DNA from: Posidoniimonas polymericola
GTDB lineage: Bacteria; Planctomycetota; Planctomycetia; Pirellulales; Lacipirellulaceae
Direction of reading: 5' to 3'
Length of the DNA stretch: 64,000 nt
NCBI RefSeq assembly: GCF_007859935.1
Contig: NZ_SJPO01000005.1
Coordinates: 372,001-436,000, forward strand
Positions 1 to 64,000 of the stretch are shown here, piece after piece. The notes beneath the pieces are model-generated. The model did no database searches. It was not told the DNA's origin and worked only from the letters and a program-made list of their open reading frames with translations. A program made the translations under genes and the position numbers. Within the stretch, counting starts at the first letter, position 1; each line of letters begins with the position of its first letter.

Positions 1-30
1 TCCCGCTACGCCACCAACCGCGGCGACTGA
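1..30 (+). CDS. C-terminal end of a gene starting before the window (tentative)
   Basis: Frame 1 reads SRYATNRGD and then a TGA stop at 28-30. The next gene is convergent, with its stop at 49, so a plus-strand gene ending here would fit the layout. Only nine codons are visible and no function can be given. This could also be non-coding. Confidence 0.3.
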   Translation, partial: SRYATNRGD

Positions 31-48
31 CCCAGGGCATTCCCCGCG

Positions 49-1035
49 TCAGCCGACTGCCGCCGTCGACTCTCCGGCGAGGCGTTGCTCGAGGTTGTCA
101 AACGATCCGGTCCAGCCCATCGTCATCCCGGTGCGTTCGGACGTGAACGCCTGCAGCTCCGCGGCGGTACGCGCGCCCTGAGGCGTGCTCGCCACCGTGA
201 CGCGGGTGCGATTGGGGGTCTCTGCGGCGAGCGAGATGGAGGTCAGCAGCGTGGCCGGGAACTCGGGCGACATCGGGTGGCGGCCCGGACTGCCCTGCTC
301 ATCGCAAAACGACTGCGTGTAGGCGATGCGGGTTGGGGGCTCGACCTCGAGGTACTCGAAGCACGCGTAAATAGTCGGCCGTTGGTCGCCAAACATCTTA
401 TTCCGAGCCGAGCCGCCGGCGCGGATGTCGGCCTCGGCGAACTCCATCTGAAAGCCGGCCGGGGGGAGCCACGCGGCGAGCTGTTGCGGGTCGGTCCAGG
501 CGGCGAACACGGCGTCGATCGGCGCCTCGACCGTGCGGTTGATGACGAACACCTCGTCGCCGCTCTGCTGCTTCTCGACGTACTCGGCCAGCCGGTCCCA
601 GGTCGAGTTGCCGTTGGCCTGCTTGATCATCTTCTTGATCTCGGCGGCCGCCTCGGCCGTCTCGAGCGCGAAGGTCATCTCCATCCGGGTTTGGCCCTGC
701 TCCTTGAAAAACAGCACCGTGACGCGGAACAGCGGGGGCCGGTCGTCATTGCCGCCGTGGTCGTAGACTAACTTCTCGTGTTCCACGACCTCGTAGTACA
801 GTGTCCTGTTCTCGTAGTCCGTGCCGTCGGGCCCGTGCATGGTGTACGACCAGTGCCCCCCCGGCCGCAGGTCCTTGGAGTGGGTGGTGATGGTGAACCC
901 GCGCGGGCCCCACCACTGGGCTACCTGCTCGGGATCGGTCCAGGCATCCCACACCAGAGCGACCGGCGCGTCGTACACCCGGTTGATGTAGATCTCATTT
1001 GCTTTTTCGTCCGTCGCTTTTTGTTCGGGGGGCAT
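49..1035 (-). CDS. Tandem SRPBCC (AHSA1-like) domain protein
   Basis: 328 residues containing two START/SRPBCC domains of the Activator-of-Hsp90-ATPase C-terminal-like (AHSA1) type. The first covers about residues 12-155 ('VYDAPVALVWDAWTDPEQVAQWW') and the second about 160-320 ('VEAPIDAVFAAWTDPQQLAAWL'). Single-domain members are the usual form, so the duplication is notable. SRPBCC folds bind hydrophobic ligands in a deep cavity; the ligand here is unknown. The start overlaps the end of the upstream ArsR gene by 41 bp. ArsR-SRPBCC pairs are common bacterial operons in which the regulator controls its partner, so co-transcription and coupling are likely. No signal peptide is seen, so it is probably cytoplasmic. 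Confidence 0.9.
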   Translation of the reverse strand: MPPEQKATDEKANEIYINRVYDAPVALVWDAWTDPEQVAQWWGPRGFTITTHSKDLRPGGHWSYTMHGPDGTDYENRTLYYEVVEHEKLVYDHGGNDDRPPLFRVTVLFFKEQGQTRMEMTFALETAEAAAEIKKMIKQANGNSTWDRLAEYVEKQQSGDEVFVINRTVEAPIDAVFAAWTDPQQLAAWLPPAGFQMEFAEADIRAGGSARNKMFGDQRPTIYACFEYLEVEPPTRIAYTQSFCDEQGSPGRHPMSPEFPATLLTSISLAAETPNRTRVTVASTPQGARTAAELQAFTSERTGMTMGWTGSFDNLEQRLAGESTAAVG

Positions 1036-1390
1036 TTTTGTTGCTCTTTTCTTGTTCGGCCTGCGCGGCGGTTACCGATTTGAGGTACTCGTCGAGTCGG
1101 TCGAGGCTCTCTTCCCACAACTGCCGGTACTGCTCGAGCCACTGGTTGACGTCCTGCAGGGCCTCGGGCTTGAGGCTGCAGGGGCGCCGTTGGCCGTCGC
1201 GCGACTTCTCGACCAAGCCGGCCTTCTCCAGCACTTTCACGTGCTTGGTAACCGCCGGCAGGCTCATCTCGGTGAGGAACGGCGCTGCCAGGTCCGAGAC
1301 GCACGCCTCGCCCTCGGCTAGGCGTGCGAGCATCGCCCGGCGGGTCGGGTCGGCGAGGGCCGAGAACTTCTGGCTGAGCAGGTCGGGCAT
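995..1390 (-). CDS. ArsR-family winged-helix transcriptional regulator
   Basis: 131 residues. It begins 'SQKFSALADPTRRAMLARLAEG', the typical ArsR/SmtB opening, followed by the recognition helix region 'LPAVTKHVKVLEKAGLVEKSRDG' (about residues 44-67) and an RRPCSLKPEALQ wing. The metal-binding ELCVCDL-type motif is replaced by 'EACVSDLAAPF', so a classical metal site is not evident. This subgroup usually sits next to SRPBCC genes, as here, with a 41-bp overlap with the downstream SRPBCC gene. The C-terminal tail is Lys/Arg-rich. It probably autoregulates through the palindrome just upstream of its start. Confidence 0.93.
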   Translation of the reverse strand: MPDLLSQKFSALADPTRRAMLARLAEGEACVSDLAAPFLTEMSLPAVTKHVKVLEKAGLVEKSRDGQRRPCSLKPEALQDVNQWLEQYRQLWEESLDRLDEYLKSVTAAQAEQEKSNKNAPRTKSDGRKSK

Positions 1391-1408
1391 GATGAACCAC
1401 TTAGTTAA

Positions 1409-1424
1409 TTAACCTATCGGTTAA
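1409..1424. promoter_or_regulatory. Candidate ArsR operator (TTAACC-N4-GGTTAA)
   Basis: A perfect 6-bp inverted repeat with a 4-bp spacer lies 19 bp upstream of the ArsR start codon, inside an AT-rich patch (about 1400-1430) in otherwise GC-rich DNA. An overlapping palindrome, GTTAATTAAC, spans 1404-1413. Position and symmetry fit autoregulation by the adjacent ArsR protein. Binding is inferred. Confidence 0.5.
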
Positions 1425-1592
1425 CAATACCGCCGGGTTGAGGGCCTGTCAACAAGACCCGTTCTGGCAGTCACCCCACGCGTGCTCGACCGCATGACGG
1501 TCTGCGTCGAGCGGGACCAGCCGACAAGCATGCTACGTTTGAGAGATAACAGTAACGTTGCCCGGAACCCACCTTCTACCCTGCCGACCGCC

Positions 1593-1820
1593 ATGCTCGC
1601 CAAGCTGTTTCTGGTGTCGTTCGCGTTCCTAGTCGGCTACGCGCTCTTGATGTACGCGTTCTGGGCCCATGACCAGGCGATGCCCGCGTTCTGGCAGAGC
1701 CTGTGGTTCTGGGGCCTGTACATCGCGGTGTTGGTGGCGCCGCTACGTTGGACCGGCTACGACGACTCATGGATGACCGACTTCGGCGGGCACGACGGCT
1801 TCGACCTCGGCGACGACTAG
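1593..1820 (+). CDS. Small two-helix membrane protein, unknown function
   Basis: 75 residues from the ATG at 1593. Two hydrophobic segments are visible: about residues 2-21 (LAKLFLVSFAFLVGYALLMY) and about 33-50 (SLWFWGLYIAVLVAPLRW). They are followed by a short acidic tail ending DLGDD, so an inner-membrane location is likely. The longer reading from 1482 adds a region without membrane or domain character. It is convergent with the enoyl-CoA hydratase gene (stops 10 bp apart). No family is recognised. Confidence 0.6.
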   Translation: MLAKLFLVSFAFLVGYALLMYAFWAHDQAMPAFWQSLWFWGLYIAVLVAPLRWTGYDDSWMTDFGGHDGFDLGDD

Positions 1821-1829
1821 ACCCATCCT

Positions 1830-2624
1830 CTAGGGCCACTCGGCAGGGCGTTTGTCGAGGAACGCCTGCAGCCCCTGCTGGGCCGACTCGGTGGTCCGCG
1901 CAGTCGCCGCGGCGATGGCGCCGCTAGTGAGCTGGGTCTCGAGCTGCTCTCCGATAGTCTCCAGCAGCAGCCGCTTGGTGAGCTGCAGCGACTCGGGCGC
2001 GCCGGCCGCGCACTGCTTGGCGATCTCGAACGCCCGGGCCCACAGCAGGTCGTTCGACACCAGCTCGTGGTAGACGCCCGTGCGGTGGGCTTCGACTGAG
2101 GTGATTGGCGTGCTGGTGAGCATCAGCCGCGACGCGGGGCCCGCGCCCAGTCGGTAGGCGAGCAGCGGCGCCTCGACCCCGGCCACCACGCCCAGCCTCG
2201 GCTCGGGGAAGCCGAACTCGGCCGCGGGCGCCGCGACCACGATGTCGGCGGCCAGCACCAGCCCGGCGCCGGCCCCGACCGCGGGCCCGTTGACCGCGGC
2301 AATAATTGGCTTAGGCAGCCGCAGCATCTCGAGCAGCAGGTCGCGGAGCTGCTCGGCCTCCTCTCCCCAGCGGGCCAGGTCGGCCATCGGGTCGGCGCCG
2401 CCCGCGACCATCTCGTTGACGTCCCGCCCGGCGCAGAACGCGGTCCCCGCGCCGGTCAGCACCATTGCCCGCACCTTCCGCTCTTGGTGCACGTCGGACA
2501 GCGCCAGGCGGAGGTCTTCGATCATCGCGCGGCTCAGCGCGTTCCGCTTCTGATGGCGATTGATCGTGACGGTCGCTACCGGTTCGTCAACGCGGATCTC
2601 GATCGCGTTGCTCTGCATAATCAT
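1830..2624 (-). CDS. Enoyl-CoA hydratase/isomerase family protein
   Basis: 264 residues of the crotonase fold. The oxyanion-hole segments are 'GTAFCAGRDVNEMV' (about residues 57-70) and 'VNGPAVGAGAGLVLAADI' (about 105-122), followed by 'FGFPEPRLGVVAG' carrying the likely catalytic Glu. The family hydrates or isomerises enoyl-CoA thioesters; the substrate cannot be told from sequence. The ATG at 2624 is chosen because AGGTG lies about 7-9 nt upstream; an ATG two codons later is possible. The upstream neighbour on the same strand is a divergent AtuA-like protein, which hints at a CoA-thioester degradation pathway. Confidence 0.92.
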   Translation of the reverse strand: MIMQSNAIEIRVDEPVATVTINRHQKRNALSRAMIEDLRLALSDVHQERKVRAMVLTGAGTAFCAGRDVNEMVAGGADPMADLARWGEEAEQLRDLLLEMLRLPKPIIAAVNGPAVGAGAGLVLAADIVVAAPAAEFGFPEPRLGVVAGVEAPLLAYRLGAGPASRLMLTSTPITSVEAHRTGVYHELVSNDLLWARAFEIAKQCAAGAPESLQLTKRLLLETIGEQLETQLTSGAIAAATARTTESAQQGLQAFLDKRPAEWP

Positions 2625-2681
2625 CGCAAGACACCTGGAGTCATACGGCATGGGGTCTGACGCTACCGGAGCGTCTGCCGG

Positions 2682-3848
2682 CTAGTTTAGCCACTCCGCC
2701 GCCGGCTTGATATCGATCGACCACTCGAGCAGCTCGGGCGGCAACTGCGTCGGCCACAGCTTGAGGGAGGGCCGCACCGCCGGCGGCCCGCCGACCACCT
2801 CGACACCGAGCTCGGGGCCTCCGACCTCGAGCACCGCAGCAAGCGCGCCCACCGCCGCGGCCAGCCGGTCGCGGCTGGCGTGGCGTAGCGGGATCACCGC
2901 AAGGCTGCCTGCGAGCTCGGGCCAGTCGTCGCCGTCGCGGCACGCCTGCACCACCGGCGGCGCTTTGGAGAGCGCGGACCGCAGCCGGCTGGCGGAGTGC
3001 TCGTGCCGCAGGGCGACGCACAGCTCGGCCTCGTAGCCGGCGACATACATCAGGTTCAGCTCGGAATGTGTCGTGGGCGAGGGGGACGGCCGTCCGGCCT
3101 CTTCCCATTCGGCCATCGCCTGTTTTGCCGCGTCGCACAGCGGTTTGGCGCCGTAGAAGCAGACAGCGCCGTTCGGCTCAATCTCGGCCTGCAGCGACTC
3201 GAGCTGTGACCAGTCGGTCTGCTGCAGCGAGTGAGCACACAACCCGCGGGAGAAGCAGGCGAGCACGCCGCCAACACCACGGGCGACCGCGCACTCAGGT
3301 TTGGCAAACGCGTTCCAGGCGGCCGCCTCGGCGAGGGCGGTCGGATTCTCGTAGGCAGTCAGCACGAGCCGGGCGCCCTGCTTCAGGGCCTGGGCAGCGG
3401 GCCGGGGCCCCAGGCCGGCAATCGCGGAAACCGTCTTGGCGTTGAGCTCGGCGAACCGCTGACCGGTAGTTTGGTGCGCCAGGTCGGTGTGGAGCATCAG
3501 CTCCTCGAGCCGGTCGAGCACGTTCTGGCCCCGTACGACCGCCACCCGCAGGTCGGCGTTGCCGGTTTCGACCAGGGAGGCCGCAACGGCGCCGGCCGCC
3601 TCTACCGGGTCCTGCCCCGCCAGGCTCGCCAGCACCCGCAGCTGCGAGTCCATGTAGAGCCGCGGGCCTACCGTCCTCACCGCCTGCGCAACCGGACCCT
3701 GGGCGGCCGTGAAGGCCGGCCCGGCGGCGCTCTCAGGGGGGAGCGGTCCGCACCCCAGCATGAGGACGTCGCCGCCGTCGAGCTGACCGGTCGGCGCCGC
3801 GAGCGACGCGACCCGCAGGTCTTGGTACTCGAGTCGCAGGCCGGGCAT
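2682..3848 (-). CDS. Divergent AtuA/DUF1446-like protein (tentative)
   Basis: 388 residues from the ATG at 3848, which has a good AAGGAAA ribosome site about 10 nt upstream. Two stretches resemble the acyclic-terpene-utilisation AtuA (DUF1446) family: '[20 protein letters not shown]' (compare the family's ELKVAVVEGDDL) and '[20 protein letters not shown]' (compare YLGA-PI--AL-AGADIVITG). The N-terminal glycine-rich segment is weakly conserved, so this may be a diverged relative. AtuA proteins occur with CoA-ester catabolism genes, and an enoyl-CoA hydratase gene follows 57 bp downstream. No signal peptide or membrane segment is seen. The assignment is by eye; a planctomycete-specific hypothetical is the alternative. 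Confidence 0.5.
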
Positions 3849-4077
3849 TTGGCGTTTCCTTTTTGCAGCAGGCGTTGCCGTGGGGCGACGCTGTTCATTT
3901 TTTGAATCACGCAACGGGTTCGGCAGGCCGCGTCTGGGCGCCTCCCCCAAGATCGCAACCGCCAACCCACAAACAGTTTACGGCGAGCAGCCTGCGCAGC
4001 GAAGCCTCCCCTGGCGCCGCCGCTGCATTAAGGCCGGGCGAAGCAGCTCATCTCCCGCACACCGAGAGGATTCGCCA

Positions 4078-5640
4078 GTGCCCAGCAGCCGCAAGACCCC
4101 GTCGAAGTCCCGCCCCACCTCGTCCCGCAAGGCGAGCGTCAAGCGTCCCGCCCGCCGCAAGAGCAACGACGATTCGCCGCAGCTCGCAGGCGACGTCGAG
4201 ATCGTGGACGTGAGCCTCGACGAGCACGAGACCGGCGAGTCGGAGTCGCACGTCGACGACCCCGTGCGGATGTACCTGATGCAGATGGGCGAGATCCCAA
4301 TGCTCGACCGCGAGGCCGAGATCAACGCGGCCAAGGAGATCGAGTACACCCGCACCCGCTTCCGCCGCACCATGCTGTGCAACGACTACATGCTGCACGG
4401 CGCCGTCGAGCTGCTGGAGAAGGTCGAGAGCGGCGCCCTGCGACTCGATCGCACGATCGAGATCAGCGTCACGAACACGGTCGAGAAGAAGAAGGTCCTC
4501 AAGCGGCTGGCGCCGAACCTCAAGACCATCCGCCACCTGCTGACCGAGAACACCGCCGACTACCTCAAGGCGGTCGACGGCGCCTCGACCCCGGCCGAGC
4601 AGCGTGCCGCCTGGCGCCGGCTGATCTGCCGCCGCAACAAGGTGATCCGCCTGGTCGAGGAGATGAACCTGCGTCTGCCGCGGCTGCTGCCGATCATGGA
4701 CCAGCTGCACGAGATCGGCCACCGCATGGCGATCATCAAGGAGCAGCTCGCCGAGCCGAACCTGACCCTCGGCCCCAAGCACCACGAAGAACTGCGTCAC
4801 GAGCTCCGCTACCTGATGCGGATCACCCAGGAGAGCCCCGCCACGCTGGCCCACCTGGTTACCCGCTCGGTCACCCGCCGCGCCGCCTACGACGCCGCCA
4901 AGCGGCGCCTGTCCGCCGCCAACCTGCGGCTGGTGGTCTCGATCGCCAAGCGGTACCGCAACCGCGGACTCTCGTTCCTCGACCTCATCCAGGAGGGCAA
5001 CACCGGCCTGATGCGGGCGGTCGACAAGTTTGAGCACGCCCGCGGCTACAAGTTCTCCACCTACGCCACGTGGTGGATCCGCCAGGCGATCACCCGGGCG
5101 ATTGCCGACCAGAGCCGCACGATCCGGCTGCCGGTCCACATGATCGACACCATGAGCAAGATCCGCGCGGTCACCGCCGAGTTCCTGCAGGAGTTCGGCC
5201 GCGAGCCGAACCCGGAAGAGGTCGCCGAGCGTGCCGGCCTGTCGCTGGAAGACTCGCGGGTAGTCCTGAAGATGACCCGCCAGCCGCTGTCGCTCGACCA
5301 GCCGGTCGGCGACCACGAGGACAACTACTTCGGCGAGTTCATCCAGGAGAACCGCGAGGACGACCCGCTGTACGACACCAACATGGAGATGCTCAAGCGT
5401 CGGCTCGAGGACGTGATGGACGACCTCAGCTACCGCGAGCGGGAGATCATCAAGCTCCGCTACGGCCTTACCGACGGCTACAGCTACACGCTGGAAGAGG
5501 TCGGCAAGATCTTCTCGGTGACCCGCGAGCGGGTGCGGCAGATCGAGTCGAAGGCGGTCCGCAAGCTGCAGCAGCCGTACCGCAGCCGCTCGCTGGCCGG
5601 CTTCCTCGACGGCGTCGAGCCGATCGTCGACTCGCTCTAA
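4078..5640 (+). CDS. rpoD: Primary RNA polymerase sigma factor (sigma-70, RpoD/SigA)
   Basis: 520 residues from the GTG at 4078, which has GAGAGGA just upstream; the longer frame from 3880 has no conserved sequence. After a basic, low-complexity N-terminus come region 1.2 ('[20 protein letters not shown]'), a long helical spacer, region 2 ('[16 protein letters not shown]', '[20 protein letters not shown]', '[20 protein letters not shown]'), region 3, and region 4 with the -35-binding helix-turn-helix ('[20 protein letters not shown]'). This complete set with the full region 2.4 WWIRQ motif is that of the housekeeping sigma factor. The gene is convergent with, and overlaps by 4 bp, the kinase gene. 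Confidence 0.96.
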
Positions 5641-6551
5641 GCGACCGTTTCGTGGTACGCGAAGCAGGCAATCTCTAACCTCGCCAACTCGTCGGCCGTT
5701 TCGCCCGGCGAGTTTGGCCGGCGCAGCGGGTCCTTCGCCAGCAGCCGGTGCACCAGCGAGGCGACCGCCTTGGGCGTGCCGGGGGCGGCCGACTCGATGC
5801 TCTCCGACTTGGCCTGGCGGTGCAGCGCGATCAGCTCCGCCGGCTCGTCGGCCGCGAACGGCGGGCGGCCCGCCAGCAGCTCGTAGATCGTCGCGCCGAG
5901 GCTGTAGAGGTCGCTGCGGCAGTCGGCCGTGCAGGCCGAGGTGACCATCTCGGGTGCGATGTAGTTGAGGGTCCCCACCACGGGGCGCGAGGCCCAGCAC
6001 TTGGCCTCGCTGTGGGTCTGGCAGAACCCCAGGTCCAGCAGCGTGACGTGCCCGTCGGGGGCGATGAAGATGTTGCTCGGCTTGACGTCGGCGTGGATGA
6101 CGCCGGCCTGATCGTTCAGCGCGGTGAGCGCTTGGCAGACCTGCCGGGCGATCCACAATGTCTGCGGCAGCGAGGTCCGCACGCCCCGCTTCAGCCGGCT
6201 GGCGAGGGGCTCGCCCCGCAGGCACGGCATCGCGACGTAGAACGGCGGCTGGGTGACCTGCGCACTGAGCACCGAGACCAGGTTCGGGCTGCTCGCTTGG
6301 CGGCCGACCCACGCCTCGCGGCGCATGGTCTCGATCGCGGTGGGGTCCTGCCACCACTCGCGGCGGAGCGCCTTGATGGCGTACGTCGGGGCGGCCTCCG
6401 GGTGATCGGCCGGCCGGGCCTGGTAGACCCGGGTCAGCGGCCCCTCGGCTAGCACCTGCGTCAGCTGCCAGGGGCCCATCCGGCCCACCATCTTCCGCCG
6501 GCCGGCGCCACCAAAAATCGTTCGCGAGGTTGTCGTTTGAGCAGCCGTCAT
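5637..6551 (-). CDS. Serine/threonine protein kinase (small, single-domain)
   Basis: About 304 residues that are essentially a single Hanks-type kinase domain. Visible motifs are the ATP-anchoring lysine in '[11 protein letters not shown]', the catalytic loop '[11 protein letters not shown]' (HxD, K and N present), the metal loop as DLG rather than DFG ('[10 protein letters not shown]'), the activation-segment 'YIAPEMV', and '[21 protein letters not shown]'. It therefore looks active. It has no transmembrane or sensor domain, unlike many planctomycete kinases. The ATG at 6551 is preferred, although a GTG at 6584 is in frame. The stop codon overlaps the rpoD stop on the other strand. Confidence 0.93.
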
Positions 6552-6793
6552 CGAGCGCGGACTTTCTGAAAGGAATACACACACCTGACGATCAAATCGG
6601 ATAGATCGGCTGGCGAATTGAGGAGAGCCGTGCGTTACGGAAAACAGTTGTCACACTGGGAGGACCAGGTAAAACTCGCGGCCCCTCTTGCCGCCGCCGT
6701 TGTGACCCACTCGGCGGCTGATTACGATAAACGGTTTGCCGTGCGGCGTGCCCGCCCCCGTTCCCCTCTCACTTCTCCCCGCGTATCTCCCCG

Positions 6794-8659
6794 ATGCTCC
6801 GCTGCTCGATCTTGCTGCTCGCGGCCTGTGCCGCGGCGTCATGGCAACCCGTGAGGGCGGACTCGCTCCGCGTGCTAGCAGTGACGGGGCGGGAGATCGA
6901 AGGGGCCGGGTTCGAGCCGATTAACTGGATCAAGGGCGAGTTGTCGCACGACGGCGGCGTGTGGGCGCTAGCCGAAGGTCCGACGGAACCATGCGGACAG
7001 TTCACCTGCCAGATCGCTCCGGTGCAACTGCTCCGATTCGACGCCACCGGCGCTGGGCTGCTGTCTGCTCGAATTGGCGAGCGCGACAAGTCCCTCTTCG
7101 GAACGGGGCAGATCTACCAACTCGCTACCGACAGCCAAGGCCGGTACGCTGCTTATTCCGCCGGGACCCCCACGACGCCCACAGAACTCTGGTCGGTTGA
7201 TCGGGGCCCCGCTACTCCTGCCTTGGTGGCGACGTCCGACGAGCAGCTGTTTATCGACAACCAATTCGCTCGTGAAATCGGCGTCGGCCATTCGGGCGAG
7301 GTCTACTACAGCGGGCAGTTTCAACCGAGCCAAGCGACCTCAACGCAACAAGACACCGGCATCTGGCGGGTCCGTAACGGGGAAACCGATGTCATCGCGC
7401 GTGAGGGCTCGCCCGCTCCCGCAGTCCCGGGCGCGCTGCTGGGGCCGATCGGTTCCCACAGCCCGTTGATTATCTTCGGCTCGAATCCCTCCGTCGCGAC
7501 CTTCTCAAGCAGCCGCGGCGGGGTCGCGTTCCGAGCCGAAATCGAAATCCCCGGGTTCGAGTTCGTCAACGAACGAGGTCTATGGGTCAACCGTGGCCAG
7601 GGGACCGAGCTAGTCACACGCGCCAGCCTAGTGGCGCCTGGAACTGAGAACGGAAACGTGTTTGCACCCGAGTCGAGCTTCTCGCCCTTCGCCGTCAGCC
7701 AGGCGTTCTCCGAGCCGCTGATCACGGACGCGGGCGACGTCGTGTTCGCCGCCAACCTCCGCAGCGGCGGCAATGGCTGGGACGGGCTATGGCGCTCGTC
7801 TGTCGGGGGTGGACTCGAAGCAGTGGTTACCGTACACGACACCGTAGACGACGACGCCCGCCCCGACGAGCGTGCTGCATCCTACCGAGACATCGACGGG
7901 TTCGCCGCCGCCAACGCAGGCCATGTCGCGTTCACCGGCGAGATGCGAATGGAGAGCATTGCCGAGGACGAGTTTGGCTACGAGTACTCGGTTTACGAAG
8001 AGCAGTACGGCGTCTGGCTCTCCACCCCTGGTGCGGGGTTAACGCTGATCGAAATGACCGACAACGATACGCAGGCCAGTGACGCGACCTACTTGGATCC
8101 TGATCTCCGGGTCAACTCCGCCGGGCAGGTCGTGTTCCGCAGCAACTACTACGGAGAAGAGACTCTCCGCGTGCTGACCGCCACCGGGCGGGATGGCGAA
8201 GTCGTACAACTCCTGGAAACGGGCGACACATTCGACGTCAGCGACAACACAACGCCAGACCTACGCACGGTCTCAGACCTTAGTTTCGCCGACCTCGACG
8301 ACGCCGGTCGCGTCCTCATCCAGGCGTGGTTTGAGGAGGGCGGGTCCGCCTTGATCGTCTCCGACGCGGTCGCCGCCCCGTCGATCTTTGGCGACTACAA
8401 TGGCGACGGCCAGACCGACGCGGCCGACTACGCCGTCTGGCAATCGACCTACGGCGCGACGGTTCGGGTCGGCGACGGGGCCGACGGCAACCTCAATGGC
8501 GTGATCGACGCCGGCGACTACGCGTACTGGCGGGACCGCTTCGCGGCGGCTGGAGCAGAGGGCCTGGCCCTTGCCGCGCCAGAGCCGGCCGCGATTGGTC
8601 TGCTCTGCGCAGCCGCGGGAATCGGGCTGTGGGGCCGCGGGCGGGCCTTTCGGGGCTAG
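6794..8659 (+). CDS. Secreted PEP-CTERM protein with dockerin-like motif
   Basis: 621 residues. A short signal peptide (about 1-22, 'CSILLLAACAAASWQPVRA') is followed by a repetitive beta-rich region in which phrases such as 'ITDAGDVVFAANLRS', 'AANAGHVAFTGEM' and 'NSAGQVVFRSNYYG' recur, as in the choice-of-anchor/DUF7453-like repeat proteins. Near the C-terminus 'GDYNGDGQTDAADYAVWQST' and 'NGVIDAGDYAYWRDRF' form a Ca-binding dockerin-type pair. The end, 'APEPAAIGLLCAAAGIGLWG' plus RGR, is a PEP-CTERM exosortase sorting signal. It is probably exported and anchored or released at the cell surface. The role is unknown. Confidence 0.85.
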   Translation: MLRCSILLLAACAAASWQPVRADSLRVLAVTGREIEGAGFEPINWIKGELSHDGGVWALAEGPTEPCGQFTCQIAPVQLLRFDATGAGLLSARIGERDKSLFGTGQIYQLATDSQGRYAAYSAGTPTTPTELWSVDRGPATPALVATSDEQLFIDNQFAREIGVGHSGEVYYSGQFQPSQATSTQQDTGIWRVRNGETDVIAREGSPAPAVPGALLGPIGSHSPLIIFGSNPSVATFSSSRGGVAFRAEIEIPGFEFVNERGLWVNRGQGTELVTRASLVAPGTENGNVFAPESSFSPFAVSQAFSEPLITDAGDVVFAANLRSGGNGWDGLWRSSVGGGLEAVVTVHDTVDDDARPDERAASYRDIDGFAAANAGHVAFTGEMRMESIAEDEFGYEYSVYEEQYGVWLSTPGAGLTLIEMTDNDTQASDATYLDPDLRVNSAGQVVFRSNYYGEETLRVLTATGRDGEVVQLLETGDTFDVSDNTTPDLRTVSDLSFADLDDAGRVLIQAWFEEGGSALIVSDAVAAPSIFGDYNGDGQTDAADYAVWQSTYGATVRVGDGADGNLNGVIDAGDYAYWRDRFAAAGAEGLALAAPEPAAIGLLCAAAGIGLWGRGRAFRG

Positions 8660-8826
8660 GGGAAACCGGCCTTCTCGCCGCCCTAGGGAGCTTTTTTCTA
8701 CAAAATCTCCGCTCGCAATTTGCCTGGTCGCCAACCGTAACCTATTCCTTTACTGGCGAGGCAAGTTCTCGCTGACCTTCCTTCTCTCTTCTTCCTGCCT
8801 TCTCTTACGTCTTGTCCCTCCCCAGA

Positions 8827-8939
8827 GGGGCTACCGATAAAGGCAAACCCGTCGTGAGGCGGGGACGCAAAGCCATGGGTCTTGAGCGCGGCTGCCCGCC
8901 GCGCCTTCCAGATCGCCAGGCCGCCGGACAATCAGCCCC
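8827..8939 (+). ncRNA. Cyclic-di-GMP-I (GEMM-I) riboswitch
   Basis: The conserved core is present: AGGCAAACC at 8841-8849, a stem capped by a GTGA (GNRA) tetraloop at 8848-8863, then GGGACGCAAAGCC at 8862-8874, and the 3' receptor side GATCGCCAGGCCGCCGG at 8911-8927. GGTCT (8878-8882) can pair with AGATC (8910-8914), extended by a perfect 7-bp hairpin at 8886-8904. GGGGCT (8827-8832) pairs with AGCCCC (8934-8939) to close P1. This matches the GEMM-I architecture closely. A competing pairing CCGCC (8921-8925)/GGCGG (8943-8947) could disrupt P1 and serve as the switch. It lies just upstream of the small ORF at 8966. Confidence 0.9.
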
Positions 8940-8965
8940 AGAGGCGGATTGCTACGGAGCGACCC

Positions 8966-9151
8966 ATGAGCACTTCTCTTGCCCACGTCTTGTGGATTGG
9001 CCTCGCTAGCTGCCCGTTCCGCCTCGCTCGCCGCGATTTCGCGCCTAGTCCTGACGCCACGATCTTGCCCGTCGTGACCCAGCAGGACCGTCCGTCTTTG
9101 CCCACGGACCGCAGCGGGGCTGCCCGGCCCTCGTCTGCCCGCGGCGACTGA
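8966..9151 (+). CDS. Candidate riboswitch-controlled small protein (61 aa)
   Basis: The ATG at 8966 has a GGAG ribosome site 6 nt upstream (8956-8959) and lies 26 bp after the c-di-GMP riboswitch. The peptide starts with a mildly hydrophobic segment (SLAHVLWIGLASCPF) and continues with a charged, Pro/Ser-rich tail. It resembles no known family and shows no clear structure, so it may be spurious. Its position makes it the first candidate for a riboswitch-governed product. The next convincing gene downstream is rpmG, 350 bp further on. Confidence 0.35.
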   Translation: MSTSLAHVLWIGLASCPFRLARRDFAPSPDATILPVVTQQDRPSLPTDRSGAARPSSARGD

Positions 9152-9261
9152 GTTTGCTGCCCCTGTTCGCTCTCCCCGCTCTGGGGCGGGTTCGTCTGGC
9201 GACCGATATAGTGGTGTCCCCCATCATTCGGAAACCGGCGGATCCGCCCCACCTTTATTTG

Positions 9262-9306
9262 CTGGGGAGCCGATACGCTCCCCAGGCGGGCCGTCCGCTG
9301 CGGCCC
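9262..9306 (+). other. Two adjacent strong hairpins in the gene-free stretch before rpmG
   Basis: CTGGGGAGC (9262-9270) pairs perfectly with GCTCCCCAG (9277-9285). It is followed at once by GGGCCG (9288-9293) pairing with CGGCCC (9301-9306). A short T-run (TTTTT, about 9321) follows about 15 nt later. The stretch 9152-9501 holds no credible gene. The pair could be a terminator for the riboswitch transcript or a leader structure for rpmG; sequence alone does not decide. Confidence 0.45.
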
Positions 9307-9501
9307 TGCCCCGCCGAGCCCGCTTTTTGCCCGGCAGATTGGGCCTTTTTCGCCGGCCCGCTGTCCGCTAGACTGTGTGATTCGAAATCCCCCGGCCGCG
9401 GCGACTTGCGCCGTGCCGGTTTGGCAGTTAGCGAGAGCGTCTCCCGTATCCGCCCGCCGGCAGACCAGCCTTGGCGGGCAACCGAAGCGAGCAAACCGAT
9501 C

Positions 9502-9678
9502 ATGGCCAAGAGCACTGGCAAGAGGAAGAAGAAGGTCGAGTCCGTGTTCCTCGTCTGCGAGGAGACCGGCGACTACAACTACACCGTGCGTCGCAAGCTC
9601 GGCGGGGAGAAGCTGAAGCTGAAGAAGTTCTGCCCGCGTCTGCAGCGGCACACGATCCACAACGAGAAGAAGAAGTAG
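9502..9678 (+). CDS. rpmG: Large ribosomal subunit protein bL33
   Basis: 58 residues of the L33 family: a basic N-terminus (MAKSTGKRKKK), 'VFLVCEETGDYNYTVRRK', then 'LKLKKFCPRLQRHTIHNE'. Zinc-binding L33 proteins carry two CxxC pairs; here only one Cys remains at each position (VCEE, FCPR), so this is a C-minus, probably non-zinc form. It is a component of the 50S subunit. The longer in-frame reading from 9154 is not conserved. recJ follows 115 bp downstream. Confidence 0.95.
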   Translation: MAKSTGKRKKKVESVFLVCEETGDYNYTVRRKLGGEKLKLKKFCPRLQRHTIHNEKKK

Positions 9679-9793
9679 CAGCCGCCGGCCCGGCTGCTGC
9701 TGGGCGCGGATGGTGCTCTCCTTCTCGTTCGTCGCCTGTGGCCGATTGGCTGCGCGTGGCGGTCTTCTGTCGCGTCACTCCATCAGGGATGAG

Positions 9794-11665
9794 ATGGCCA
9801 AGCGCTGGCGAATCGCGACCCCGGATCCCGATCGCGCCGAGGCCCTGCAGCGCTCCGCCGGCGTCCCGCCGATCGTGGCCCGCCTGCTGGTGGCCCGCGG
9901 CATCTACTCCCCGGACGAGGCGCAGCAGTTCCTCGACCCGAAGCTGAGCGGCCTCCGCGACCCGGAAGAGCTGCCCGGCGTCACGGCCGCGGCCGACCTG
10001 CTGCACCGCGCGATCACCGACAAGCAGCCGATTGTCGTCTACGGCGACTACGACGCCGACGGCATGACCTCCACGGCGATCATGGTCAGGTGCCTCCGCC
10101 TGACCGGGGCCCCGGTCAGCTTCTACGTGCCGCACCGCCTGGAAGAAGGCTACGGCATGAACGTCGAAGCCCTCCAGCGGCTCGCCGCCGACGGGGCCAA
10201 GGTCGTGGTGACGGTCGACAACGGCATCGCCAGCCTCGTGGAGGCCGACGCCGCCCGCGAGCTCGGGCTGACGCTGATCGTCACCGACCACCACCAGATG
10301 GCCGACCGCCTGCCCGACGCGGCCGCCATTGTGCACCCGGCCCTGCCGGGGCACGACTACCCGTTCGCCGGGCTGTGCGGCGCGGCGGTCGCCTTCAAGC
10401 TCGCCTGGGCCGTCTGCCAGCGCGTCAGCGACGCCAAGCGGGTCAGCGAGCCGATGCGGCGGTTCCTGCTGCAGGCAGTCGGGCTCGCCGCGATCGGCAC
10501 GGTCGCCGACGTCGTGCCGTTGGTCGACGAGAACCGCATCCTGGTCCGCTACGGCCTGGGCGCGCTGCGTCAGCACCAGCTCCCCGGCATCGCCGAGCTG
10601 GAGCGGGTCGCCAAGAGCGCCGACAAGCCGGCGCTCGGCGGCGAGGACATCGGCTTCTCGCTCGCGCCGCGGCTCAACGCCGCCGGCCGCATGGGCCAGG
10701 CCGACCTGGCGGTCGAGCTGCTCACGACCGACTCCAAAGAGCGGGCGCACGAGCTGGCCGACTACCTCGACGAGCTCAACCAGACGCGGCAGTCGCTCGA
10801 GCGGAGCGTGCTGCTGTCGGCCCGCAAGCAGGCCAAGAAGTACCTCACCGGCAAGTCGACGCCCGCCCTCGTGCTGGCCGACCGCGACTGGCACCCCGGC
10901 ATCATCGGCATCGTCGCCGGCAAGCTGGCCGAGCAGTACTGCCTGCCGGTGGTGATGATCGCCCTCGACAAGCTGGGGACCAAGCCGGGCATCGGCTCGG
11001 GGCGGACCGCGCCCGGCTTCAACCTCGGCGAGGCGTTCGCCGCGTGCCGCCAGCACCTGGCGAGCTGCGGCGGGCACGCCGCGGCGGCCGGCCTGAAGAT
11101 CGAAGAGCAGAACCTCGACGCGTTCCGCATCGACTTCTGCGCCCACGCCGAGGCCCAACTCGGCGGCGCCGAGCGCGTCGGCGAGGTGCTGATCGACGCC
11201 GAGGCGCCCCTCTCCGCCCTGACCCACCAGACCGTCAGCCAGATCGAGCAGCTCGCGCCATTCGGCCAGGGCAACGCCCGGCCAACCCTCTGCACTTCCG
11301 ACGTCCGGCTCGCCGGGCCGCCGCGGCGGATGGGGGGCGCGGGGCGGCACCTGTCGCTCGAGCTCGAGCAGGCCGGCGTCAAGCTGCGGGCCGTGGCCTT
11401 TGGCGCCGGCGACCGCGAAGAAGAGCTGCTGCGGATCGACGGGCTGCTGTCGATCGCGTTCCGCCCGGTGATCAACACCTTCCGCGGCTGGGCCAAGGTC
11501 GAGATGCACCTAGAGGACTGGCGGGCGCAAGAAACGCCCGCCGCAGGCTCGCCAAACGCAGAGCCGCCAAACGCAGCAATGCCCGCCGCAGAGATGCCAG
11601 CCGCAGAGATGCCAGCCACGGAGGCCGGTGACAGCCAGACTCAGGACAGCTTCCTGTCGAGCTGA
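9794..11665 (+). CDS. recJ: Single-stranded-DNA-specific exonuclease RecJ
   Basis: 623 residues from the ATG at 9794. The DHH phosphoesterase motifs are present: 'VVYGDYDADGMTSTAIM' (motif I), 'VVTVDNGIASL', 'IVTDHHQMAD' (DHH motif, about residue 165) and 'AAIGTVADVVPL'. The DHHA1 domain follows with 'ASCGGHAAAAGLKI', and then the C-terminal OB-fold ('QLAPFGQGNARPTL'). It degrades ssDNA 5' to 3' in recombination and mismatch repair. The last 40 residues form a species-specific tail with repeated PAAEMPAAEMP units encoded by an imperfect tandem repeat (about 11575-11625). The 3' end overlaps the convergent DUF3754 gene by 25 bp. Confidence 0.95.
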   Translation: MAKRWRIATPDPDRAEALQRSAGVPPIVARLLVARGIYSPDEAQQFLDPKLSGLRDPEELPGVTAAADLLHRAITDKQPIVVYGDYDADGMTSTAIMVRCLRLTGAPVSFYVPHRLEEGYGMNVEALQRLAADGAKVVVTVDNGIASLVEADAARELGLTLIVTDHHQMADRLPDAAAIVHPALPGHDYPFAGLCGAAVAFKLAWAVCQRVSDAKRVSEPMRRFLLQAVGLAAIGTVADVVPLVDENRILVRYGLGALRQHQLPGIAELERVAKSADKPALGGEDIGFSLAPRLNAAGRMGQADLAVELLTTDSKERAHELADYLDELNQTRQSLERSVLLSARKQAKKYLTGKSTPALVLADRDWHPGIIGIVAGKLAEQYCLPVVMIALDKLGTKPGIGSGRTAPGFNLGEAFAACRQHLASCGGHAAAAGLKIEEQNLDAFRIDFCAHAEAQLGGAERVGEVLIDAEAPLSALTHQTVSQIEQLAPFGQGNARPTLCTSDVRLAGPPRRMGGAGRHLSLELEQAGVKLRAVAFGAGDREEELLRIDGLLSIAFRPVINTFRGWAKVEMHLEDWRAQETPAAGSPNAEPPNAAMPAAEMPAAEMPATEAGDSQTQDSFLSS

Positions 11666-13086
11666 GCGGCGTCGCGCTGAACGGCGCCATTCTGATCCGC
11701 GAAGTGCGGCCGCGCGGCATTCGCCGGCGGCTCCTCGCCGACGAACAGCCGGATCGCCTCGGCGTGGTAGTTGCTCGAACGCTGCTCCCGCCGGTGGTCC
11801 TCCAGCCGCAAGAGCGCGTCCCGCGGCGCACAAACGACCCCGCTCCCCGGCTGCCGCCAGAGGTCCAGCCGCGTCAGGGTCTCAACCGCGTCGGGCAGGT
11901 CGAAGTCGATCTCTACGCCGAGCTTCTCTGCCAGGTAATCTTCGATGCGTTCACCTAGGCCCGCGGATGACTCCAAAACGACTCCCGCAGTTTTCTTGCT
12001 TACCCCCTCACCTAGCCTCTCCCCCCTTGGGGGAGAGGGATTGGCAGAGGAAGTCGTTTTGAAGTCAGCCGCTACGCTGGCGTGCGCCGCGGACTCGAGC
12101 GAGAACGCGTAGCCCAGGTACGCCTCCTTCATCTCTTCCTGCTTGACCGACGAGATCAGCAGCTGCAGTGCGCTGGCGTTGTTGCCCAGGTTCTGGAAGT
12201 AGAGCCGCTGGGTCCGCCGCCAGTTGCGGCTCGTCTTGGCGTTCTTGTAGCCGAAGAAGGTCCGCAGCGCGATCGTCACCACGCCGATCAAAACGATCCA
12301 TAGAATCTGACTGAGCATCGTCAACGCGAGCGCGATCTTGGCGAGCTTCATCGCCATCGCGCCGGCCGCCCCCGCGCCCGAGCCGAACAGCTTGAGCCGG
12401 TCGAGCAGCGTCATGGCGGCCTCGGCGTGCGGCAAGAGCGCCTCGACGTCGTGCTCGGGGATGTCCTTGAACAGCTTGACGAGCACGTCCGAGTCGCCCT
12501 TCAGCTGGGCGATCACCGCCAGCCGCTTGAAGACCGGCGTGGTGGTCTCCTTTCCGCGGACCGGGCAGCGGAGCGTGCGGCGGCGGGCGCGGGTCTCGCC
12601 GTGGCCGCGGACCCACAGCTCGAGCCGCTCGACCCGGTCGGGGTGGATCCGCACCGCGATCCGCGCCGTGCTCGCCCGCTCGACCACCTCGGCGATCTTG
12701 ATGTCGTCGAGCCGTTCAAAGTTTGCCTTGTCGAGAAGATAGGCGAGCTGGCGATGCAGCGTGTCGTACGCCGACTGTTCGGCTTTCGGGTCCGTCGCAG
12801 GCGCGGGACCATCGAAGGTGAGCGTCTCGCAGTCGGGGTTGAACCGCGTGTAGGCGAGCTCGAGCTCGCTGTGGAAGTAGCTCCCCTCCTGCTCGATCAC
12901 CGCCCGGATCGCGTCGAGCGTCTGGCGGAGCTGGGCCTTCTCGACGCCGAACCGCGCGGCGTCGCGCACCAGGCAGTCGGCCAGGTCCTCGGCGCGCGCC
13001 GGCACAAACCGGCGTTCCGGGCGCCAGCAGGGCGCGGGCGGCTGCCCCAACGGGTCCTGACCAAGTGTCTGGTGCATAGCCTCCAT
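11641..13086 (-). CDS. DUF3754 (TMEM143-like) membrane protein
   Basis: About 481 residues from the ATG at 13086 (an ATG three codons later is equally possible). The block 'KLFKDIPEHDVEALLPHAEAAMTLLDRLKL' is characteristic of the DUF3754/TMEM143 family. It is followed by a Gly/Ala-rich stretch and a hydrophobic helix ('LALTMLSQILWIVLIGVVTI'), so the protein is probably membrane-anchored. The family's function is unknown. A foreign-looking segment containing NPSPPRGERLGEG interrupts the region after 'HASVAADFKTT'; it is encoded by a short palindromic repeat (11971-12064) inserted without breaking the frame. The gene is divergent from the secreted protein at 13211. Confidence 0.82.
   Translation of the reverse strand: MEAMHQTLGQDPLGQPPAPCWRPERRFVPARAEDLADCLVRDAARFGVEKAQLRQTLDAIRAVIEQEGSYFHSELELAYTRFNPDCETLTFDGPAPATDPKAEQSAYDTLHRQLAYLLDKANFERLDDIKIAEVVERASTARIAVRIHPDRVERLELWVRGHGETRARRRTLRCPVRGKETTTPVFKRLAVIAQLKGDSDVLVKLFKDIPEHDVEALLPHAEAAMTLLDRLKLFGSGAGAAGAMAMKLAKIALALTMLSQILWIVLIGVVTIALRTFFGYKNAKTSRNWRRTQRLYFQNLGNNASALQLLISSVKQEEMKEAYLGYAFSLESAAHASVAADFKTTSSANPSPPRGERLGEGVSKKTAGVVLESSAGLGERIEDYLAEKLGVEIDFDLPDAVETLTRLDLWRQPGSGVVCAPRDALLRLEDHRREQRSSNYHAEAIRLFVGEEPPANAARPHFADQNGAVQRDAAQLDRKLS
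11971..12064. repeat. Short palindromic repeat (MITE/REP-like) inside a coding region
   Basis: A 94-bp segment is bounded by 13-bp inverted ends that match at 12 of 13 positions (11971-11983 and 12052-12064). It carries a central perfect 9-bp palindrome, CTCTCCCCC/GGGGGAGAG, at 12017-12037. On the minus strand it encodes the in-frame peptide NPSPPRGERLGEG. The same 'PSPPRGERLGEG' reading recurs in unrelated bacterial proteins as the translation of a dispersed intergenic element (recalled, not searched here). No target-site duplication is evident. Confidence 0.7.
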
Positions 13087-13210
13087 CGTATCACACGCGC
13101 CGGGGGCGCGTCCCTGTGGATCGGGCCTGATAGCTGGACTGTTAGCACTGTCGCCGGGCGGTGAGTCGCGTAGAATAAGGCCTCCGTCCCACCGCCTTTG
13201 CCTAAACGCG

Positions 13211-14074
13211 ATGCCCCGCACTAGTCCTACCGGCGTCCTGATCGTGGCGATCCTGCTGACGTCGCCGGGGTGGTCGCGGGGTGAGATGGACTTCCGCCCG
13301 CGGCCGATCGACCGCCTGCCGGCGGCGGATCTCTCGTTGCGTAACCCTGCTCAGAAGCAACTCCCTCCAGGGTATTCGCACGTCGTGCTGGTTGCTTGGC
13401 CCCGGCTCGCCCCCGAACAGGCAGAAAAAACGCCCGGCACGGCCGCCAAGTTTGCCCAGATGTTCGGCTCGGTCATCCTGGCCGGCGTCGAGCAGGACCC
13501 GGCGACCGGCCGCCACCGGCTGGCCCGGGTCGGCATCGGCCACATCGTCCGCGGCGAGGGCTCGGCCCGCATCATCCGGCCGGGCGACGGCGGCCTGTCG
13601 TTCATCGGCAGCCAGGTGCTTTCGTCCGGCGAGAAGGAGCTCGACAAGATCCAGGTCATCGCCCGCTACGACACCGCCGTGCTGCTCGAGTCGCCCGCCG
13701 TGCTGCTGCGGGGCGGCGTGCACCGCGCGATGCGGGTGCGGCACTTCATCTGGACCAGCGCGGCGCAGGGCGGACTCGCCTCGGTCGTGTGGGCAGTCGA
13801 CGACCAAGGCCCGGCCGGCCCGCAGGTAGTCGACCAGCAGTTTGTGCAGCTGCTCAGCGACTCGACCGACGACCGGCTGCTGTCGGTCGACCCAACACAG
13901 TTCTCGTTCATCGGCGCGCCCGGCCCGACCGCCTTCGCGATGGCGCGCCTGCCGGCCGGCGCCCAACTCGCGGCTTCGCCCGAGTTGCTTAGACTCGCGA
14001 CCACGCCACGCTACGACCAACAGACCCTGCCCCTGCTCGCCCAAGCGCTCGCCGCCGCGGTCGCGGGGCAGTAG
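13211..14074 (+). CDS. Secreted hypothetical protein
   Basis: 287 residues. The N-terminus is a signal peptide (about 1-24, 'TGVLIVAILLTSPGWSRG'). The mature region is alpha/beta in character, with no transmembrane helix and no cysteine cluster. Phrases such as 'GIGHIVRGEGSARIIRPGDG' and 'AVLLESPAVLLRGGVHRAMR' are not from any family I recognise. It is probably periplasmic or exported. It is divergent from the DUF3754 gene (starts 124 bp apart, possibly a shared promoter region) and followed by the tandem-repeat region in front of the ABC permease gene. Confidence 0.75.
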   Translation: MPRTSPTGVLIVAILLTSPGWSRGEMDFRPRPIDRLPAADLSLRNPAQKQLPPGYSHVVLVAWPRLAPEQAEKTPGTAAKFAQMFGSVILAGVEQDPATGRHRLARVGIGHIVRGEGSARIIRPGDGGLSFIGSQVLSSGEKELDKIQVIARYDTAVLLESPAVLLRGGVHRAMRVRHFIWTSAAQGGLASVVWAVDDQGPAGPQVVDQQFVQLLSDSTDDRLLSVDPTQFSFIGAPGPTAFAMARLPAGAQLAASPELLRLATTPRYDQQTLPLLAQALAAAVAGQ

Positions 14075-14109
14075 CGAACAAAACAAAAATACATCATCGA
14101 AGAAGATAG

Positions 14110-14263
14110 CCACAAAGAGGCACAAGAAGACACAAAAAAAGAGAGGGCAATCCGCCAACTAAGGCACGCGTCGCCCCCGTTCTTTTTCGTGACCTTTCGT
14201 GACCTTTCGTGACCTTTCGTGACCTTTCGTGACCTTTCGTGACCTTTCGTGCCTTTTCTTGGC
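14110..14263. repeat. 10-bp tandem repeat array within an imperfect inverted repeat
   Basis: Six perfect copies of GACCTTTCGT run from 14191 to 14250, with degenerate copies on both flanks. The whole is bracketed by GCCACAAAGAGGCAC (14110-14124) and GTGCCTTTTCTTGGC (14249-14263), which are inverted copies matching at 12 of 15 positions. The purine-rich strand (CACAAAGAGGCACAAGAAG) resembles a repeat seen between genes in many environmental bacteria. It lies 50 bp upstream of the ABC permease start, and the period equals about one DNA helical turn. It is not a CRISPR array, because there are no spacers. Confidence 0.85.
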
Positions 14264-14313
14264 CATCCCATAACCAGCCGTTTCGGTTCCATAACCACAA
14301 ACCAACAACCGCC

Positions 14314-15441
14314 ATGCGATTCTCTCGACTTGTCACCGCCAATCTGATGGGCCGCCCGGTCCGCTCGCTGCTGACGCTGACCGGCGTCGCCGTAGCGGTC
14401 GGCGCGGTGGTCGCGTTGGTCGGCGTGTCCGACGGGTTCGAGAAGTCGCTGCTCGACGCGTACGAGAGCCGCGGCGTCGACCTCTTGGTGCTGCAGGCCG
14501 GCAAGGTGCAGCAGACCATGAGCGTGCTGCCTGAGTCGCTGGGCGACGAGCTCGCCAAGCTCGACGGCATCGAGTCGTTTGCCCCCGGCCTGACCGACGT
14601 CGTCTCGCTCGGCGACGAGGGCCTGATGGGCGTCACGATCCAGGCGTGGCCGCGGGACAGCCCGCTGCTCGACCAGTTCCAGCTGATCGAGGGCGGCCCG
14701 CTCTCGGAGGCCGGGCCCAAGACCCTGCTGATCGGCCAGTCGCTCTCCACCGCGCTCAAGAAAAAGGCCGGCGACACCATCGAGGTCTACGAGGGCGAGC
14801 CGTTCACCGTCGCCGGCGTGTACGAGTCGTACAACGTGTTCGAGAACGGCGCGATCGTGATGCCGCTGGCCGACCTGCAGGACCTAATGTTCCGCGAGGG
14901 CGAGGTCACCGCCTACACGATCATCGGCAAGCAGCACGACCGGCCGTTCCTCGAGGAACTCGCCGCCCAGATCCGCGCGCTGCAGCCCGGCCTCGAGGTC
15001 GCCCAGACCCGCGACTACGCCGAGAACGCCCCCGAGCTGAAGACCGCCCGGGCGATCGCGTGGCTCACCAGCAGCATCGCCCTGGTCGTCGGCGCGGTCG
15101 GCATCCTCAACACGATGCTGATGGCGGTGTTCGAGCGGACCAAAGAGATCGCGATGATGCGGGCGGTCGGCTGGCGGCGGAGCCGCGTGATGCGTCTGGT
15201 CATGAGCGAGGCCCTGCTGCTGGCGTTCGGCGGCGCCGTGCTAGGCACCCTCGGCGCGATCGTGCTCTTGCGGCTGCTGGCCCAAACCCCCTCCGCCGGC
15301 CGCATCGTCAGCGGCGACATCTCGGGCGAGGTCGTGCTGCAGGGCTTTGTGGTCGCGATGCTGCTGGGGCTGTTGGGCGGGCTGTACCCGGCCTACCGCG
15401 CGGCGCGGCTGACACCGATTGAAGGGTTGCGGCACGAGTAG
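14314..15441 (+). CDS. ABC transporter permease, MacB/FtsX family
   Basis: 375 residues from the ATG at 14314. The N-terminal membrane helix ('LLTLTGVAVAVGAVVALVGV') is followed by an extracytoplasmic MacB-PCD-like domain (about 45-245). The C-terminal FtsX domain has three helices ('WLTSSIALVVGAVGILNTML', 'LMAFGGAVLGTLGAIVLL'-type, and 'GFVVAMLLGLLGGLYPAYRA'). The phrases 'FERTKEIAMMRAVGWRR' and 'YPAYRAARLTPIEGLRHE' are diagnostic of the family. Such permeases work with a separate ATPase in lipoprotein or peptide export; no ATPase gene lies beside it in this window, so its partner must be elsewhere. The start lies just after the 10-bp repeat array. Confidence 0.93.
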   Translation: MRFSRLVTANLMGRPVRSLLTLTGVAVAVGAVVALVGVSDGFEKSLLDAYESRGVDLLVLQAGKVQQTMSVLPESLGDELAKLDGIESFAPGLTDVVSLGDEGLMGVTIQAWPRDSPLLDQFQLIEGGPLSEAGPKTLLIGQSLSTALKKKAGDTIEVYEGEPFTVAGVYESYNVFENGAIVMPLADLQDLMFREGEVTAYTIIGKQHDRPFLEELAAQIRALQPGLEVAQTRDYAENAPELKTARAIAWLTSSIALVVGAVGILNTMLMAVFERTKEIAMMRAVGWRRSRVMRLVMSEALLLAFGGAVLGTLGAIVLLRLLAQTPSAGRIVSGDISGEVVLQGFVVAMLLGLLGGLYPAYRAARLTPIEGLRHE

Positions 15442-15537
15442 AGGGCGGTAGCTTTTCTCCGTAGTAGAATGAGCTAGGTACCGCCACCGCGTTGGTTTGG
15501 CCAGCCAACAACCTCCGGCAGAGTTTGGAACACTCTT

Positions 15538-16461
15538 TTGATACCTTTCTCCGTCACGATCGTCGATCGCCGCAAGGCTGATCAATTCGAGCCGCTCGGT
15601 AGCAAGCCGAAATTCTGGTTCCGCGACGGCGAGCGTCGGCTGATGTTCAAGGCGGACGACCGAGGAACCGGAGAGGACTGGGCCGAGGTCGTCGCATGCG
15701 AATTGTGCAAGCTGGTCGGCCTACCGCACGTCCATTACGATCTAGCGGCCGAAGGTGCAGGCGACCAGACAAGCCTCCCGGGCGTGATATGCGAGAACAT
15801 GGCGCCTCCACCCAAGTCATTGGTGCTTGGCAACCAGTTGCTTCTGGCTGCAGACGGTACCTATCCGATGGAACAGCGATTCAAGGTCAGTCAACACACG
15901 GTCGAAATGGTCGCCAAGTGCTTGTCGACGCTTTGGCCTCCCGAAGAAGACCTCTGCAAACGCTGCCCCAGTCTAAACCGCGGGAACGCTCTGGACTTCT
16001 TTGTGGGCTATGCCCTCTTGGACGCCTGGATTGCCAATCAGGATCGACATCACGAGAACTGGGCCGCCGTCTGGACTGGTGAACGAATGCGGCTGGCGCC
16101 GACTTTCGATCACGGAGCAGCCCTTGCGAGAAACCTCACCGACAGCGAGCGTCGCGAGCGACTGTCCACGAGGGACCGCAACCGTACGATCAAGGCGTTC
16201 GCGCGTCGGGCCCGGTCGGCCTTCTACGCCAACGAGACCGATAAGAAGGCCCTTTCCACGCTCGACGCTTTCCTTGCCTTTGGAATCCTCTCCCCTAAAG
16301 CTAGTAACGCTTGGCTCGAGCGGGTATTGGCCGTTGGGACCAATGAGTTGTCAGCTATACTTGACCGAGTACCAAGTAGTCGGATCTCTGATGTAGGCCG
16401 CGAGTTCACACTGGCCCTGTTGCTGGAGAACCAGCAACGGCTGAGGGAAGCCAACCCATGA
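15538..16461 (+). CDS. HipA-like (PI3/4-kinase fold) protein kinase
   Basis: 307 residues from a TTG start at 15538, with GGAA about 8 nt upstream. The ATP-binding lysine is likely in 'RRLMFKADDRGTGEDWAEVV' (about residue 39), followed by 'CELCKLVGLPHVHYDLA'. The catalytic loop 'ANQDRHHENWAAVW' (about 165-178, with Asp, Arg, His and Asn in place) and the metal-binding 'LAPTFDHGAAL' match the HipA/CtkA-like kinase group, so it looks active. It lacks the HipB-type antitoxin neighbour; instead its stop overlaps the start of a HIRAN protein gene by 4 bp (ATGA). Base composition is lower in GC than the surroundings, which suggests horizontal acquisition. A toxin, stress or defence role is an inference. 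Confidence 0.82.
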   Translation: MIPFSVTIVDRRKADQFEPLGSKPKFWFRDGERRLMFKADDRGTGEDWAEVVACELCKLVGLPHVHYDLAAEGAGDQTSLPGVICENMAPPPKSLVLGNQLLLAADGTYPMEQRFKVSQHTVEMVAKCLSTLWPPEEDLCKRCPSLNRGNALDFFVGYALLDAWIANQDRHHENWAAVWTGERMRLAPTFDHGAALARNLTDSERRERLSTRDRNRTIKAFARRARSAFYANETDKKALSTLDAFLAFGILSPKASNAWLERVLAVGTNELSAILDRVPSSRISDVGREFTLALLLENQQRLREANP

Positions 16462-17213
16462 ATGCACTATTTGTCGCGTGGCGACCGAAAAAAGCGAGCA
16501 GCGGCTGGCGCCCGGTCGGCCGGCTAATCTATGAAAATGGCCTCTACCGATTCTGCTACACCCAGGGAGCACGGCAGGAGGGATTCCGGCCATTCGCCGG
16601 AATGGAGCTACTCGATCGCGTGTATGAATCGGAGTCCCTATTCCCAATCTTCGCCAACCGCTTACTTCCATCATCACGCCCGGAGTATGAGGAATACCTA
16701 CGTTGGAGCGGTTTCGATCCAGCTCACCCCCCAGAGCCAATTGTTGTACTCGGCGTGACTGAGGGCATTCGAAAGACAGACGCTGTCGAGGTATTTCCAT
16801 GCCCAACCCCTGATACTGAAGGATGCTACCTCAATCGCTTCTTTCTCCACGGAATCCGTTGGATGGATCATTTGGCGTCCGAGCGTTTGGAGACGGTACG
16901 TCCAGGCGATCGCTTGTACCTAATGCTTGATCTGCAGAATCATTCCGATCCACAAGCCGTCGCGGTGCGAACAGAGCACCCCAGCGCTATGGTGGGCTAC
17001 GTTCCACGCTACCTCGCCAGAGATGTATGGTCGCTAATGCGTGAGTGTGAGATTGATTGGATCGAGCTCTCTGTCGAACGAGTCAACCTGCGAGCACCCA
17101 CGCAGAACCGCCTACTGTGCCGAATGAAGGCGTGTTGGCCAGATGGCTTCCAGCCGTGCGACGGCGAGGAGTTCGTTCCCATTCCGGCGGGCGTGACTGC
17201 GCGGTGCGGCTAG
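16458..17213 (+). CDS. HIRAN-domain protein paired with HipA-like kinase
   Basis: 251 residues. The C-terminal half (about 124-235) shows HIRAN features: 'NRFFLHGIRWMDHL', 'GDRLYLMLDLQNHSDPQAVA' and 'MVGYVPRYLARDV'. The HIRAN fold, known from HLTF, binds DNA 3' ends; stand-alone bacterial versions occur beside kinases and repair genes. The N-terminal half ('WRPVGRLIYENGLYRFCYTQ', 'FRPFAGMELLDRVYESESLFP') resembles the HipA N-terminal subdomain, so the kinase and this protein may be a split and expanded HipA-like unit. The ATGA overlap with the kinase gene implies coupled translation. GC content in sampled lines is about 50-58%, against about 65% in flanking genes. Confidence 0.75.
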   Translation: MNALFVAWRPKKASSGWRPVGRLIYENGLYRFCYTQGARQEGFRPFAGMELLDRVYESESLFPIFANRLLPSSRPEYEEYLRWSGFDPAHPPEPIVVLGVTEGIRKTDAVEVFPCPTPDTEGCYLNRFFLHGIRWMDHLASERLETVRPGDRLYLMLDLQNHSDPQAVAVRTEHPSAMVGYVPRYLARDVWSLMRECEIDWIELSVERVNLRAPTQNRLLCRMKACWPDGFQPCDGEEFVPIPAGVTARCG

Positions 17214-17396
17214 AGACAGCCAACCGACACACGTTGCAACTAGTGCAATACGTGCCTGGCTGGGCAGCGTTTCCGCTCGTTCGAACCATTGTCGGCAGGC
17301 GCAGCCCAAGAGGCAGTCCAGGTTCGAGAATCGCTTGCGTGTCGAACGCTTCTTGTCGCCAGCGAGCCCGACGCCGACACCCACTAGGTCAATCGC

Positions 17397-17720
17397 TCAA
17401 CGCGATTCGATGTCCTCGCCACCGCCGTTGTTCTCGCGCGGCGGATCCGCTTGGGCGGCAGGGCGTGGGAATCGGAACTCGGGCCCCGGTGCGTAGGACT
17501 GCACGTCGTCGCTCAAGTCGTCCGGCGGGTCGGACGGCCCGGCGTCGAGCAGATAATACGGGGTTGCGAGGGTCTGGGGTGCGTCGTCTCGGCGGAGCCA
17601 TTGAACGACGCTTGGGCCGGCCCAGACCGCGCCCGTCCCGAGGGCAATCAGCAGCAGCCAGACTTCATTCACTCGGAACCGCGGCGCCTTCCGCGGCTGC
17701 TTGCCGCTTTGCATCATCAT
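17397..17720 (-). CDS. Small single-pass membrane protein, unknown
   Basis: 107 residues from the ATG at 17720, which has GGAAAGG about 9 nt upstream (two further in-frame ATGs follow directly). A basic N-terminus (KQPRKAPRFR) precedes one hydrophobic helix (about 22-42, 'VWLLLIALGTGAVWAGPSVV') and an acidic, Pro-rich tail of about 60 residues. This is the topology of a type II anchor with an extracytoplasmic disordered tail. No family is recognised. The extended reading to 17927 has no conserved features. Confidence 0.6.
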   Translation of the reverse strand: MMMQSGKQPRKAPRFRVNEVWLLLIALGTGAVWAGPSVVQWLRRDDAPQTLATPYYLLDAGPSDPPDDLSDDVQSYAPGPEFRFPRPAAQADPPRENNGGGEDIESR

Positions 17721-18159
17721 TCCGGTCGACCTTTCCGAAATAGCAGGACGCAGACGATTCCCTGGCGCCCGGCGTGCTTCTCCAATGGCAGCTGCGGCCC
17801 TGACGGCTTCAACATTCTCCCCACTTCTTTGTAGCGACACCCCGCCCGGCGCGGTCCAATGAGGGGTTGCCGGGGGGCGGGTGTGAGCCACGTCGTACGC
17901 GGCCGGCGGTGCGGGCCTGGTACCCACTTCGCACTGCCAGCAAGCTGTACAGTGGCACGATGAGAGTCCTCGCGGCGCGACAGAACGGACAAAACCTCGC
18001 CGCCCAGCAGACTCGAAATCACCTTAAACCATTACTCCGCAACGATTTGCGGCCAACGCGAGGCGCCTCCGTTCGAGGTTTTGTCCCCTCCGCTCGAAGT
18101 TTCGGACTATACGACTTGGACAAGACGAGGGGACAAAACCCACGTCCGATAGGCGGCGG
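17721..18159. other. Gene-free stretch between the small membrane protein and the NRPS gene
   Basis: No credible gene is seen. The distal part holds the long inverted repeat described at 18077-18140. The part nearest 17720 presumably carries the promoter of the small membrane protein. Confidence 0.5.
18077..18140. repeat. Perfect 14-bp inverted repeat, copy 1 of a dispersed element
   Basis: GGTTTTGTCCCCTC (18077-18090) and GAGGGGACAAAACC (18127-18140) are perfect inverted copies with a 36-bp interior. The 36 bp at 18077-18112, read on the minus strand, match 32079-32114 at 30 of 36 positions, so this is a dispersed repeat. It lies 20 bp beyond the NRPS stop codon and could act as a terminator. 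Confidence 0.85.
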
Positions 18160-21100
18160 CTACGAGGCCTCAACCCGCTCGAGCTCGGCCTTCACCAGCG
18201 CGGCGAGGGCATCGACCTGCGGGGCGACCATCATCTGGGTGTGGTCGCTGGGCACCTCGAGCACGCGGACCAACTCGGTGAGCGGGCCCCAGCCGAGTTG
18301 GGGGTCGTCGAACAGCTGGTTGGTCTTGGTCTGCTCGCCGGCGCGGAACAGGGTCACCGGGCCGGGGTAGCTCTCGGCCTGGTGCTTGTGCACCGCGGTG
18401 ACGTTGTTCTGGAACACGCTAAAGATGTGCTGGCTGGCGGCGAGCTGGGCCGGGTCGACCAGGCCGGCCTTGGCGGCCCGCTCGGTGAAGAACGCGACCT
18501 GATCCTCGGGCGACAGTCCGCGGATCTCGGCGAGCGGGGCGTGGTCGCTCTCGGGGAACAGGGCCTCGAGCAGCGGCAGCAGGTCCTCCTCGCCGAGCGA
18601 GCCCTCCGGCGGGATCGCGCCGGCGTCGAACAAGGCGACCAAGCCGACCTCGCCGCCTCCTTCGCGGAGCCGGCGGGCGACCTCGTAGGCGATGTTGCCG
18701 CCGATCGACCAACCACAGATGTGGTAGGGACCATGAGGACGCAGTGCTTGAATCGCCTCGGCATACGCGGCGGCCATCGAGGGCATGTCCTCGTGCGGAG
18801 GCCGCAGCCCGTCGACGCCGTGGGCCTGGACGCCGATCACCGGCCGCTCGCCGGCGAAGTGGGCGGCCAGCTCCTGGTAGCAGAACACGGCCCCGCCGGC
18901 GGGGTGCACGCAGAAGAGCGGAGCGGCGGCGCCCTCCTTCTGCAGCGGGATGAGCGTCATCGCGGCGGCGGCCTCGGCCGGCTCGCGGAGCAGCCGTGCA
19001 AGGTTCTCGACCGTCGGGTCCTGGAACAAGGCGGCCAGCGGCAACGCACGGCCGGCGCGGGCCTCGATCTCGGACATCACCTGCACGGCGAGCATCGAGT
19101 GCCCGCCGAGCTCGAAGAAGTCGTCCTCGGCGCCAACCGGCGAGACACCGAGCAGCTGCTCCCAGACCTCGGCGATCAGGCGTTCCTCGTCGTCGCGGGG
19201 CTCGGTGTAGCCGGTCGCCCAGGCGGGGCGGCCGCTGGGGGGCGGCGGCAGCGCGTCGCGGTCGATCTTGCCATTGGAGGTTTGCGGGAATGCATCCAAG
19301 ACAACAAACGCCGACGGCAGCATGTACTGCGGCAGCGACTCCGCCAGGCCAGCCCGCAGTTCGGGGGCGAGCCGGGCGAGCAGCTTCTGCTGCATCGGCT
19401 CGTTGGTGCAGCGGCTGAGTGGGCAGAGCGAGTCGGCATTGGGCGGCGGAACCGCCTTGCCGGGCAGCGTGTAGCGGACCTCGATCGTGTCGGGCTCGGC
19501 GCCCCACCGGACCTCGGTCTGGTATCCGTGCTCGGCGCCGAGGGCCCGCCACTGGTCGGGCGTCGGCTCGCTGGGGTGCTCGTGCCGGGCTTGCTTGAGT
19601 TCGGCGGTGGTCTGCGTTTCCGACTCGTCCCGCAGCCGACCCCACACCCGGGCGTCGGCGGCGACGCGTGGGTTGATGGCCGACTCGACGACCACCGCGG
19701 CGGGCTGCTTGCTCAACGCCTTGGCGACTGCTGCAAGGTCGGCCTGGCAGCGGACTGGATCAACACTTTCAGGAGGCTCATCGAACGAGAGCGTCACGTC
19801 GTAGCGGAAGCGGGTCAGCTCGTTGTCGGCGTCGCCCGGCTTGAGTTGGATCTGCACGCCGGAGAGCCGCGGCAGGTCGTCGCCGAGCCGCTCGAACAGG
19901 TCTGGGTCGATGAGCAGCTCTTCCTCGCGGCGGAGCTGGGCCTCGATACGGCCGAGCAGCTCGCGGCGGCTCAGCCGCGCGTCGGCCCGGGCGATCTCGA
20001 CCGAAGCGGCCAGCGCCTCGTGCAGCCGCAGGTTGCGGAAGTCGCCGAGGAACATCCGCCCGCCCGGCGCGACCAACTCCGCCGCGTCACGGATCACGCC
20101 CCGCAGGTAGTCGCCCGACGGGAAGTACTGAGCAACCGAGTTGCACACGATGGTGTCAAACGTATGCCCCGAAAGTTGACCAACCTGATCGGCGGTCATC
20201 TGCCCGAGCGTCACCTTGTCGGCCAGGCCGCGGTCGTCGACGACCCGCGCGAGCTGGTTGAGCGAGCGCTCGAGGAAGTCGACCCCGTGGTACGATTCGC
20301 AGCTCGGCGCCACCCGCAGCAGGATCAGTCCGGTGCCGCAGCCGATCTCGAGCACCCGCCGCGGCTTGTGACCGAGGATCTGGTTGGCGGCCGCCTCGGC
20401 CCAGGCCCGCATCTGGTCCTTGGGGATCGGCAGGCCGGTGTAGGTGCTGATCCAGCCGGTGGTGTCGAACTCGGTGTCGCGGAGGGCGCCGGCGGCGCGG
20501 TGCGAGCCCTCCATCAGCGACCGCCACGCCGCCACGTGGTTGGCCTCGCCCTGGTCGGCGGCCAGGCCCGCCTTGGCGGGCGTTACGTAGGCCACCAGCC
20601 GGTCCTCGCCCCGCGCGTCGGGCTTTACCGTGACAAACGCCTGATCGACCTGCGGCAATCGCTCGAGCGCCGCGGCGACCTCGCTCGGCTCGACACGGTA
20701 GCCACGCAGCTGCACCTGATCGTCCAGGCGGCCGAGGAACTCCAGCTCGCCGTCGGCCCGCCAGCGGCCGACGTCGCCCGTGCGGTACATTCTGGAGCCA
20801 TCGTCGGCAATCGGGTCGCGGACAAACTTGGCGGCGGTCTGCTCGGGCTGGTTCAGGTAGCCGACCGCCACCCCGGCGCCGCCGATGCAGATCTCGCCCG
20901 CCACGCCGATCGGGACTTGTCGCAAATTCTTGTCGAGCACGTACGCCCGCATGTTGGCCATCGGCGGGCCGATCGGCGGCAGGCCGGTGAGCGGCTCGCG
21001 CAACACGTGCATCGAAACGCCAACGGTCGCCTCGGTAGGGCCGTAGCCGTTGAGCATCCGCCGTCCCGGCAGCCAGCGGCGGGCGAGCTCGGTGGTGAGC

Positions 21101-23376
21101 GTGTCGCCGCCGGTCGAGATGGTCTTGAGCGCAGGAAACGAGTCGGGGTCGAGCGTCGCGAGCAGGGCCGGCGGGAACTTGGCGATCGTCGCCGACGACT
21201 CTTGCAGCAGCCGAGTCAACGCGGTTGGGTCGAGCACTTGCTGCCGCGAGGCGACGATCATCGTAGCGCCGGTCGCCAGCGGCAGGAACGACTCCGACAA
21301 ACCACCATCGAACGACGGCGACATGACGTGCAGCACGCGGTCGCCGGCCGTGACGCCGAGCAGTCTGGCTTGGGCCCGCACAAAGTTCACGATGCTGCGG
21401 TGCTGGACCTGAACCCCCTTGGGGACGCCGGTCGACCCGGAGGTGTAGATGATGTAAGCGAGGTCATCCGGGCTGACTTCGGGCGCGGCGAAATCTTTAC
21501 CGACCCCGAGTTCGACCAGTCCGGTGACCGATTGGCTGTCGATCGGCGGGTCGGATACCTCTCCAAGGATCAGCTTCGCCCGCGTGTCGTCGGTGACGAA
21601 GCGGATCCGCTGCGGCCCCGCGTGCGGATCAACTGGCACGTAAACCGCGCCGGCGGTCATCGCGGCCAGCATCGCCGTGACCGAGTCGAACGAGCGGTCG
21701 AGCGCGACTATCACCGCGTCACCCCGCTGAACTCCCAGCGACTGCAACCCCGCGGCGGCGTGGTTGACGCGCTCGGCGAGCGCCCGCCAGGTCACCTCGT
21801 TTCCGCCGTCCAAGATCGCGGTTGCTTCGGGCCGGGCGTCGGCGGCGGATTGTTGGAACAGCTCGTGCGCTATCAGGGGGCCAACGAGAGGCGTGTGGGT
21901 CTCATTGAACGAAGCCAGCAGCCGACGCTCGCTGTCGGCAAGCAGCTCGAGCTCGTCGATCGCCGCCGTGGGCCGAGCGAGCGCGTCGCTCAGCAGTGTC
22001 TGGAACCCCGCGGCGAAGCGTTCGATGGTCGCCGGCTCGAACAGCGAGGTGCGGTACTCGATCTGCCCAGCCCAGCCCTCGTCGTCCCGCCAAAAGAACA
22101 GCGTGAGATCGTACTTGGCGGTTCCGTTGTCGACCAGCAGCGGCTCGACCGACAGGCCCTCGCCGGCGGCGAAGTCGCGGGGCGGGTTCTGCACCACCAG
22201 CGCAGTCTGGAACAACGCCGCGTGGCTCTGGTCACGCTCGGGGGCGACCGCTTCAATGAGCTGGTCGAACGGCAGGTCCTGGTGTGCGAACGCGTCGAGC
22301 GATTCGGCCCGGACCCGCTCGACGAGTTGATCAAAGCTCGGCTCGCCCGAAAGGTCGCCGCGGACAGCGAGTGTGTTGACGAAGAACCCGATCAGCCGCT
22401 CAAGCTCCGAACGGCTGCGGCCGGCGACCACCGTGCCGACCAAGAGGTCCTGCTGGCCGGTCATGCGGGCGAGCCACGCTTGGTAGGCCGCCATGAGGAC
22501 CATGAACGGCGTCGCCTGATGGCGGTCGGCAGTTGCCTGCAGTGCGGCGGAGCTCGTATCGGAGAGCCGGAACGGGAGAACGGCGCCGTCAAAGTCTTGC
22601 ACCGCTCCCCGGGCGTGGTCGGCAGGCAGCTCGAGCAGGGGCGGCGCGTCGGCCAGCTTCGACTTCCAGTAGCTGACGAGCGTCGCCCGCCGAGAGTCGT
22701 CCAAACTGGTCCGCTGCCAGACGGCGTAGTCGGAGTACTGGATCGGCAGCGGCGCCGCTGGCTCGCTGCCAGCCCGCGCTACCTCGTAGCCGGTGGCCAG
22801 CTCGTTGAGCATCACCCACATCGACCACCCGTCGGAGACGATATGGTGCATCACCAAGAGCACGATCTGCTCGGCGTCGCTCAACTCCAGCATGACACAC
22901 CGCAGCAGCGGCGGGCGGGCCAGGTCGAACGGCACACGGGCCTCCTCACGCAGCCGGGCGTCGAGCGCGGCCCGGTCACCGGCGAGCGATCGCGCGTCGA
23001 TGTACTCGGGAGCGATGGCGACCCGCTCGGCGACGCTCCGCTCGGGGCGCCCGTCGCGCAGGTGGTACGAGTAGCGCAAGGTCTCGTGCTGGGCGCACAG
23101 CGCCGCCAGGCTGGCGGCGAACGCGCCGCGGTCGAGCGGACCGGTGACCCGGGCCGCCAACGGCATGTTGTAGAACGGGTGGTTTGGCTCGAGCTTGTCG
23201 AGCAGCCAGAGCCGCCGCTCGGCGAACGACAGCTCGGCCGCCCGGTCCGGCGGCGCCAGCGGGATCCGCGCAGCCTCGGCCGCCGCGTCGCGACGCTTAA
23301 GCAACAGCTTCTCGAGCGCCGCCCGCTTCGTTGGCGAGAGCGATCGCAGCCCCTCCGTGGCGCCGCCATTGGCCAT
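18160..23376 (-). CDS. NRPS module C-A-MT-PCP-TE (terminal module)
   Basis: 1738 residues. Domains in order: condensation (active site 'MHHIVSDGWS', about residue 179), adenylation ('YTSGSTGVPKG' about 647, 'NGYGPTEATVG', 'YRTGDVGRW'), a SAM-dependent methyltransferase ('VLEIGCGTGLILL', about 1010) inserted in the C-terminal part of the A domain, the remaining A10 motif ('TSNGKIDRDALP'), a carrier domain ('FFELGGHSMLA', Ser about 1425), and a type I thioesterase ('GWSIGG' about 1557, His in 'SDHTQMM'). All catalytic motifs look intact. The ten specificity residues read by eye are D-G-S-K-S-G-G-V-G-K, which I cannot match to a known substrate. The start is 2 bp after the monooxygenase stop, so translation is coupled. 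It adds and probably methylates the last residue, then releases the product. Confidence 0.95.
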   Translation of the reverse strand: MANGGATEGLRSLSPTKRAALEKLLLKRRDAAAEAARIPLAPPDRAAELSFAERRLWLLDKLEPNHPFYNMPLAARVTGPLDRGAFAASLAALCAQHETLRYSYHLRDGRPERSVAERVAIAPEYIDARSLAGDRAALDARLREEARVPFDLARPPLLRCVMLELSDAEQIVLLVMHHIVSDGWSMWVMLNELATGYEVARAGSEPAAPLPIQYSDYAVWQRTSLDDSRRATLVSYWKSKLADAPPLLELPADHARGAVQDFDGAVLPFRLSDTSSAALQATADRHQATPFMVLMAAYQAWLARMTGQQDLLVGTVVAGRSRSELERLIGFFVNTLAVRGDLSGEPSFDQLVERVRAESLDAFAHQDLPFDQLIEAVAPERDQSHAALFQTALVVQNPPRDFAAGEGLSVEPLLVDNGTAKYDLTLFFWRDDEGWAGQIEYRTSLFEPATIERFAAGFQTLLSDALARPTAAIDELELLADSERRLLASFNETHTPLVGPLIAHELFQQSAADARPEATAILDGGNEVTWRALAERVNHAAAGLQSLGVQRGDAVIVALDRSFDSVTAMLAAMTAGAVYVPVDPHAGPQRIRFVTDDTRAKLILGEVSDPPIDSQSVTGLVELGVGKDFAAPEVSPDDLAYIIYTSGSTGVPKGVQVQHRSIVNFVRAQARLLGVTAGDRVLHVMSPSFDGGLSESFLPLATGATMIVASRQQVLDPTALTRLLQESSATIAKFPPALLATLDPDSFPALKTISTGGDTLTTELARRWLPGRRMLNGYGPTEATVGVSMHVLREPLTGLPPIGPPMANMRAYVLDKNLRQVPIGVAGEICIGGAGVAVGYLNQPEQTAAKFVRDPIADDGSRMYRTGDVGRWRADGELEFLGRLDDQVQLRGYRVEPSEVAAALERLPQVDQAFVTVKPDARGEDRLVAYVTPAKAGLAADQGEANHVAAWRSLMEGSHRAAGALRDTEFDTTGWISTYTGLPIPKDQMRAWAEAAANQILGHKPRRVLEIGCGTGLILLRVAPSCESYHGVDFLERSLNQLARVVDDRGLADKVTLGQMTADQVGQLSGHTFDTIVCNSVAQYFPSGDYLRGVIRDAAELVAPGGRMFLGDFRNLRLHEALAASVEIARADARLSRRELLGRIEAQLRREEELLIDPDLFERLGDDLPRLSGVQIQLKPGDADNELTRFRYDVTLSFDEPPESVDPVRCQADLAAVAKALSKQPAAVVVESAINPRVAADARVWGRLRDESETQTTAELKQARHEHPSEPTPDQWRALGAEHGYQTEVRWGAEPDTIEVRYTLPGKAVPPPNADSLCPLSRCTNEPMQQKLLARLAPELRAGLAESLPQYMLPSAFVVLDAFPQTSNGKIDRDALPPPPSGRPAWATGYTEPRDDEERLIAEVWEQLLGVSPVGAEDDFFELGGHSMLAVQVMSEIEARAGRALPLAALFQDPTVENLARLLREPAEAAAAMTLIPLQKEGAAAPLFCVHPAGGAVFCYQELAAHFAGERPVIGVQAHGVDGLRPPHEDMPSMAAAYAEAIQALRPHGPYHICGWSIGGNIAYEVARRLREGGGEVGLVALFDAGAIPPEGSLGEEDLLPLLEALFPESDHAPLAEIRGLSPEDQVAFFTERAAKAGLVDPAQLAASQHIFSVFQNNVTAVHKHQAESYPGPVTLFRAGEQTKTNQLFDDPQLGWGPLTELVRVLEVPSDHTQMMVAPQVDALAALVKAELERVEAS

Positions 23377-23378
23377 CC

Positions 23379-25028
23379 CTACATGGCCCCCATGGCGTAC
23401 GACTGCTGGGCGAGCTGCCCTTCAAGGAAGCTCACCAGCTGCTCGCGAACCGTGTGCTGGAACATGGTTGGGTCGTCCTGCCCATGCAGGCCAAGCTTGC
23501 GGATCAACGAGCGGGAGCCGCAGTGGGCATCGGTCCGCCAGTCGTTCTCCAGCGACTCGGAGATGTGGTGCTCGGCCACCAACTGCCCACGCGAGTACTG
23601 CCGCACCCGCGGGTGCAGGTAGACGTCGTTGTAGGCGCGGGTCGGGTCGGGCTCGCGGTTGACGGCCAGCACGTCGTCCTGGGTGTCGCCGTACTCCATG
23701 GTCACCACGAAGTAGTTCTCCGACTCGGCGAAGCAGCTCTCCTGGAGGTAGTCGACGTTGAGGGTCTCGTAGTAGCGGGCCTTGTCGTTGTCGACAACGA
23801 TCAGGTCGGCCAGGAAGCCTGGCTGCAGCATGATGCTGCTGTCGCGGCTGACCTGGGAGATGATCTTGTCGGAGATCGCCCCGGGGTCCCGCGCTAGCGC
23901 GACCGACGGCCAGTCGCGACCCTCGTAGCGTGCGGCCAGGATCGAAGCCAGCGACTTGATGTTCGACCGGAAGCCGTGCAGCACATTGGACATGGTCTTG
24001 TGCTTGTCCCGCATCTGCATCAGCGTGCCGGCGTAGAACAGGTGCGGCAGGTTGGTCGACTCCCACGCGCTGGTCATCTTCGGCAGGCGGCCGCACTCGG
24101 TGCTCTCCGGTTTGCAGCTGGCCGGGAACATGTTGTGGTTCCACTTAAAGCCGGTGCAGACCAGCACGCGGTCGTAGGCGAGCTGCGCCTTCTGACCACC
24201 GGCGTGCGAGAAAGTCAGGTCCACGACGTACTCGCCGTCCCGCTTCTCGATGCGGTCGATGTTGGCGTCGAGCAACGAGTTTTGCCCTTTTAGCAGGTAG
24301 GTATCGAGGAAGTCGTTGTTGACCGCCCGCAGGTGGCCGACGTAGTGCGACTTCCACGCCAGCTTCAGCGGGTTGGGGCTGCAGACGTGCGTCACCCGGG
24401 TGGCGCCGCACAGGTGGTTGGCGGTCTCGAAGGCAGAGTTGCCCTTGCCGAGGATCAGCACCCGCTGGTTCTCAAAATCCACGGGATCGATTGACATGTC
24501 GGCGTAAGACTCGGTGGTCTCGATGCCGGGGATGTTCGGCTCCCAAGGCTCCCACATGCCGGTCGCCATGATCAGCGCTCGGCACGAGTACCGCATGCCG
24601 TCCTCGTCGGCGACCTCGAAGTTCGGCCCGTCGTGGCAGCGGGTGATGTCCGCGACACGGGTCTTGTAGCGGATCCGCAGGCCCATCTTGGCGGCGAAGT
24701 CCTGCAGGTACTTGGCGTACAGCCGGGCGCTGGGGAAGTACTCCTTCGAGTACTTGGTGAAGGCCATCTCCTCGTCTTCGCAGAACAGCGAGTTCCAGTC
24801 GTAGCGGAGCTGGGTCTCGCGGTCGGTGTAGCCGGTGTGGACCTTGTTGATCGACAGCAGCCCATCGTGCCGAGGGAACTTCTCGAAGAAGCCGCCGGGG
24901 CGTTCCCGCGACTCGAGCACCATGTAGTTGCGCCCGGCGCGGTCGAGGAAGTAGGCGAGCTGCAAACCGGCCGGGCCGGCGCCAACGATCAGGTAATCGA
25001 CGTGGGTAGATCCATTCATAATTCTCAT
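23379..25028 (-). CDS. FAD-dependent monooxygenase (FOXRED2-like) of the NRPS cluster
   Basis: 549 residues. The FAD-binding Rossmann motif is at the N-terminus ('YLIVGAGPAGLQLAYFLDRA'), with a second nucleotide-binding site 'VLILGKGNSAFETANHL' (about residues 185-201) for NADPH. 'RALIMATGMWEPWEPNIPGI' is typical of flavin-containing monooxygenases, and the overall sequence resembles the FOXRED2 group. A C-terminal extension of about 150 residues is of unknown role. It sits between the two NRPS genes, 108 bp after the first and 2 bp before the second, so it very likely oxidises an enzyme-bound or released intermediate. The site of oxidation cannot be told. Confidence 0.88.
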   Translation of the reverse strand: MRIMNGSTHVDYLIVGAGPAGLQLAYFLDRAGRNYMVLESRERPGGFFEKFPRHDGLLSINKVHTGYTDRETQLRYDWNSLFCEDEEMAFTKYSKEYFPSARLYAKYLQDFAAKMGLRIRYKTRVADITRCHDGPNFEVADEDGMRYSCRALIMATGMWEPWEPNIPGIETTESYADMSIDPVDFENQRVLILGKGNSAFETANHLCGATRVTHVCSPNPLKLAWKSHYVGHLRAVNNDFLDTYLLKGQNSLLDANIDRIEKRDGEYVVDLTFSHAGGQKAQLAYDRVLVCTGFKWNHNMFPASCKPESTECGRLPKMTSAWESTNLPHLFYAGTLMQMRDKHKTMSNVLHGFRSNIKSLASILAARYEGRDWPSVALARDPGAISDKIISQVSRDSSIMLQPGFLADLIVVDNDKARYYETLNVDYLQESCFAESENYFVVTMEYGDTQDDVLAVNREPDPTRAYNDVYLHPRVRQYSRGQLVAEHHISESLENDWRTDAHCGSRSLIRKLGLHGQDDPTMFQHTVREQLVSFLEGQLAQQSYAMGAM

Positions 25029-25136
25029 CTCTCGTTGAGGTCTGCGGTCTGATCGCCGCGGGCCATGCTTAACGGTTTGGTTTGAGTGCCTGTCGTATTC
25101 GGCGCCGCTGGCTTCCGCGGCGGGTTTGTGCTTGGG

Positions 25137-28100
25137 TCAATCCCCTGTTCCGAGTCCCTCTAGAAACGCGACCGCTTCTTCGTCGGACATCGCCTCGATC
25201 TGGGCGAGCAGCTCGGGTTCGGTCAGATCGGCATCGACTACCTGCTGAGCGAGGATCAACTCAGCCCAGTGGGCGATGGTCGGCAGGCGATAGACCTCCC
25301 GCAGGTCGAGCTCAACGCCCAGGTGCTCGTGGATCCTCACCGTCAGCTGCATCACCGACAGCGAGTGCCCGCCGAGCTCGAAGAAGTTTTCGTGGACGCC
25401 CACCTCCTCGAGCCGTAGCACCTCGCGCCACCAGCCGGCCAGCCGCTCCTCGAGCGGCGTGCTCGGCGCGACACGCTCGGCCGACCGAGCCAGCAGGCAG
25501 CCCTCGGGTTTCGGCAGTCGCTTGCGGTCGAGCTTGCCGCTGCCATTGCGTGGCAGCGCCTCGTCGATCGACACGAAGGCGGACGGAAGCATATACTCCG
25601 GCAGCGACTCGGCCAGCCAACGACGCAGCTCTGCCGGGGAGAGTTCGGACCCGCCCGCGTCAACGAAGTACGCGGCCAACGCGGCGCCGAGCGGGTCGTC
25701 AACCGTGACGACCGCCGCCTCGGCCACGCCGGGGTGCTCGCAGAGATTGCGTTCAATTTCACCGAGCTCAATGCGGTGGCCGCGGACCTTGACCTGCGTG
25801 TCCGCCCGCCCGCCGAACTCCAGCCGCCCGTCGGAACGCCAGCGGACCAGGTCGCCCGTCAGGTAGACCCGGGTCGGCCCGCCGTTTAGCTCGATCGTAG
25901 GGAAGCGGGCGGCCGTGAGCTCTTCCTGCTCGTAATAGCCGTCGGCCAGCCCGGCGCCGCCGATCGCCAATTCGCCCCACCCGCCGGGCGGGACCAGCCG
26001 CTGGCGGCTGTCGAGCAGGTAGCACTGCGTGTTGTCGATCGGGCGGCCGATCGACACCCGCTCGCCGACGTCGGCGATCTCGTCGATCGTCGACCAGATG
26101 GTGGTCTCGGTCGGTCCGTAGACGTTCCAAAGTCGACCGGCGTCGGCCGCGAGTTCGCGTGCGAGGTCCGGCGTCAGCTCTTCGCCGCCCGCTAGCAGCC
26201 GCTGCCTGCTCGTTGGCCGCCAACCGGTCGCCAGCAGCATGCGGTAGGTCGACGGGGTGCCCTGCACCAGTGTGACGTTCGCATCATTGATGAGTCGGCC
26301 GAGCCGCCCCCCATCGCCGACGGTCGCCGAGTCGGCCAGCACTACCGTCGCGCCGGCAGCCAGCGGCAGGAACAACTCGAGCACCGAGATGTCGAACGAA
26401 ATCGTGGTCGCGGCCAGCACTCGATCGGCCGGAACGATACTCAGGTCGCGGCCGAACGAGCGGACGAAGTTGGCGACCGCGCGGTGCGGCACGACAACGC
26501 CCTTCGGGTTGCCGGTCGAGCCGGAGGTATAGATAACGTAGGCGGCGTCGGCCGCTTGAGGTTCTCGTCGTAGCGCCGGCTTGCCCGCGCCCGCTGCCAG
26601 CAGCTCTGGCAGCGTGACTACCTTGCCGGCGCCGCCCGGGGCGTCGGCGGCGAGCTCGTGGTCGGCAATCAGCAGCGCCGGCGTGCAGTCCTCGACCATC
26701 CGGCCGAGCCGTGCGGGCGGGTAGCTGGGGTCGAGCGGCACGTAGGCGGCCCCCACCTTCCAGACGCCGAGCATCGTGGCAAGCGTGTCGACACCACGGG
26801 TCAGCAGCAGACCCACTCGGTCGCCACGCCGCACGCCCAGGGCGGCAAGCCCCGCGGTGATCTCATCGGCGCGGGTGCTGAGCTGCCCGTAGGTTTGGGC
26901 ATCGCCGCTACACTCGACGGCCACCGCCGCAGGCGAATAGGCCGCGTGCCGGGCGAAGGACGCCAGTAGGTGCTCTGCCGGCGCGTCGTCGGTGCGCCCC
27001 TTGCCCGCAGTGATCAGCTTACGCCGCTGCTCCGGGCTGACTACCTCGAGTCTCGACAAGGTGGCCGCAGGGGCCGCACAGACCGAGTCCAACAGCTGGC
27101 GGTAACCCTCGGCAAGGCGTTCGACAAACTCGCTCGGAAGCAGCTGCGGGTCGTACAGCAGGCGGACGTCGGCGCCACGCCCAGAGGCGTCCACAACCAC
27201 CGTCAAATCGTACACGCCCAGGCCGCGGTAGTCGGTCGCCGCGTTGACGATTCGTGCGCCATCGAAATCGGGGCGTGAGGAAAGCGGGCTCTCGAACAGG
27301 AAGAACACCTGGGTCAGCGGCATCCGTCCCGGAACGCGATCGGCGTTTGCCGCGGCCAGGATCTGCTCCCAAGGGACGCCGGCGTGCGCGAGGTCGGCCA
27401 GCACGTTGTCGCGGAGCTCGGCGAGGAACTCGTCGTACGTCTGGTCGCCGCCGACCCGTGCGAGGATCGGCGCGGCGTGCATAAAGCAGCCGAGCGTGTC
27501 GCGGGCCTCGGCCGCGTCGCGTCCCGCCTGGGCGACGCCGACGACTACCTCATTGTCGCCGCTGAACCGCCCCAACAGGACCTGCAACGCCGACAGGTAG
27601 ACAGCAAACGGCGTGGCCGAGCAGCGGGTCGCCAGCCGCGTGACCGCCGCGGTTTGCTCGGCCGAAAGGGAGAGCGTGTGACGCTCAATCGATCGGGGGT
27701 CGGTCGCCGCCTGGCCCGTGACCAGCGGCAGGTTAATGGCGGATGGCGCGTCGGCGAGTCGTCCGGCCCAGTATTCGGCGTTTCCGCCCGACGGGGAGGG
27801 GCGATCCTGATTCGCTAAGTAATCCCAGTAATCGAACCGGCCGGCCGGCAAATCGCCGCCAGAGTACAGGGCCGCCAGCTCCTGCGTCAGCGGCTCGAAC
27901 GCCACGCCGTCACAGATCAGGTGATGCATCACCAGCACTAGCAGGTGGCGGTCCGGCGCGAGCGGCGCGACTCCCGCCCTGGCGAGCGGAGCCGCGTCAA
28001 GCTCAAACGGGCGCCAGACGAAGTCGAGGTTGCTGGCCCAATCGACCGGGATCGCTGGCGGCTGGGCCGGCGGGGCGATCTCTTCGAGCAGGAGCTCTGC

Positions 28101-30398
28101 CGTGGTGTGGAGCGTTTGCCGCGGCTCGCCGTCCACGGTCGTGAACGAGGTGCGGAGCATCTGCCGCCGCTCGACGAGCTCTCCGAGCGCCGCGGCAAGG
28201 CGTTCGCGGTCCAGCGGGCCGTTGAGCTCCAGCACCATCGGCACGTTCGCGCCCCCCGGCAGTCCAAGCTGCTCGAGCATCCACATCCGCTGCTGAGGCT
28301 CGGTAAGCGGCTGCGGTTGGGCAAGGAACGCGGGGGAAGCCTTTTGGAATCCGCGGGCAGCGTTTTCACTTGCCTGGTCGACAACCGCAGCAAAGCCGGC
28401 GAGTGTCGAGTGCGCGAACAGCTCGCTAGCGGCGATCGTCTTGCCGGTCTTCGCGGCGACGTCCTGCAGCAGCTGGATGATCTGCAGCGACTGACCGCCG
28501 AGGGCGAAAAAGCTGTCCTCGCGCGACACGCTTTCTACGTCCAGCAGCTCTTGCCACAGCTCGGATAGCCACGACTCGGTCGGCGTCGCCGGCGGTGCGT
28601 TCGACGTGACTGCGACCGACTCTTGCTTGTCACCCTGCCCTGCCTCCCACGCGTAGACGGCCGTCAGGATGCGCGACTCGTACTCGGGCCAGCACTGCGA
28701 GCGGCGGGTCTTGCCGCTGGAGGTCTTGGGCAGTTCGCCGACCGGTAGCAACACCACGGCGTGCGGCTCTTGGAGCGTCTCCTCGAGCACGACCGAGCGG
28801 ACGATGTCGCACAGCGCGGGCAGGTCCTGACGCTTGGGACGCTGGACCTCGTGGAACACGACCAGCCGCTCTTCGCCTTCAAGGTCGAGCGACGCGACCG
28901 CGCCGCCGTCGGCCTTGAAGGCCTCGTGCCGCTGCTGGATGGCGAGCTCGATGTCCTGTGGGTAGTAGTTGCGGCCGCCGAGGATGACGGTCTCTTTCCG
29001 CCTGCCAACCACAAACAGCTCGCCCGCGTCGAGGAAGCCGAGGTCCCCGGTGCGGAGGAAACCTTGCTCGCCGGTCGACAGCACCGCGTCGAAGGCAGTC
29101 GAGGTCTGCTCGGGGTTGCGCCAGTACCCTGCCGCGACGCCTGGGCTGCGGACCCAGATCTCGCCGACGCCGTCGGTCGGGCGGCGGGTCTGGGGGTCGA
29201 CGATCCGCAGGTCGATCTCTGGCCCGGGCGGGCCACAGCCAACCAGTCGCCGAATCGGCTCGGCCTTGCCGTTGCGGGGCACAACCGCCGACTCGGCCAT
29301 GTCGCGGGCCTTGTACTCCCGCTCGAGCGGGGGCTTGGTCAGCGGGCCGACGCTCACCATCAGCGTGGTCTCGGCCATGCCGTAGGCCGGTACGAAGGCC
29401 TCGCGGCGGAAGCCGTACGGCTCGAAGCGTTCGCAGAAGCGGTCGAGGGTCTCGCTGCGGACCGGCTCAGCGCCCGACACCGCGACCTGCCAGCTGCTGA
29501 GGTCGAGGCCCTCGCAGTCCTCGTCGGCGATCTTGCGGGCGCACAGCTCGTAGCCGAAGTTGGGCGCCGCGGAGGTGGTGGCGCCGTACTCGCTGATCGT
29601 CTGCAACCACGACACCGGACGCCGCACGAAGTCGAGCGGCGACATCAGCACCGTCCGACGGCCCGCGAACAGCGGCAGGAATACCCCGCCGATGAGCCCC
29701 AGGTCATGGTACGGTGGGAGCCAGAACGTGGCGACCGCGTCGGGCACGTCGAGCAGCTGCTCCATCGCCCGCAAGTTGTACTGCAGGTTGGCGTACGTGA
29801 TCGCGACCCCGCGGGGAGAGCCAGTTGTCCCCGAGGTGTACTGCAGCAGGGCCAGGTCGGACGCCGCTGGGTTGAACGGCCGCCACGCGTCGGCGGCGTC
29901 ATCGGCCAGGTCCTCAATCGCGATCGCGCCAGCTGGGCAGGTCTGGCGGAGCAGGCTGGTCTCGCTGCCGACCCACTGGCGGCTGCTCACCAACAGCTGG
30001 CACTCGGCGTTCTTGAAGATCGCCTGCAGCCGCGGCAGCGTGCGGGCGATGCGGAATGGGTCGGGCGGGTAGACCGGCACGGCGACCGCGCCGGCGAAGA
30101 AGCAGCCAAACAGCGTGGCGATGTAGTCGAGCCCTGGTTCCAACACGACCAGCACCCGCTGGCCCACGGGGCCGCGCTGCTGGAGCTCGGCCGCGATCGC
30201 CCGGGCGCGTCGTTCGAGCCCACCGTACGAAAAGGTTGCCGGCTGCTCGGCGTCGCCGCTCAGGAAGGTGTAGGCCGACTCTTTCGCCTGGTTCTGCGCG
30301 CGCCACTGGGCGACCTCGACCAGGGTCGAGAGCCCCCAATGCGTCGCCCCTTGGGGGGCGCGCACAGCCGGGTTTTGGATTGCCGAACCTGGGTTCAT
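25137..30398 (-). CDS. FAAL-PCP-C-A(Gly)-PCP lipopeptide synthetase
   Basis: 1753 residues. It opens with a fatty acyl-AMP ligase (about 1-590: 'QYTSGTTGSPRGV', 'FWLPPYHDLGLIGGVFLPLF', 'GRRKETVILGGRNYYPQDIE'), then a carrier domain ('FFALGGQSLQ', Ser about 637), a condensation domain ('MHHLICDG', about 828), an adenylation domain ('YTSGSTGNPKG', about 1294) and a second carrier ('FFELGGHSLS', Ser about 1678). A C-terminal tail ('SDEEAVAFLEGLG') resembles a docking element. The specificity residues read D-I-L-Q-L-G-V-I-W-K, the glycine-type code. FAAL activates a free fatty acid as acyl-AMP and loads it on the first carrier; the C domain joins it to glycine. This is the first gene of a three-gene minus-strand operon. 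Confidence 0.95.
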   Translation of the reverse strand: MNPGSAIQNPAVRAPQGATHWGLSTLVEVAQWRAQNQAKESAYTFLSGDAEQPATFSYGGLERRARAIAAELQQRGPVGQRVLVVLEPGLDYIATLFGCFFAGAVAVPVYPPDPFRIARTLPRLQAIFKNAECQLLVSSRQWVGSETSLLRQTCPAGAIAIEDLADDAADAWRPFNPAASDLALLQYTSGTTGSPRGVAITYANLQYNLRAMEQLLDVPDAVATFWLPPYHDLGLIGGVFLPLFAGRRTVLMSPLDFVRRPVSWLQTISEYGATTSAAPNFGYELCARKIADEDCEGLDLSSWQVAVSGAEPVRSETLDRFCERFEPYGFRREAFVPAYGMAETTLMVSVGPLTKPPLEREYKARDMAESAVVPRNGKAEPIRRLVGCGPPGPEIDLRIVDPQTRRPTDGVGEIWVRSPGVAAGYWRNPEQTSTAFDAVLSTGEQGFLRTGDLGFLDAGELFVVGRRKETVILGGRNYYPQDIELAIQQRHEAFKADGGAVASLDLEGEERLVVFHEVQRPKRQDLPALCDIVRSVVLEETLQEPHAVVLLPVGELPKTSSGKTRRSQCWPEYESRILTAVYAWEAGQGDKQESVAVTSNAPPATPTESWLSELWQELLDVESVSREDSFFALGGQSLQIIQLLQDVAAKTGKTIAASELFAHSTLAGFAAVVDQASENAARGFQKASPAFLAQPQPLTEPQQRMWMLEQLGLPGGANVPMVLELNGPLDRERLAAALGELVERRQMLRTSFTTVDGEPRQTLHTTAELLLEEIAPPAQPPAIPVDWASNLDFVWRPFELDAAPLARAGVAPLAPDRHLLVLVMHHLICDGVAFEPLTQELAALYSGGDLPAGRFDYWDYLANQDRPSPSGGNAEYWAGRLADAPSAINLPLVTGQAATDPRSIERHTLSLSAEQTAAVTRLATRCSATPFAVYLSALQVLLGRFSGDNEVVVGVAQAGRDAAEARDTLGCFMHAAPILARVGGDQTYDEFLAELRDNVLADLAHAGVPWEQILAAANADRVPGRMPLTQVFFLFESPLSSRPDFDGARIVNAATDYRGLGVYDLTVVVDASGRGADVRLLYDPQLLPSEFVERLAEGYRQLLDSVCAAPAATLSRLEVVSPEQRRKLITAGKGRTDDAPAEHLLASFARHAAYSPAAVAVECSGDAQTYGQLSTRADEITAGLAALGVRRGDRVGLLLTRGVDTLATMLGVWKVGAAYVPLDPSYPPARLGRMVEDCTPALLIADHELAADAPGGAGKVVTLPELLAAGAGKPALRREPQAADAAYVIYTSGSTGNPKGVVVPHRAVANFVRSFGRDLSIVPADRVLAATTISFDISVLELFLPLAAGATVVLADSATVGDGGRLGRLINDANVTLVQGTPSTYRMLLATGWRPTSRQRLLAGGEELTPDLARELAADAGRLWNVYGPTETTIWSTIDEIADVGERVSIGRPIDNTQCYLLDSRQRLVPPGGWGELAIGGAGLADGYYEQEELTAARFPTIELNGGPTRVYLTGDLVRWRSDGRLEFGGRADTQVKVRGHRIELGEIERNLCEHPGVAEAAVVTVDDPLGAALAAYFVDAGGSELSPAELRRWLAESLPEYMLPSAFVSIDEALPRNGSGKLDRKRLPKPEGCLLARSAERVAPSTPLEERLAGWWREVLRLEEVGVHENFFELGGHSLSVMQLTVRIHEHLGVELDLREVYRLPTIAHWAELILAQQVVDADLTEPELLAQIEAMSDEEAVAFLEGLGTGD

Positions 30399-30794
30399 CC
30401 TGGTCGCCGCTGCTGCCTGGTACCGCTAGGGGAGAGCTCCCTCTTCTTCCCCGCCGCTGGGCAACTTTCAACGGCCGGCAAGCGTCGCCTATTCTACGCA
30501 TTCCTCTAGAGTTTCATCACCCGTGCGAATCCCGCGGCTTGCGTTTATCGCCAGTGTCCACTCTCCTCAAAACCGCAACCTGTTTTTTAGCAACGGGTTG
30601 CGGCGAATCAATCATGTGGCCGATAATCGATCAGGTCTTCCCATAGGCCACAAATATCCTGATCATCACTTCCTACTTCGGCGTTTGGCGTTTGCCGCTA
30701 GCACCACTCGCCTGCGTATTCAGGTTATGCCGAACAATAGTGGTATATCAGCAACCACCCTGCCCACGCCGCCCGAGGCCGATGGACGCCCGCC
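30399..30794. other. Divergent intergenic region between NRPS cluster and guaD
   Basis: 396 bp with no credible gene. It must contain the promoters of the NRPS operon (minus) and guaD (plus). A hairpin is present: CCGCAACC (30573-30580) pairs with GGTTGCGG (30596-30603) around a T-rich loop. No recognisable operator was found. Confidence 0.5.
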
Positions 30795-32015
30795 ATGCTT
30801 GTATCCGGCCAGCTGCTACTGAATGACCTGCCGGACCGCGCGCGGACCGCTCCGGGTTATGTCCGGATCGAAGGGGACCAAATTGCCGAGGTGGTGACCG
30901 GCGAGGCCCCGGCCGAGTGCGATGCCGGGGGTCCGGCCTGCCTGATCTGCCCGGGGTTCATCGACACCCACCTGCACCTGCCGCAGTTCGATATGCAAGG
31001 CGCCCACGGGCTGCCGCTGCTGGAATGGCTCGAGCGCTCGACCTTTCCCGACGAGCGAAAGTGGGCCGACGCCGACTACGCCGCGGCCATGGCGGAGCGG
31101 GCGATGCGTCGATTGTTCTCGCACGGCACCACCGGCATCTGCGCCTACTCAACCGTGCACGCCGACGCGACCCGCGCCGCACTCCAGGCCGCCTGCCAGC
31201 TTGGCATACGGGGCGTGATTGGCCAGTCGCTGATGGACCGCAACGCCCCCGACGACCTGTGCCGCCCCGCGGACCAGCTGATCGACGAAACCACCTCGCT
31301 GCTAGACGACTTCCCCCCCGGCGGGCGGGTGGCGGCCGCGGTGACGCCGCGGTTCGCGATCTCCTGCACCGACGAGCTGCTGGCCGCCGCCGGGCGGCTC
31401 GCCGCCGAGCGTGACGCAACCGTGCAATCGCACCTCGCCGAGACCATCCCCGAGTGCGAGTGGGCGGCCGACCTGTTCGGCGGGGCCCGGTACGTCGACA
31501 TCTACCGCGACGCCGGCCTGCTGACCGAGCGATCGATCTACGGCCACTGCATCTACCTCAGCGCCGAAGACCGCCGGACGATGGCGGACCGTGGCGCGCT
31601 GGCCGCGCACTGCCCGACCGCTAATTCGTTCCTCCGCGCCGGCGCGATGGACCGCCGGGCGACCCTGAGCGAGGGGGTGACCCTGACGCTCGGCAGCGAT
31701 ATTGGCGCCGGTTACGAGGCGAGCATGGTCCGTGTCGGCCGGGCCATGATCGAGACCGCCTCGTCCATCGGCGAGTCGTTCCCGGTCGCGGCCGAGGCGT
31801 GGCGCCAGATCACCGCCGGCAACGCGGCCGCTTTAGGGTGGCAAGACGCGGGCCACTTGCGGGTCGGGGCCCCGGCCGACCTGGTGCTGATCGAACCAAG
31901 CGTCCCCTGGCTGGGGGCGAACGTCGACCCGCTGTCGATGCTGATGTTCGCCTGGGACGACCGCTGGCTGACCCACTGCTGGGCGCGGGGCGAGCTCGCC
32001 TACTGCCGCGGTTAG
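30795..32015 (+). CDS. guaD: Guanine deaminase
   Basis: 406 residues of the amidohydrolase superfamily. Metal ligands lie in 'PGFIDTHLHLPQFDM' (HxH, about residue 57), 'QSHLAET' (His about 215), 'YGHCIYLS' (His) and 'GSDIGAG' (Asp). 'AAVTPRFAISCTDELL' and 'LAAHCPTANSFLRAG' are typical of guanine deaminases rather than of other cytosine or adenosine deaminases. It converts guanine to xanthine in purine salvage or catabolism. It is divergent from the NRPS operon with which it shares a 396-bp spacer. A functional link to that cluster is not suggested by its chemistry. Confidence 0.9.
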   Translation: MLVSGQLLLNDLPDRARTAPGYVRIEGDQIAEVVTGEAPAECDAGGPACLICPGFIDTHLHLPQFDMQGAHGLPLLEWLERSTFPDERKWADADYAAAMAERAMRRLFSHGTTGICAYSTVHADATRAALQAACQLGIRGVIGQSLMDRNAPDDLCRPADQLIDETTSLLDDFPPGGRVAAAVTPRFAISCTDELLAAAGRLAAERDATVQSHLAETIPECEWAADLFGGARYVDIYRDAGLLTERSIYGHCIYLSAEDRRTMADRGALAAHCPTANSFLRAGAMDRRATLSEGVTLTLGSDIGAGYEASMVRVGRAMIETASSIGESFPVAAEAWRQITAGNAAALGWQDAGHLRVGAPADLVLIEPSVPWLGANVDPLSMLMFAWDDRWLTHCWARGELAYCRG

Positions 32016-32421
32016 GCCGCGCCGCACAGGTCTTGGCCAGCGAACTGGTGGCGACGGGCGTCGTGGTTGGACGGCCTCGTATTGTCCGAAATATACAGCC
32101 GAGGGGACAAAACCCAGGCCGGGCTGGTCCCTTAAATTGCGTTTTACGCTTGTCTCGAAGCGTTCTCACGATCAGCGGCGCACCGCGGCGAGGGGGTTTT
32201 GTCCCTGGTTCTTGTCCCTCGTGGCATCCGCCGAGCAGGATCGAACCGCCCCCCGGTCGCCGACCACGCCAACGGCGCAGCACTCCCCTTACATACGGCG
32301 TCAGCCGTGGAATTGAGCTGAAGATTCGGCGTTGCGACACCCCATTTGACCGCGTCCGGTGGCGACTTTCTACAACAATCGGGGAGCAGCTTGGCGCCCG
32401 ACTACGCCCTCGCACCTGGCT
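32016..32421. other. Gene-free stretch carrying dispersed repeat copy 2
   Basis: 406 bp between the convergent ends of guaD and the DUF1559 gene. It holds the repeat at 32079-32205. In the rest I see no gene or RNA. Confidence 0.5.
32079..32205. repeat. Dispersed inverted repeat, copy 2
   Basis: 32079-32114 matches the minus strand of 18077-18112 at 30 of 36 positions (shared core GAGGGGACAAAACC). GGGACAAAACCC (32104-32115) has a perfect inverted partner, GGGTTTTGTCCC, at 32194-32205. It lies 63 bp beyond the guaD stop. Together with copy 1 it brackets the NRPS-guaD block in inverted orientation. Confidence 0.8.
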
Positions 32422-33576
32422 CTACAGCTCGTCGTCGGAAACGAGCTCCTGCCCGCGGATCGTCGACAGGGCCTTGAAGGTATCGATATCGATCTGCCGG
32501 CTCAGGCCGTGCACCGAGCCGTCCACAAACACAAACTGCACGACGCCCGAGTGCAGCGAGCTGAAGTACGACCACTTGGTGTCGTAGTCCTGGTACTGGG
32601 CGGAACTGGCGAACGCCTTGTCCCGCCCCAGGTCGAGGCCCAAGTAGGTCGGCAGGATGTTGGTGCCGATCCACGCATACCCTAGCGAGAAGCCGCTTAC
32701 CGGCACGGGGCTGCCGCCGTCGTTCACCTCGTAGGCGCCGCCCGTGCTGCCGGGGCACTCGCCAAACATCAGCGTGTTGGAGGTCCCGTCGAGCACCTTG
32801 CCGAGCTTGGTCTTAGAGCGGATGCCGAACGGTCCAATCAGCTGCTTGTCGACCTCGTAGGTGTAGCCGTCGGCGGCAGTGACCTTGGTCCCCGGCCCGA
32901 CCTCGCCGTACACGCCCCAAACGCCCTGATAGTGGGTCAGCCCGAATGCCGACGCGACCGCGCTGGTCTGGGTGTCCCAGGACTTCGACTCCTGAAAGTA
33001 GTGAGAGCCGCTCGTGTCCTCGAACGTCGCGACAGGAACCGCCGAAGCAGAGCTGCCCTGGTCGCTAACCAGAACCTTGTCAATTACGCCACGGGACGGC
33101 GACTCGGTCGGCGCCGATGGGCAGAGCAGCGCGGGCACGGGGGTCTGGGCCGCCCTGCGGATGGGGATCTTGAAGGACCAATTCAGGTCGTACTGGTCCG
33201 GGCCGATCTGGTAGTCGTCGGTCAGGATCTGGTGGAGCGAGGCCTCCTCCAAGAACGGGAGCAGGTTGGCGTAGACGCCGACGAACTGGTTGGACTTGCC
33301 GTTGGTGTCGACGACCGATCCCGGGTTGCTGTAGTCACGCCCCCCCATGTAGCCGGGGGGCAGGCGCCGCTGCGACGACTCGTAATTTAGCGCCGCCAGC
33401 CCGAGCTGCTTGAGATTGTTGCTGCAGGCCGAGCGGCGGGCCGACTCTCGGGCCGCCTGCACCGCCGGCAGCAAGAGCGCGATCAGGATGCCGATGATCG
33501 CGATCACCACCAGCAGCTCTACCAGCGTGAAGGCCGGCAGGCCACGGCGTGACTTGTGGGCAAGAAGGGGCTTCAT
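32422..33576 (-). CDS. DUF1559 prepilin-like protein (H-X9-DG type)
   Basis: 384 residues from the ATG at 33576, chosen because AGAGGA lies about 8 nt upstream. The N-terminus is a type IV prepilin/pseudopilin leader with methylation site and long hydrophobic helix ('[20 protein letters not shown]'), followed by '[20 protein letters not shown]'. The C-terminal signature H-X9-DG ('[14 protein letters not shown]') defines the planctomycete DUF1559 group, present in many copies in these genomes. It is probably inserted in the membrane and exported by a type II/IV pilus-like system. The role of individual members is unknown. Confidence 0.92.
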
Positions 33577-33628
33577 CGTTTCCATCCTCTGAATCGCTTT
33601 GCTCGTGCGTGGGGTAACGGGAGGGCCG

Positions 33629-35641
33629 TCAGCCCAGGTCCCCGGTAGACTGGAGTTGCTTAGCCTGAAACTCTGCCTGGACCGCTTTGTCCGAGGCGCC
33701 CAGGGCGCGGTAGGCGGCGGCCAGCGCGCGGTGGGCCTGGGCGTGGCGCGGGGCCTGGCCGATGCAGAGCTGCAAGGCCTCGACCGCGCCGTCGTAATCG
33801 CCGAGGGCGAGCATCGCGCGACCGACCGTCAGGTGCGCCCGCGGGAAGTAGTGGGTCAGCTCGGTGGCGCGGAGGGCGTAGTCGAGCGCTTCGTCTGCAG
33901 CGCCCAGCTCTAGCTTCGCTCGGGCGACGCCCGCCAGCGCGACGGACGAGTCGGGGTCGTGCTCGAGGTGTCGCTGGAACGCCTCGAGGGCCTGGGGGCA
34001 TCGCTTGTCCGCCAGGTAGGCCTCGCCGAGCTTGTTGTCGAGTTCCGGCAGGCGGGTGCTGGCGGCCTCGACCCGCTCGAACAACTCGATCGCGCGCTCG
34101 AGGTTCCCCTCGGCGTGCTCGATCACGCCCAGCATCATGTGCACCCTGGGCAGCTCCATGCCCGCGGCCTGCAGCGCCTCGAGCCGCTCGCGGGCGGCGG
34201 CTCGGTCCCCCATCGCTAGGTAGCAGTTCGCCAGGAACACCTTGGCCGGTGTGGTGTCGCCGAGGCAGGGATCGATCTCTTCAAGCACCTGGGCAGCCGC
34301 CGCGAAGTCACGGGCGTCGAACAGCGACTGGGCCAGCGAGAGCTGGTTCTGAGCAATGGTGTCGCGGACGGTTTTCTCGGATTCTTCGCTCGGCGGCTCG
34401 ATGTACCCCAGCTCGACCAATTGCTTCAGGGCTTCCCGGGCCTCGACCGGATCGACGCGGACCGAGCCGTCGTGCATGCCGCTGGGGCCGTCGATCTCCT
34501 CCCAGCTCTCGATCCGCCGCGGCTCGTCGGGCGCGTGGAGCACCTCAGACAGCACGCGGCCCGGCATGTCGTAGCCGGCGGGGAGCCCGAGCAGGTGTAG
34601 CACGGTCGGCGCGATGTCCAGCAGCGTGCCGCCAAACACCCGGCCGCCGGCCTTCACCCCCGGGCCCTGGGCGGCGAGCATCCCGAACGGACGGTGCCAA
34701 TCGACCGGGCCCGACTTGCCTTCTCGCGGGTCGGGGCGGAGGTGGTCGTTGTGGTAACCGTGGTCCGACATCACGATCACGGCGGTGTCGTCGCCGGCGA
34801 GCGTCAGCAGGGTCTGGAGCATCATGTCGTGGAAGCGGTAGATCCCAACCATGCAGTGCTGGTAGGCGTCGAAGTCCTCCCGCGACACCTGCTCCATCTT
34901 CGGGGGGTGGAACTCCATAAACTCGTGGCCGAAGCGGTCGATGCCCTCGTAGTAGACCGCGGTCAGGTCCCACTCGGTGTCGGTCATCAGGTGGGTGGCG
35001 ACCGCGTGCACCGTGGCGGTCTGCGCGAGCATCCGCTGCAGCTGGGCGATCCGGTGAGATGGCAGCTTCGCAACAGCGGCGGCGTCCGGGATAAACGGCA
35101 AGATCGCCGACGCGTCGATCTCCCGGGGCCGCACCCTGAGCTCGCCGAGCTCGTCGGTAAGCGTGGCCGGGTGGACCGATTGCTTCGGTGGCGGCGTGAT
35201 CCCCTCGGCGGTCGCGTTGAAAACCTCAAACTGGTTCGAGACCATCACGCCGTCGATCGGCTCGGCGGGGTGCGACGCGTACCAGCCGACCACGTTCGAG
35301 CGGAGCCCGCTCTGCGCAAGGATGTTCCAGAGGGCTTTGCACTTGCGGCTGGTGCTCGCGCTGGGGCGGACGCCCTCGCCGTCGGGGTCGGGCTCGGTAA
35401 AGCCGAGCACGCCGTGCCCCGCCGCCCGTTTGCCCGTGGCGATGCTGTTCCAGAGGATGGGCGAGAGCATTGGCTGCAGGCTCGCTAGGTTGCCCCAGCT
35501 CCCCCGCTGCATCACGCCGGCTAGCGTGGGCATCAGCCCCTGCTCTACCAGCGGGTGGATCAGCTGCCAGTCGGCGGCGTCCCACCCCACCAGCAGGACG
35601 CGGCGCGGCGATCCTTCGGGTTGGCGTCGCTCAACGGACAT
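33629..35641 (-). CDS. Type I phosphodiesterase/nucleotide pyrophosphatase-like protein with TPR tail
   Basis: 670 residues. The N-terminal 430 form an alkaline-phosphatase-superfamily catalytic domain: the first metal-site aspartates in '[13 protein letters not shown]', a nucleophile region near '[15 protein letters not shown]', and the metal-binding '[11 protein letters not shown]'. The C-terminal about 230 residues are tetratricopeptide repeats ('[20 protein letters not shown]', '[20 protein letters not shown]', '[19 protein letters not shown]'-type). There is no signal peptide, so it is cytoplasmic as written. The substrate is unknown; relatives cleave phosphodiesters or pyrophosphates of nucleotides or lipids. 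It is followed 1 bp later by a PEP-CTERM protein gene on the same strand. Confidence 0.88.
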
Positions 35642-35642
35642 G

Positions 35643-36476
35643 CTAGGCGTGGCCCTTGGAGCGACGCAGGGCCATCAGCCCCAGAGAGCCGGCCGCCAGC
35701 AGCCCCAGCGTGCCCGGCTCGGGGGCTGCGCCGGCCGCGGTAGACACCACCGGGCCGAACGCGCCGTGGCGGATGGCCCACAGCTCGTAATCCGCCTGGT
35801 CGACGACGCCGGCGCTGTCGCCCTCGTAGTCGTCGTTGTCGTGGAAGTCGGGGTTCTGGCCAATGTTGTCGCGGTAGAGCGTGTAGTCGGCCGCGTCGAC
35901 AACGCCGTCGTTGTTGAAGTCGCCCGGGTTCACCCCGGCCCCGATCTCGCCCGCCAGGATGCCGACGCCCGACTTCGACTCGAACGCCCAGTCGTTGATC
36001 ACGAACGTCCCGGCGGCGTTGTTGATCGTGACCCGCACCCAGCCGTAGTGCAGGCGTTCGCCGGTCGGGAACGCGAGCCCGATATACGCGTCCTGAACGT
36101 CGTTGAACTGGGCGTAGGGATTGAACGGGCCGTACGCCATCGAGCCCAAGAACTCCGGTCCGGCGGTGGTCGCGTCGATCGGGGCGTCCGCGTCGAGGGC
36201 CGAAACGTACTTCAGCAGGTCGGTGAAGCCGACGATCTTGCCCGGTGTGTAAGTCACCGTGGCGCCCTGGTAGTTGCCCTGGGTAAAGACGTAATTCTTC
36301 AGCTGGATGTCGCCGTAGGCGTCGTTGTCGAGGTTGAGGTTCTGCAGGTTACCCTGGTCGATCGAGAGGTCTTGCGCCCCCGAATAGACCACGACAGCCG
36401 AGGCGTCCGAGCTCAAGAACGCGGCCGTGGCGGCCGCGGAGTAGGCGGCCCTGCAAGCGGTCTTAGACCGAGACAT
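35643..36476 (-). CDS. PEP-CTERM protein with dockerin-like insert (paralogue A)
   Basis: 277 residues. After a weak signal peptide (about 1-27) comes a domain of about 155 residues containing 'VYSGAQDLSIDQ', 'DIQLKNYVFTQGNYQGATVT' and 'GWVRVTINNAAGTFVINDWA'. A dockerin-type Ca-binding pair follows ('GDFNNDGVVDAADYTLYRDN', 'GVVDQADYELW'), and then the sorting tail 'PEPGTLGLLAAGSLGLMALR'. The first domain is closely paralogous to that of the next gene (36624-37280), which lacks the dockerin-like part. It is probably exported and processed by an exosortase. Function unknown. Confidence 0.85.
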   Translation of the reverse strand: MSRSKTACRAAYSAAATAAFLSSDASAVVVYSGAQDLSIDQGNLQNLNLDNDAYGDIQLKNYVFTQGNYQGATVTYTPGKIVGFTDLLKYVSALDADAPIDATTAGPEFLGSMAYGPFNPYAQFNDVQDAYIGLAFPTGERLHYGWVRVTINNAAGTFVINDWAFESKSGVGILAGEIGAGVNPGDFNNDGVVDAADYTLYRDNIGQNPDFHDNDDYEGDSAGVVDQADYELWAIRHGAFGPVVSTAAGAAPEPGTLGLLAAGSLGLMALRRSKGHA

Positions 36477-36623
36477 GGCGCGTTTCCTTATTTAGTCGGG
36501 CGGGCCCAAACGAGCAGACCCGCTTGAGTGGCGTCACGCCGCAGGGAGCACGGCGTGTCGGGTTGGTTAGGCGGCCGCCGCCCCGGGGGTGCACCCCGGG
36601 TGGCGACCGTCGCAGCGAATTGT

Positions 36624-37280
36624 CTAGGCGGCGTCTTGCCGGCGGCGGCGAGCGGCTGCCAATCCAGCGGCGCCGGCTGCCAGCAGGCCCAGCGTGCCGG
36701 GCTCCGGGGTTTGACCAGCGGCGATGCCCGCACCAGACACCGTGTTGTAGGCCCAGTCGTTGACGACAAACGTGCCCGCGGCATTGTCGATCGTCACCCG
36801 GATCCAGCCGTAGTAGGTATCCGGACCGCTCGGGAAACTCAAGCCAATGTAGGCGTCGGTAGCGTTGTTGAACTGGGCGTCAGGGTTCACGGCGCCGTAC
36901 GCCAGCCCACCGAAGAAGCTGGGGCCGACCGTCGAGCCGTCGATCGGGTCGCCCGCTGAAAGAGCAGTCGCATAGGTGAGACCCGTCGTGAATCCCACGA
37001 GCTGACCGGGCGCGTAGGCAACAGTCGCGCCCTGGTAGTTGCCACCGCCAAAGACGTAGTTCTTCAGCAAGATGTCGTTGTAGGCGTCGCCGTCGATGTT
37101 GAGCGACTGGGAAGAGAACTGGCCAATCGCCAGATCCTGCACGCCCGAGTAGCTGATCTGGGCGTCTGCCGTCGTGGCGGCAAGAGCGGCCGCGCCGGCG
37201 GCGGCGGAGTAGGCCACCCGCTTGGCGACCTGTGAGGTGGGGAGGGGGCGCTGCTGCGCGTCTTGTTGTGGTGACGTCAT
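36624..37280 (-). CDS. PEP-CTERM protein (paralogue B, no dockerin)
   Basis: 218 residues, a tandem paralogue of the preceding product. The same domain is present ('SYSGVQDLAIGQ', 'DILLKNYVFGGGNYQGATVA', 'GWIRVTIDNAAGTFVVNDWA'), but the sorting tail 'PEPGTLGLLAAGAAGLAAAR' plus RRR follows directly. The pair probably arose by local duplication with gain or loss of the dockerin module. The N-terminus is long and polar before its hydrophobic stretch ('VAYSAAAGAAALAATTADA'). Confidence 0.85.
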   Translation of the reverse strand: MTSPQQDAQQRPLPTSQVAKRVAYSAAAGAAALAATTADAQISYSGVQDLAIGQFSSQSLNIDGDAYNDILLKNYVFGGGNYQGATVAYAPGQLVGFTTGLTYATALSAGDPIDGSTVGPSFFGGLAYGAVNPDAQFNNATDAYIGLSFPSGPDTYYGWIRVTIDNAAGTFVVNDWAYNTVSGAGIAAGQTPEPGTLGLLAAGAAGLAAARRRRQDAA

Positions 37281-37591
37281 TAGCTTGTCGTTCTGAGTGA
37301 GACCAGGAACAGATACCTACAGTAGGCCAACCGGGGTCCCGCCCAGACCACGTAGCTTCGGCCAATCAAATCACAAGCTTCAAATGTAAATGTGGCGTGT
37401 GCGGGAAACAATCATCGAGGTCGATCATCGACCAAAACGCGGCAATCCGAAACCTCGCGACAGGGGAGCCTCTGCGCAATCGATCGAATGGCGTGCGCAA
37501 CCGTGATTGGTGCCCGCCAACCGTCCCCCCATTGAGTGTGAGTTCCGATGCTGCGACGGACGACGCCGAGCGACCATTCCGGCGTCGCCGA
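37281..37591. other. Gene-free stretch upstream of PEP-CTERM paralogue B
   Basis: 311 bp without a credible gene. It includes an AT-richer patch (about 37368-37392) that is a plausible promoter location for the minus-strand PEP-CTERM gene. Nothing else was recognised. Confidence 0.4.
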
Positions 37592-39067
37592 CTAGCCGCG
37601 GCTTGGGTCTCCCGACCGCCACAGCGAGCCTATTGCCGAGAGAAGTCCTGCAATAGCAATCGCGGGCGGCAGCGGCGCCGCGGTCGCCGCCGCGGGCGAG
37701 GTCCCGTAGGCCTCGCTCCAGGCAAGGTAGTCCTGCGCATCGGTAATTCCGGATGACGCGGTCTCGTTTGCCAGCAGCTCACCGCGCGTTACCGCGTCAC
37801 GCCACGCCGTGTAGTCGGCGGCGTCGACCAGGCCGTCCTGGTTGTAATCGCCGGGCTTCGCAGGGCGGGCGGACAGGGTCAACGCGTAAAGCTGCACCGC
37901 GTCCGAGTCGCCCGCGACCCGCAAGAAATACTCGCCGGGCGAGTCGAGCGCAACGCCTAGCAACTGCTCTGATTCACCGAGCCCGGCAGACGCGGCCGAG
38001 GCAACCAGTAAAGGCTCGGCGGCGCCCGCTTGGAACACCTCAACCAGGAGGTCGCTCTGGCTGGACGCGTTCACTAAGTGGTAGAGCTCGTTCGAATTGG
38101 CCCGTTCGGTGTAGTTGCGGCCGCGGGGGTCGAGCGTCACGTCGACAACGATGGGCGCGGCGACACTCAGGACGAAGAAATCCTCGTCGGCGGCGCCGGT
38201 GATGCTGACGAAGTCCTCGCCGCCAGGCGAGACCATTCCGACCGTGTCCGGCGTGTCGAGCCCGAGGGTGATCGTTTGCCCCTGCAGCAAAGTCCCGAGC
38301 GGGGTGGCGGCGGCGAAAGAACCGTTGCCACCCAAGGCGCCCCGCTCGTGCCGATCGCCGTAGAGCGAGTGGATCCCACGGATGTCGTCGAGCTGGGGTC
38401 CGTCGTAGCTCAAGGAATTCGACACAAACGGGGACATCAGCACGTGCGTGTTGGACGAGTCCATGTGCGCCAGGCCGAGGCTGTGGCCTGCCTCGTGCAT
38501 CAGCGTGTTGCGCAGCAACGCGTAGTCGTCCGCTGCGTCGCCGAACCGGACGACGTCGCTGGTGTCGAGGGTCAGGTCGGCGTTGGGAATGAAGCCAGAC
38601 TGCCCGTAGGTCCCGCCCACGCCATCGAGGGTTGCCCCGCCGAGCCGGATATCGCCCCGCACGCCCAACACGCCCAGGTTCGCGTTGGATCCGTGGGGCA
38701 CGCCGTCGTCATTCGGTTCGTACACCAGCGAGACGCCGCTCACCTCGGCCCAGCGTTCGAACGACTGCTCGACATAGGCGAACCACGGCCGCTGCTTAAG
38801 GTCGGCGCCGCCACCCGCGTAGTTGAACAGCGCATCGAGGTCAGCGATCAGGTCGCTCGAACGACTCTGCGAGCCAACCGCGTTGAGCAGCGTCGAGCCG
38901 TCGGGAACGATACTCCACGAAAGCGTGACCGGGAGCCCCGCCGGCTGGGCGAAACTGTCGGTCGCGGTGCTGGACCACCGGCCGTTGGAATAGAAGGCGT
39001 TCGACTCCACCGGAACGCAGAACGCGCCGCCAAGGGCTAACAACAGGAGCAGCAGAGCAGATCGCAA
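37592..39067 (-). CDS. Secreted matrixin-type zinc metalloprotease with dockerin motif
   Basis: About 491 residues from a TTG at 39067 (GGGA about 8 nt upstream). That start puts a clean signal peptide at the N-terminus ('RSALLLLLLALGGAFCVPV'); an ATG at 39253 would add 62 residues in front of it. The zinc site 'LMHEAGHSLGLAHMD' (HExxHxxGxxH) and the following Met-turn 'VLMSP' define a metzincin of the matrixin type. A beta-rich domain follows (about 230-400), then 'GDYNQDGLVDAADYTAWRDA' (dockerin-like) and a hydrophobic tail ending GDPSRG. That tail is PEP-CTERM-like but lacks a clear PEP. It is an extracellular protease; the target is unknown. Confidence 0.87.
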   Translation of the reverse strand: MRSALLLLLLALGGAFCVPVESNAFYSNGRWSSTATDSFAQPAGLPVTLSWSIVPDGSTLLNAVGSQSRSSDLIADLDALFNYAGGGADLKQRPWFAYVEQSFERWAEVSGVSLVYEPNDDGVPHGSNANLGVLGVRGDIRLGGATLDGVGGTYGQSGFIPNADLTLDTSDVVRFGDAADDYALLRNTLMHEAGHSLGLAHMDSSNTHVLMSPFVSNSLSYDGPQLDDIRGIHSLYGDRHERGALGGNGSFAAATPLGTLLQGQTITLGLDTPDTVGMVSPGGEDFVSITGAADEDFFVLSVAAPIVVDVTLDPRGRNYTERANSNELYHLVNASSQSDLLVEVFQAGAAEPLLVASAASAGLGESEQLLGVALDSPGEYFLRVAGDSDAVQLYALTLSARPAKPGDYNQDGLVDAADYTAWRDAVTRGELLANETASSGITDAQDYLAWSEAYGTSPAAATAAPLPPAIAIAGLLSAIGSLWRSGDPSRG

Positions 39068-39350
39068 ATCGAAGAATCCCAGGCAGGCGACACGAACGGG
39101 CAGAGCCGTTATTAGAATCACCCGCAAAGCCGCGGACAACGAGATTGTCTCAGCCGACAGCCAGCTTGTCGCCCGCAATCGGGAAATCGCACAGAGCGAT
39201 CCCGTCGCGAAGGGCGGCGCCGACGCCCCCCACGAATCGATCTGCGCTAACACGAGAGCGGGGCGCCAAGAATCGACCGCCCGCGTCCATTACGATGGAG
39301 ACCTGGCTAGCAACTCGACCACGACAAACCACAGCGATGGAGATCCATCA

Positions 39351-41339
39351 ATGCGGCGACTACTCACAATCGGCATCGTGATCGGCGGGCTCGCCGCGCT
39401 TGCCGCCGCCGCATCGGCGCGAGAGGTGCTCGACGTCGCCCGCCAGTACGACAACGGCGGCGGGTACCACTGGACCGCCGGCAACTCGGGGACGCCCATC
39501 GAACTACGATTCGAAAACCGGGTATTGCTCCCGCGGGGCAAGGGCTCGTTCTGCTGCGGGTACACCCTGGCGATCGCGTTCGAGGTCGCCGAAGAACGCG
39601 GACTGCTCGCAGGCAAGACGTTCGACGAGATCAGGGCGTTCCAGAAGGACTGGTACGGCGACGGCCCCGACAGCCGCGAGACCTTGATCGTCAAAGCGGT
39701 AGAGCGGCTCGGCATCGGCCGGCAAGTCGCCCACCCCGATGCCATGCCAGGCGACTTCGTCCAGCTCTGGCGGACCAGCGGGTCGGGGCACAGCGTCGTG
39801 CTGCTGGATTGGGTGAGGGAAGACGGGAAGATTGTGGGGCTGAAGTACCGCAGCTCACAAAAGTCGACCGACGGCATCGGCGACCGCGTCGAGTACTTCT
39901 CCGACTCCCCCGGGCACGACGGCAAGGTCGTGCGGGACCGGACCTACCTATGTCGGCTGTTCAAGAACGCGTTGGAACCTAGCATGCAAGAAGCACAGCA
40001 GCTCGCCCTCGCTGGCGAGTACTCCCGGGCAGAAGAGATCCTCGCAGCGGCGGCCGCCGACTCTTCGGCCGCGGACGCAACGGCCGCGGCGATTGAACTC
40101 GAACGTATCCGCCGCGCCCGCCACGAGTTTGGGCTCAACGGCGACGAGCTGCTCGCGCAGATCCAGAAACAGATCCCCGACGCGACCCTCGCCGACATGG
40201 CCCGCTGGCGCGACGCCGGCGACCTGCAGCACCGCACCATCGACGGACAAATCAGCTACTTCCGCCGGGCGGCGTCGAACCTGTTCCGCTTCAACGCCGA
40301 CGCAAAACGGCGTAGCAATCCGCAAGCGGCAGCCGGCCGCTTCGACCAGACCGGGCTCATCGCCGAGCTAGTCGACTTGGCAGAAGCGTCGGCCGCTCCC
40401 GCGGTGTACCCCGTCCGGCACAAGGTGAAATACACCCTGACAATCAAGCCGGGCAACCCGCTAGCGAAACCGGGCGCCAAGGTCCGCGTCTGGCTGCCCT
40501 ACCCGCAGGAGTACCAGCAGCAACAACAGGTGAAGCTCCTATCGTCCTCCCCCGGGCATCAGAAGATCGCGGCGAATGGCCATCCGCACCGCACGATCTA
40601 CTTCGAGCAGGTCGTCCAAGACGAAGCGGCGCCGCTGGCGTTTAGCGCCGAGTACGAGTACGTCGTCTCGGCGTGGGCGCCGATGCCGTCGGCCGACGAG
40701 GTCCAGTCTTATGATAAAGCAGGCGAGCTCTACCGCGAGTTCACCGCCGAGCGTCTGCCGCACATCGCGCTCGACGACGCGACCCGCGACCTCGCCGCAA
40801 AGATTGTCGGCGATGAGCCCAACCCCCTGCTCCGCGCCAAGAAGATCTTCCGCTGGGTCTCCGCCAATATCCCGTGGTGCGCCGAGATCGAGTACTGCCT
40901 GATCGACAGCCTGGCCAAGAAGGGCATTGCCGCCGGACGCGGCGACTGCGGCGTGCAGGGCATGGTGTTCATCACCCTCTGCCGGGCGGCGGGCGTCCCC
41001 GCCCGCTGGCAGAGCGGCTGGCAGACCAAACCGGGCGAGGAGAACATGCACGACTGGGCCGAGTTCTACGTCGAGCCGTGGGGCTGGCTGCCGGCCGACG
41101 CGTCGCACGGCGTCCGTCGGCACGACGATCCGCGTGTGCAGGACTTCCTGTGCGGCGGACTCGACCCGTACCGCATGATCGTCAACCTCGACTTCGCCCG
41201 GGAGCTCGACCCGCCGAAGTCCAGCTACCGCAGCGAGCCCAACGACTTCCAACGCGGCGAGGTCGAAATCGACGGCCACAACCTCTACTTCGACCAGTGG
41301 AAGTGGGACTTCGAGGTCACCGCCGACCCGCGCGAGTAG
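39351..41339 (+). CDS. Secreted protein with Cys/His amidase-like and transglutaminase domains
   Basis: 662 residues with a signal peptide (about 1-23). The N-terminal domain (about 40-200) has 'GKGSFCCGYTLA' (Cys about 66) and 'SGSGHSVVLLDWV' (His about 146), a Cys-His arrangement like NlpC/P60 or CHAP amidases. A helical linker follows. The C-terminal transglutaminase-like domain carries the triad Cys ('RGDCGVQGMVFITL', about 531), His ('NMHDWAEFY', about 566) and Asp ('LPADASHG', about 582). It may cleave or remodel peptide or cell-wall cross-links outside the cytoplasm. Two catalytic folds in one chain is uncommon. It is divergent from the matrixin gene. Confidence 0.82.
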   Translation: MRRLLTIGIVIGGLAALAAAASAREVLDVARQYDNGGGYHWTAGNSGTPIELRFENRVLLPRGKGSFCCGYTLAIAFEVAEERGLLAGKTFDEIRAFQKDWYGDGPDSRETLIVKAVERLGIGRQVAHPDAMPGDFVQLWRTSGSGHSVVLLDWVREDGKIVGLKYRSSQKSTDGIGDRVEYFSDSPGHDGKVVRDRTYLCRLFKNALEPSMQEAQQLALAGEYSRAEEILAAAAADSSAADATAAAIELERIRRARHEFGLNGDELLAQIQKQIPDATLADMARWRDAGDLQHRTIDGQISYFRRAASNLFRFNADAKRRSNPQAAAGRFDQTGLIAELVDLAEASAAPAVYPVRHKVKYTLTIKPGNPLAKPGAKVRVWLPYPQEYQQQQQVKLLSSSPGHQKIAANGHPHRTIYFEQVVQDEAAPLAFSAEYEYVVSAWAPMPSADEVQSYDKAGELYREFTAERLPHIALDDATRDLAAKIVGDEPNPLLRAKKIFRWVSANIPWCAEIEYCLIDSLAKKGIAAGRGDCGVQGMVFITLCRAAGVPARWQSGWQTKPGEENMHDWAEFYVEPWGWLPADASHGVRRHDDPRVQDFLCGGLDPYRMIVNLDFARELDPPKSSYRSEPNDFQRGEVEIDGHNLYFDQWKWDFEVTADPRE

Positions 41340-41536
41340 GCGACCTCGGCAAGAAGAGTCGGCGACGCGTCCCACGTCAAGGAAAGACGCCGCACGGCAA
41401 CGGCGTCGCGGACTAGGCGTGGAAGGGGAACCACCGCACCGAGCCGGTAATCGCGGCTTTGGAGAGCGTAATACGCTTCGCCATCGCACGCCAACCAGCA
41501 GTCGCAAGAGGCGACTCAGAAACAACTTAGGTCAAG

Positions 41537-41610
<74 letters not shown>

Positions 41611-41782
41611 TAAGTGCGTTCCGGCTTGCGGCCGGGCTCCTCAGTATAGCGTCGGCTGCGCGGGCGGCTAGGGCTTAGTCTGGACCACGCCGGGAGTGGT
41701 TTTGCCGAACAGGTTGGCTGGGAAGGGACGCAAACTCTTCCTAGTTGCCCCACATTTCACGAAATTGTCGGAAATTCTTGCC

Positions 41783-41815
41783 CGGCAAGGAGTTCCGCCG
41801 TTATCCGCCTTGCCG
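41783..41815. repeat. Short inverted repeat downstream of hypothetical gene start region
   Basis: CGGCAAGG (41783-41790) pairs perfectly with CCTTGCCG (41808-41815). The 275 bp between the tRNA and the small ORF hold nothing else I can identify. Confidence 0.4.
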
Positions 41816-41885
41816 TCCGCCCACTGATGCGGTGTAATCACGGATTGGAGGAACGGCAAGGAATTAGCCGCCGCCTCGAAAACGT

Positions 41886-42089
41886 ATGGAAACTCCCTCC
41901 AACTTGGGCTCGGCCCCGATGAAGCGTCTGAACTGGAAGAACGCGATTTATTACGGCGAGGTGTTTGGGTTCGTTTTCGCCTGGGCCGTAGGCTTGGTGA
42001 TTGCGCTCAGCAGCTCGCGAGACGGCTCCGCCGCGCAAGATACCAACACGGTAGTTGCCGCGGGCGCCACGCCCCGGGCGATTGACTGA
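41886..42089 (+). CDS. Small single-pass membrane protein (67 aa)
   Basis: 67 residues with one hydrophobic helix (about 25-42, 'VFGFVFAWAVGLVIALSS') between a polar N-terminus and a short Ala/Thr-rich tail. It is isolated, with a tRNA gene upstream and the convergent der gene downstream. No family is recognised. Confidence 0.5.
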   Translation: METPSNLGSAPMKRLNWKNAIYYGEVFGFVFAWAVGLVIALSSSRDGSAAQDTNTVVAAGATPRAID

Positions 42090-42399
42090 CGGTCCGCCCC
42101 CCCGGGTGGTCCAATTGAATGACGGGCCCCGCGAATGGTGGGACCGGCTGCCGCCAACCAATCTCGCAAGCTCTTCTCGACGCGCCCGCGATTCTGTCCC
42201 CGGCCCTGCTCTTGTTGCTTCGGCCGCGCACTTTACGCTACAGCACTATAGGCAAGCAGTAACGATTCTGCTGGCTGCTGCTAGATTGGCGCCCGCCGGT
42301 GGTTCGCGGTTTTCGCTCGCTGGCAACCCTGCGCGGCATCCGAAAACCGCGTGCTCCGGCATTGCGGAAGAAGCTGGCGGAACCGCTGGCTGCCCGGCT
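42090..42399. other. Gene-free stretch with an 11-bp inverted repeat downstream of der
   Basis: CGCGGTTTTCG (42305-42315) and CGAAAACCGCG (42341-42351) are perfect inverted copies with a 25-nt loop, 50-95 bp beyond the der stop. They could terminate the der transcript. No gene was found. Confidence 0.5.
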
Positions 42400-43761
42400 C
42401 TAATTGTCCGCCGCGATCTTGGCGTCGATCTCGTCGGTGAGGTCGGTCTTGTCGCGGCGTCGCAGGTAGAGCTTGATCGGCACCTCCGCAAAATCGCAGA
42501 CGTCCCGGCACTTGCTAAGCAGGTACCGCTGGTAGGGCGCCGCGATGGCCGATGGTTGACTGCAGAACATCACGATCGTCGGCGGCTCGACCCCCACCTG
42601 CGTGGCGTAGTAGATCTTCGGCCGTCGGTTCTGGTAGACCGGCGGCGGGTTGACGCGGACCGCGTCGCGGAGCATGCGGTTGAGCTGCCCGGTGCTAGTG
42701 CGCTGCCGGGCCTGCTTGAACAACATCTGCGAGTGGTTCAGCAACGCCTTGACGTTCTTGCCAGTCTGACCGGTGATGAACGCGATCGGCGCGTACCGCA
42801 GCGTGCGGAAGGTGTCGTGCAGGTAGGTGACCCACTTCTCGGTCGGCATGGTCTCTGCCAGCAGATCCCATTTGTTAACCACCAGAATGCACGGCTTGTA
42901 CTGCTGGGCGATGTAGTCGCAGAGCTGCTTGTCGACCTTGCTGATCCGCTCCGAGGCGTCCAGGAACAGCAGCACCACGTCGGCCCGGCGGATGCTGCGT
43001 TCGGCGCGGTGGGTGCCGTAGAAGTCGATGTCCTGCTTGCGTCCCTGCCGGCGGCGGAGGCCCGGCGTGTCGATCGCCACGAACGACTTGCCATCGAGCT
43101 CAAACCGCACGTCGACGCTGTCGCGGGTGGTGCCCGGAATCTCGCTGACGATCATGCGCTCGGACTGCACCAGGGTATTAATGAAGGTGCTCTTGCCGAC
43201 GTTGCGACGGCCGACGATGGCGACCTTCATCTCCGTTTCTTCTTCGCCGTCCGACTCCTTGGCCGGCGGCAGCCGTTCCAGGATCTGGTTCATCAGCACC
43301 GCGCGGCCGCGGTTCTGCATGGTGCTGATCTTGTCGGCACGGCCGTGGCCCAGGCGGGCGAATTCTTCAGCGGCGCCGTCGAAGGTGTGGTCGTCGGTCT
43401 TGTTGGCCAGGCAGATGACCGGCGTTTTGAGGTACCGCAGCCGTTTGGCGACCTCCTGATCGAGGGTGGTCACACCGCTGCGGCTGTCGACAACAAACAG
43501 CACCACGTCCGCGGAGTCGATAGCGAATGCGATCTGGTTCTCGATATGTTCGGTAAGGTCGTCCTCGTCGAGGTGCCCCATGCCGCCGGTGTCGACCAGC
43601 TCGAAGAACCGACCCTCGTGCTCCATCAGGTGCGTCATGCGGTCGCGGGTGACGCCGGGGCGGTCGTCGACAATGGCGATCCGCCGACCGGCGAGCCAGT
43701 TGAAGACGCTGCTCTTGCCGACGTTCGGACGGCCGACGATGACTACCTGGGGGACGCCCAT
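42400..43761 (-). CDS. der: Ribosome biogenesis GTPase Der (EngA)
   Basis: 453 residues with two complete tandem GTPase domains. G1 motifs are 'VGRPNVGKSSVFN' (about 10) and 'VGRRNVGKSTFIN' (about 184). G3 motifs are 'VDTGGMG' and 'IDTPGLR', and G4 motifs are 'NKTD' and 'NKWD'. The C-terminal KH-like domain follows ('RVNPPPVYQNRRPKIYYATQ', 'YLRRRDKTD'). Der acts in 50S subunit assembly. It is divergent from the uracil-DNA glycosylase gene (160 bp between starts). Confidence 0.97.
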   Translation of the reverse strand: MGVPQVVIVGRPNVGKSSVFNWLAGRRIAIVDDRPGVTRDRMTHLMEHEGRFFELVDTGGMGHLDEDDLTEHIENQIAFAIDSADVVLFVVDSRSGVTTLDQEVAKRLRYLKTPVICLANKTDDHTFDGAAEEFARLGHGRADKISTMQNRGRAVLMNQILERLPPAKESDGEEETEMKVAIVGRRNVGKSTFINTLVQSERMIVSEIPGTTRDSVDVRFELDGKSFVAIDTPGLRRRQGRKQDIDFYGTHRAERSIRRADVVLLFLDASERISKVDKQLCDYIAQQYKPCILVVNKWDLLAETMPTEKWVTYLHDTFRTLRYAPIAFITGQTGKNVKALLNHSQMLFKQARQRTSTGQLNRMLRDAVRVNPPPVYQNRRPKIYYATQVGVEPPTIVMFCSQPSAIAAPYQRYLLSKCRDVCDFAEVPIKLYLRRRDKTDLTDEIDAKIAADN

Positions 43762-43921
43762 AAAGGGATCGCAGTCGCGACTTGGTGAAGAATCTGGTGA
43801 GGGTTAACCCATCTATCATAAGCAGAGCGGCGCTGGCGGTGTAGCGGGCTGAGGGCCGCGGCTGGCCGGATTCGCCGGGGAGACGTAGACTCAGTGCCTT
43901 GCCAATCCCCGGAATCTTGCC

Positions 43922-44698
43922 ATGGACCAGCCAGACTACCGCCGCGCACTAGAGCAGTGTCTCGAGGGCCTGCTGGCGGCCGGCGTTCGCCAGCTGCCAC
44001 GGTCCACCGCCCCGCTGACGTTGCAGGAGACCGCGGCCGAACCAGCGCCGTCCCCATCGACGGGGCAGACTACGATCGACCCGCCCCTGCCCGCAGCGGC
44101 GGCTCAAACGCCCGCCGCCCTGCCCGCCTCGGTGACCGCGGCGCCAACACTCGATGTGCTGCAGGGCCAGGTGGCAGACTGCCGACGCTGCGACGAACTG
44201 GCCCGCACCCGCACCCAGACGGTGTTTGGAGTCGGCGACCCCAATGCCCGGCTCTGCTTCATGGGCGAAGCTCCCGGCGCCGACGAGGACCGGCAGGGCG
44301 AGCCGTTTGTCGGCCGCGCCGGTCAGCTGCTGGACAAGATTATCCAGGCGTGCCGGATGCAGCGATCGGAGGTTTACATCCTCAACACGCTGAAGTGCCG
44401 GCCACCGGGCAACCGCAATCCGAAGCCGGAGGAGGCCGCCAACTGCAGCGGATTCCTCAACCGCCAGCTCGAGCTTATCGACCCTGAGTTCATCTGCTGC
44501 CTGGGGGCGGTCGCGGCCCAGAGCCTGCTCCAGACTCAAACCCCCATCGGTCGCCTGCGGGGCGGCGTGCACGACTATCGCGGCATCAAGGTGGTGTGCA
44601 CCTACCACCCGGCGTACCTGCTGCGGAACCCAGCGGCCAAGAAGGACGCGTGGGACGACATGAAGATGCTGATGTCGCTGATGGGGGTCGAACTTTAG
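43922..44698 (+). CDS. Family 4 uracil-DNA glycosylase (4Fe-4S)
   Basis: 258 residues. The N-terminal about 75 residues are a low-complexity Pro/Ala/Thr linker. The catalytic domain has '[20 protein letters not shown]', the family-4 motif '[20 protein letters not shown]', '[18 protein letters not shown]', '[11 protein letters not shown]' and the late motif '[10 protein letters not shown]'. Four cysteines (CRRC, KC, ANC) are placed as iron-sulfur ligands. It removes uracil from DNA in base excision repair. Confidence 0.93.
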
Positions 44699-44969
44699 GC
44701 GTTTTCACCAAGCCTGCTGCCCCGTCGGCGACGACCCTGCCGGTTGCTCTGCTAGCGCAGGTAGACCTTGCCAGTCGTGCCGGTCGTGCCGACGCTAGCC
44801 CACGCAGACTTCTCTGGTGGGGCCTCCAAATGCTTTCGATGCCCCGGGTTCGTTGGTAGAGTCAGAGTCATGGCCGCCGGCGTCTGCAGGCGGGCTTACT
44901 CGGGGTTCGGAACCCCTCCCGTATGGCTGCCGGCGCCCGCCGAGACCCGCTAACTTTGAGCCTTGATTG

Positions 44970-45539
44970 ATGCTGCCTCACCACCAATCACGTCCCGACG
45001 CCGTCGAGCTGCTGCTCCGCAACGCGCAGCTGCGTGACGAACTCGAGCCGTTGTACGACGAGTCCATTGGCTGTGTCGACGTCAACCGGATGACGACCCA
45101 CAGCGAGAACGAATTCCTGCAGTCGATGCTGGAGTGGGAACGGGCGCCGATGGCGCCGATCTGCGAGTGGTTCGAGCCGCGGCTCGCCCTGCCGTCGCCC
45201 GAGGGCGTCGGCGTGGACGAGTTGCCGGCCTTGATTACCGAGGTCACCACCAAGCTGTTCGAGAAGAACATCGTCCTGGACTTCACCGATCACCTGTCCG
45301 ACCGGCAGCTCTACACGCTAATCTACCGCGACATCCTGCCCTCGTTCGAGAAGAAGATTGACCGGCGGGACAGCTACCTGCACTGGGACTGCGCCAACAC
45401 CGACGGCGACCCGGAATCGTGGCTCCGCTACTACGCCAACGACGCCGAACGCGAGATGTGGGAACACGAAACAGGCGGCGAACTGCCCGCCAAACAGGAG
45501 CTGATGCACCGCCGGCGGCTGCCGGTTGCGCCCCTGTAG
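44970..45539 (+). CDS. Conserved-looking hypothetical cytoplasmic protein
   Basis: 189 residues from the ATG at 44970 (a TTG one codon earlier is also in frame). It is acidic and aromatic-rich, with segments such as 'SENEFLQSMLEWERAPMAPI', 'LVLDFTDHLSDRQLYTLIYR'-like and 'DSYLHWDCANTDGDPESWLR'. There is no signal peptide, membrane helix or cysteine cluster. It looks like a real gene by codon pattern, but I do not recognise the family. The flanking genes are not obviously related. Confidence 0.75.
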   Translation: MLPHHQSRPDAVELLLRNAQLRDELEPLYDESIGCVDVNRMTTHSENEFLQSMLEWERAPMAPICEWFEPRLALPSPEGVGVDELPALITEVTTKLFEKNIVLDFTDHLSDRQLYTLIYRDILPSFEKKIDRRDSYLHWDCANTDGDPESWLRYYANDAEREMWEHETGGELPAKQELMHRRRLPVAPL

Positions 45540-45582
45540 CTGACGGCCGTCGAGCCGCCGCCGCCGGACGCCGGGCGGCCTG

Positions 45583-46713
45583 CTACAGCAGGTCGGGCCA
45601 GATGGCGTCGCTGACCAGCAGCCCTTCGCGTGTGAGCCGGAGCCGGCCTTCCACCTGTTCCAGCAGCCCCAGTCCGCAGAGCCAGTCAATCTGCGGACCG
45701 GCAAGGTCTTGCACGGCGTGGCCCGTCGCACCGGCGAATGCGAGCAGATCGATCCCTTCGAGGCGGCGGAGCCCGAAGACCAGCTGCTCGCGGGCCCGCA
45801 TCTCTGGCGATAGCTCCTCACGGAAGGCCACCGGCGATTCGCCGGCAAGCACCCGCTTGAGGTAGGTGGTGGTGCTCTGGTGATTAGTCTCGCGGACGCC
45901 GTTGACGTACCGTGCGGCGCCGGGCCCTGCGGCGTAGTAGCCGCGCCCCGACCAGTAGGCCTCGTTGTGCCGGCTCCGCCGCCCCGGGCGGGCGAAGTTC
46001 GATACCTCGTAGTGCTCGAAGTCGGCGGCGCCCAGCCGGTCGATGGCTGCCAGGTACATCTCTCGCTGCAGGTCTTCGTCGACCTCCAGCAGGGCGCCCG
46101 ACTCGCGGCGGGACCAGAAGGCCGACCCCTTGTCGAATGTTAGCCCGTAGGTCGAGATGTGGCCCACGTCGAGGCTCACGGCGCGGCGGAGATCGGTTTC
46201 CCACTGGTCGAGCGTCTCGCCGGGCGCGGCGAAGATCAGGTCAAGCGACGCCCGCAGGCCACGCTCGTGGCAGGCCTCGATGGCGTCACCGATCTGCTCG
46301 GCCGAGTGGTCCCGCTCCAGCACGGCCAGCTTGTCAGCGTGGAAAGACTGCCCGCCCAGGCTCAACCTCGTGACGCCCGCGGCGGCCAGCATGTCGAGCA
46401 ATTCACCGCCGACATCGGCCGGGTTGGCCTCAACGGTCCACTCGTAGCCTGGCGCGGGCGGAAACCACTCCCGTGCCGACTGCAGCAGGCGACCTAACAA
46501 AGGCGGGCTCAGCCGCGTGGGGGTCCCGCCGCCGACATACAGCGTGTCGACCGGGCACGGCCCCCCCAGCCCGGCGAGCTCCCGCTCGATGGCGTCGAGG
46601 TAGACAGTCGACAGGTCTTCGCGGCCGGCGACGACCGTGAAATTGCAGTAGCCGCAGCGGTGCGCGCAGAACGGCACGTGCAGGTAGGCCGAGCGCGGAG
46701 GGGATACGGGCAT
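45583..46713 (-). CDS. hemW: Radical SAM heme chaperone HemW-like protein
   Basis: 376 residues. The radical-SAM cluster motif is 'CAHRCGYC' (CxxxCxxC, about residues 16-23). It is followed by the HemW/HemN family signatures 'DTLYVGGGTPTRL', 'EWTVEANP', 'RLSLGGQSF' and 'ISTYGLTFDKGSAF', and a C-terminal winged domain ('FGLRRLEGIDLLAFAGATG'). HemW proteins lack the N-terminal CxxxCxxCxC of true HemN, as here; they bind haem and deliver it to acceptor proteins. The gene ends 44 bp from the convergent hypothetical gene. Confidence 0.92.
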   Translation of the reverse strand: MPVSPPRSAYLHVPFCAHRCGYCNFTVVAGREDLSTVYLDAIERELAGLGGPCPVDTLYVGGGTPTRLSPPLLGRLLQSAREWFPPAPGYEWTVEANPADVGGELLDMLAAAGVTRLSLGGQSFHADKLAVLERDHSAEQIGDAIEACHERGLRASLDLIFAAPGETLDQWETDLRRAVSLDVGHISTYGLTFDKGSAFWSRRESGALLEVDEDLQREMYLAAIDRLGAADFEHYEVSNFARPGRRSRHNEAYWSGRGYYAAGPGAARYVNGVRETNHQSTTTYLKRVLAGESPVAFREELSPEMRAREQLVFGLRRLEGIDLLAFAGATGHAVQDLAGPQIDWLCGLGLLEQVEGRLRLTREGLLVSDAIWPDLL

Positions 46714-46746
46714 TGCTTGCGGGGCCGGCCCGTGAGGGATCAGCGG

Positions 46747-46950
46747 CTACTTCTTCTTTTTCTTCGGCGCCGACTTCTTGGCGCCCGCGGCCAGGGCCTT
46801 GGCGACTAGCGCTGAGGAGTCGGCCGCGCTCATTCCAGACAGCAGGACAAACGCCTCGGAGATTACGCGTCGCGTCTCGGCGGCGTTGATCTTCGTCTTG
46901 GCGGTGTCGGTCCGTCTGGCAACCTCGTTGTAGAACTCGTTAAGCGTCAC
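46747..46950 (-). CDS. Small Lys-tailed protein, possibly HU-like N-terminus
   Basis: 67 residues from the GTG at 46950, which has GGAG 7 nt upstream; the longer ATG reading to 47112 is not convincing. The N-terminal about 40 residues ('TLNEFYNEVARRTDTAKTKI', then 'NAAETRRVISEAF') have the helix pattern of the HU/IHF dimerisation half. The C-terminal tail is AKKSAPKKKKK, typical of non-specific nucleic-acid binding. The DNA-binding arm of HU is missing. It might be a small chromatin-like protein; the assignment is tentative. It lies 33 bp upstream of the hemW start on the same strand. Confidence 0.65.
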   Translation of the reverse strand: MTLNEFYNEVARRTDTAKTKINAAETRRVISEAFVLLSGMSAADSSALVAKALAAGAKKSAPKKKKK

Positions 46951-47253
46951 AGCTTGACTCCAAGTAAAGCAGAGAAGTTGGGATTGGCTTCCTGTGTTTG
47001 CACGGCATTCTAGCGCGGTTTGCCGTCCGCTTGAAGAGCAAGCTGGCGGGATCGCGACCATCATTCGACCACGGCAGTCGGTATTCCGTAGAACGCGCGT
47101 CGTACAACCCACAATGGTGGCCCAATCTCGGTGATCACGACTTGGTAAACGGCTCCGTGCCTGGTTACCGGGCTATGGTTTCAGGCACAGGGCGACCACC
47201 CTCCGGACCGCCCCGCGGTCCCCCGATTTTGACGCATCCCCCACCAGTGGCCC
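46951..47253. other. Divergent intergenic region before the sensor kinase
   Basis: 303 bp without a credible gene. GGACCGC (47205-47211) and GCGGTCC (47215-47221) form a tight hairpin 33 bp upstream of the kinase start. It could affect translation or be a leftover terminator. Promoters for both flanking genes are presumably here. Confidence 0.4.
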
Positions 47254-49203
47254 ATGGCCGAGCCCCTCCCTCAAACAGCCGATAAGGGAGCGCAGATCCG
47301 GCGGAAGCTCACCGCGCGGACGCTCGTCGCCCTGGCAGTTTCTGGGGGGATCCTCCTGGCCGAGCAATTGCACACCTACCAAGGCCTGCGTCACCGGCTG
47401 GTGGACGCCGAGCTGATTAACAGCTTCGGTCGCCAGAGGATGCTGTCGCAGCGGATCGCGAAGCACCTGTACGCATTGCGAGACGCCAACTCCACCGCTC
47501 CCCAGCTGCTGGACGACCTCAGCCGGACGCAAGCAGAGTTCGACGCCGGCCACCAGCGGCTACTGGACTGGATCCCAGAGGAGGAAGATCCCACCCGCCG
47601 CATGGAACTGGAACGAATGGCGGCGCAGCTGACCCCGATCGCCGACAAGATCAACAACGCCGTCGGCGCAATGACTGATCGCGGCGGGGACGCCGCCGAA
47701 GCCACCCCGATTGACAACGAACTCGCCGGTCTGATCGCCTCGTGCGACGAGTTCTGCGCGATGATGGAGGAGGTCACCGGGGGACAGTCGACGCACCTCC
47801 AAGCAAACCTGGGGGCCGACGCCTGGACCCGCACGATCCTTCAGGTGTCGCTGCTGGGCGGGCTGGCGGTGCTGCTGATAATGCTGGTAATCCCCACGAT
47901 CGCACACGCCGCCGAGAGCCACCGAAAACTAGCCGACGAGCTGGCGAACAGCCTGGTGCAGCAGGCCAAACAGGAGAAGTTGGCATCGGAGATCCGCCGG
48001 ATGTCGGCGCTGGACCACGCCGTGCTCGAGACCGCCGCCGACTCGATTGTCGTGATCGACAAGACCGGGACCATCCTCAGCGCCAACGGCGCCGCCCACC
48101 GGACGTTCGTCGCAGAGCCAGGGTCGCTCGTCGGCTCGAACGTCGCGCGGCTGATGCCTGAGCCGCACGCCGGCAACCACGACGGCTACGTCCGCCATCA
48201 CCTCGACACGGGCGAGAAGCGGATCATTGGCACCACACGAGAGCTGGTCGCCCGGCGGCTCAACGGCGAGGCGTTCCCGATGGAGCTATCGGTCGCGTCC
48301 ACCATAGTCGACGGCGATGTCTATTTCACGGGTTTTGTTCGCGACATCAGCGAACGCAAGCGACTCGAGCTGCGGCTGCTGCAGTCCGAGAAGCTTAGCT
48401 CGGTGGGCCGACTCGCCGCCGGCATCGCCCACGAGATGAACACGCCGCTACAGTTCATCAGCGTCAACACGAAGTTCCTACAAGAGTCGCTTGAGGCCTT
48501 GGTGAAGGGACCCCGGAGACCGATAGGAGAACCCGCCCGTCCTTCGATCGACACCGATTTCTGCACCATGCTCGAGTGCATCGACGAGAATATCGAGGGC
48601 GTCACTCGGCTGGTCGACATCGTGCGGTCGATGCAGGAGTTCAGCCACCCGGGCGATCTGCGCAACAGCAGCTTCGACCTCAACCACTGCGTGGAGTCGG
48701 TGTTGAAGATCAGCCGCAACCGCTGGAAACACGTGGCGTGCTTGGACCTGCGGCTCGGTAAGGATCTACCTCCATGCGAGGGGTCTTCTAATGAGATCGG
48801 ACAAGTGATCCTGAACCTGATAGTCAACGCGGCAGACGCCATTGCCGAGCAGCGCGGGGTCGACCCAGCCGAGCTCGGTTCCATCACGATCCGCACCACC
48901 CAGGAGGGGGGCAACCTGCTGCTGGAGGTAGGCGACGACGGGCCTGGCATCCCGGCCGATGTGCTGCCCCAGATCTTCGAGCCGTTTTTTACGACTAAGC
49001 CGGTCGGGGCCGGCACCGGACAGGGACTGGCGATTGCTTACGACATTGTGGTGAACAAGCACGGCGGCGCCCTCGATGCGGAAAGCGCTGTCGGTGCAGG
49101 ATGCTGGTTTACCGTAACTCTGCCGGTTTCCCGTCCCGACCCTGCCGTGCAGGAAGTAGATTCTTTGGTGTCCCCGGCGGCGCCCGAAACCACAGCCCCT
49201 TAG
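47254..49203 (+). CDS. Membrane sensor histidine kinase (PilJ-like N-domain, PAS)
   Basis: 649 residues. The first membrane helix (about 26-44) is followed by a PilJ-type extracytoplasmic four-helix sensor ('LINSFGRQRMLSQRIAKHLY') and a second helix (about 193-215, 'LQVSLLGGLAVLLIMLVIP'). Next come a PAS domain (about 250-370) and the dimerisation/phosphoacceptor helix 'GIAHEMNTPLQFI' (His about 392). The HATPase domain follows with 'NLIVNAADAIAEQ', 'DDGPGIPADVLPQIFEPFFT' and 'GTGQGLAI'. It lies 28 bp before a receiver-only protein gene, its likely partner. Confidence 0.93.
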   Translation: MAEPLPQTADKGAQIRRKLTARTLVALAVSGGILLAEQLHTYQGLRHRLVDAELINSFGRQRMLSQRIAKHLYALRDANSTAPQLLDDLSRTQAEFDAGHQRLLDWIPEEEDPTRRMELERMAAQLTPIADKINNAVGAMTDRGGDAAEATPIDNELAGLIASCDEFCAMMEEVTGGQSTHLQANLGADAWTRTILQVSLLGGLAVLLIMLVIPTIAHAAESHRKLADELANSLVQQAKQEKLASEIRRMSALDHAVLETAADSIVVIDKTGTILSANGAAHRTFVAEPGSLVGSNVARLMPEPHAGNHDGYVRHHLDTGEKRIIGTTRELVARRLNGEAFPMELSVASTIVDGDVYFTGFVRDISERKRLELRLLQSEKLSSVGRLAAGIAHEMNTPLQFISVNTKFLQESLEALVKGPRRPIGEPARPSIDTDFCTMLECIDENIEGVTRLVDIVRSMQEFSHPGDLRNSSFDLNHCVESVLKISRNRWKHVACLDLRLGKDLPPCEGSSNEIGQVILNLIVNAADAIAEQRGVDPAELGSITIRTTQEGGNLLLEVGDDGPGIPADVLPQIFEPFFTTKPVGAGTGQGLAIAYDIVVNKHGGALDAESAVGAGCWFTVTLPVSRPDPAVQEVDSLVSPAAPETTAP

Positions 49204-49231
49204 TGCGCAACAGAACGCGGAGCGAACTCTG

Positions 49232-49615
49232 ATGACGAGCAGAATTCTTTTTGTCGACGACGAAGGCATCGTGCTGAAATCGCTTAACCGCGCGCTCAGC
49301 ACCACCTATGACATTACGACTGCATACTCGGCCGAGGAGGCGTTGGGCCTGCTCGCCGATCAGAAGTTTGCCGTGATCGTCACCGACATGCGCATGCCCG
49401 GCGGCGACGGCATGTGGCTGATCCGGAAGGCGAGCGAGATCTGCTCCCACTGCCAGTTCATCGTGCTGACCGGAAACTGCGACGACGCCACCCGCGAGAA
49501 CGCGATGGCGACCGGCAAGGTGTTTGCCTTCCTCAACAAGCCTTGTCCGATTGAGCTGCTCGAAGAGCAGATCGAGAAGGCGATCGCCGCCCGCATGGAG
49601 GCCTACCAGGTGTAG
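49232..49615 (+). CDS. Single-domain response regulator (REC only)
   Basis: 127 residues forming one receiver domain: acidic pair in 'ILFVDDEGIV', phospho-acceptor Asp in 'VIVTDMRMPGGDGM' (about 52), conserved Thr in 'IVLTGN' and Lys in 'FLNKPCP'. There is no output domain, so it must act through protein contact or as a phosphorelay intermediate. It follows the histidine kinase by 28 bp and presumably receives phosphate from it. It resembles the receiver domains of RpfG/PhcQ-type proteins. It is convergent with the AAA regulator gene. Confidence 0.92.
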   Translation: MTSRILFVDDEGIVLKSLNRALSTTYDITTAYSAEEALGLLADQKFAVIVTDMRMPGGDGMWLIRKASEICSHCQFIVLTGNCDDATRENAMATGKVFAFLNKPCPIELLEEQIEKAIAARMEAYQV

Positions 49616-49624
49616 CGCGGTCTG

Positions 49625-51508
49625 CTACTCCTGAGCGTCGTGGCCTTCCATGCCAAGCGAGCCCATCTTGCGGTACAGGTTGGTGCGGAACACCCCGAGC
49701 AGCTTCGCGGCCTGGCTGATATTGCCACGCGTCTGGTCGATCGCCTGGGCGATATAGCGGCGTTGGAATTCCTCGGTTGCCTGGCCGAGCGGGAGGCCCA
49801 GGTCGAGCAGGGAATCGCCCCCCGAGTTCGGCGCGGCAATGAACGCCAGGTCGTCGGACTCGATCTTGTCGCCGGTCGAAAGATAGGCCAGCCGCTCCAT
49901 CATGTTCCGCAGCTCGCGGACATTGCCCGGCCACCGGTGGGCCGCCATCAGCTTCTTCGCCTCGGCGGTCCACACCGGTTTTTTGCGCCCCGCGGCCCTG
50001 CAGAACTGACGCAGGAAGTTGTCGGCCAGCAGCATCAAATCGTCACCTCGCTGTCGCAGCGGCGGCAGCTCGAGCGTCACGACGTTCAGCCGAAAATACA
50101 GGTCCTCGCGGAACCGCTTCTCGCGGACCAGCTTGGCGAGGTCCTGGTTGGTGGCAGCCAGCACGCGGACGTTCACCGGGATCTCCACCGACCCGCCCAC
50201 CCGCACGACCTTCCGCTCCTCGAGCGCCCGCAGCAGCTTCGCCTGCCCGCCGAGGCTCATGTCGCCGATCTCATCGAGCAGCAGGGCGCCGCCGTCGGCC
50301 AGTTCGAACTTGCCCGCGCGGGTCTCGCGGGCGTCGGTGAAGGCCCCCTGCTCGTGCCCGAACAGCTCGCTCTCGAGCAGCGTCTCGGCGATGGCGGCGC
50401 AGTTGACCGCCACAAACGGCGCGCTGCGGCGTTTGCTGTTGTAGTGGAGCAGTCGGGCCACGACCTCTTTGCCGCACCCGTTCTCTCCCAGGATCAGCAC
50501 CGAGAGGTCGGTGTCCGCGACGCGTTGCACCGTTGACCGCAGGGCCTGGATCGCGGGGCACTCGCCTACCAGTTGGATCGCGGACGCCTGCTCCTGAACG
50601 TACAGTTCCTGCCGCTCCAGGAGGGACTCGAATTCCTGAGTCGCGGCGAGCACGGCCGAGGCGTGCTCCGCGAATTCGAGCAGCCCCTCCTGGTCCGCGA
50701 GGGAGAACCCCGGGGCAGACTGCTTGTTGATGAGCTCGAACACGCCCAGCTTTTCGCCGCTGGCGGTCTGCAGTGGAACCGCGAGCAGCGACTCGGTCCG
50801 GTACCCCGTCTTCGCATCGATGGAGTGGTCGATGGTGTGAGCGTCGTTGCCGGGCGAAACCCGACGGGGCTCGCCGGTCGCCAGCACCTCACCGACGACG
50901 CCGGCCGAGTCCGGCACGCGGAGCTCGCCGCTCTCAATGCCAATCGCGGGGCGGCCGACGAGCGTCGCGGACTTGCTGTCCCACAGGAAGATGCTAGCCC
51001 GATCTGAATCGAACAGCCGGCACGCCGCGTCCGCCATGCTCTGCAAGAGCTGCCCGAGGTCGTCGGACAGCCGCCACTGCCGACTGAGGTCCAGGAGCGT
51101 GGCCGACCGCTCCGCTTTCCCTTGCAGGCTTTTCAACCGGGCTCCCGCCGCCAGGCAGCTCCCCACCAGGTCGGCCAGGTTGGCGAGGTCGCCTGCCTCG
51201 ATCGCCGGCCGAACGAGCAGCACCTCGACTCCGCCGGCCAGGGGCGCGGCGGACCACTCTCCCTGGACGCAGGGGCGCCCCGCGTCGAGCGCTTCGGCGG
51301 CCAGTTCGATTGGGGCCGTCTTCCCCACAGCGGCCAGCACTTCCCACTCTGGCGGCGAAGCCCTCAGCAGCGTCACCGCGTCGACGCCAGGCTGATCAAC
51401 GACCGCCTGGGCTAGCACTACGGGGACCTCCTCCGGACCACCACGCGCGAGGGTTTTGAGCAGGGCGGACCACATAGACGAGGACGCAGCAGGGATGAGA
51501 TCGGACAT
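49625..51508 (-). CDS. GAF-AAA+-Fis regulator with variant sigma-54 loop
   Basis: 627 residues. A GAF domain (about 150-300, 'SDRASIFLWDSKSATLVGRP') precedes a sigma-54-activator AAA+ domain: Walker A 'GENGCGKEVVARLL' (about 340), 'FGHEQGAFTDARETRAGKFE' (about 389), Walker B 'GGALLLDEIGDM', sensor I 'VRVLAATNQDL' and arginine fingers 'FREDLYFRLNV'. A Fis-type helix-turn-helix closes it ('TRGNISQAAKLLGVFRTNLY'). The sigma-54-contacting GAFTGA loop reads GAFTDA here, which may weaken or alter contact with RpoN. It is likely controlled by a small ligand through GAF. The neighbours are phosphorelay genes. Confidence 0.93.
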   Translation of the reverse strand: MSDLIPAASSSMWSALLKTLARGGPEEVPVVLAQAVVDQPGVDAVTLLRASPPEWEVLAAVGKTAPIELAAEALDAGRPCVQGEWSAAPLAGGVEVLLVRPAIEAGDLANLADLVGSCLAAGARLKSLQGKAERSATLLDLSRQWRLSDDLGQLLQSMADAACRLFDSDRASIFLWDSKSATLVGRPAIGIESGELRVPDSAGVVGEVLATGEPRRVSPGNDAHTIDHSIDAKTGYRTESLLAVPLQTASGEKLGVFELINKQSAPGFSLADQEGLLEFAEHASAVLAATQEFESLLERQELYVQEQASAIQLVGECPAIQALRSTVQRVADTDLSVLILGENGCGKEVVARLLHYNSKRRSAPFVAVNCAAIAETLLESELFGHEQGAFTDARETRAGKFELADGGALLLDEIGDMSLGGQAKLLRALEERKVVRVGGSVEIPVNVRVLAATNQDLAKLVREKRFREDLYFRLNVVTLELPPLRQRGDDLMLLADNFLRQFCRAAGRKKPVWTAEAKKLMAAHRWPGNVRELRNMMERLAYLSTGDKIESDDLAFIAAPNSGGDSLLDLGLPLGQATEEFQRRYIAQAIDQTRGNISQAAKLLGVFRTNLYRKMGSLGMEGHDAQE

Positions 51509-51916
51509 TCAGTCGCCGCGCGGCCGCGGCCAGTCTGGACATCATGGGGGATCGCGGCCGCCCGTCAAGCGTCGCAGGCTGCCGCCCATCAACTGCGGCG
51601 GCCATTTCGACAGTCACGCACGTCCCCGAGAGGGGGCGTGAGCTGGTCAACCGGCGGCGCACCTGAACGGCCGCCGCTCAGGGCAAATGGTGCAGCCGCT
51701 ACAGACGGAAGAGTTGTTTCCGAAGAGTGCGGTTCTCCCCCCTTCGGTTGCAACCGTTTTGACATGCACGCATTCAGCCGTAAGCTTCCTGAGTAGAACT
51801 CCATCGATTGTCCCCGCGCATTCTGAACTGTCGGACGCCGCTAATCCACACCTTCTGATCATTCGGCCGGCGTCCCGGACAAGAGTCACGGCCTACCTAG
51901 AGCACCAGCGAACCGA
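51509..51916. other. Divergent intergenic region, regulator and Hpt genes
   Basis: 408 bp between the divergent starts at 51508 and 51917. No credible gene, RNA or strong repeat was recognised. It is the expected promoter region for both directions. Confidence 0.4.
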
Positions 51917-52255
51917 ATGAGCTCACCGCAGCCGCCAGCGATCGATCTCGATGAATTACTCGGGCGGTGCCTCGGCAACCTGGAACTAGCGGAGAGCGCT
52001 GTCTCGGCGTTTCTCGAAGAGTTCCCCAGCAACTACCAACAACTGGACGCCGCGGCTAGCCGGTTTGAACCAACGACGCTCGCGGCGGTCTCGCACCGGA
52101 TGAAGGGCGCCGCGCGGAATATCGGCGCCACCCCGCTGGGCGACATGCTCGCCTCGCTCGAGCAGCTGGTCGACGAGGCGGGGCACAACGAGATCCGAAC
52201 CTTGGTAGACAACATAGCCCTCGAGGCCCGTCGCCTCGAGGAAGCACTCAGCTGA
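51917..52255 (+). CDS. Histidine phosphotransfer (Hpt) protein
   Basis: 112 residues forming one Hpt four-helix domain, with the phospho-accepting histidine in 'AAVSHRMKGAARNIGATPLG' (about residue 56). It carries phosphate between receiver domains in a phosphorelay. The neighbouring REC-HD-GYP protein gene starts 61 bp downstream, and the hybrid kinase at 54858 ends in a receiver domain without an Hpt of its own. This protein could therefore connect the two. No other domain is present. Confidence 0.9.
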   Translation: MSSPQPPAIDLDELLGRCLGNLELAESAVSAFLEEFPSNYQQLDAAASRFEPTTLAAVSHRMKGAARNIGATPLGDMLASLEQLVDEAGHNEIRTLVDNIALEARRLEEALS

Positions 52256-52316
52256 ACCAACGACAGCTGGGCCGAGCGGCGATCTGCATCGCCAACCCAC
52301 CGCTCTCGAGGCCGAC

Positions 52317-53366
52317 ATGCAAGTCCTGATCGCTGAAGACGACCGCAGCAGCTCGATTGTCCTGCAGGGCGTGCTCGGCGCGTTGGGTTACGACGTGCTA
52401 GCCGCGACCGACGGCCAAACCGCTTGGGAACTGCTCCGCGACAACGATTGTCGGATCGTCATCTCCGACTGGCAGATGCCGCGGATGGACGGGCTCGAAC
52501 TCTGCCGACGGGTCCGCGCTCGCGACGTCGGCTGCTACGTCTATTTCATCCTGCTCACCAGCCGGTCCGGGTCGCACAACCTGGTGGAGGGCCTGCAGGC
52601 AGGCGCCGACGACTTTGTCACCAAGCCGTTCGACGCCGAGGAGCTGCGGGTCCGCATGAAGAGCGCCGAGCGGGTCGTGTCGCTCGAGAGCCGCGACCTG
52701 ATCATCTTCACCCTCGCCAAGCTGGCCGAGTCACGCGACCCAGAAACCGGCGCCCACCTCGAACGGGTGCGTGAGTACGTCCGGATCCTCTGCAAACGCC
52801 TGCAGGACGACAAGGCCTGCCGCGGCAAGATCGATCAAGACTTCATTCAGCTGATGTACCTGTCGAGCCCGCTGCACGACATCGGCAAGGTCGGCATCCC
52901 CGACAACGTGCTGCTCAAGCCCGGGCGGCTGACCGACGAGGAGATGGACTGCATGCGAGAGCACACGGTTATCGGAGGGACCACCCTCGACGCCGCGCTC
53001 GCCTCGCACCCGTCGGCGTCGTTCCTGCGGGTCGCCAGCGAGATCGCCTGGACCCACCACGAACGCTACGACGGCCGTGGCTACCCCAACGGCCTGGCGG
53101 GCAAAGACATCCCGCTGTCGGGCCGCATTATGGCTCTGGCAGACGTCTACGACGCCCTCACCACCAAACGCGTCTACAAGGACGCGATGTCCCACGAGAC
53201 GGCCCGCGAGATCCTGCTGGAGGGACGGGGCACCCAGTTCGACCCCGCGGTGGTCGACGCGTTTCTCGCCGGCGAGTCGGACTTCCTCCGCATCAAGAAG
53301 ATGCTGCAGGACTCCGAGCCATTGGCGCCGCAGGCGACGCCCGCACTTGCCCCCACCGCCAGCTGA
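52317..53366 (+). CDS. Response regulator with HD-GYP c-di-GMP phosphodiesterase (RpfG-like)
   Basis: 349 residues. The receiver domain (about 1-120) has 'ISDWQMPRMDGLEL' with Asp about 50 and 'DDFVTKPFDAEEL'. The HD-GYP domain (about 140-335) carries the metal-binding 'SPLHDIGKVGIPD' (HD about 187), 'EHTVIGGTTL', 'AWTHHERYDGRGYPNGLAGK' (GYP motif) and 'IMALADVYDALTTKRVYK'. All catalytic residues look intact, so it should hydrolyse cyclic di-GMP when phosphorylated. The architecture is that of RpfG, the output protein of DSF fatty-acid signalling. It ends 9 bp from the convergent methyltransferase gene. Confidence 0.94.
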   Translation: MQVLIAEDDRSSSIVLQGVLGALGYDVLAATDGQTAWELLRDNDCRIVISDWQMPRMDGLELCRRVRARDVGCYVYFILLTSRSGSHNLVEGLQAGADDFVTKPFDAEELRVRMKSAERVVSLESRDLIIFTLAKLAESRDPETGAHLERVREYVRILCKRLQDDKACRGKIDQDFIQLMYLSSPLHDIGKVGIPDNVLLKPGRLTDEEMDCMREHTVIGGTTLDAALASHPSASFLRVASEIAWTHHERYDGRGYPNGLAGKDIPLSGRIMALADVYDALTTKRVYKDAMSHETAREILLEGRGTQFDPAVVDAFLAGESDFLRIKKMLQDSEPLAPQATPALAPTAS

Positions 53367-53374
53367 CCGCTGCG

Positions 53375-54469
53375 TCAGCGGCTCGCCTCTGGGTTCGGTG
53401 TGCGGTCCTCAACGGCGGCTGTCGCAGGCCCGACCGAGTGCGGGCTGTCAATCCGACGCCGCGCAGAGTCTCTGGCGGCGAAGTTGAGAATGATGCCAGA
53501 GGCGTCGCGGCTCATCCCGAGGTCGGCGTCGGAGTAGCCCGCCTCGACGAACAGCCGCCGGCAGTCGGCCTCCTCGCGTTCCAGGAAGAACCAGTCGGTA
53601 AGCCACTGGTAGTCCGTCTTGTCATACCGGTGACGGTCCTTGAACGCGACGTACAGCACGCCGCCGGGCCGCAGCATCGACTTCCAACCCTTGAACATCG
53701 CAATGAGCTGGCGGTCGCTGAGGTAGTCGCAGAGACCGACGCTGTAGATCACGTCGAACAGGCCGTGCTCCTCGATGAACCTCTTGGGCGCCTGCATGCG
53801 CAGCGCGTTGTAGCGTACAAAGCTGTACTCGAAGGGGCCCGGGTTCTGCGTCAGCTGCTGCTCGGCGAACGCCAGCGAGTCCTCGTCGTAGTCGACGAAC
53901 GTCACCGAGACGTTGGACTGCGGTGGGCAGGCGACGCCGTCCTCGAACTCGCGGCACGGCCCGCACGCCACGTTCAGCACTCGCACGTCCCCCGACCGCT
54001 CTTCAAACTCACCGGCCAGGAACTCCCGGACGGCGTCCTTGCGAGCGGGCACGGCCCTGCCGAGCTCGGTGGCCAGGAAGAACAGGTCCAGCAGGCCGCC
54101 GATCCCCTTGGACTTGGGCTCGGCCTCGTAGATGGAGGTCAGCATCGCGTAGTCGCCGGCGTAGCCCTGCGGCTTGGTCCGGGCGCGGTCCATCATCCAG
54201 CTCTGAGAGAACCAGGGCTCGATGGCCTCCTGAAACCGCTGCTGCACCTCGCGGAGCGCCGGCTCGTCCCCGGCAAGCCGCTGCTCAAGGAGACGGCAGG
54301 CCTCTCGGCTGTCGGAGAGCAGGCTGAGCAACTGTTCGTACGCTTCGTCGCGACGCGCCACGGCCTCGGTATCGACCCTCTCCGAGAGTGAATGGAGCCC
54401 TCCTGTGAGACGGGCGACGTCTTCGCGGAAGAAGGTATCGATCAGCGTGACTTGTTCAACGTCGAGCAT
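53375..54469 (-). CDS. SAM-dependent methyltransferase resembling PhcB-type fatty-acid ester synthases
   Basis: 364 residues from the ATG at 54469, with AGGA about 9 nt upstream. The N-terminal about 130 residues are helical, ending in 'TKPQGYAGDYAMLTSIYEAE'. The class I methyltransferase core follows with motif I 'VLNVACGPCREFED' and later 'FDVIYSVGLCDYLSD' and 'LRPGGVLYVAFKDRHRYDK'. The 'GYAGDYxMLxxIY' block plus this core is what I recall of proteins annotated as 3-hydroxypalmitic acid methyl ester biosynthesis (PhcB of Ralstonia). The family call is from memory. The surroundings (RpfG-like regulator, hybrid kinase, FadL-like porin) would fit a lipid signal. Confidence 0.75.
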   Translation of the reverse strand: MLDVEQVTLIDTFFREDVARLTGGLHSLSERVDTEAVARRDEAYEQLLSLLSDSREACRLLEQRLAGDEPALREVQQRFQEAIEPWFSQSWMMDRARTKPQGYAGDYAMLTSIYEAEPKSKGIGGLLDLFFLATELGRAVPARKDAVREFLAGEFEERSGDVRVLNVACGPCREFEDGVACPPQSNVSVTFVDYDEDSLAFAEQQLTQNPGPFEYSFVRYNALRMQAPKRFIEEHGLFDVIYSVGLCDYLSDRQLIAMFKGWKSMLRPGGVLYVAFKDRHRYDKTDYQWLTDWFFLEREEADCRRLFVEAGYSDADLGMSRDASGIILNFAARDSARRRIDSPHSVGPATAAVEDRTPNPEASR

Positions 54470-54857
54470 AGGGCGTCCTACGGTAGTTGGGCCTCGTAGC
54501 GATAACTCGTTGGGATAAGAAGAGACGCCTAGCAGGTCTCGCCGCCCCTGTATCAGCGTTAGGCTTGCGCACCCGCCGTTCACGGCGCCGCGCAAGCCAC
54601 ATATCCGGTTATAAATACGGCCAGGACGCGTCGCAATGAACTACGCGTACACCTCTAGCTTTTTGGCCTACGGATTCACGCGAACGGACGGCCCAAGCGG
54701 CAGATGCCGAAGCCGTTCACTAGCCTGAGCAATTCAACATCGACCGGAACTGCCGCTACTACCGCTGCGATCGTAACCCGGGCGGTTTCAATTCCACCAC
54801 GCCCGCCGCCGTGGCAGACTGATCGCCGTAGCGCGCAGCGGAGCGACATAATGTTGT
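54470..54857. other. Divergent intergenic region with a long hairpin
   Basis: 388 bp without a gene. GGCTTGCGC (54562-54570) pairs perfectly with GCGCAAGCC (54590-54598), and inside the loop CGCCG (54574-54578) pairs with CGGCG (54583-54587). The structure lies about 93 bp upstream of the methyltransferase start and on its transcript side. It is not at a gene end, so it is unlikely to be a simple terminator. Confidence 0.5.
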
Positions 54858-57800
54858 ATGGCCCATTCCTCCAAGCCTGCCTCCAACCATCGCCCTGCCA
54901 TGCCCTCGCCCCCCGATCCGCACGACGACTCGCCGGTCGTCTGCGCGTACATCGCAGGGGAGGACCACCGAGCGATCCGTGCCACACACGAGGCGTACCC
55001 CAATCGGTTCTCAAGCCTCAAGTTAATCGACTCGTGGCCCGAAGTCAGCACGCTGGTCGGCTCAGAACGCGTCTCCGGCGCCAGGCGCCTGGTCAGCGTG
55101 CTCGACTACTCGGAGATCTCGCACGGTAAACGGATGCGGCTCGACCGCGACTCGATCTACCTGAAGCGGGTTCGATCGGACGCCGTCGCCGGGCTTGTCG
55201 CGTGGGAGGCCTGGGCCGACTACCGCGTCGCGGTCTTCTCTCACACCGAAGGTGACACGCTCGAGGCCGTCCTGGCTGGCCACCGCCTGGGAGTCGAGCA
55301 AACGCTCGAGCTGGCGGTCCGGATCCTCGACGGGCTCGACGCACTGCACGAGCATAAAATCACCCACGGCGACCTGAATCCCCACTGCGTCACGCTCGTC
55401 GACGGCGAAGCCGCCTCGGCCGTCCTGCACGGCGCCGGGGCGCCCCCACCAACCAGCAACGTCAGCGAAGATCCGCGGGCCCTGCTCCACGCTCTGTACT
55501 GCTCTCCCGAAGCCGCGGGCGCCATTGAGTACGACACCGGTCCTTGGTCCGACCTCTACTCTCTTGGGATTTTGCTGTTCCGCGCCGTGGCCGGCGTGCC
55601 CCCATTCAGAGCCGAGGATATCGGGCAGATCCTGTTCGAGCACGTGACGGCGCCGATTCCATCGCTGGAATCGTTCGGAGTCGAGGACGCGCCGTCGGCG
55701 TTCGAGGCCTTCCTCGGGCACCTCCTCAAGAAAGACCCCCGCGATCGGTACCAGACCGCCGCATCCGCCATGGCGGATGCGAACAGGTTGGTGGCGGCGT
55801 TGCGGGCAGGCGACACCGAGCCTCAGATCGAAATCGACGCGTCCGCACAGCGGTGCAGGATCGCCGAGCCGGCGTTCGTCGGGCGACAACGCGAGCTCCA
55901 GGCGTTGCTCGAGGCGGTCGAGGACGCCAAACGTGGCGCCGGCGGGGCCGTCCTGCTCGAGGCGCCGTCGGGCGGTGGCAAGTCGCGGATGCACTCCGAA
56001 CTCATGCAGATCGCCCGACGAGAGTCCGTGTGGGTCCTCACGGGGCAGGAGACCAACGACAACGGCCGCCGCAACCTGACGATGCTCAATGGCGTCGTCG
56101 CCGACATCGTGAGTCTGGCGTCGCGGCAGCCGGAGGTGGCCAGCCAGTTCACGTCGTCCCTGCGGCGGGAGTCCACGACGCTCACCTCGGTCCTGCCGAA
56201 CCTCGAACCGCTGCTGGGCGACCACGAGCACGTGTCGGCGCCCGAAGAATTCGGCGAGACCCGCGCCGTCCGGGCGCTGATAGCGCTGCTCGACGCCCTC
56301 GGCGCCGCCGAACGCCCTGCCCTGGTCTTCTTGGACGACTGCCAGTGGGCGGACGCGATGTCGCTGAAGCTGCTGCAGCAGTGGTCGCGGGCCCAGCCGG
56401 AAGGGGGACGCTATGTCACGGTCGTGGTCGCGTTCCGCTCCGAGGAGGCGGCCCCCGACCACCCGCTCCGCCGCGTCGCGGCGATGCGACAGATCAAACT
56501 CGATCCACTCGACGAAGCCGAGATCCGTCAGCTGGCCGAGTCGATGGCCGGTGAGCTGCCCGAAGAGATTCTCGAACTCACCGTCCGGCTCGCCGAGGGC
56601 AGCCCCTTCATGGCGTCGGCCGTGCTGCGAGGCCTGAATGAAAGCGGCGCCCTGGTAGCCGGCTCCAAGGGCTGGCTGGTCGACCGCCAGAAGCTCGACG
56701 ACTGCCAGTCATCCGACCAGGCGGCCAAGCTGCTGAGCCGACGCGTCGACCTGATGAGCGAGCCCGCCATCCGCCTGCTCTCGATCGGCGCCGTGCTCGG
56801 CAAGGAGTTCGACGTCTCGCTCACGGCGAGACTAATGGGGGTCGAGCCGGAGGCGTTTGTCGAGGCGCTCGACGAGGCCAAGGAACGGCGGCTTGTGTGG
56901 GTTCGACCCGACCGCACCCACTGCGTTTTCGTCCACGACAAGGTCCGCGCCGCCGCGCTCGAACGGCTCGACGACACAACCGCCCGAACCGTCCACCGCC
57001 AGGCGGCGGTGCTGTTGTGCGGACATCCGGGCAGCAGCACCGCGGAAATAGCCCACCACTTCGACGCTTGTGGCGACTCGCACGCGGCCCTGCACTTTGC
57101 CATGACCGCGGCGGTCCACGCCCGCAAGCGGTACGCGCTGGATGTCGCTGAGGATCAGTACCGGATCACGCTGCGGGGCGTGCCGGACGACGACCGGGTC
57201 ACCAAGTGTCGGATCAACGAGGGGCTGGGCGAAGTGCTCATGCTCAAGGGGAAGTACGACGAGGCGTTCGCCTGCTTCACCAGGGCGACGCCGCTGGCGA
57301 ACGGCAAGCACTCGCAGGCGTCGATCCGCGGCAAGCTCGCCGAGCTGAGCCTGAAGCGCGGCGAGATGGAGCTGGCGGCCAGTGAGTACGAGTCGGCCCT
57401 GCGTCGGCTCGGCTACTTCGTGCCGCGTCACGCTCTGATGTGCGTCCTGTTGCTGGCCTGGCAGGGGCTGGTGCAGCTGGCGCACACGCTCGCCCCAAGG
57501 ATCTTCCTGCACCGCAAGCAGCGGCTGCCGGACGCGTCGGAGAGGCTCCGTCTGCAGCTGCTGAGCGGACTGTCGCACTCGTGCTGGTACGGGCGGAGCC
57601 GGACAAAGATGTTCTGGTCGCACCTGGCCGGCATGAACCGGGCGGAACGCTACCAGCCGTCGGCCGAGCTTGCCGACGCCTACTCGAACCACGGCGTCGG
57701 GATGTCGCTGTTCGCGCTCACCGGCCGGGCCGAGACCTACTGTCAGAAGGCGCTGGACACCTACGCCGCGTTGTCGGACGCCTGGGGACAGGGCAAGACG

Positions 57801-60800
57801 CTGCACTACTGGGGGATCGTACTGTACGGCGCGTCGCGGTTCCAGGAGTGCATCGAGAAGTGCCGGGAGTCGGTGCGGCTCCTGGAGCGGATGGGCGACT
57901 ACCAGCAGATGCACCTGGCCAGGTACCAGATCGCCGCGTCGCACTACCACCTAGGCGACTTCTTCAACGCGATCGAGCAGGCCAAGCTAAACCGCCAGTC
58001 GGGGCTGGTCACCGGCGACACGCAGGCCGCGGGGATCAACCTTGAAATCTGGGCGCGGTCCACCAACGGCGACATGCCGCGTGACCTGATCGAGGAGGAA
58101 TTCAACCGCGACCGATTCGACCCGCAGGGCGCGGCGCAGGTGACGCTCGCCAACGCGGTGGTGCTGCTGCGGGATGCGCGTGAAGAAGAAGCAATCGCGA
58201 TCATGCGCGACGCCCTCCACAGCACTCATGGCAGGGGCGTCAAGAACTTCTACACCATGCCGCTGCTGGCGTGGGTCGCCACCGCGTCCCGCAGCCTGGC
58301 CGAGCGATGCAGCCCCTACGACGCCCACCGGCTCAGGCGCCTGCTAAAGCAGACGCTCGCCGACGCTCGACGGGGCCTGCTGCAGTCGTGGGCCTGCCGC
58401 AACGACGCCCCCCGGATGCTGCGTGAGGCGGCGGTCGCGTCGGCGATGCTCGGACGGCCGGTCCGCGCCAAGCACAAATTGTACGCGGCGCTGCACATCG
58501 CCAAGAAGCAACGCGCCCGATTCGAGTTCGCACTCTGCCTGCAGGCGTACGGCAAGATTGGCGAGCCGCTCGGCTGGGACAAGGCGTCGGCGCGACTCGC
58601 GTCGGCGCAGAGGACGCTCGACCTGCTGGCGTTCCGCGCCCGCGGCGACCAGGCCTCGGAGGCCGATACGGGCCGCGAGTCACTCTCCCTGGTCGACCGT
58701 TTTGACACGGTTCTCGAGTCCGGACGCAGCATCGCGTCGTCCCTCGGCTCCGAGGCGATCTACCAGCAGACCCAGCGGGCGGCGCTGCGTCTGCTGCGTG
58801 GGCAGGAGTGCGTTGTCTGGGACGCCGACGCCAGCAGGGTCCAGGTGCAAACACACGTCAGCTCGCCCGAGCAGGTGCGGACGCTCCAGATCGAGCACTA
58901 CCGCGACCTCATCGACGAGGGTAGCTGCTGGGGCCCCCAGCTAGCCCCGGTCTTCTCGGCGGATGGCGTCGAGAGCGACCACGGTTCCTGCCTCGCGGCG
59001 CCGATCCTCGTGCGGGGAAGGATCACCGCCATCATGGTTGTCGCGCACCGCGACCTCGACAACCTGTTCGGCGAGGACGAGCTGAGGCTGGCGGAGTTCA
59101 TCGCCACAATCGCCGGGGCCGCGCTGGAAAACGCCGCGGGCTTCCAGCAGCTCCAAGAGCTGAACGCCACACTCGAGGCCCGCGTCAGCGAACGCACCGC
59201 GGTCGCCGAAGGCAAGGCCCGCGAGCTGGCCGAGTCCAACCAAGAGCTCCTGCGGGTCGCGACCGAACTCCGCGAGAAAGAAGAGCAGCTGCGGGTGGCC
59301 ATGCAGGCGGCCGAGGCCGCCAGCGAGGCGAAGAGCCAGTTCCTCGCCACGATGAGCCACGAGATACGCACGCCGATGAACGGCATCCTCGGCATGGCGG
59401 AACTGGCGCTGCGGAGCGAGCTCACCCCACAACTCTCGACCTACCTGCAGACGGTCAAGCAGTCGGGCGAGGCGCTGCTGATGCTGCTCAACGACGTGCT
59501 CGACTTCTCAAAGATCGAGGCCGGCAAGATGGAGATCGAGGAGATCGAGTTCGACCTCCGCGCCGTGGTCAGAGATGCGGTCAAACTGATGTCGGCCGCG
59601 GCCGGCAAGAAGGGGGTCGAGCTGCTCTTCCAGGTCGCCCCCCGGGCGCCCAAACTAATCCTCGGCGACCCCAACCGCCTGCGTCAGATCATCGTCAACC
59701 TAGTAGGCAACGCCGTAAAATTCACCGACGAGGGCGAGGTAGTGGTCTCAGCCGAGGCGGCGCCCAAGCTGGGCCGAGGCTGGGTGCTGCGGTTCTCGGT
59801 CCGGGACACCGGCCCCGGGGTTCCGGCGGAAAAACAGAACGAGATCTTCGAAGCCTTCCGGCAGAGCGATGGCTCGACCACCCGCAAGTACGGCGGTACC
59901 GGCCTCGGACTCTCGATCTCGACCGAGCTGGTCGGCCTGATGGGCGGCCGTATCTGGCTGGAGAGCGAGGTCGGGCAGGGCTCTACCTTCTTCTTCGAGA
60001 TCCCGCTGCGGACCGATGCCGCCGCCACGCCACCAGCAGAACCCGAGCGGCGGCTAGAGGGCGTGCACGCGATGGTGGTCAGCGACTGCCAGAGCGGCGC
60101 GGACCTCTACGCACGCACACTCGAGCGGCACGGAGCCTCGGTGTCCCAGGTCGGCCCCGAGACCGACCTGGCGGCCGCCGCCGGCGCGGCTCCAGGCGAG
60201 CGGCGCCTTGCGGTTGTTGACCTCTCGAATCGCGGAAACTGGGGACCTGAGCTCGCGGGCCGGTGGCCTTCGCTCAGCCGCGAGCACGACTGGGAGACCC
60301 TCTGGCTCACGCCGGTCGACTGGGTCGACACGCCGGACCACCAGCTGCAAGGGGTTCGCATCACCAAACCACTGGCCGACGGCGATCTGATCGCGTCGGC
60401 GATTCAGGCACTGCGGCTGATGACCGCCGTCGAGGCAGCGGAGCCAGAAGACGAATCAATCGATTCACGGCCCCTGAAGATCCTGCTCGTCGACGACAGC
60501 CAAGTCAATCAGCAGGTGGGCGCCGGCCTCCTTGCCACGCAGGGGCACAAGATCACAACCGCCGACAACGGCGCTGAGGCCCTGCAGGAACTTGCCGCGG
60601 CGGACTTTGATATCGTGCTGATGGACCTGGAAATGCCGGTCATGGACGGGCTGCAGGCCACCCGCAAGATCCGCGAACGGGACGCGCAACGCGGCGCGCA
60701 CACGCCCGTGGTTGCGATGACGGCCCACGCACTCCACGTCGTTCGTGAAAAGTGCGAGCAGGCCCAGATGGACGCCTGCCTGACCAAGCCGATCGACCCG

Positions 60801-60854
60801 CGGGTGCTGTTCGAGGAACTGGCGCGCCTCGTGCCGAGCGGGGTGGAGGCCTGA
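54858..60854 (+). CDS. Giant multi-kinase: pseudokinase, AAA ATPase, TPR, GAF, hybrid histidine kinase
   Basis: 1998 residues. The N-terminal Ser/Thr-kinase-like domain (about 60-320) is degenerate: the catalytic loop reads 'THGDLNPHCVTLV', the DFG position reads 'VLHGAGAP', and 'WSDLYSLGILLFRAVAGVPP' is kept. An AAA-type ATPase follows, with Walker A 'APSGGGKSRMHSE' (about 370) and Walker B 'ALVFLDDCQWAD' (about 490). After it come TPR-like helices (about 760-1200), a GAF domain (about 1300-1430), a coiled coil, a histidine kinase core ('ATMSHEIRTPMNGILGM', His about 1500, then HATPase 'DTGPGVPAEKQNEIFEAFRQ'), and a final receiver ('DIVLMDLEMPVMDGLQ', Asp about 1922). Such proteins are cytoplasmic integrators. 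A separate Hpt gene lies nearby. It is divergent from the methyltransferase gene. Confidence 0.93.
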   Translation: MAHSSKPASNHRPAMPSPPDPHDDSPVVCAYIAGEDHRAIRATHEAYPNRFSSLKLIDSWPEVSTLVGSERVSGARRLVSVLDYSEISHGKRMRLDRDSIYLKRVRSDAVAGLVAWEAWADYRVAVFSHTEGDTLEAVLAGHRLGVEQTLELAVRILDGLDALHEHKITHGDLNPHCVTLVDGEAASAVLHGAGAPPPTSNVSEDPRALLHALYCSPEAAGAIEYDTGPWSDLYSLGILLFRAVAGVPPFRAEDIGQILFEHVTAPIPSLESFGVEDAPSAFEAFLGHLLKKDPRDRYQTAASAMADANRLVAALRAGDTEPQIEIDASAQRCRIAEPAFVGRQRELQALLEAVEDAKRGAGGAVLLEAPSGGGKSRMHSELMQIARRESVWVLTGQETNDNGRRNLTMLNGVVADIVSLASRQPEVASQFTSSLRRESTTLTSVLPNLEPLLGDHEHVSAPEEFGETRAVRALIALLDALGAAERPALVFLDDCQWADAMSLKLLQQWSRAQPEGGRYVTVVVAFRSEEAAPDHPLRRVAAMRQIKLDPLDEAEIRQLAESMAGELPEEILELTVRLAEGSPFMASAVLRGLNESGALVAGSKGWLVDRQKLDDCQSSDQAAKLLSRRVDLMSEPAIRLLSIGAVLGKEFDVSLTARLMGVEPEAFVEALDEAKERRLVWVRPDRTHCVFVHDKVRAAALERLDDTTARTVHRQAAVLLCGHPGSSTAEIAHHFDACGDSHAALHFAMTAAVHARKRYALDVAEDQYRITLRGVPDDDRVTKCRINEGLGEVLMLKGKYDEAFACFTRATPLANGKHSQASIRGKLAELSLKRGEMELAASEYESALRRLGYFVPRHALMCVLLLAWQGLVQLAHTLAPRIFLHRKQRLPDASERLRLQLLSGLSHSCWYGRSRTKMFWSHLAGMNRAERYQPSAELADAYSNHGVGMSLFALTGRAETYCQKALDTYAALSDAWGQGKTLHYWGIVLYGASRFQECIEKCRESVRLLERMGDYQQMHLARYQIAASHYHLGDFFNAIEQAKLNRQSGLVTGDTQAAGINLEIWARSTNGDMPRDLIEEEFNRDRFDPQGAAQVTLANAVVLLRDAREEEAIAIMRDALHSTHGRGVKNFYTMPLLAWVATASRSLAERCSPYDAHRLRRLLKQTLADARRGLLQSWACRNDAPRMLREAAVASAMLGRPVRAKHKLYAALHIAKKQRARFEFALCLQAYGKIGEPLGWDKASARLASAQRTLDLLAFRARGDQASEADTGRESLSLVDRFDTVLESGRSIASSLGSEAIYQQTQRAALRLLRGQECVVWDADASRVQVQTHVSSPEQVRTLQIEHYRDLIDEGSCWGPQLAPVFSADGVESDHGSCLAAPILVRGRITAIMVVAHRDLDNLFGEDELRLAEFIATIAGAALENAAGFQQLQELNATLEARVSERTAVAEGKARELAESNQELLRVATELREKEEQLRVAMQAAEAASEAKSQFLATMSHEIRTPMNGILGMAELALRSELTPQLSTYLQTVKQSGEALLMLLNDVLDFSKIEAGKMEIEEIEFDLRAVVRDAVKLMSAAAGKKGVELLFQVAPRAPKLILGDPNRLRQIIVNLVGNAVKFTDEGEVVVSAEAAPKLGRGWVLRFSVRDTGPGVPAEKQNEIFEAFRQSDGSTTRKYGGTGLGLSISTELVGLMGGRIWLESEVGQGSTFFFEIPLRTDAAATPPAEPERRLEGVHAMVVSDCQSGADLYARTLERHGASVSQVGPETDLAAAAGAAPGERRLAVVDLSNRGNWGPELAGRWPSLSREHDWETLWLTPVDWVDTPDHQLQGVRITKPLADGDLIASAIQALRLMTAVEAAEPEDESIDSRPLKILLVDDSQVNQQVGAGLLATQGHKITTADNGAEALQELAAADFDIVLMDLEMPVMDGLQATRKIRERDAQRGAHTPVVAMTAHALHVVREKCEQAQMDACLTKPIDPRVLFEELARLVPSGVEA

Positions 60855-60888
60855 GGGCGCCCCACCGTGGCCCGCCCTACCAACGCGC

Positions 60889-62184
60889 CTAGTAACGCAC
60901 GGTAAAACCGGCTGACAGGGCGTCCGCCGAGACCTCGCTCTTCACCGAAGACCCCGGTATCGCGCCGAAGGTGGGCAGCGTCCACGGTCCCGAAGCCTCG
61001 CCCTCGAAGCCGTGCAGGTAGGCGATGTTGAAGCTGGTCTTGGCCGAGACGTCCATCGTGGCGCCGATCGAGACAATGTGGCCGATCACCAGCGGCGAGC
61101 CGACGTTGAAGAACGCGGTCGAGTCGCTGATCGGATTCGACTGGTAGTGGTAGCCCATCCGCAAGATCAGCCGCTCGGTGGCCTGAATCTGAGCCGCGGT
61201 CGAAACCGAAAACACGTTGTCCCAGCCCAGACCGGTCGCCGCGCCAAAGGCGTTGTATCCGGCGGTCCCGAAGCCCTTGGTGTTCTTGTAGTCGAAGTAC
61301 CTCAGGTCGAGCCCCCAGGCCACGTGCCTGATGCCGGTGTAGCCGAAGCCCAAGGAGGCGACCATCGGCAGGTCGACATCGAGCTTGTCCAGCCGGGGCG
61401 CACCGACCTCGTCGGTGGTGTTGAACCGGAAATCCTCAAACCAGGTCGGCGACTTCAACGACGCGCCGACCGTCCAGTCGCAGTGGGAGTCGTAGTACAC
61501 GCCGAGCTGGAACGCGCCGCCGTAGTGGTAGCGTGTGCCCAGGCCGTCTCGGTAGGTGAAGGCGGTATCGGTGTTGGCGTCGTCGGGCGGGGCCAGGAAC
61601 AACGGCGCCGCGTTAAGAGTCCCCATCGCGAGAATCGGCGAGAAGCCGACCGACAGATTCGGCGTCACCTCCAGCGCGGCGGCGGGCGCGACCTCGAACA
61701 CCTGGAACTCCGCGAACACGCGGCCCAGTCCGTTCGGCTGGGGCGCGAGCACCGGGTTCGTGAGGCTCGAGGGGTAATTCGCCTTGAAGCCGGCCACGCC
61801 GTACATGCCGAAGCCGAGCGTGAGCGGGCTGCAGCAGTTGCGTTCCACGAGGCCGACGGCCGGGATGAGTGAGGCCCCGGTTTCGGCTTCGGTCGAACCG
61901 GAACCGGCAGCCGGGAAAGCGGAGCTGAGGGTCTCGGTCTGGAGCAGCAACTCGGCGCCGACCGTCACTTCCGAACGCCGCAATCCGGTCATCGTGGCCG
62001 GGTTGCGGAAGATGGCCCCCGCCGCGTCAACCGGCAACGCCGTGCCGACGCCGGACATGCCGCGGTTGACGGTGCCAACCCCGGGCATGATGAGCCCCTG
62101 GGCGTTGGCCGCAGGCACGAAGACCGAGCATGCAACCGCCGCAACGCAGCAGGCCAACCATCGCTGTTTCCGGTCGCTAGTCAT
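60889..62184 (-). CDS. FadL/OmpP1/TodX-family outer-membrane protein
   Basis: 431 residues. A signal peptide (about 1-28, 'CCVAAVACSVFVPAANA') is followed by 'GLIMPGVGTVNRGMSGVGTA' and 'GAIFRNPATMTGL', the N-terminal plug signature of the FadL family. Alternating beta-strand segments extend to a terminal aromatic residue (FTVRY), as in outer-membrane barrels. FadL proteins take up long-chain fatty acids and other hydrophobic compounds. It ends 34 bp from the convergent hybrid kinase gene. Its presence beside the PhcB-like enzyme may be coincidental or may reflect import of a lipid signal. Confidence 0.9.
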   Translation of the reverse strand: MTSDRKQRWLACCVAAVACSVFVPAANAQGLIMPGVGTVNRGMSGVGTALPVDAAGAIFRNPATMTGLRRSEVTVGAELLLQTETLSSAFPAAGSGSTEAETGASLIPAVGLVERNCCSPLTLGFGMYGVAGFKANYPSSLTNPVLAPQPNGLGRVFAEFQVFEVAPAAALEVTPNLSVGFSPILAMGTLNAAPLFLAPPDDANTDTAFTYRDGLGTRYHYGGAFQLGVYYDSHCDWTVGASLKSPTWFEDFRFNTTDEVGAPRLDKLDVDLPMVASLGFGYTGIRHVAWGLDLRYFDYKNTKGFGTAGYNAFGAATGLGWDNVFSVSTAAQIQATERLILRMGYHYQSNPISDSTAFFNVGSPLVIGHIVSIGATMDVSAKTSFNIAYLHGFEGEASGPWTLPTFGAIPGSSVKSEVSADALSAGFTVRY

Positions 62185-62415
62185 CGAGGATTCTCGCCAT
62201 GCACCTGGAAGGACTCACGCTCGAGGAGGCGAACCGACGCCCCGCGTCTCACGGTCGGTATCGGCCGGCGAGCCCGGTCCTAGCGAACGTTCCGGTCGTG
62301 CGGCGTGAGGGAATCCGCGGAGCGGGTCGAACAACCGGCAAAGTTTGCGCAGTCGGTCCCCGGCGTCGACTCCGCGTTCGCCTTCCCGCCGCTAGCATCG
62401 ACGCGGCAAGAGCGA

Positions 62416-63168
62416 TCAACAGCCCACGGCGAACGACCTCAGGCAGACGCCCCGGCGTTCGAGGGTGAGCCGCACGCCGGCGGCGTAGCCGACTGCCCAT
62501 GGGGTGTCGCCGTGTAAGCAGATGCTGTCGCACCGGACCGCGGCGTCGGGCCCATCCACCGTAGAAACCGCGCCTTCTAGCGCCAGGCGGAGCGCCTGAC
62601 GGACGACCTCGGCCTCGTCCTCGTGCAGCGCCCCCGGCTCGTCGCGCGAGACCAACCGCCCCGAGGAATGGTAGGCCCGATCGGCGAACGCCTCGGCGTA
62701 GAAGGGCACGCCGGCGGCTCTGGCCGCCGACTCCATGCAGGAGCCCGCCTCGCCCAAGAGCGCCAGCGGGCGCGGCCCCTCGCCGGCGATCGCCGCGGCC
62801 GCTTCGGCAAGCGCGGGGTCCGTTCCGAGCTGGTGGTACAGCGCGCCGTGTGGCTTGACGTAGCCAACCGACCCGCCGGCGGCTTCGGCGATTTCCGCCA
62901 GCGTGTCGATCTGCCGCCGCAGCAGATCACTCGCCTGCTGCGGAGTGATTGGCAGGTTCCTACGCCCATAGAACTCGCGGTCGACGTGGCCCGGGTGGGC
63001 GCCGATCGTCACGCCGAGCTCAACCGCCCGGCAGGCCGCGGCCCGCATCGACGCGAGGTTGCCGGCGTGTGCACCGCAGGCGATGTTGGCGGAAGTCACG
63101 TAGGCCAACAGCTCGTGGTCGTTGCCGGCCCCTTCTCCGACGTCGGCGTTGAGATCGATCGATCGCAT
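62416..63168 (-). CDS. pxpA: 5-oxoprolinase subunit A (LamB/YcsF family)
   Basis: 250 residues from the ATG at 63168. The opening 'IDLNADVGEGAGNDHELL' and 'TSANIACGAHAGN' are the LamB/YcsF signature, followed by 'VTIGAHPGHVDREFYGRRNL', 'GYVKPHGALYHQL' and 'FYAEAFADRAYHSSGRLVSR'. With PxpB and PxpC it converts 5-oxoproline to glutamate at the cost of ATP. Its start overlaps the pxpC stop by 1 bp (TGATG), showing translational coupling. The upstream extension to 63333 is in fact pxpC sequence in another frame. Confidence 0.95.
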   Translation of the reverse strand: MRSIDLNADVGEGAGNDHELLAYVTSANIACGAHAGNLASMRAAACRAVELGVTIGAHPGHVDREFYGRRNLPITPQQASDLLRRQIDTLAEIAEAAGGSVGYVKPHGALYHQLGTDPALAEAAAAIAGEGPRPLALLGEAGSCMESAARAAGVPFYAEAFADRAYHSSGRLVSRDEPGALHEDEAEVVRQALRLALEGAVSTVDGPDAAVRCDSICLHGDTPWAVGYAAGVRLTLERRGVCLRSFAVGC

Positions 63169-64000
63169 CAGGCTCTCCGGATGGCCTCTCTGACGCCTGC
63201 GTGCACCGCTTGCAACTCTCTCTCGACCTGGTCGTAGAGACGCTCGGCGTCTGCCAGGCTCACCTCGCGGAACGTCAGCGATTCGGCTGGCCGCAACTGT
63301 GCCAGTATCGGTAAGTCGACCGCCGCAACACAACCCGCAACGGGGTAGCCGCCGAGGGTTTGGCTATCGGCAGCCAGGATAATTGGCTCCCCCCCAGGGG
63401 GGATCTGCACCGCGCCGGGAGCGACGGGACGCGACTCGCTGGCCCCGGGAGTGTCGGCCGGAATGGGGTTCCCCTGCAGCCGCACGCCCATCCGATTCGA
63501 CTCCGACGCGACCCGAAACTCTCCGCCCAGCAGGCGACGCCAAGCGAGATCGCCGACCGCCCCAATGCCGCCGTGGCGGACGATCCGCAGCGTGGCGGCA
63601 GCCCGGGGGGACGCGGGGACGAACCACCCGGTCGGGTCGCCAGAGTCGGTCAGCTCGCCCAGACAGGCAAGCTGGTCCCCCGCCGCCAACGCCCGACCGC
63701 GATGGCCGCCGAACCCACCCTGCAGATCGGTGTCCGCGCTGCCGAGCACACACTCCGCGGCAAAACCGCCGGGCGCCGCCACGTAGGCCCGCGCACCGGT
63801 GAGCCCGCGCAGGTCCAACTGCTCGCCCGCTCGGAGCCTAACACGCCGAGCGCCGCCGAGGGCCTCGGTCACGCCACCGGCGAGTCCCAGCACTACATCG
63901 TGCAGACACTCAACAACCGGGCCCACGAGCGTCGACTCGATAGCGACCGCATCCGGCGCGTTGCCGACCAGCTCGTTGGCAAGCCGCAGCGACGCTGTGT
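63168..64000 (-). CDS. pxpC: 5-oxoprolinase subunit C (KipA/AHS2 family), 5' end outside window
   Basis: At least 277 residues are visible; the reading frame is open to the window edge, so the start lies beyond. The visible N-terminal part 'LANELVGNAPDAVAIESTLV' matches the early region of KipA/PxpC proteins. Later come 'GARAYVAAPGGFAAECVLGS', 'ESNRMGVRLQG' and 'GGEPIILAADSQTLGGYPVA', the biotin-dependent-carboxylase-like AHS2 signature. It forms the ATP-using complex with PxpB, whose gene presumably lies just upstream outside the window. It is coupled to pxpA. Confidence 0.93.
   Translation of the reverse strand, partial: TASLRLANELVGNAPDAVAIESTLVGPVVECLHDVVLGLAGGVTEALGGARRVRLRAGEQLDLRGLTGARAYVAAPGGFAAECVLGSADTDLQGGFGGHRGRALAAGDQLACLGELTDSGDPTGWFVPASPRAAATLRIVRHGGIGAVGDLAWRRLLGGEFRVASESNRMGVRLQGNPIPADTPGASESRPVAPGAVQIPPGGEPIILAADSQTLGGYPVAGCVAAVDLPILAQLRPAESLTFREVSLADAERLYDQVERELQAVHAGVREAIRRA

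Follow-up and report, generated by a model that had tools for sequence, protein, structure and literature searches.

A compact planctomycete lipopeptide locus with a predicted N-acyl dipeptide product and an optional flavoprotein

NRPS lines that start with a fatty acyl-AMP ligase (FAAL) are an already known kind of pathway, as are methyltransferases carried between cores A8 and A9 of an adenylation (A) domain. In FAAL-initiated lipopeptide synthetases (e.g., that for puwainaphycin, PMC4219810), an acyl-AMP is loaded on a carrier and NRPS condensation follows, and the locus reported here is alike in this respect. There is precedent, too, for coupling an oxidising enzyme to a glycine module. 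In the accessible text of PMC12283262, a MOX domain is embedded in certain glycine modules, and DILQLGMIWK is given as the code of those that carry such a monooxygenase insert. DILQ-type codes are glycine codes, and the A-domain code found here is of the same type. Planctomycetes are likewise a source of N-acyl amino acids, namely the stieleriacines (accessible part of PMC12479983, where targeted deletion in the planctomycete Stieleria neptunia is also reported).

The DNA analyzed here, termed the window, is a stretch of 64,000 nucleotides from Posidoniimonas polymericola. It holds three adjoining genes for two synthetases and a flavoprotein. Judging from domain families and gene order, we consider it probable that these genes make a small N-acyl dipeptide and that the flavoprotein serves as an optional tailoring enzyme acting at the glycine stage.

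The three genes and their domains

The set occupies 12.2 kb of the minus strand, with open reading frames (ORFs) at 25137-30398, 23379-25028, and 18160-23376 and intergenic gaps of 108 bp and 2 bp. The first gene encodes a synthetase of 1753 aa (N1; recognized by Pfam and NCBIfam), in which Pfam finds two AMP-binding, one Condensation, and two PP-binding domains. The middle protein, of 549 aa, has a Pfam Pyr_redox_3 match and is a FAD/NAD(P) flavoprotein by Pfam, NCBIfam, PDB relatives, and its model. In the third product, a synthetase of 1738 aa (N2), Pfam reports Condensation, an AMP-binding domain split by methyltransferase families, PP-binding, and Thioesterase. Pfam and the ORFs agree with the domain order given in the preliminary description, namely FAAL-PCP-C-A-PCP and C-A-MT-PCP-TE synthetases on either side of a flavoprotein, and with the spacing of 108 bp and 2 bp given there.

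The first domain of N1 (28644..30338, minus strand, as are all domains below) has as its best solved relatives 7r7f (9.7e-135) and 3kxw (4.4e-117), which we take to be FAALs listed under other names in the search output. The fatty-acid--AMP ligases FadD23, FadD32, and FadD28 and the fatty acyl-adenylate ligase 3pbk come next, and entries named as CoA ligases or as A domains have clearly lower scores than the FAAL entries. NCBIfam fatty-acid--AMP ligase models match N1 below their cut-offs. By its sequence relatives, this domain is of the FAAL branch and is neither an ordinary CoA ligase nor an A domain, which bears out the FAAL start proposed earlier. It is followed in N1 by PCP1 (28344..28598; Pfam and the motif LGGQS), the condensation domain C1 (27015..28313; Pfam and HHLICDG), the adenylation domain A1 (25533..26957; aligned code DILQLGVIW, of glycine type), and PCP2 (25254..25445; Pfam and LGGHS), after which comes a short C-terminal tail.

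N2 begins with the condensation domain C2 (21916..23238; Pfam and HHIVSDG) and continues with the adenylation domain A2 up to core A8 (20560..21849; Pfam and the aligned code DGSKSGGVG). The methyltransferase (19477..20544; VLEIGCGTG) is inserted between A8 and A9, and the remainder of A2, comprising A9-A10, lies at 19252..19374. LRGYRVEPSE of A8 precedes the methyltransferase, and NGKIDR of A10 follows it. PCP3 (18988..19179; Pfam and LGGHS) and the thioesterase TE (18163..18921; Pfam, GWSIGG, and a late His in SDHTQM) complete the protein.

Motifs were aligned across 11 N1 and eight linked N2 sequences. In the window, every carrier, the two condensation domains, the methyltransferase, and the thioesterase have intact motifs, which upholds the earlier reading of a methyltransferase-bearing second module and release by a thioesterase. 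Loss of carrier or condensation residues had been proposed as one way to overturn the assembly line, and the alignment finds none lost in the window. PCP1 carries LGGxS in all 11 N1 proteins, and SAM motif I of the methyltransferase reads VLEIGCGTG in all eight linked N2 proteins. The C1 motif is HHxxxDG in the three N1 sequences of the host's own family and HHxxxDA in all eight from Pirellulaceae, where the last Gly is replaced while the second His and the Asp are kept.

Read on the alignment, all 15 N1 proteins have the A1 specificity code D-I-[L/C]-Q-x-G-[V/M]-[I/V]-W, a single one having C for L at position 239. From this DILQ-type code, glycine is firmly predicted as the A1 substrate, as the preliminary description had it. 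For A2, the code D-G-S-K-[S/L/A]-[G/A]-G-V-G is shared by 11/11 lines with the flavoprotein and by 1/7 without it (genome G742). Searches of the accessible literature with six variant strings of this code returned no paper containing them. Asp/Asn was considered for the A2 residue, here called X, but the Asp/Asn code DLTKVGHVGK, quoted in the accessible text of PMC12283262, is matched at just five of nine positions (including Lys 278, Val 330, and Gly 331). Because this is too few to call, X is left unnamed.

Several neighboring features were recorded. A divergent amidohydrolase gene (30795-32015, plus strand) lies upstream of the synthetase genes and occupies the same place in the genome of a congeneric relative, G392 (79%); it was not found in the examined stretches of the same-family genome G402, K23_9, or Rhodopirellula sallentina. 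Genes downstream of the set are convergent with it. Long plus-strand ORFs run opposite the set (e.g., 18241-23622), and the G+C content is 69%, at which antisense frames of this length are common. At 15538-17213 (plus strand), a HipA_C-like protein (27.8 bits, cut-off 30.5) precedes a HIRAN-domain protein, their ORFs overlapping by 4 bases. A phosphodiesterase domain fused to TPR repeats is encoded at 33629-35641 (minus strand), and close to it are genes for two PEP-CTERM proteins and for a matrixin-type protease (37592-39253). Elsewhere in the host genome, a further NRPS condensation domain lies within a 1399-aa frame (G000:C1:897259-898503), and the phosphopantetheinyl transferase family has two matches.

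Occurrence of the set and of lines without the flavoprotein

In a phylum sample of 392 genomes, the best flavoprotein match outside the host's own genome has an E of 3e-15 and 27% identity. Among 59 relatives, a true orthologue is present in three, namely the host, G392 (same genus, 88%), and G402 (same family, 59%), and 35 others have weak matches alone (E 5e-9 or worse). Across the 396 genomes of the order, an orthologue at E <= 1e-60 occurs in 11, which are those three and eight of another family. The eight include K23_9 (G598, CP036526.1) and R. sallentina SM41 (G724, NZ_ANOH01000020.1). NCBI taxonomy places R. sallentina in the family Pirellulaceae of the order Pirellulales, an order in common with the window's source, which supports the planctomycete host assumed earlier. 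The order-wide searches scored the best three (flavoprotein) or five (methyltransferase) candidates per genome, and absence is accordingly less firm in them than in the search of 59 relatives. A contig scan with N2 as the query recovered no relative, although relatives exist and the flavoprotein query recovered them.

The N2-type methyltransferase is present in all 11 flavoprotein-carrying genomes. A search of related genomes for the same three genes, as had been suggested, finds the complete set with its order kept in seven others (G392, G402, and five of the eight from the other family). In three genomes of one genus (g355), the N1 and flavoprotein genes lie side by side and N2 does not adjoin them; their N2 orthologue, full in length (49% over residues 8-1736), is found elsewhere on the same contig. 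All 11 genomes therefore keep all three proteins, and a two-gene pathway lacking the thioesterase in this genus is ruled out. Such separation fits a remark in the accessible part of PMC12479983 that planctomycete pathways are often not clustered. The gene order is nonrandom, because it recurs in seven other genomes and the first two genes adjoin in three more.

A MacB-like permease gene (MacB_PCD, FtsX; 14239-15441, plus strand) is convergent with the synthetase genes, and its closest copies adjoin the set in G392 (74%) and G402 (56%). Relatives with 37-55% identity also occur elsewhere. At E <= 1e-40, the permease is found in 13 of 59 genomes, 10 of which lack the flavoprotein, so its position may reflect plain synteny instead of a role as a dedicated exporter.

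The N2-type methyltransferase region is found in 23 of the order's 396 genomes, 11 with the flavoprotein and 12 without, and 10 of the latter 12 loci were examined. Four flavoprotein-less genomes have both synthetase halves, either as two genes (G742 and G521) or as one fused ORF (G700, 3635 aa; G443, 3590 aa). In a fifth line (G274), cut off at a contig end, one ORF likewise takes in the first A domain and continues with the N2 part. These natural N1-N2 fusions argue for a hand-over from N1 to N2, with FAAL-Gly first and X second, and the two complete ones uphold the assembly order in the preliminary description. The flavoprotein is absent from five lines. As these include several that are otherwise similar, we regard it as optional and outside the minimal line.

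For N1 (15 rows) and N2 (18 rows), trees made with FastTree only agree in placing the flavoprotein-containing lines in two clades, one per family, with the lines lacking it falling between them. G703, G435, and G631 (cut by a contig end or of other layout), along with G357 and G576, were left out. In a tree of 33 flavoprotein rows, from which the split R. sallentina protein was left out, the 10 assembly-line flavoproteins form one clade (support 100/100). A single gain with two or more later losses would account for this distribution, as would transfer between the two clades. A second, distant family copy (45%) occurs in a genome of genus g355 (L135; G679:C1:864277-868764), outside the clade of the set.

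The flavoprotein and its stage of action

The middle protein was initially called a monooxygenase. Its core (23916..25028), delimited by structure comparison and alignment, has the fold of both YpdA and bacterial FMO, and carries the FAD- and NADPH-type motifs GAGPAG and GKGNSAFE, whose columns are mostly invariant or nearly so, as in class B FMOs. The model (pLDDT 83.7) superposes on YpdA, a bacillithiol disulfide reductase (7a7b), with Z 25.8 over 312 aligned residues (rmsd 3.2) and on a bacterial FMO (4a9w) with Z 24.3 over 308 (rmsd 2.6; core residues 7-369). The FAD-NAD(P) core fold is common across the superfamily. Class B FMOs are marked by the fingerprint FxGxxxHxxxY/F in the linker before the NADPH motif, and this fingerprint is absent from the linker in 32/32 flavoprotein sequences; its regular expression matches elsewhere in 5/32 rows, near residue 332 of the window protein.

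We conclude from sequence and model that the middle protein is a FAD/NAD(P) oxidoreductase whose core fold suits a reductase about as well as a monooxygenase. The name "monooxygenase" was a guess and is not established, given that the YpdA match is about as good as that to FMO and the fingerprint is missing, and consequently an oxidised product is not established either. An alternative is that the protein is no oxygenase at all and instead works as an NADPH-dependent reductase or dehydrogenase, perhaps as a redox partner or as a desaturase that works on the acyl or peptide chain. The best Z score, that for YpdA, and the missing fingerprint speak for this alternative, as do sequence matches to YpdA and thioredoxin reductase models, which are below cut-off. 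However, Foldseek ranks bacterial FMO first, the best NCBIfam relative is ArsO-type (also below cut-off), and the best PDB relatives are Stenotrophomonas maltophilia monooxygenases. Furthermore, no CxxC pair is present in any of the 32 sequences. On this balance, a reductase seems unlikely, though it deserves serious consideration.

The C-terminal 178 residues of the flavoprotein (23382..23915), modelled alone with pLDDT 82.3, have no Foldseek match in the PDB at E <= 0.001 (best 0.56), which is not proof of a new fold. The protein presumably resembles FOXRED2/ERFAD of animals.

A scan of about 85,000 species returned 249 flavoprotein relatives, the best 80 of which were examined; by their titles, these come from seven phyla, and some are short contigs. 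Two of the 80 loci are full sets, four are other NRPS loci, 46 have an AMP-forming ligase without a condensation domain in the stretch examined, and 28 have neither. The four other NRPS loci are from Fulvivirga, Pseudoalteromonas luteoviolacea, Aliikangiella, and Tenacibaculum, and three of them contain a glycine-type A domain (DILQMGMVY, DILQLGMVW, and in the third an interrupted domain whose code ends in IQLGMIW and could not be aligned over its first letters). Glycine-type codes thus make up 3/10 A domains read in these loci versus 93/2051 in the survey (binomial P 0.009), an enrichment that is post hoc and small, with about one third of some 15 A-domain hits unread. Because the wider family is seldom found in NRPS loci (4/80 besides the two sets), the link to a glycine module may be a local one. 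In a few scanned loci from actinobacteria and Paraburkholderia (L039 13415-17941, L046 10013-14025, and L048 9995-13937), the flavoprotein gene adjoins genes for an acyl-AMP-forming ligase, a cytochrome P450, or an FMN-dependent dehydrogenase, which points to a further type of pathway; the Nonomuraea flavoprotein frame was taken as 14971-16545. A profile scan of five AMP-ligase neighbors left two without a match, perhaps because the frames were wrong.

We place the flavoprotein at the N1, or glycine, stage on two grounds: its gene remains next to N1 in the three genomes with a distant N2, and in G712, G694, and G758 its ORF overlaps the N1 end by 4 bases. As evidence for when the enzyme acts, such linkage to N1 is weak. 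The enzyme could instead be matched to X, because the A2 code differs in six of the seven flavoprotein-less lines, and it would then act on X while this is held on PCP3, or on the released lipodipeptide. The confinement of the DGSKxxGVG code to all 11 lines with the flavoprotein and one of seven without it fits such a role, as does the spacing in the window, where the gene is 2 bp from N2 versus 108 bp from N1. Nonetheless, G742 has the same A2 code without a flavoprotein, and both the 4-base overlaps and the genomes with a distant N2 tie the gene to N1. We therefore give action on X or on the released product a rather low probability and retain the glycine stage as the preferred reading.

A more specific proposal can be made with little confidence. 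The family may oxidise carrier- or CoA-bound acyl or aminoacyl thioesters in trans, and the member encoded here may oxidise (e.g., N-hydroxylate) glycyl-PCP2 to yield an N-acyl-N-hydroxyglycyl-(N-methyl-X) lipid with a metal-binding or signalling function. Retention or loss of a single gene would then decide, species by species, whether this oxidation takes place.

Proposed pathway and comparison with known systems

What the DNA shows directly is which domains are present, that their motifs are intact, and how the genes are ordered; from the enzyme families we infer the following steps. The FAAL would activate a free fatty acid as acyl-AMP and transfer it to give acyl-PCP1, A1 would load glycine to give glycyl-PCP2, and C1 would join the two into N-acylglycyl-PCP2. 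The flavoprotein, where present, would act on glycyl- or N-acylglycyl-PCP2 before hand-over to N2, most likely through a flavin-dependent oxidation of the nitrogen or the glycyl unit, as far as can be inferred. A2 would load X on PCP3, and the inserted methyltransferase would methylate the backbone nitrogen of this residue. After the chain passes from N1 to N2, C2 would form the second peptide bond, and TE would free N-acyl-glycyl-(N-methyl-X) as an acid or a cyclic product.

The closest solved relative of the methyltransferase is 5wmm (E 9e-45), with which it has the blocks NSVxQYFP, IDPD, and LKPG...NELTR in common. Methyltransferases inserted at this site include both backbone and side-chain types, and the enzyme might accordingly target the O, S, or C of a side chain. 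We take 5wmm to be the backbone N-methylating TioS, which makes side-chain methylation a doubtful prospect and backbone N-methylation the preferred reading. When residues 939-1378 of N2 (the methyltransferase and the end of A2) were compared with plasmid records, the best-covering ones had ~40% identity, and the best place stood at 60-80% identity in 41/156.

Compared with G392, the nearest relative found, dN/dS is 0.26, 0.22, and 0.29 for the three genes, which are therefore under purifying selection. The dS of the flavoprotein gene against this relative (L040) is 0.38, below its neighbors' 0.86 and 0.61, as could arise from codon constraint or recombination. In R. sallentina SM41, the flavoprotein frame (L052 9800-11553) consists of two overlapping ORFs, owing to either a sequencing error or a real break. 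That split frame might suggest a decayed or nonfunctional remnant, an idea we consider highly improbable and reject for the window, where the frames are open, the motifs intact, the dN/dS values 0.22-0.29, and the set kept in two families.

The locus is a compact and conserved lipodipeptide pathway, and there is no described planctomycete NRPS lipopeptide among the literature matches listed. Judged by title or the opening of the abstract, those matches likewise contain nothing on this cluster, on FOXRED2-like proteins encoded in gene clusters, or on a two-residue FAAL-Gly-X line with an optional separate flavoprotein, with subscription journals lying outside the search; a term search of PMC13126170 gave no matching passage. 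At 12.2 kb, the set is small enough for whole expression. Natural controls exist in the relatives that carry the flavoprotein, lack it, have a distant N2, or have N1 and N2 fused, and comparing extracts across them would reveal the reaction of a widespread flavoprotein family.

The set differs from FAAL-initiated synthetases of the puwainaphycin kind (PMC4219810) in having only two amino-acid modules with glycine first, an optional flavoprotein gene between the synthetase genes, and no PKS part. N2 shares its insertion site, sequence blocks, and order with the A domain of 5wmm, an A domain carrying an A8-A9 N-methyltransferase, but has a different A-domain code. Similarly, the flavoprotein has the same core fold as bacterial FMO and YpdA-type oxidoreductases (4a9w and 7a7b) across residues 7-369, yet it lacks the FMO fingerprint at the linker and has about 178 extra C-terminal residues without a solved match. 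Unlike the NRPS route proposed here, the formation of stieleriacines is ascribed to N-acyl amino acid synthases (accessible part of PMC12479983). Finally, the MOX domain in the glycine modules of PMC12283262, in its accessible text, sits inside the A domain and the glycine is terminal, whereas in this locus the oxidoreductase is a separate protein and the glycine would be internal.
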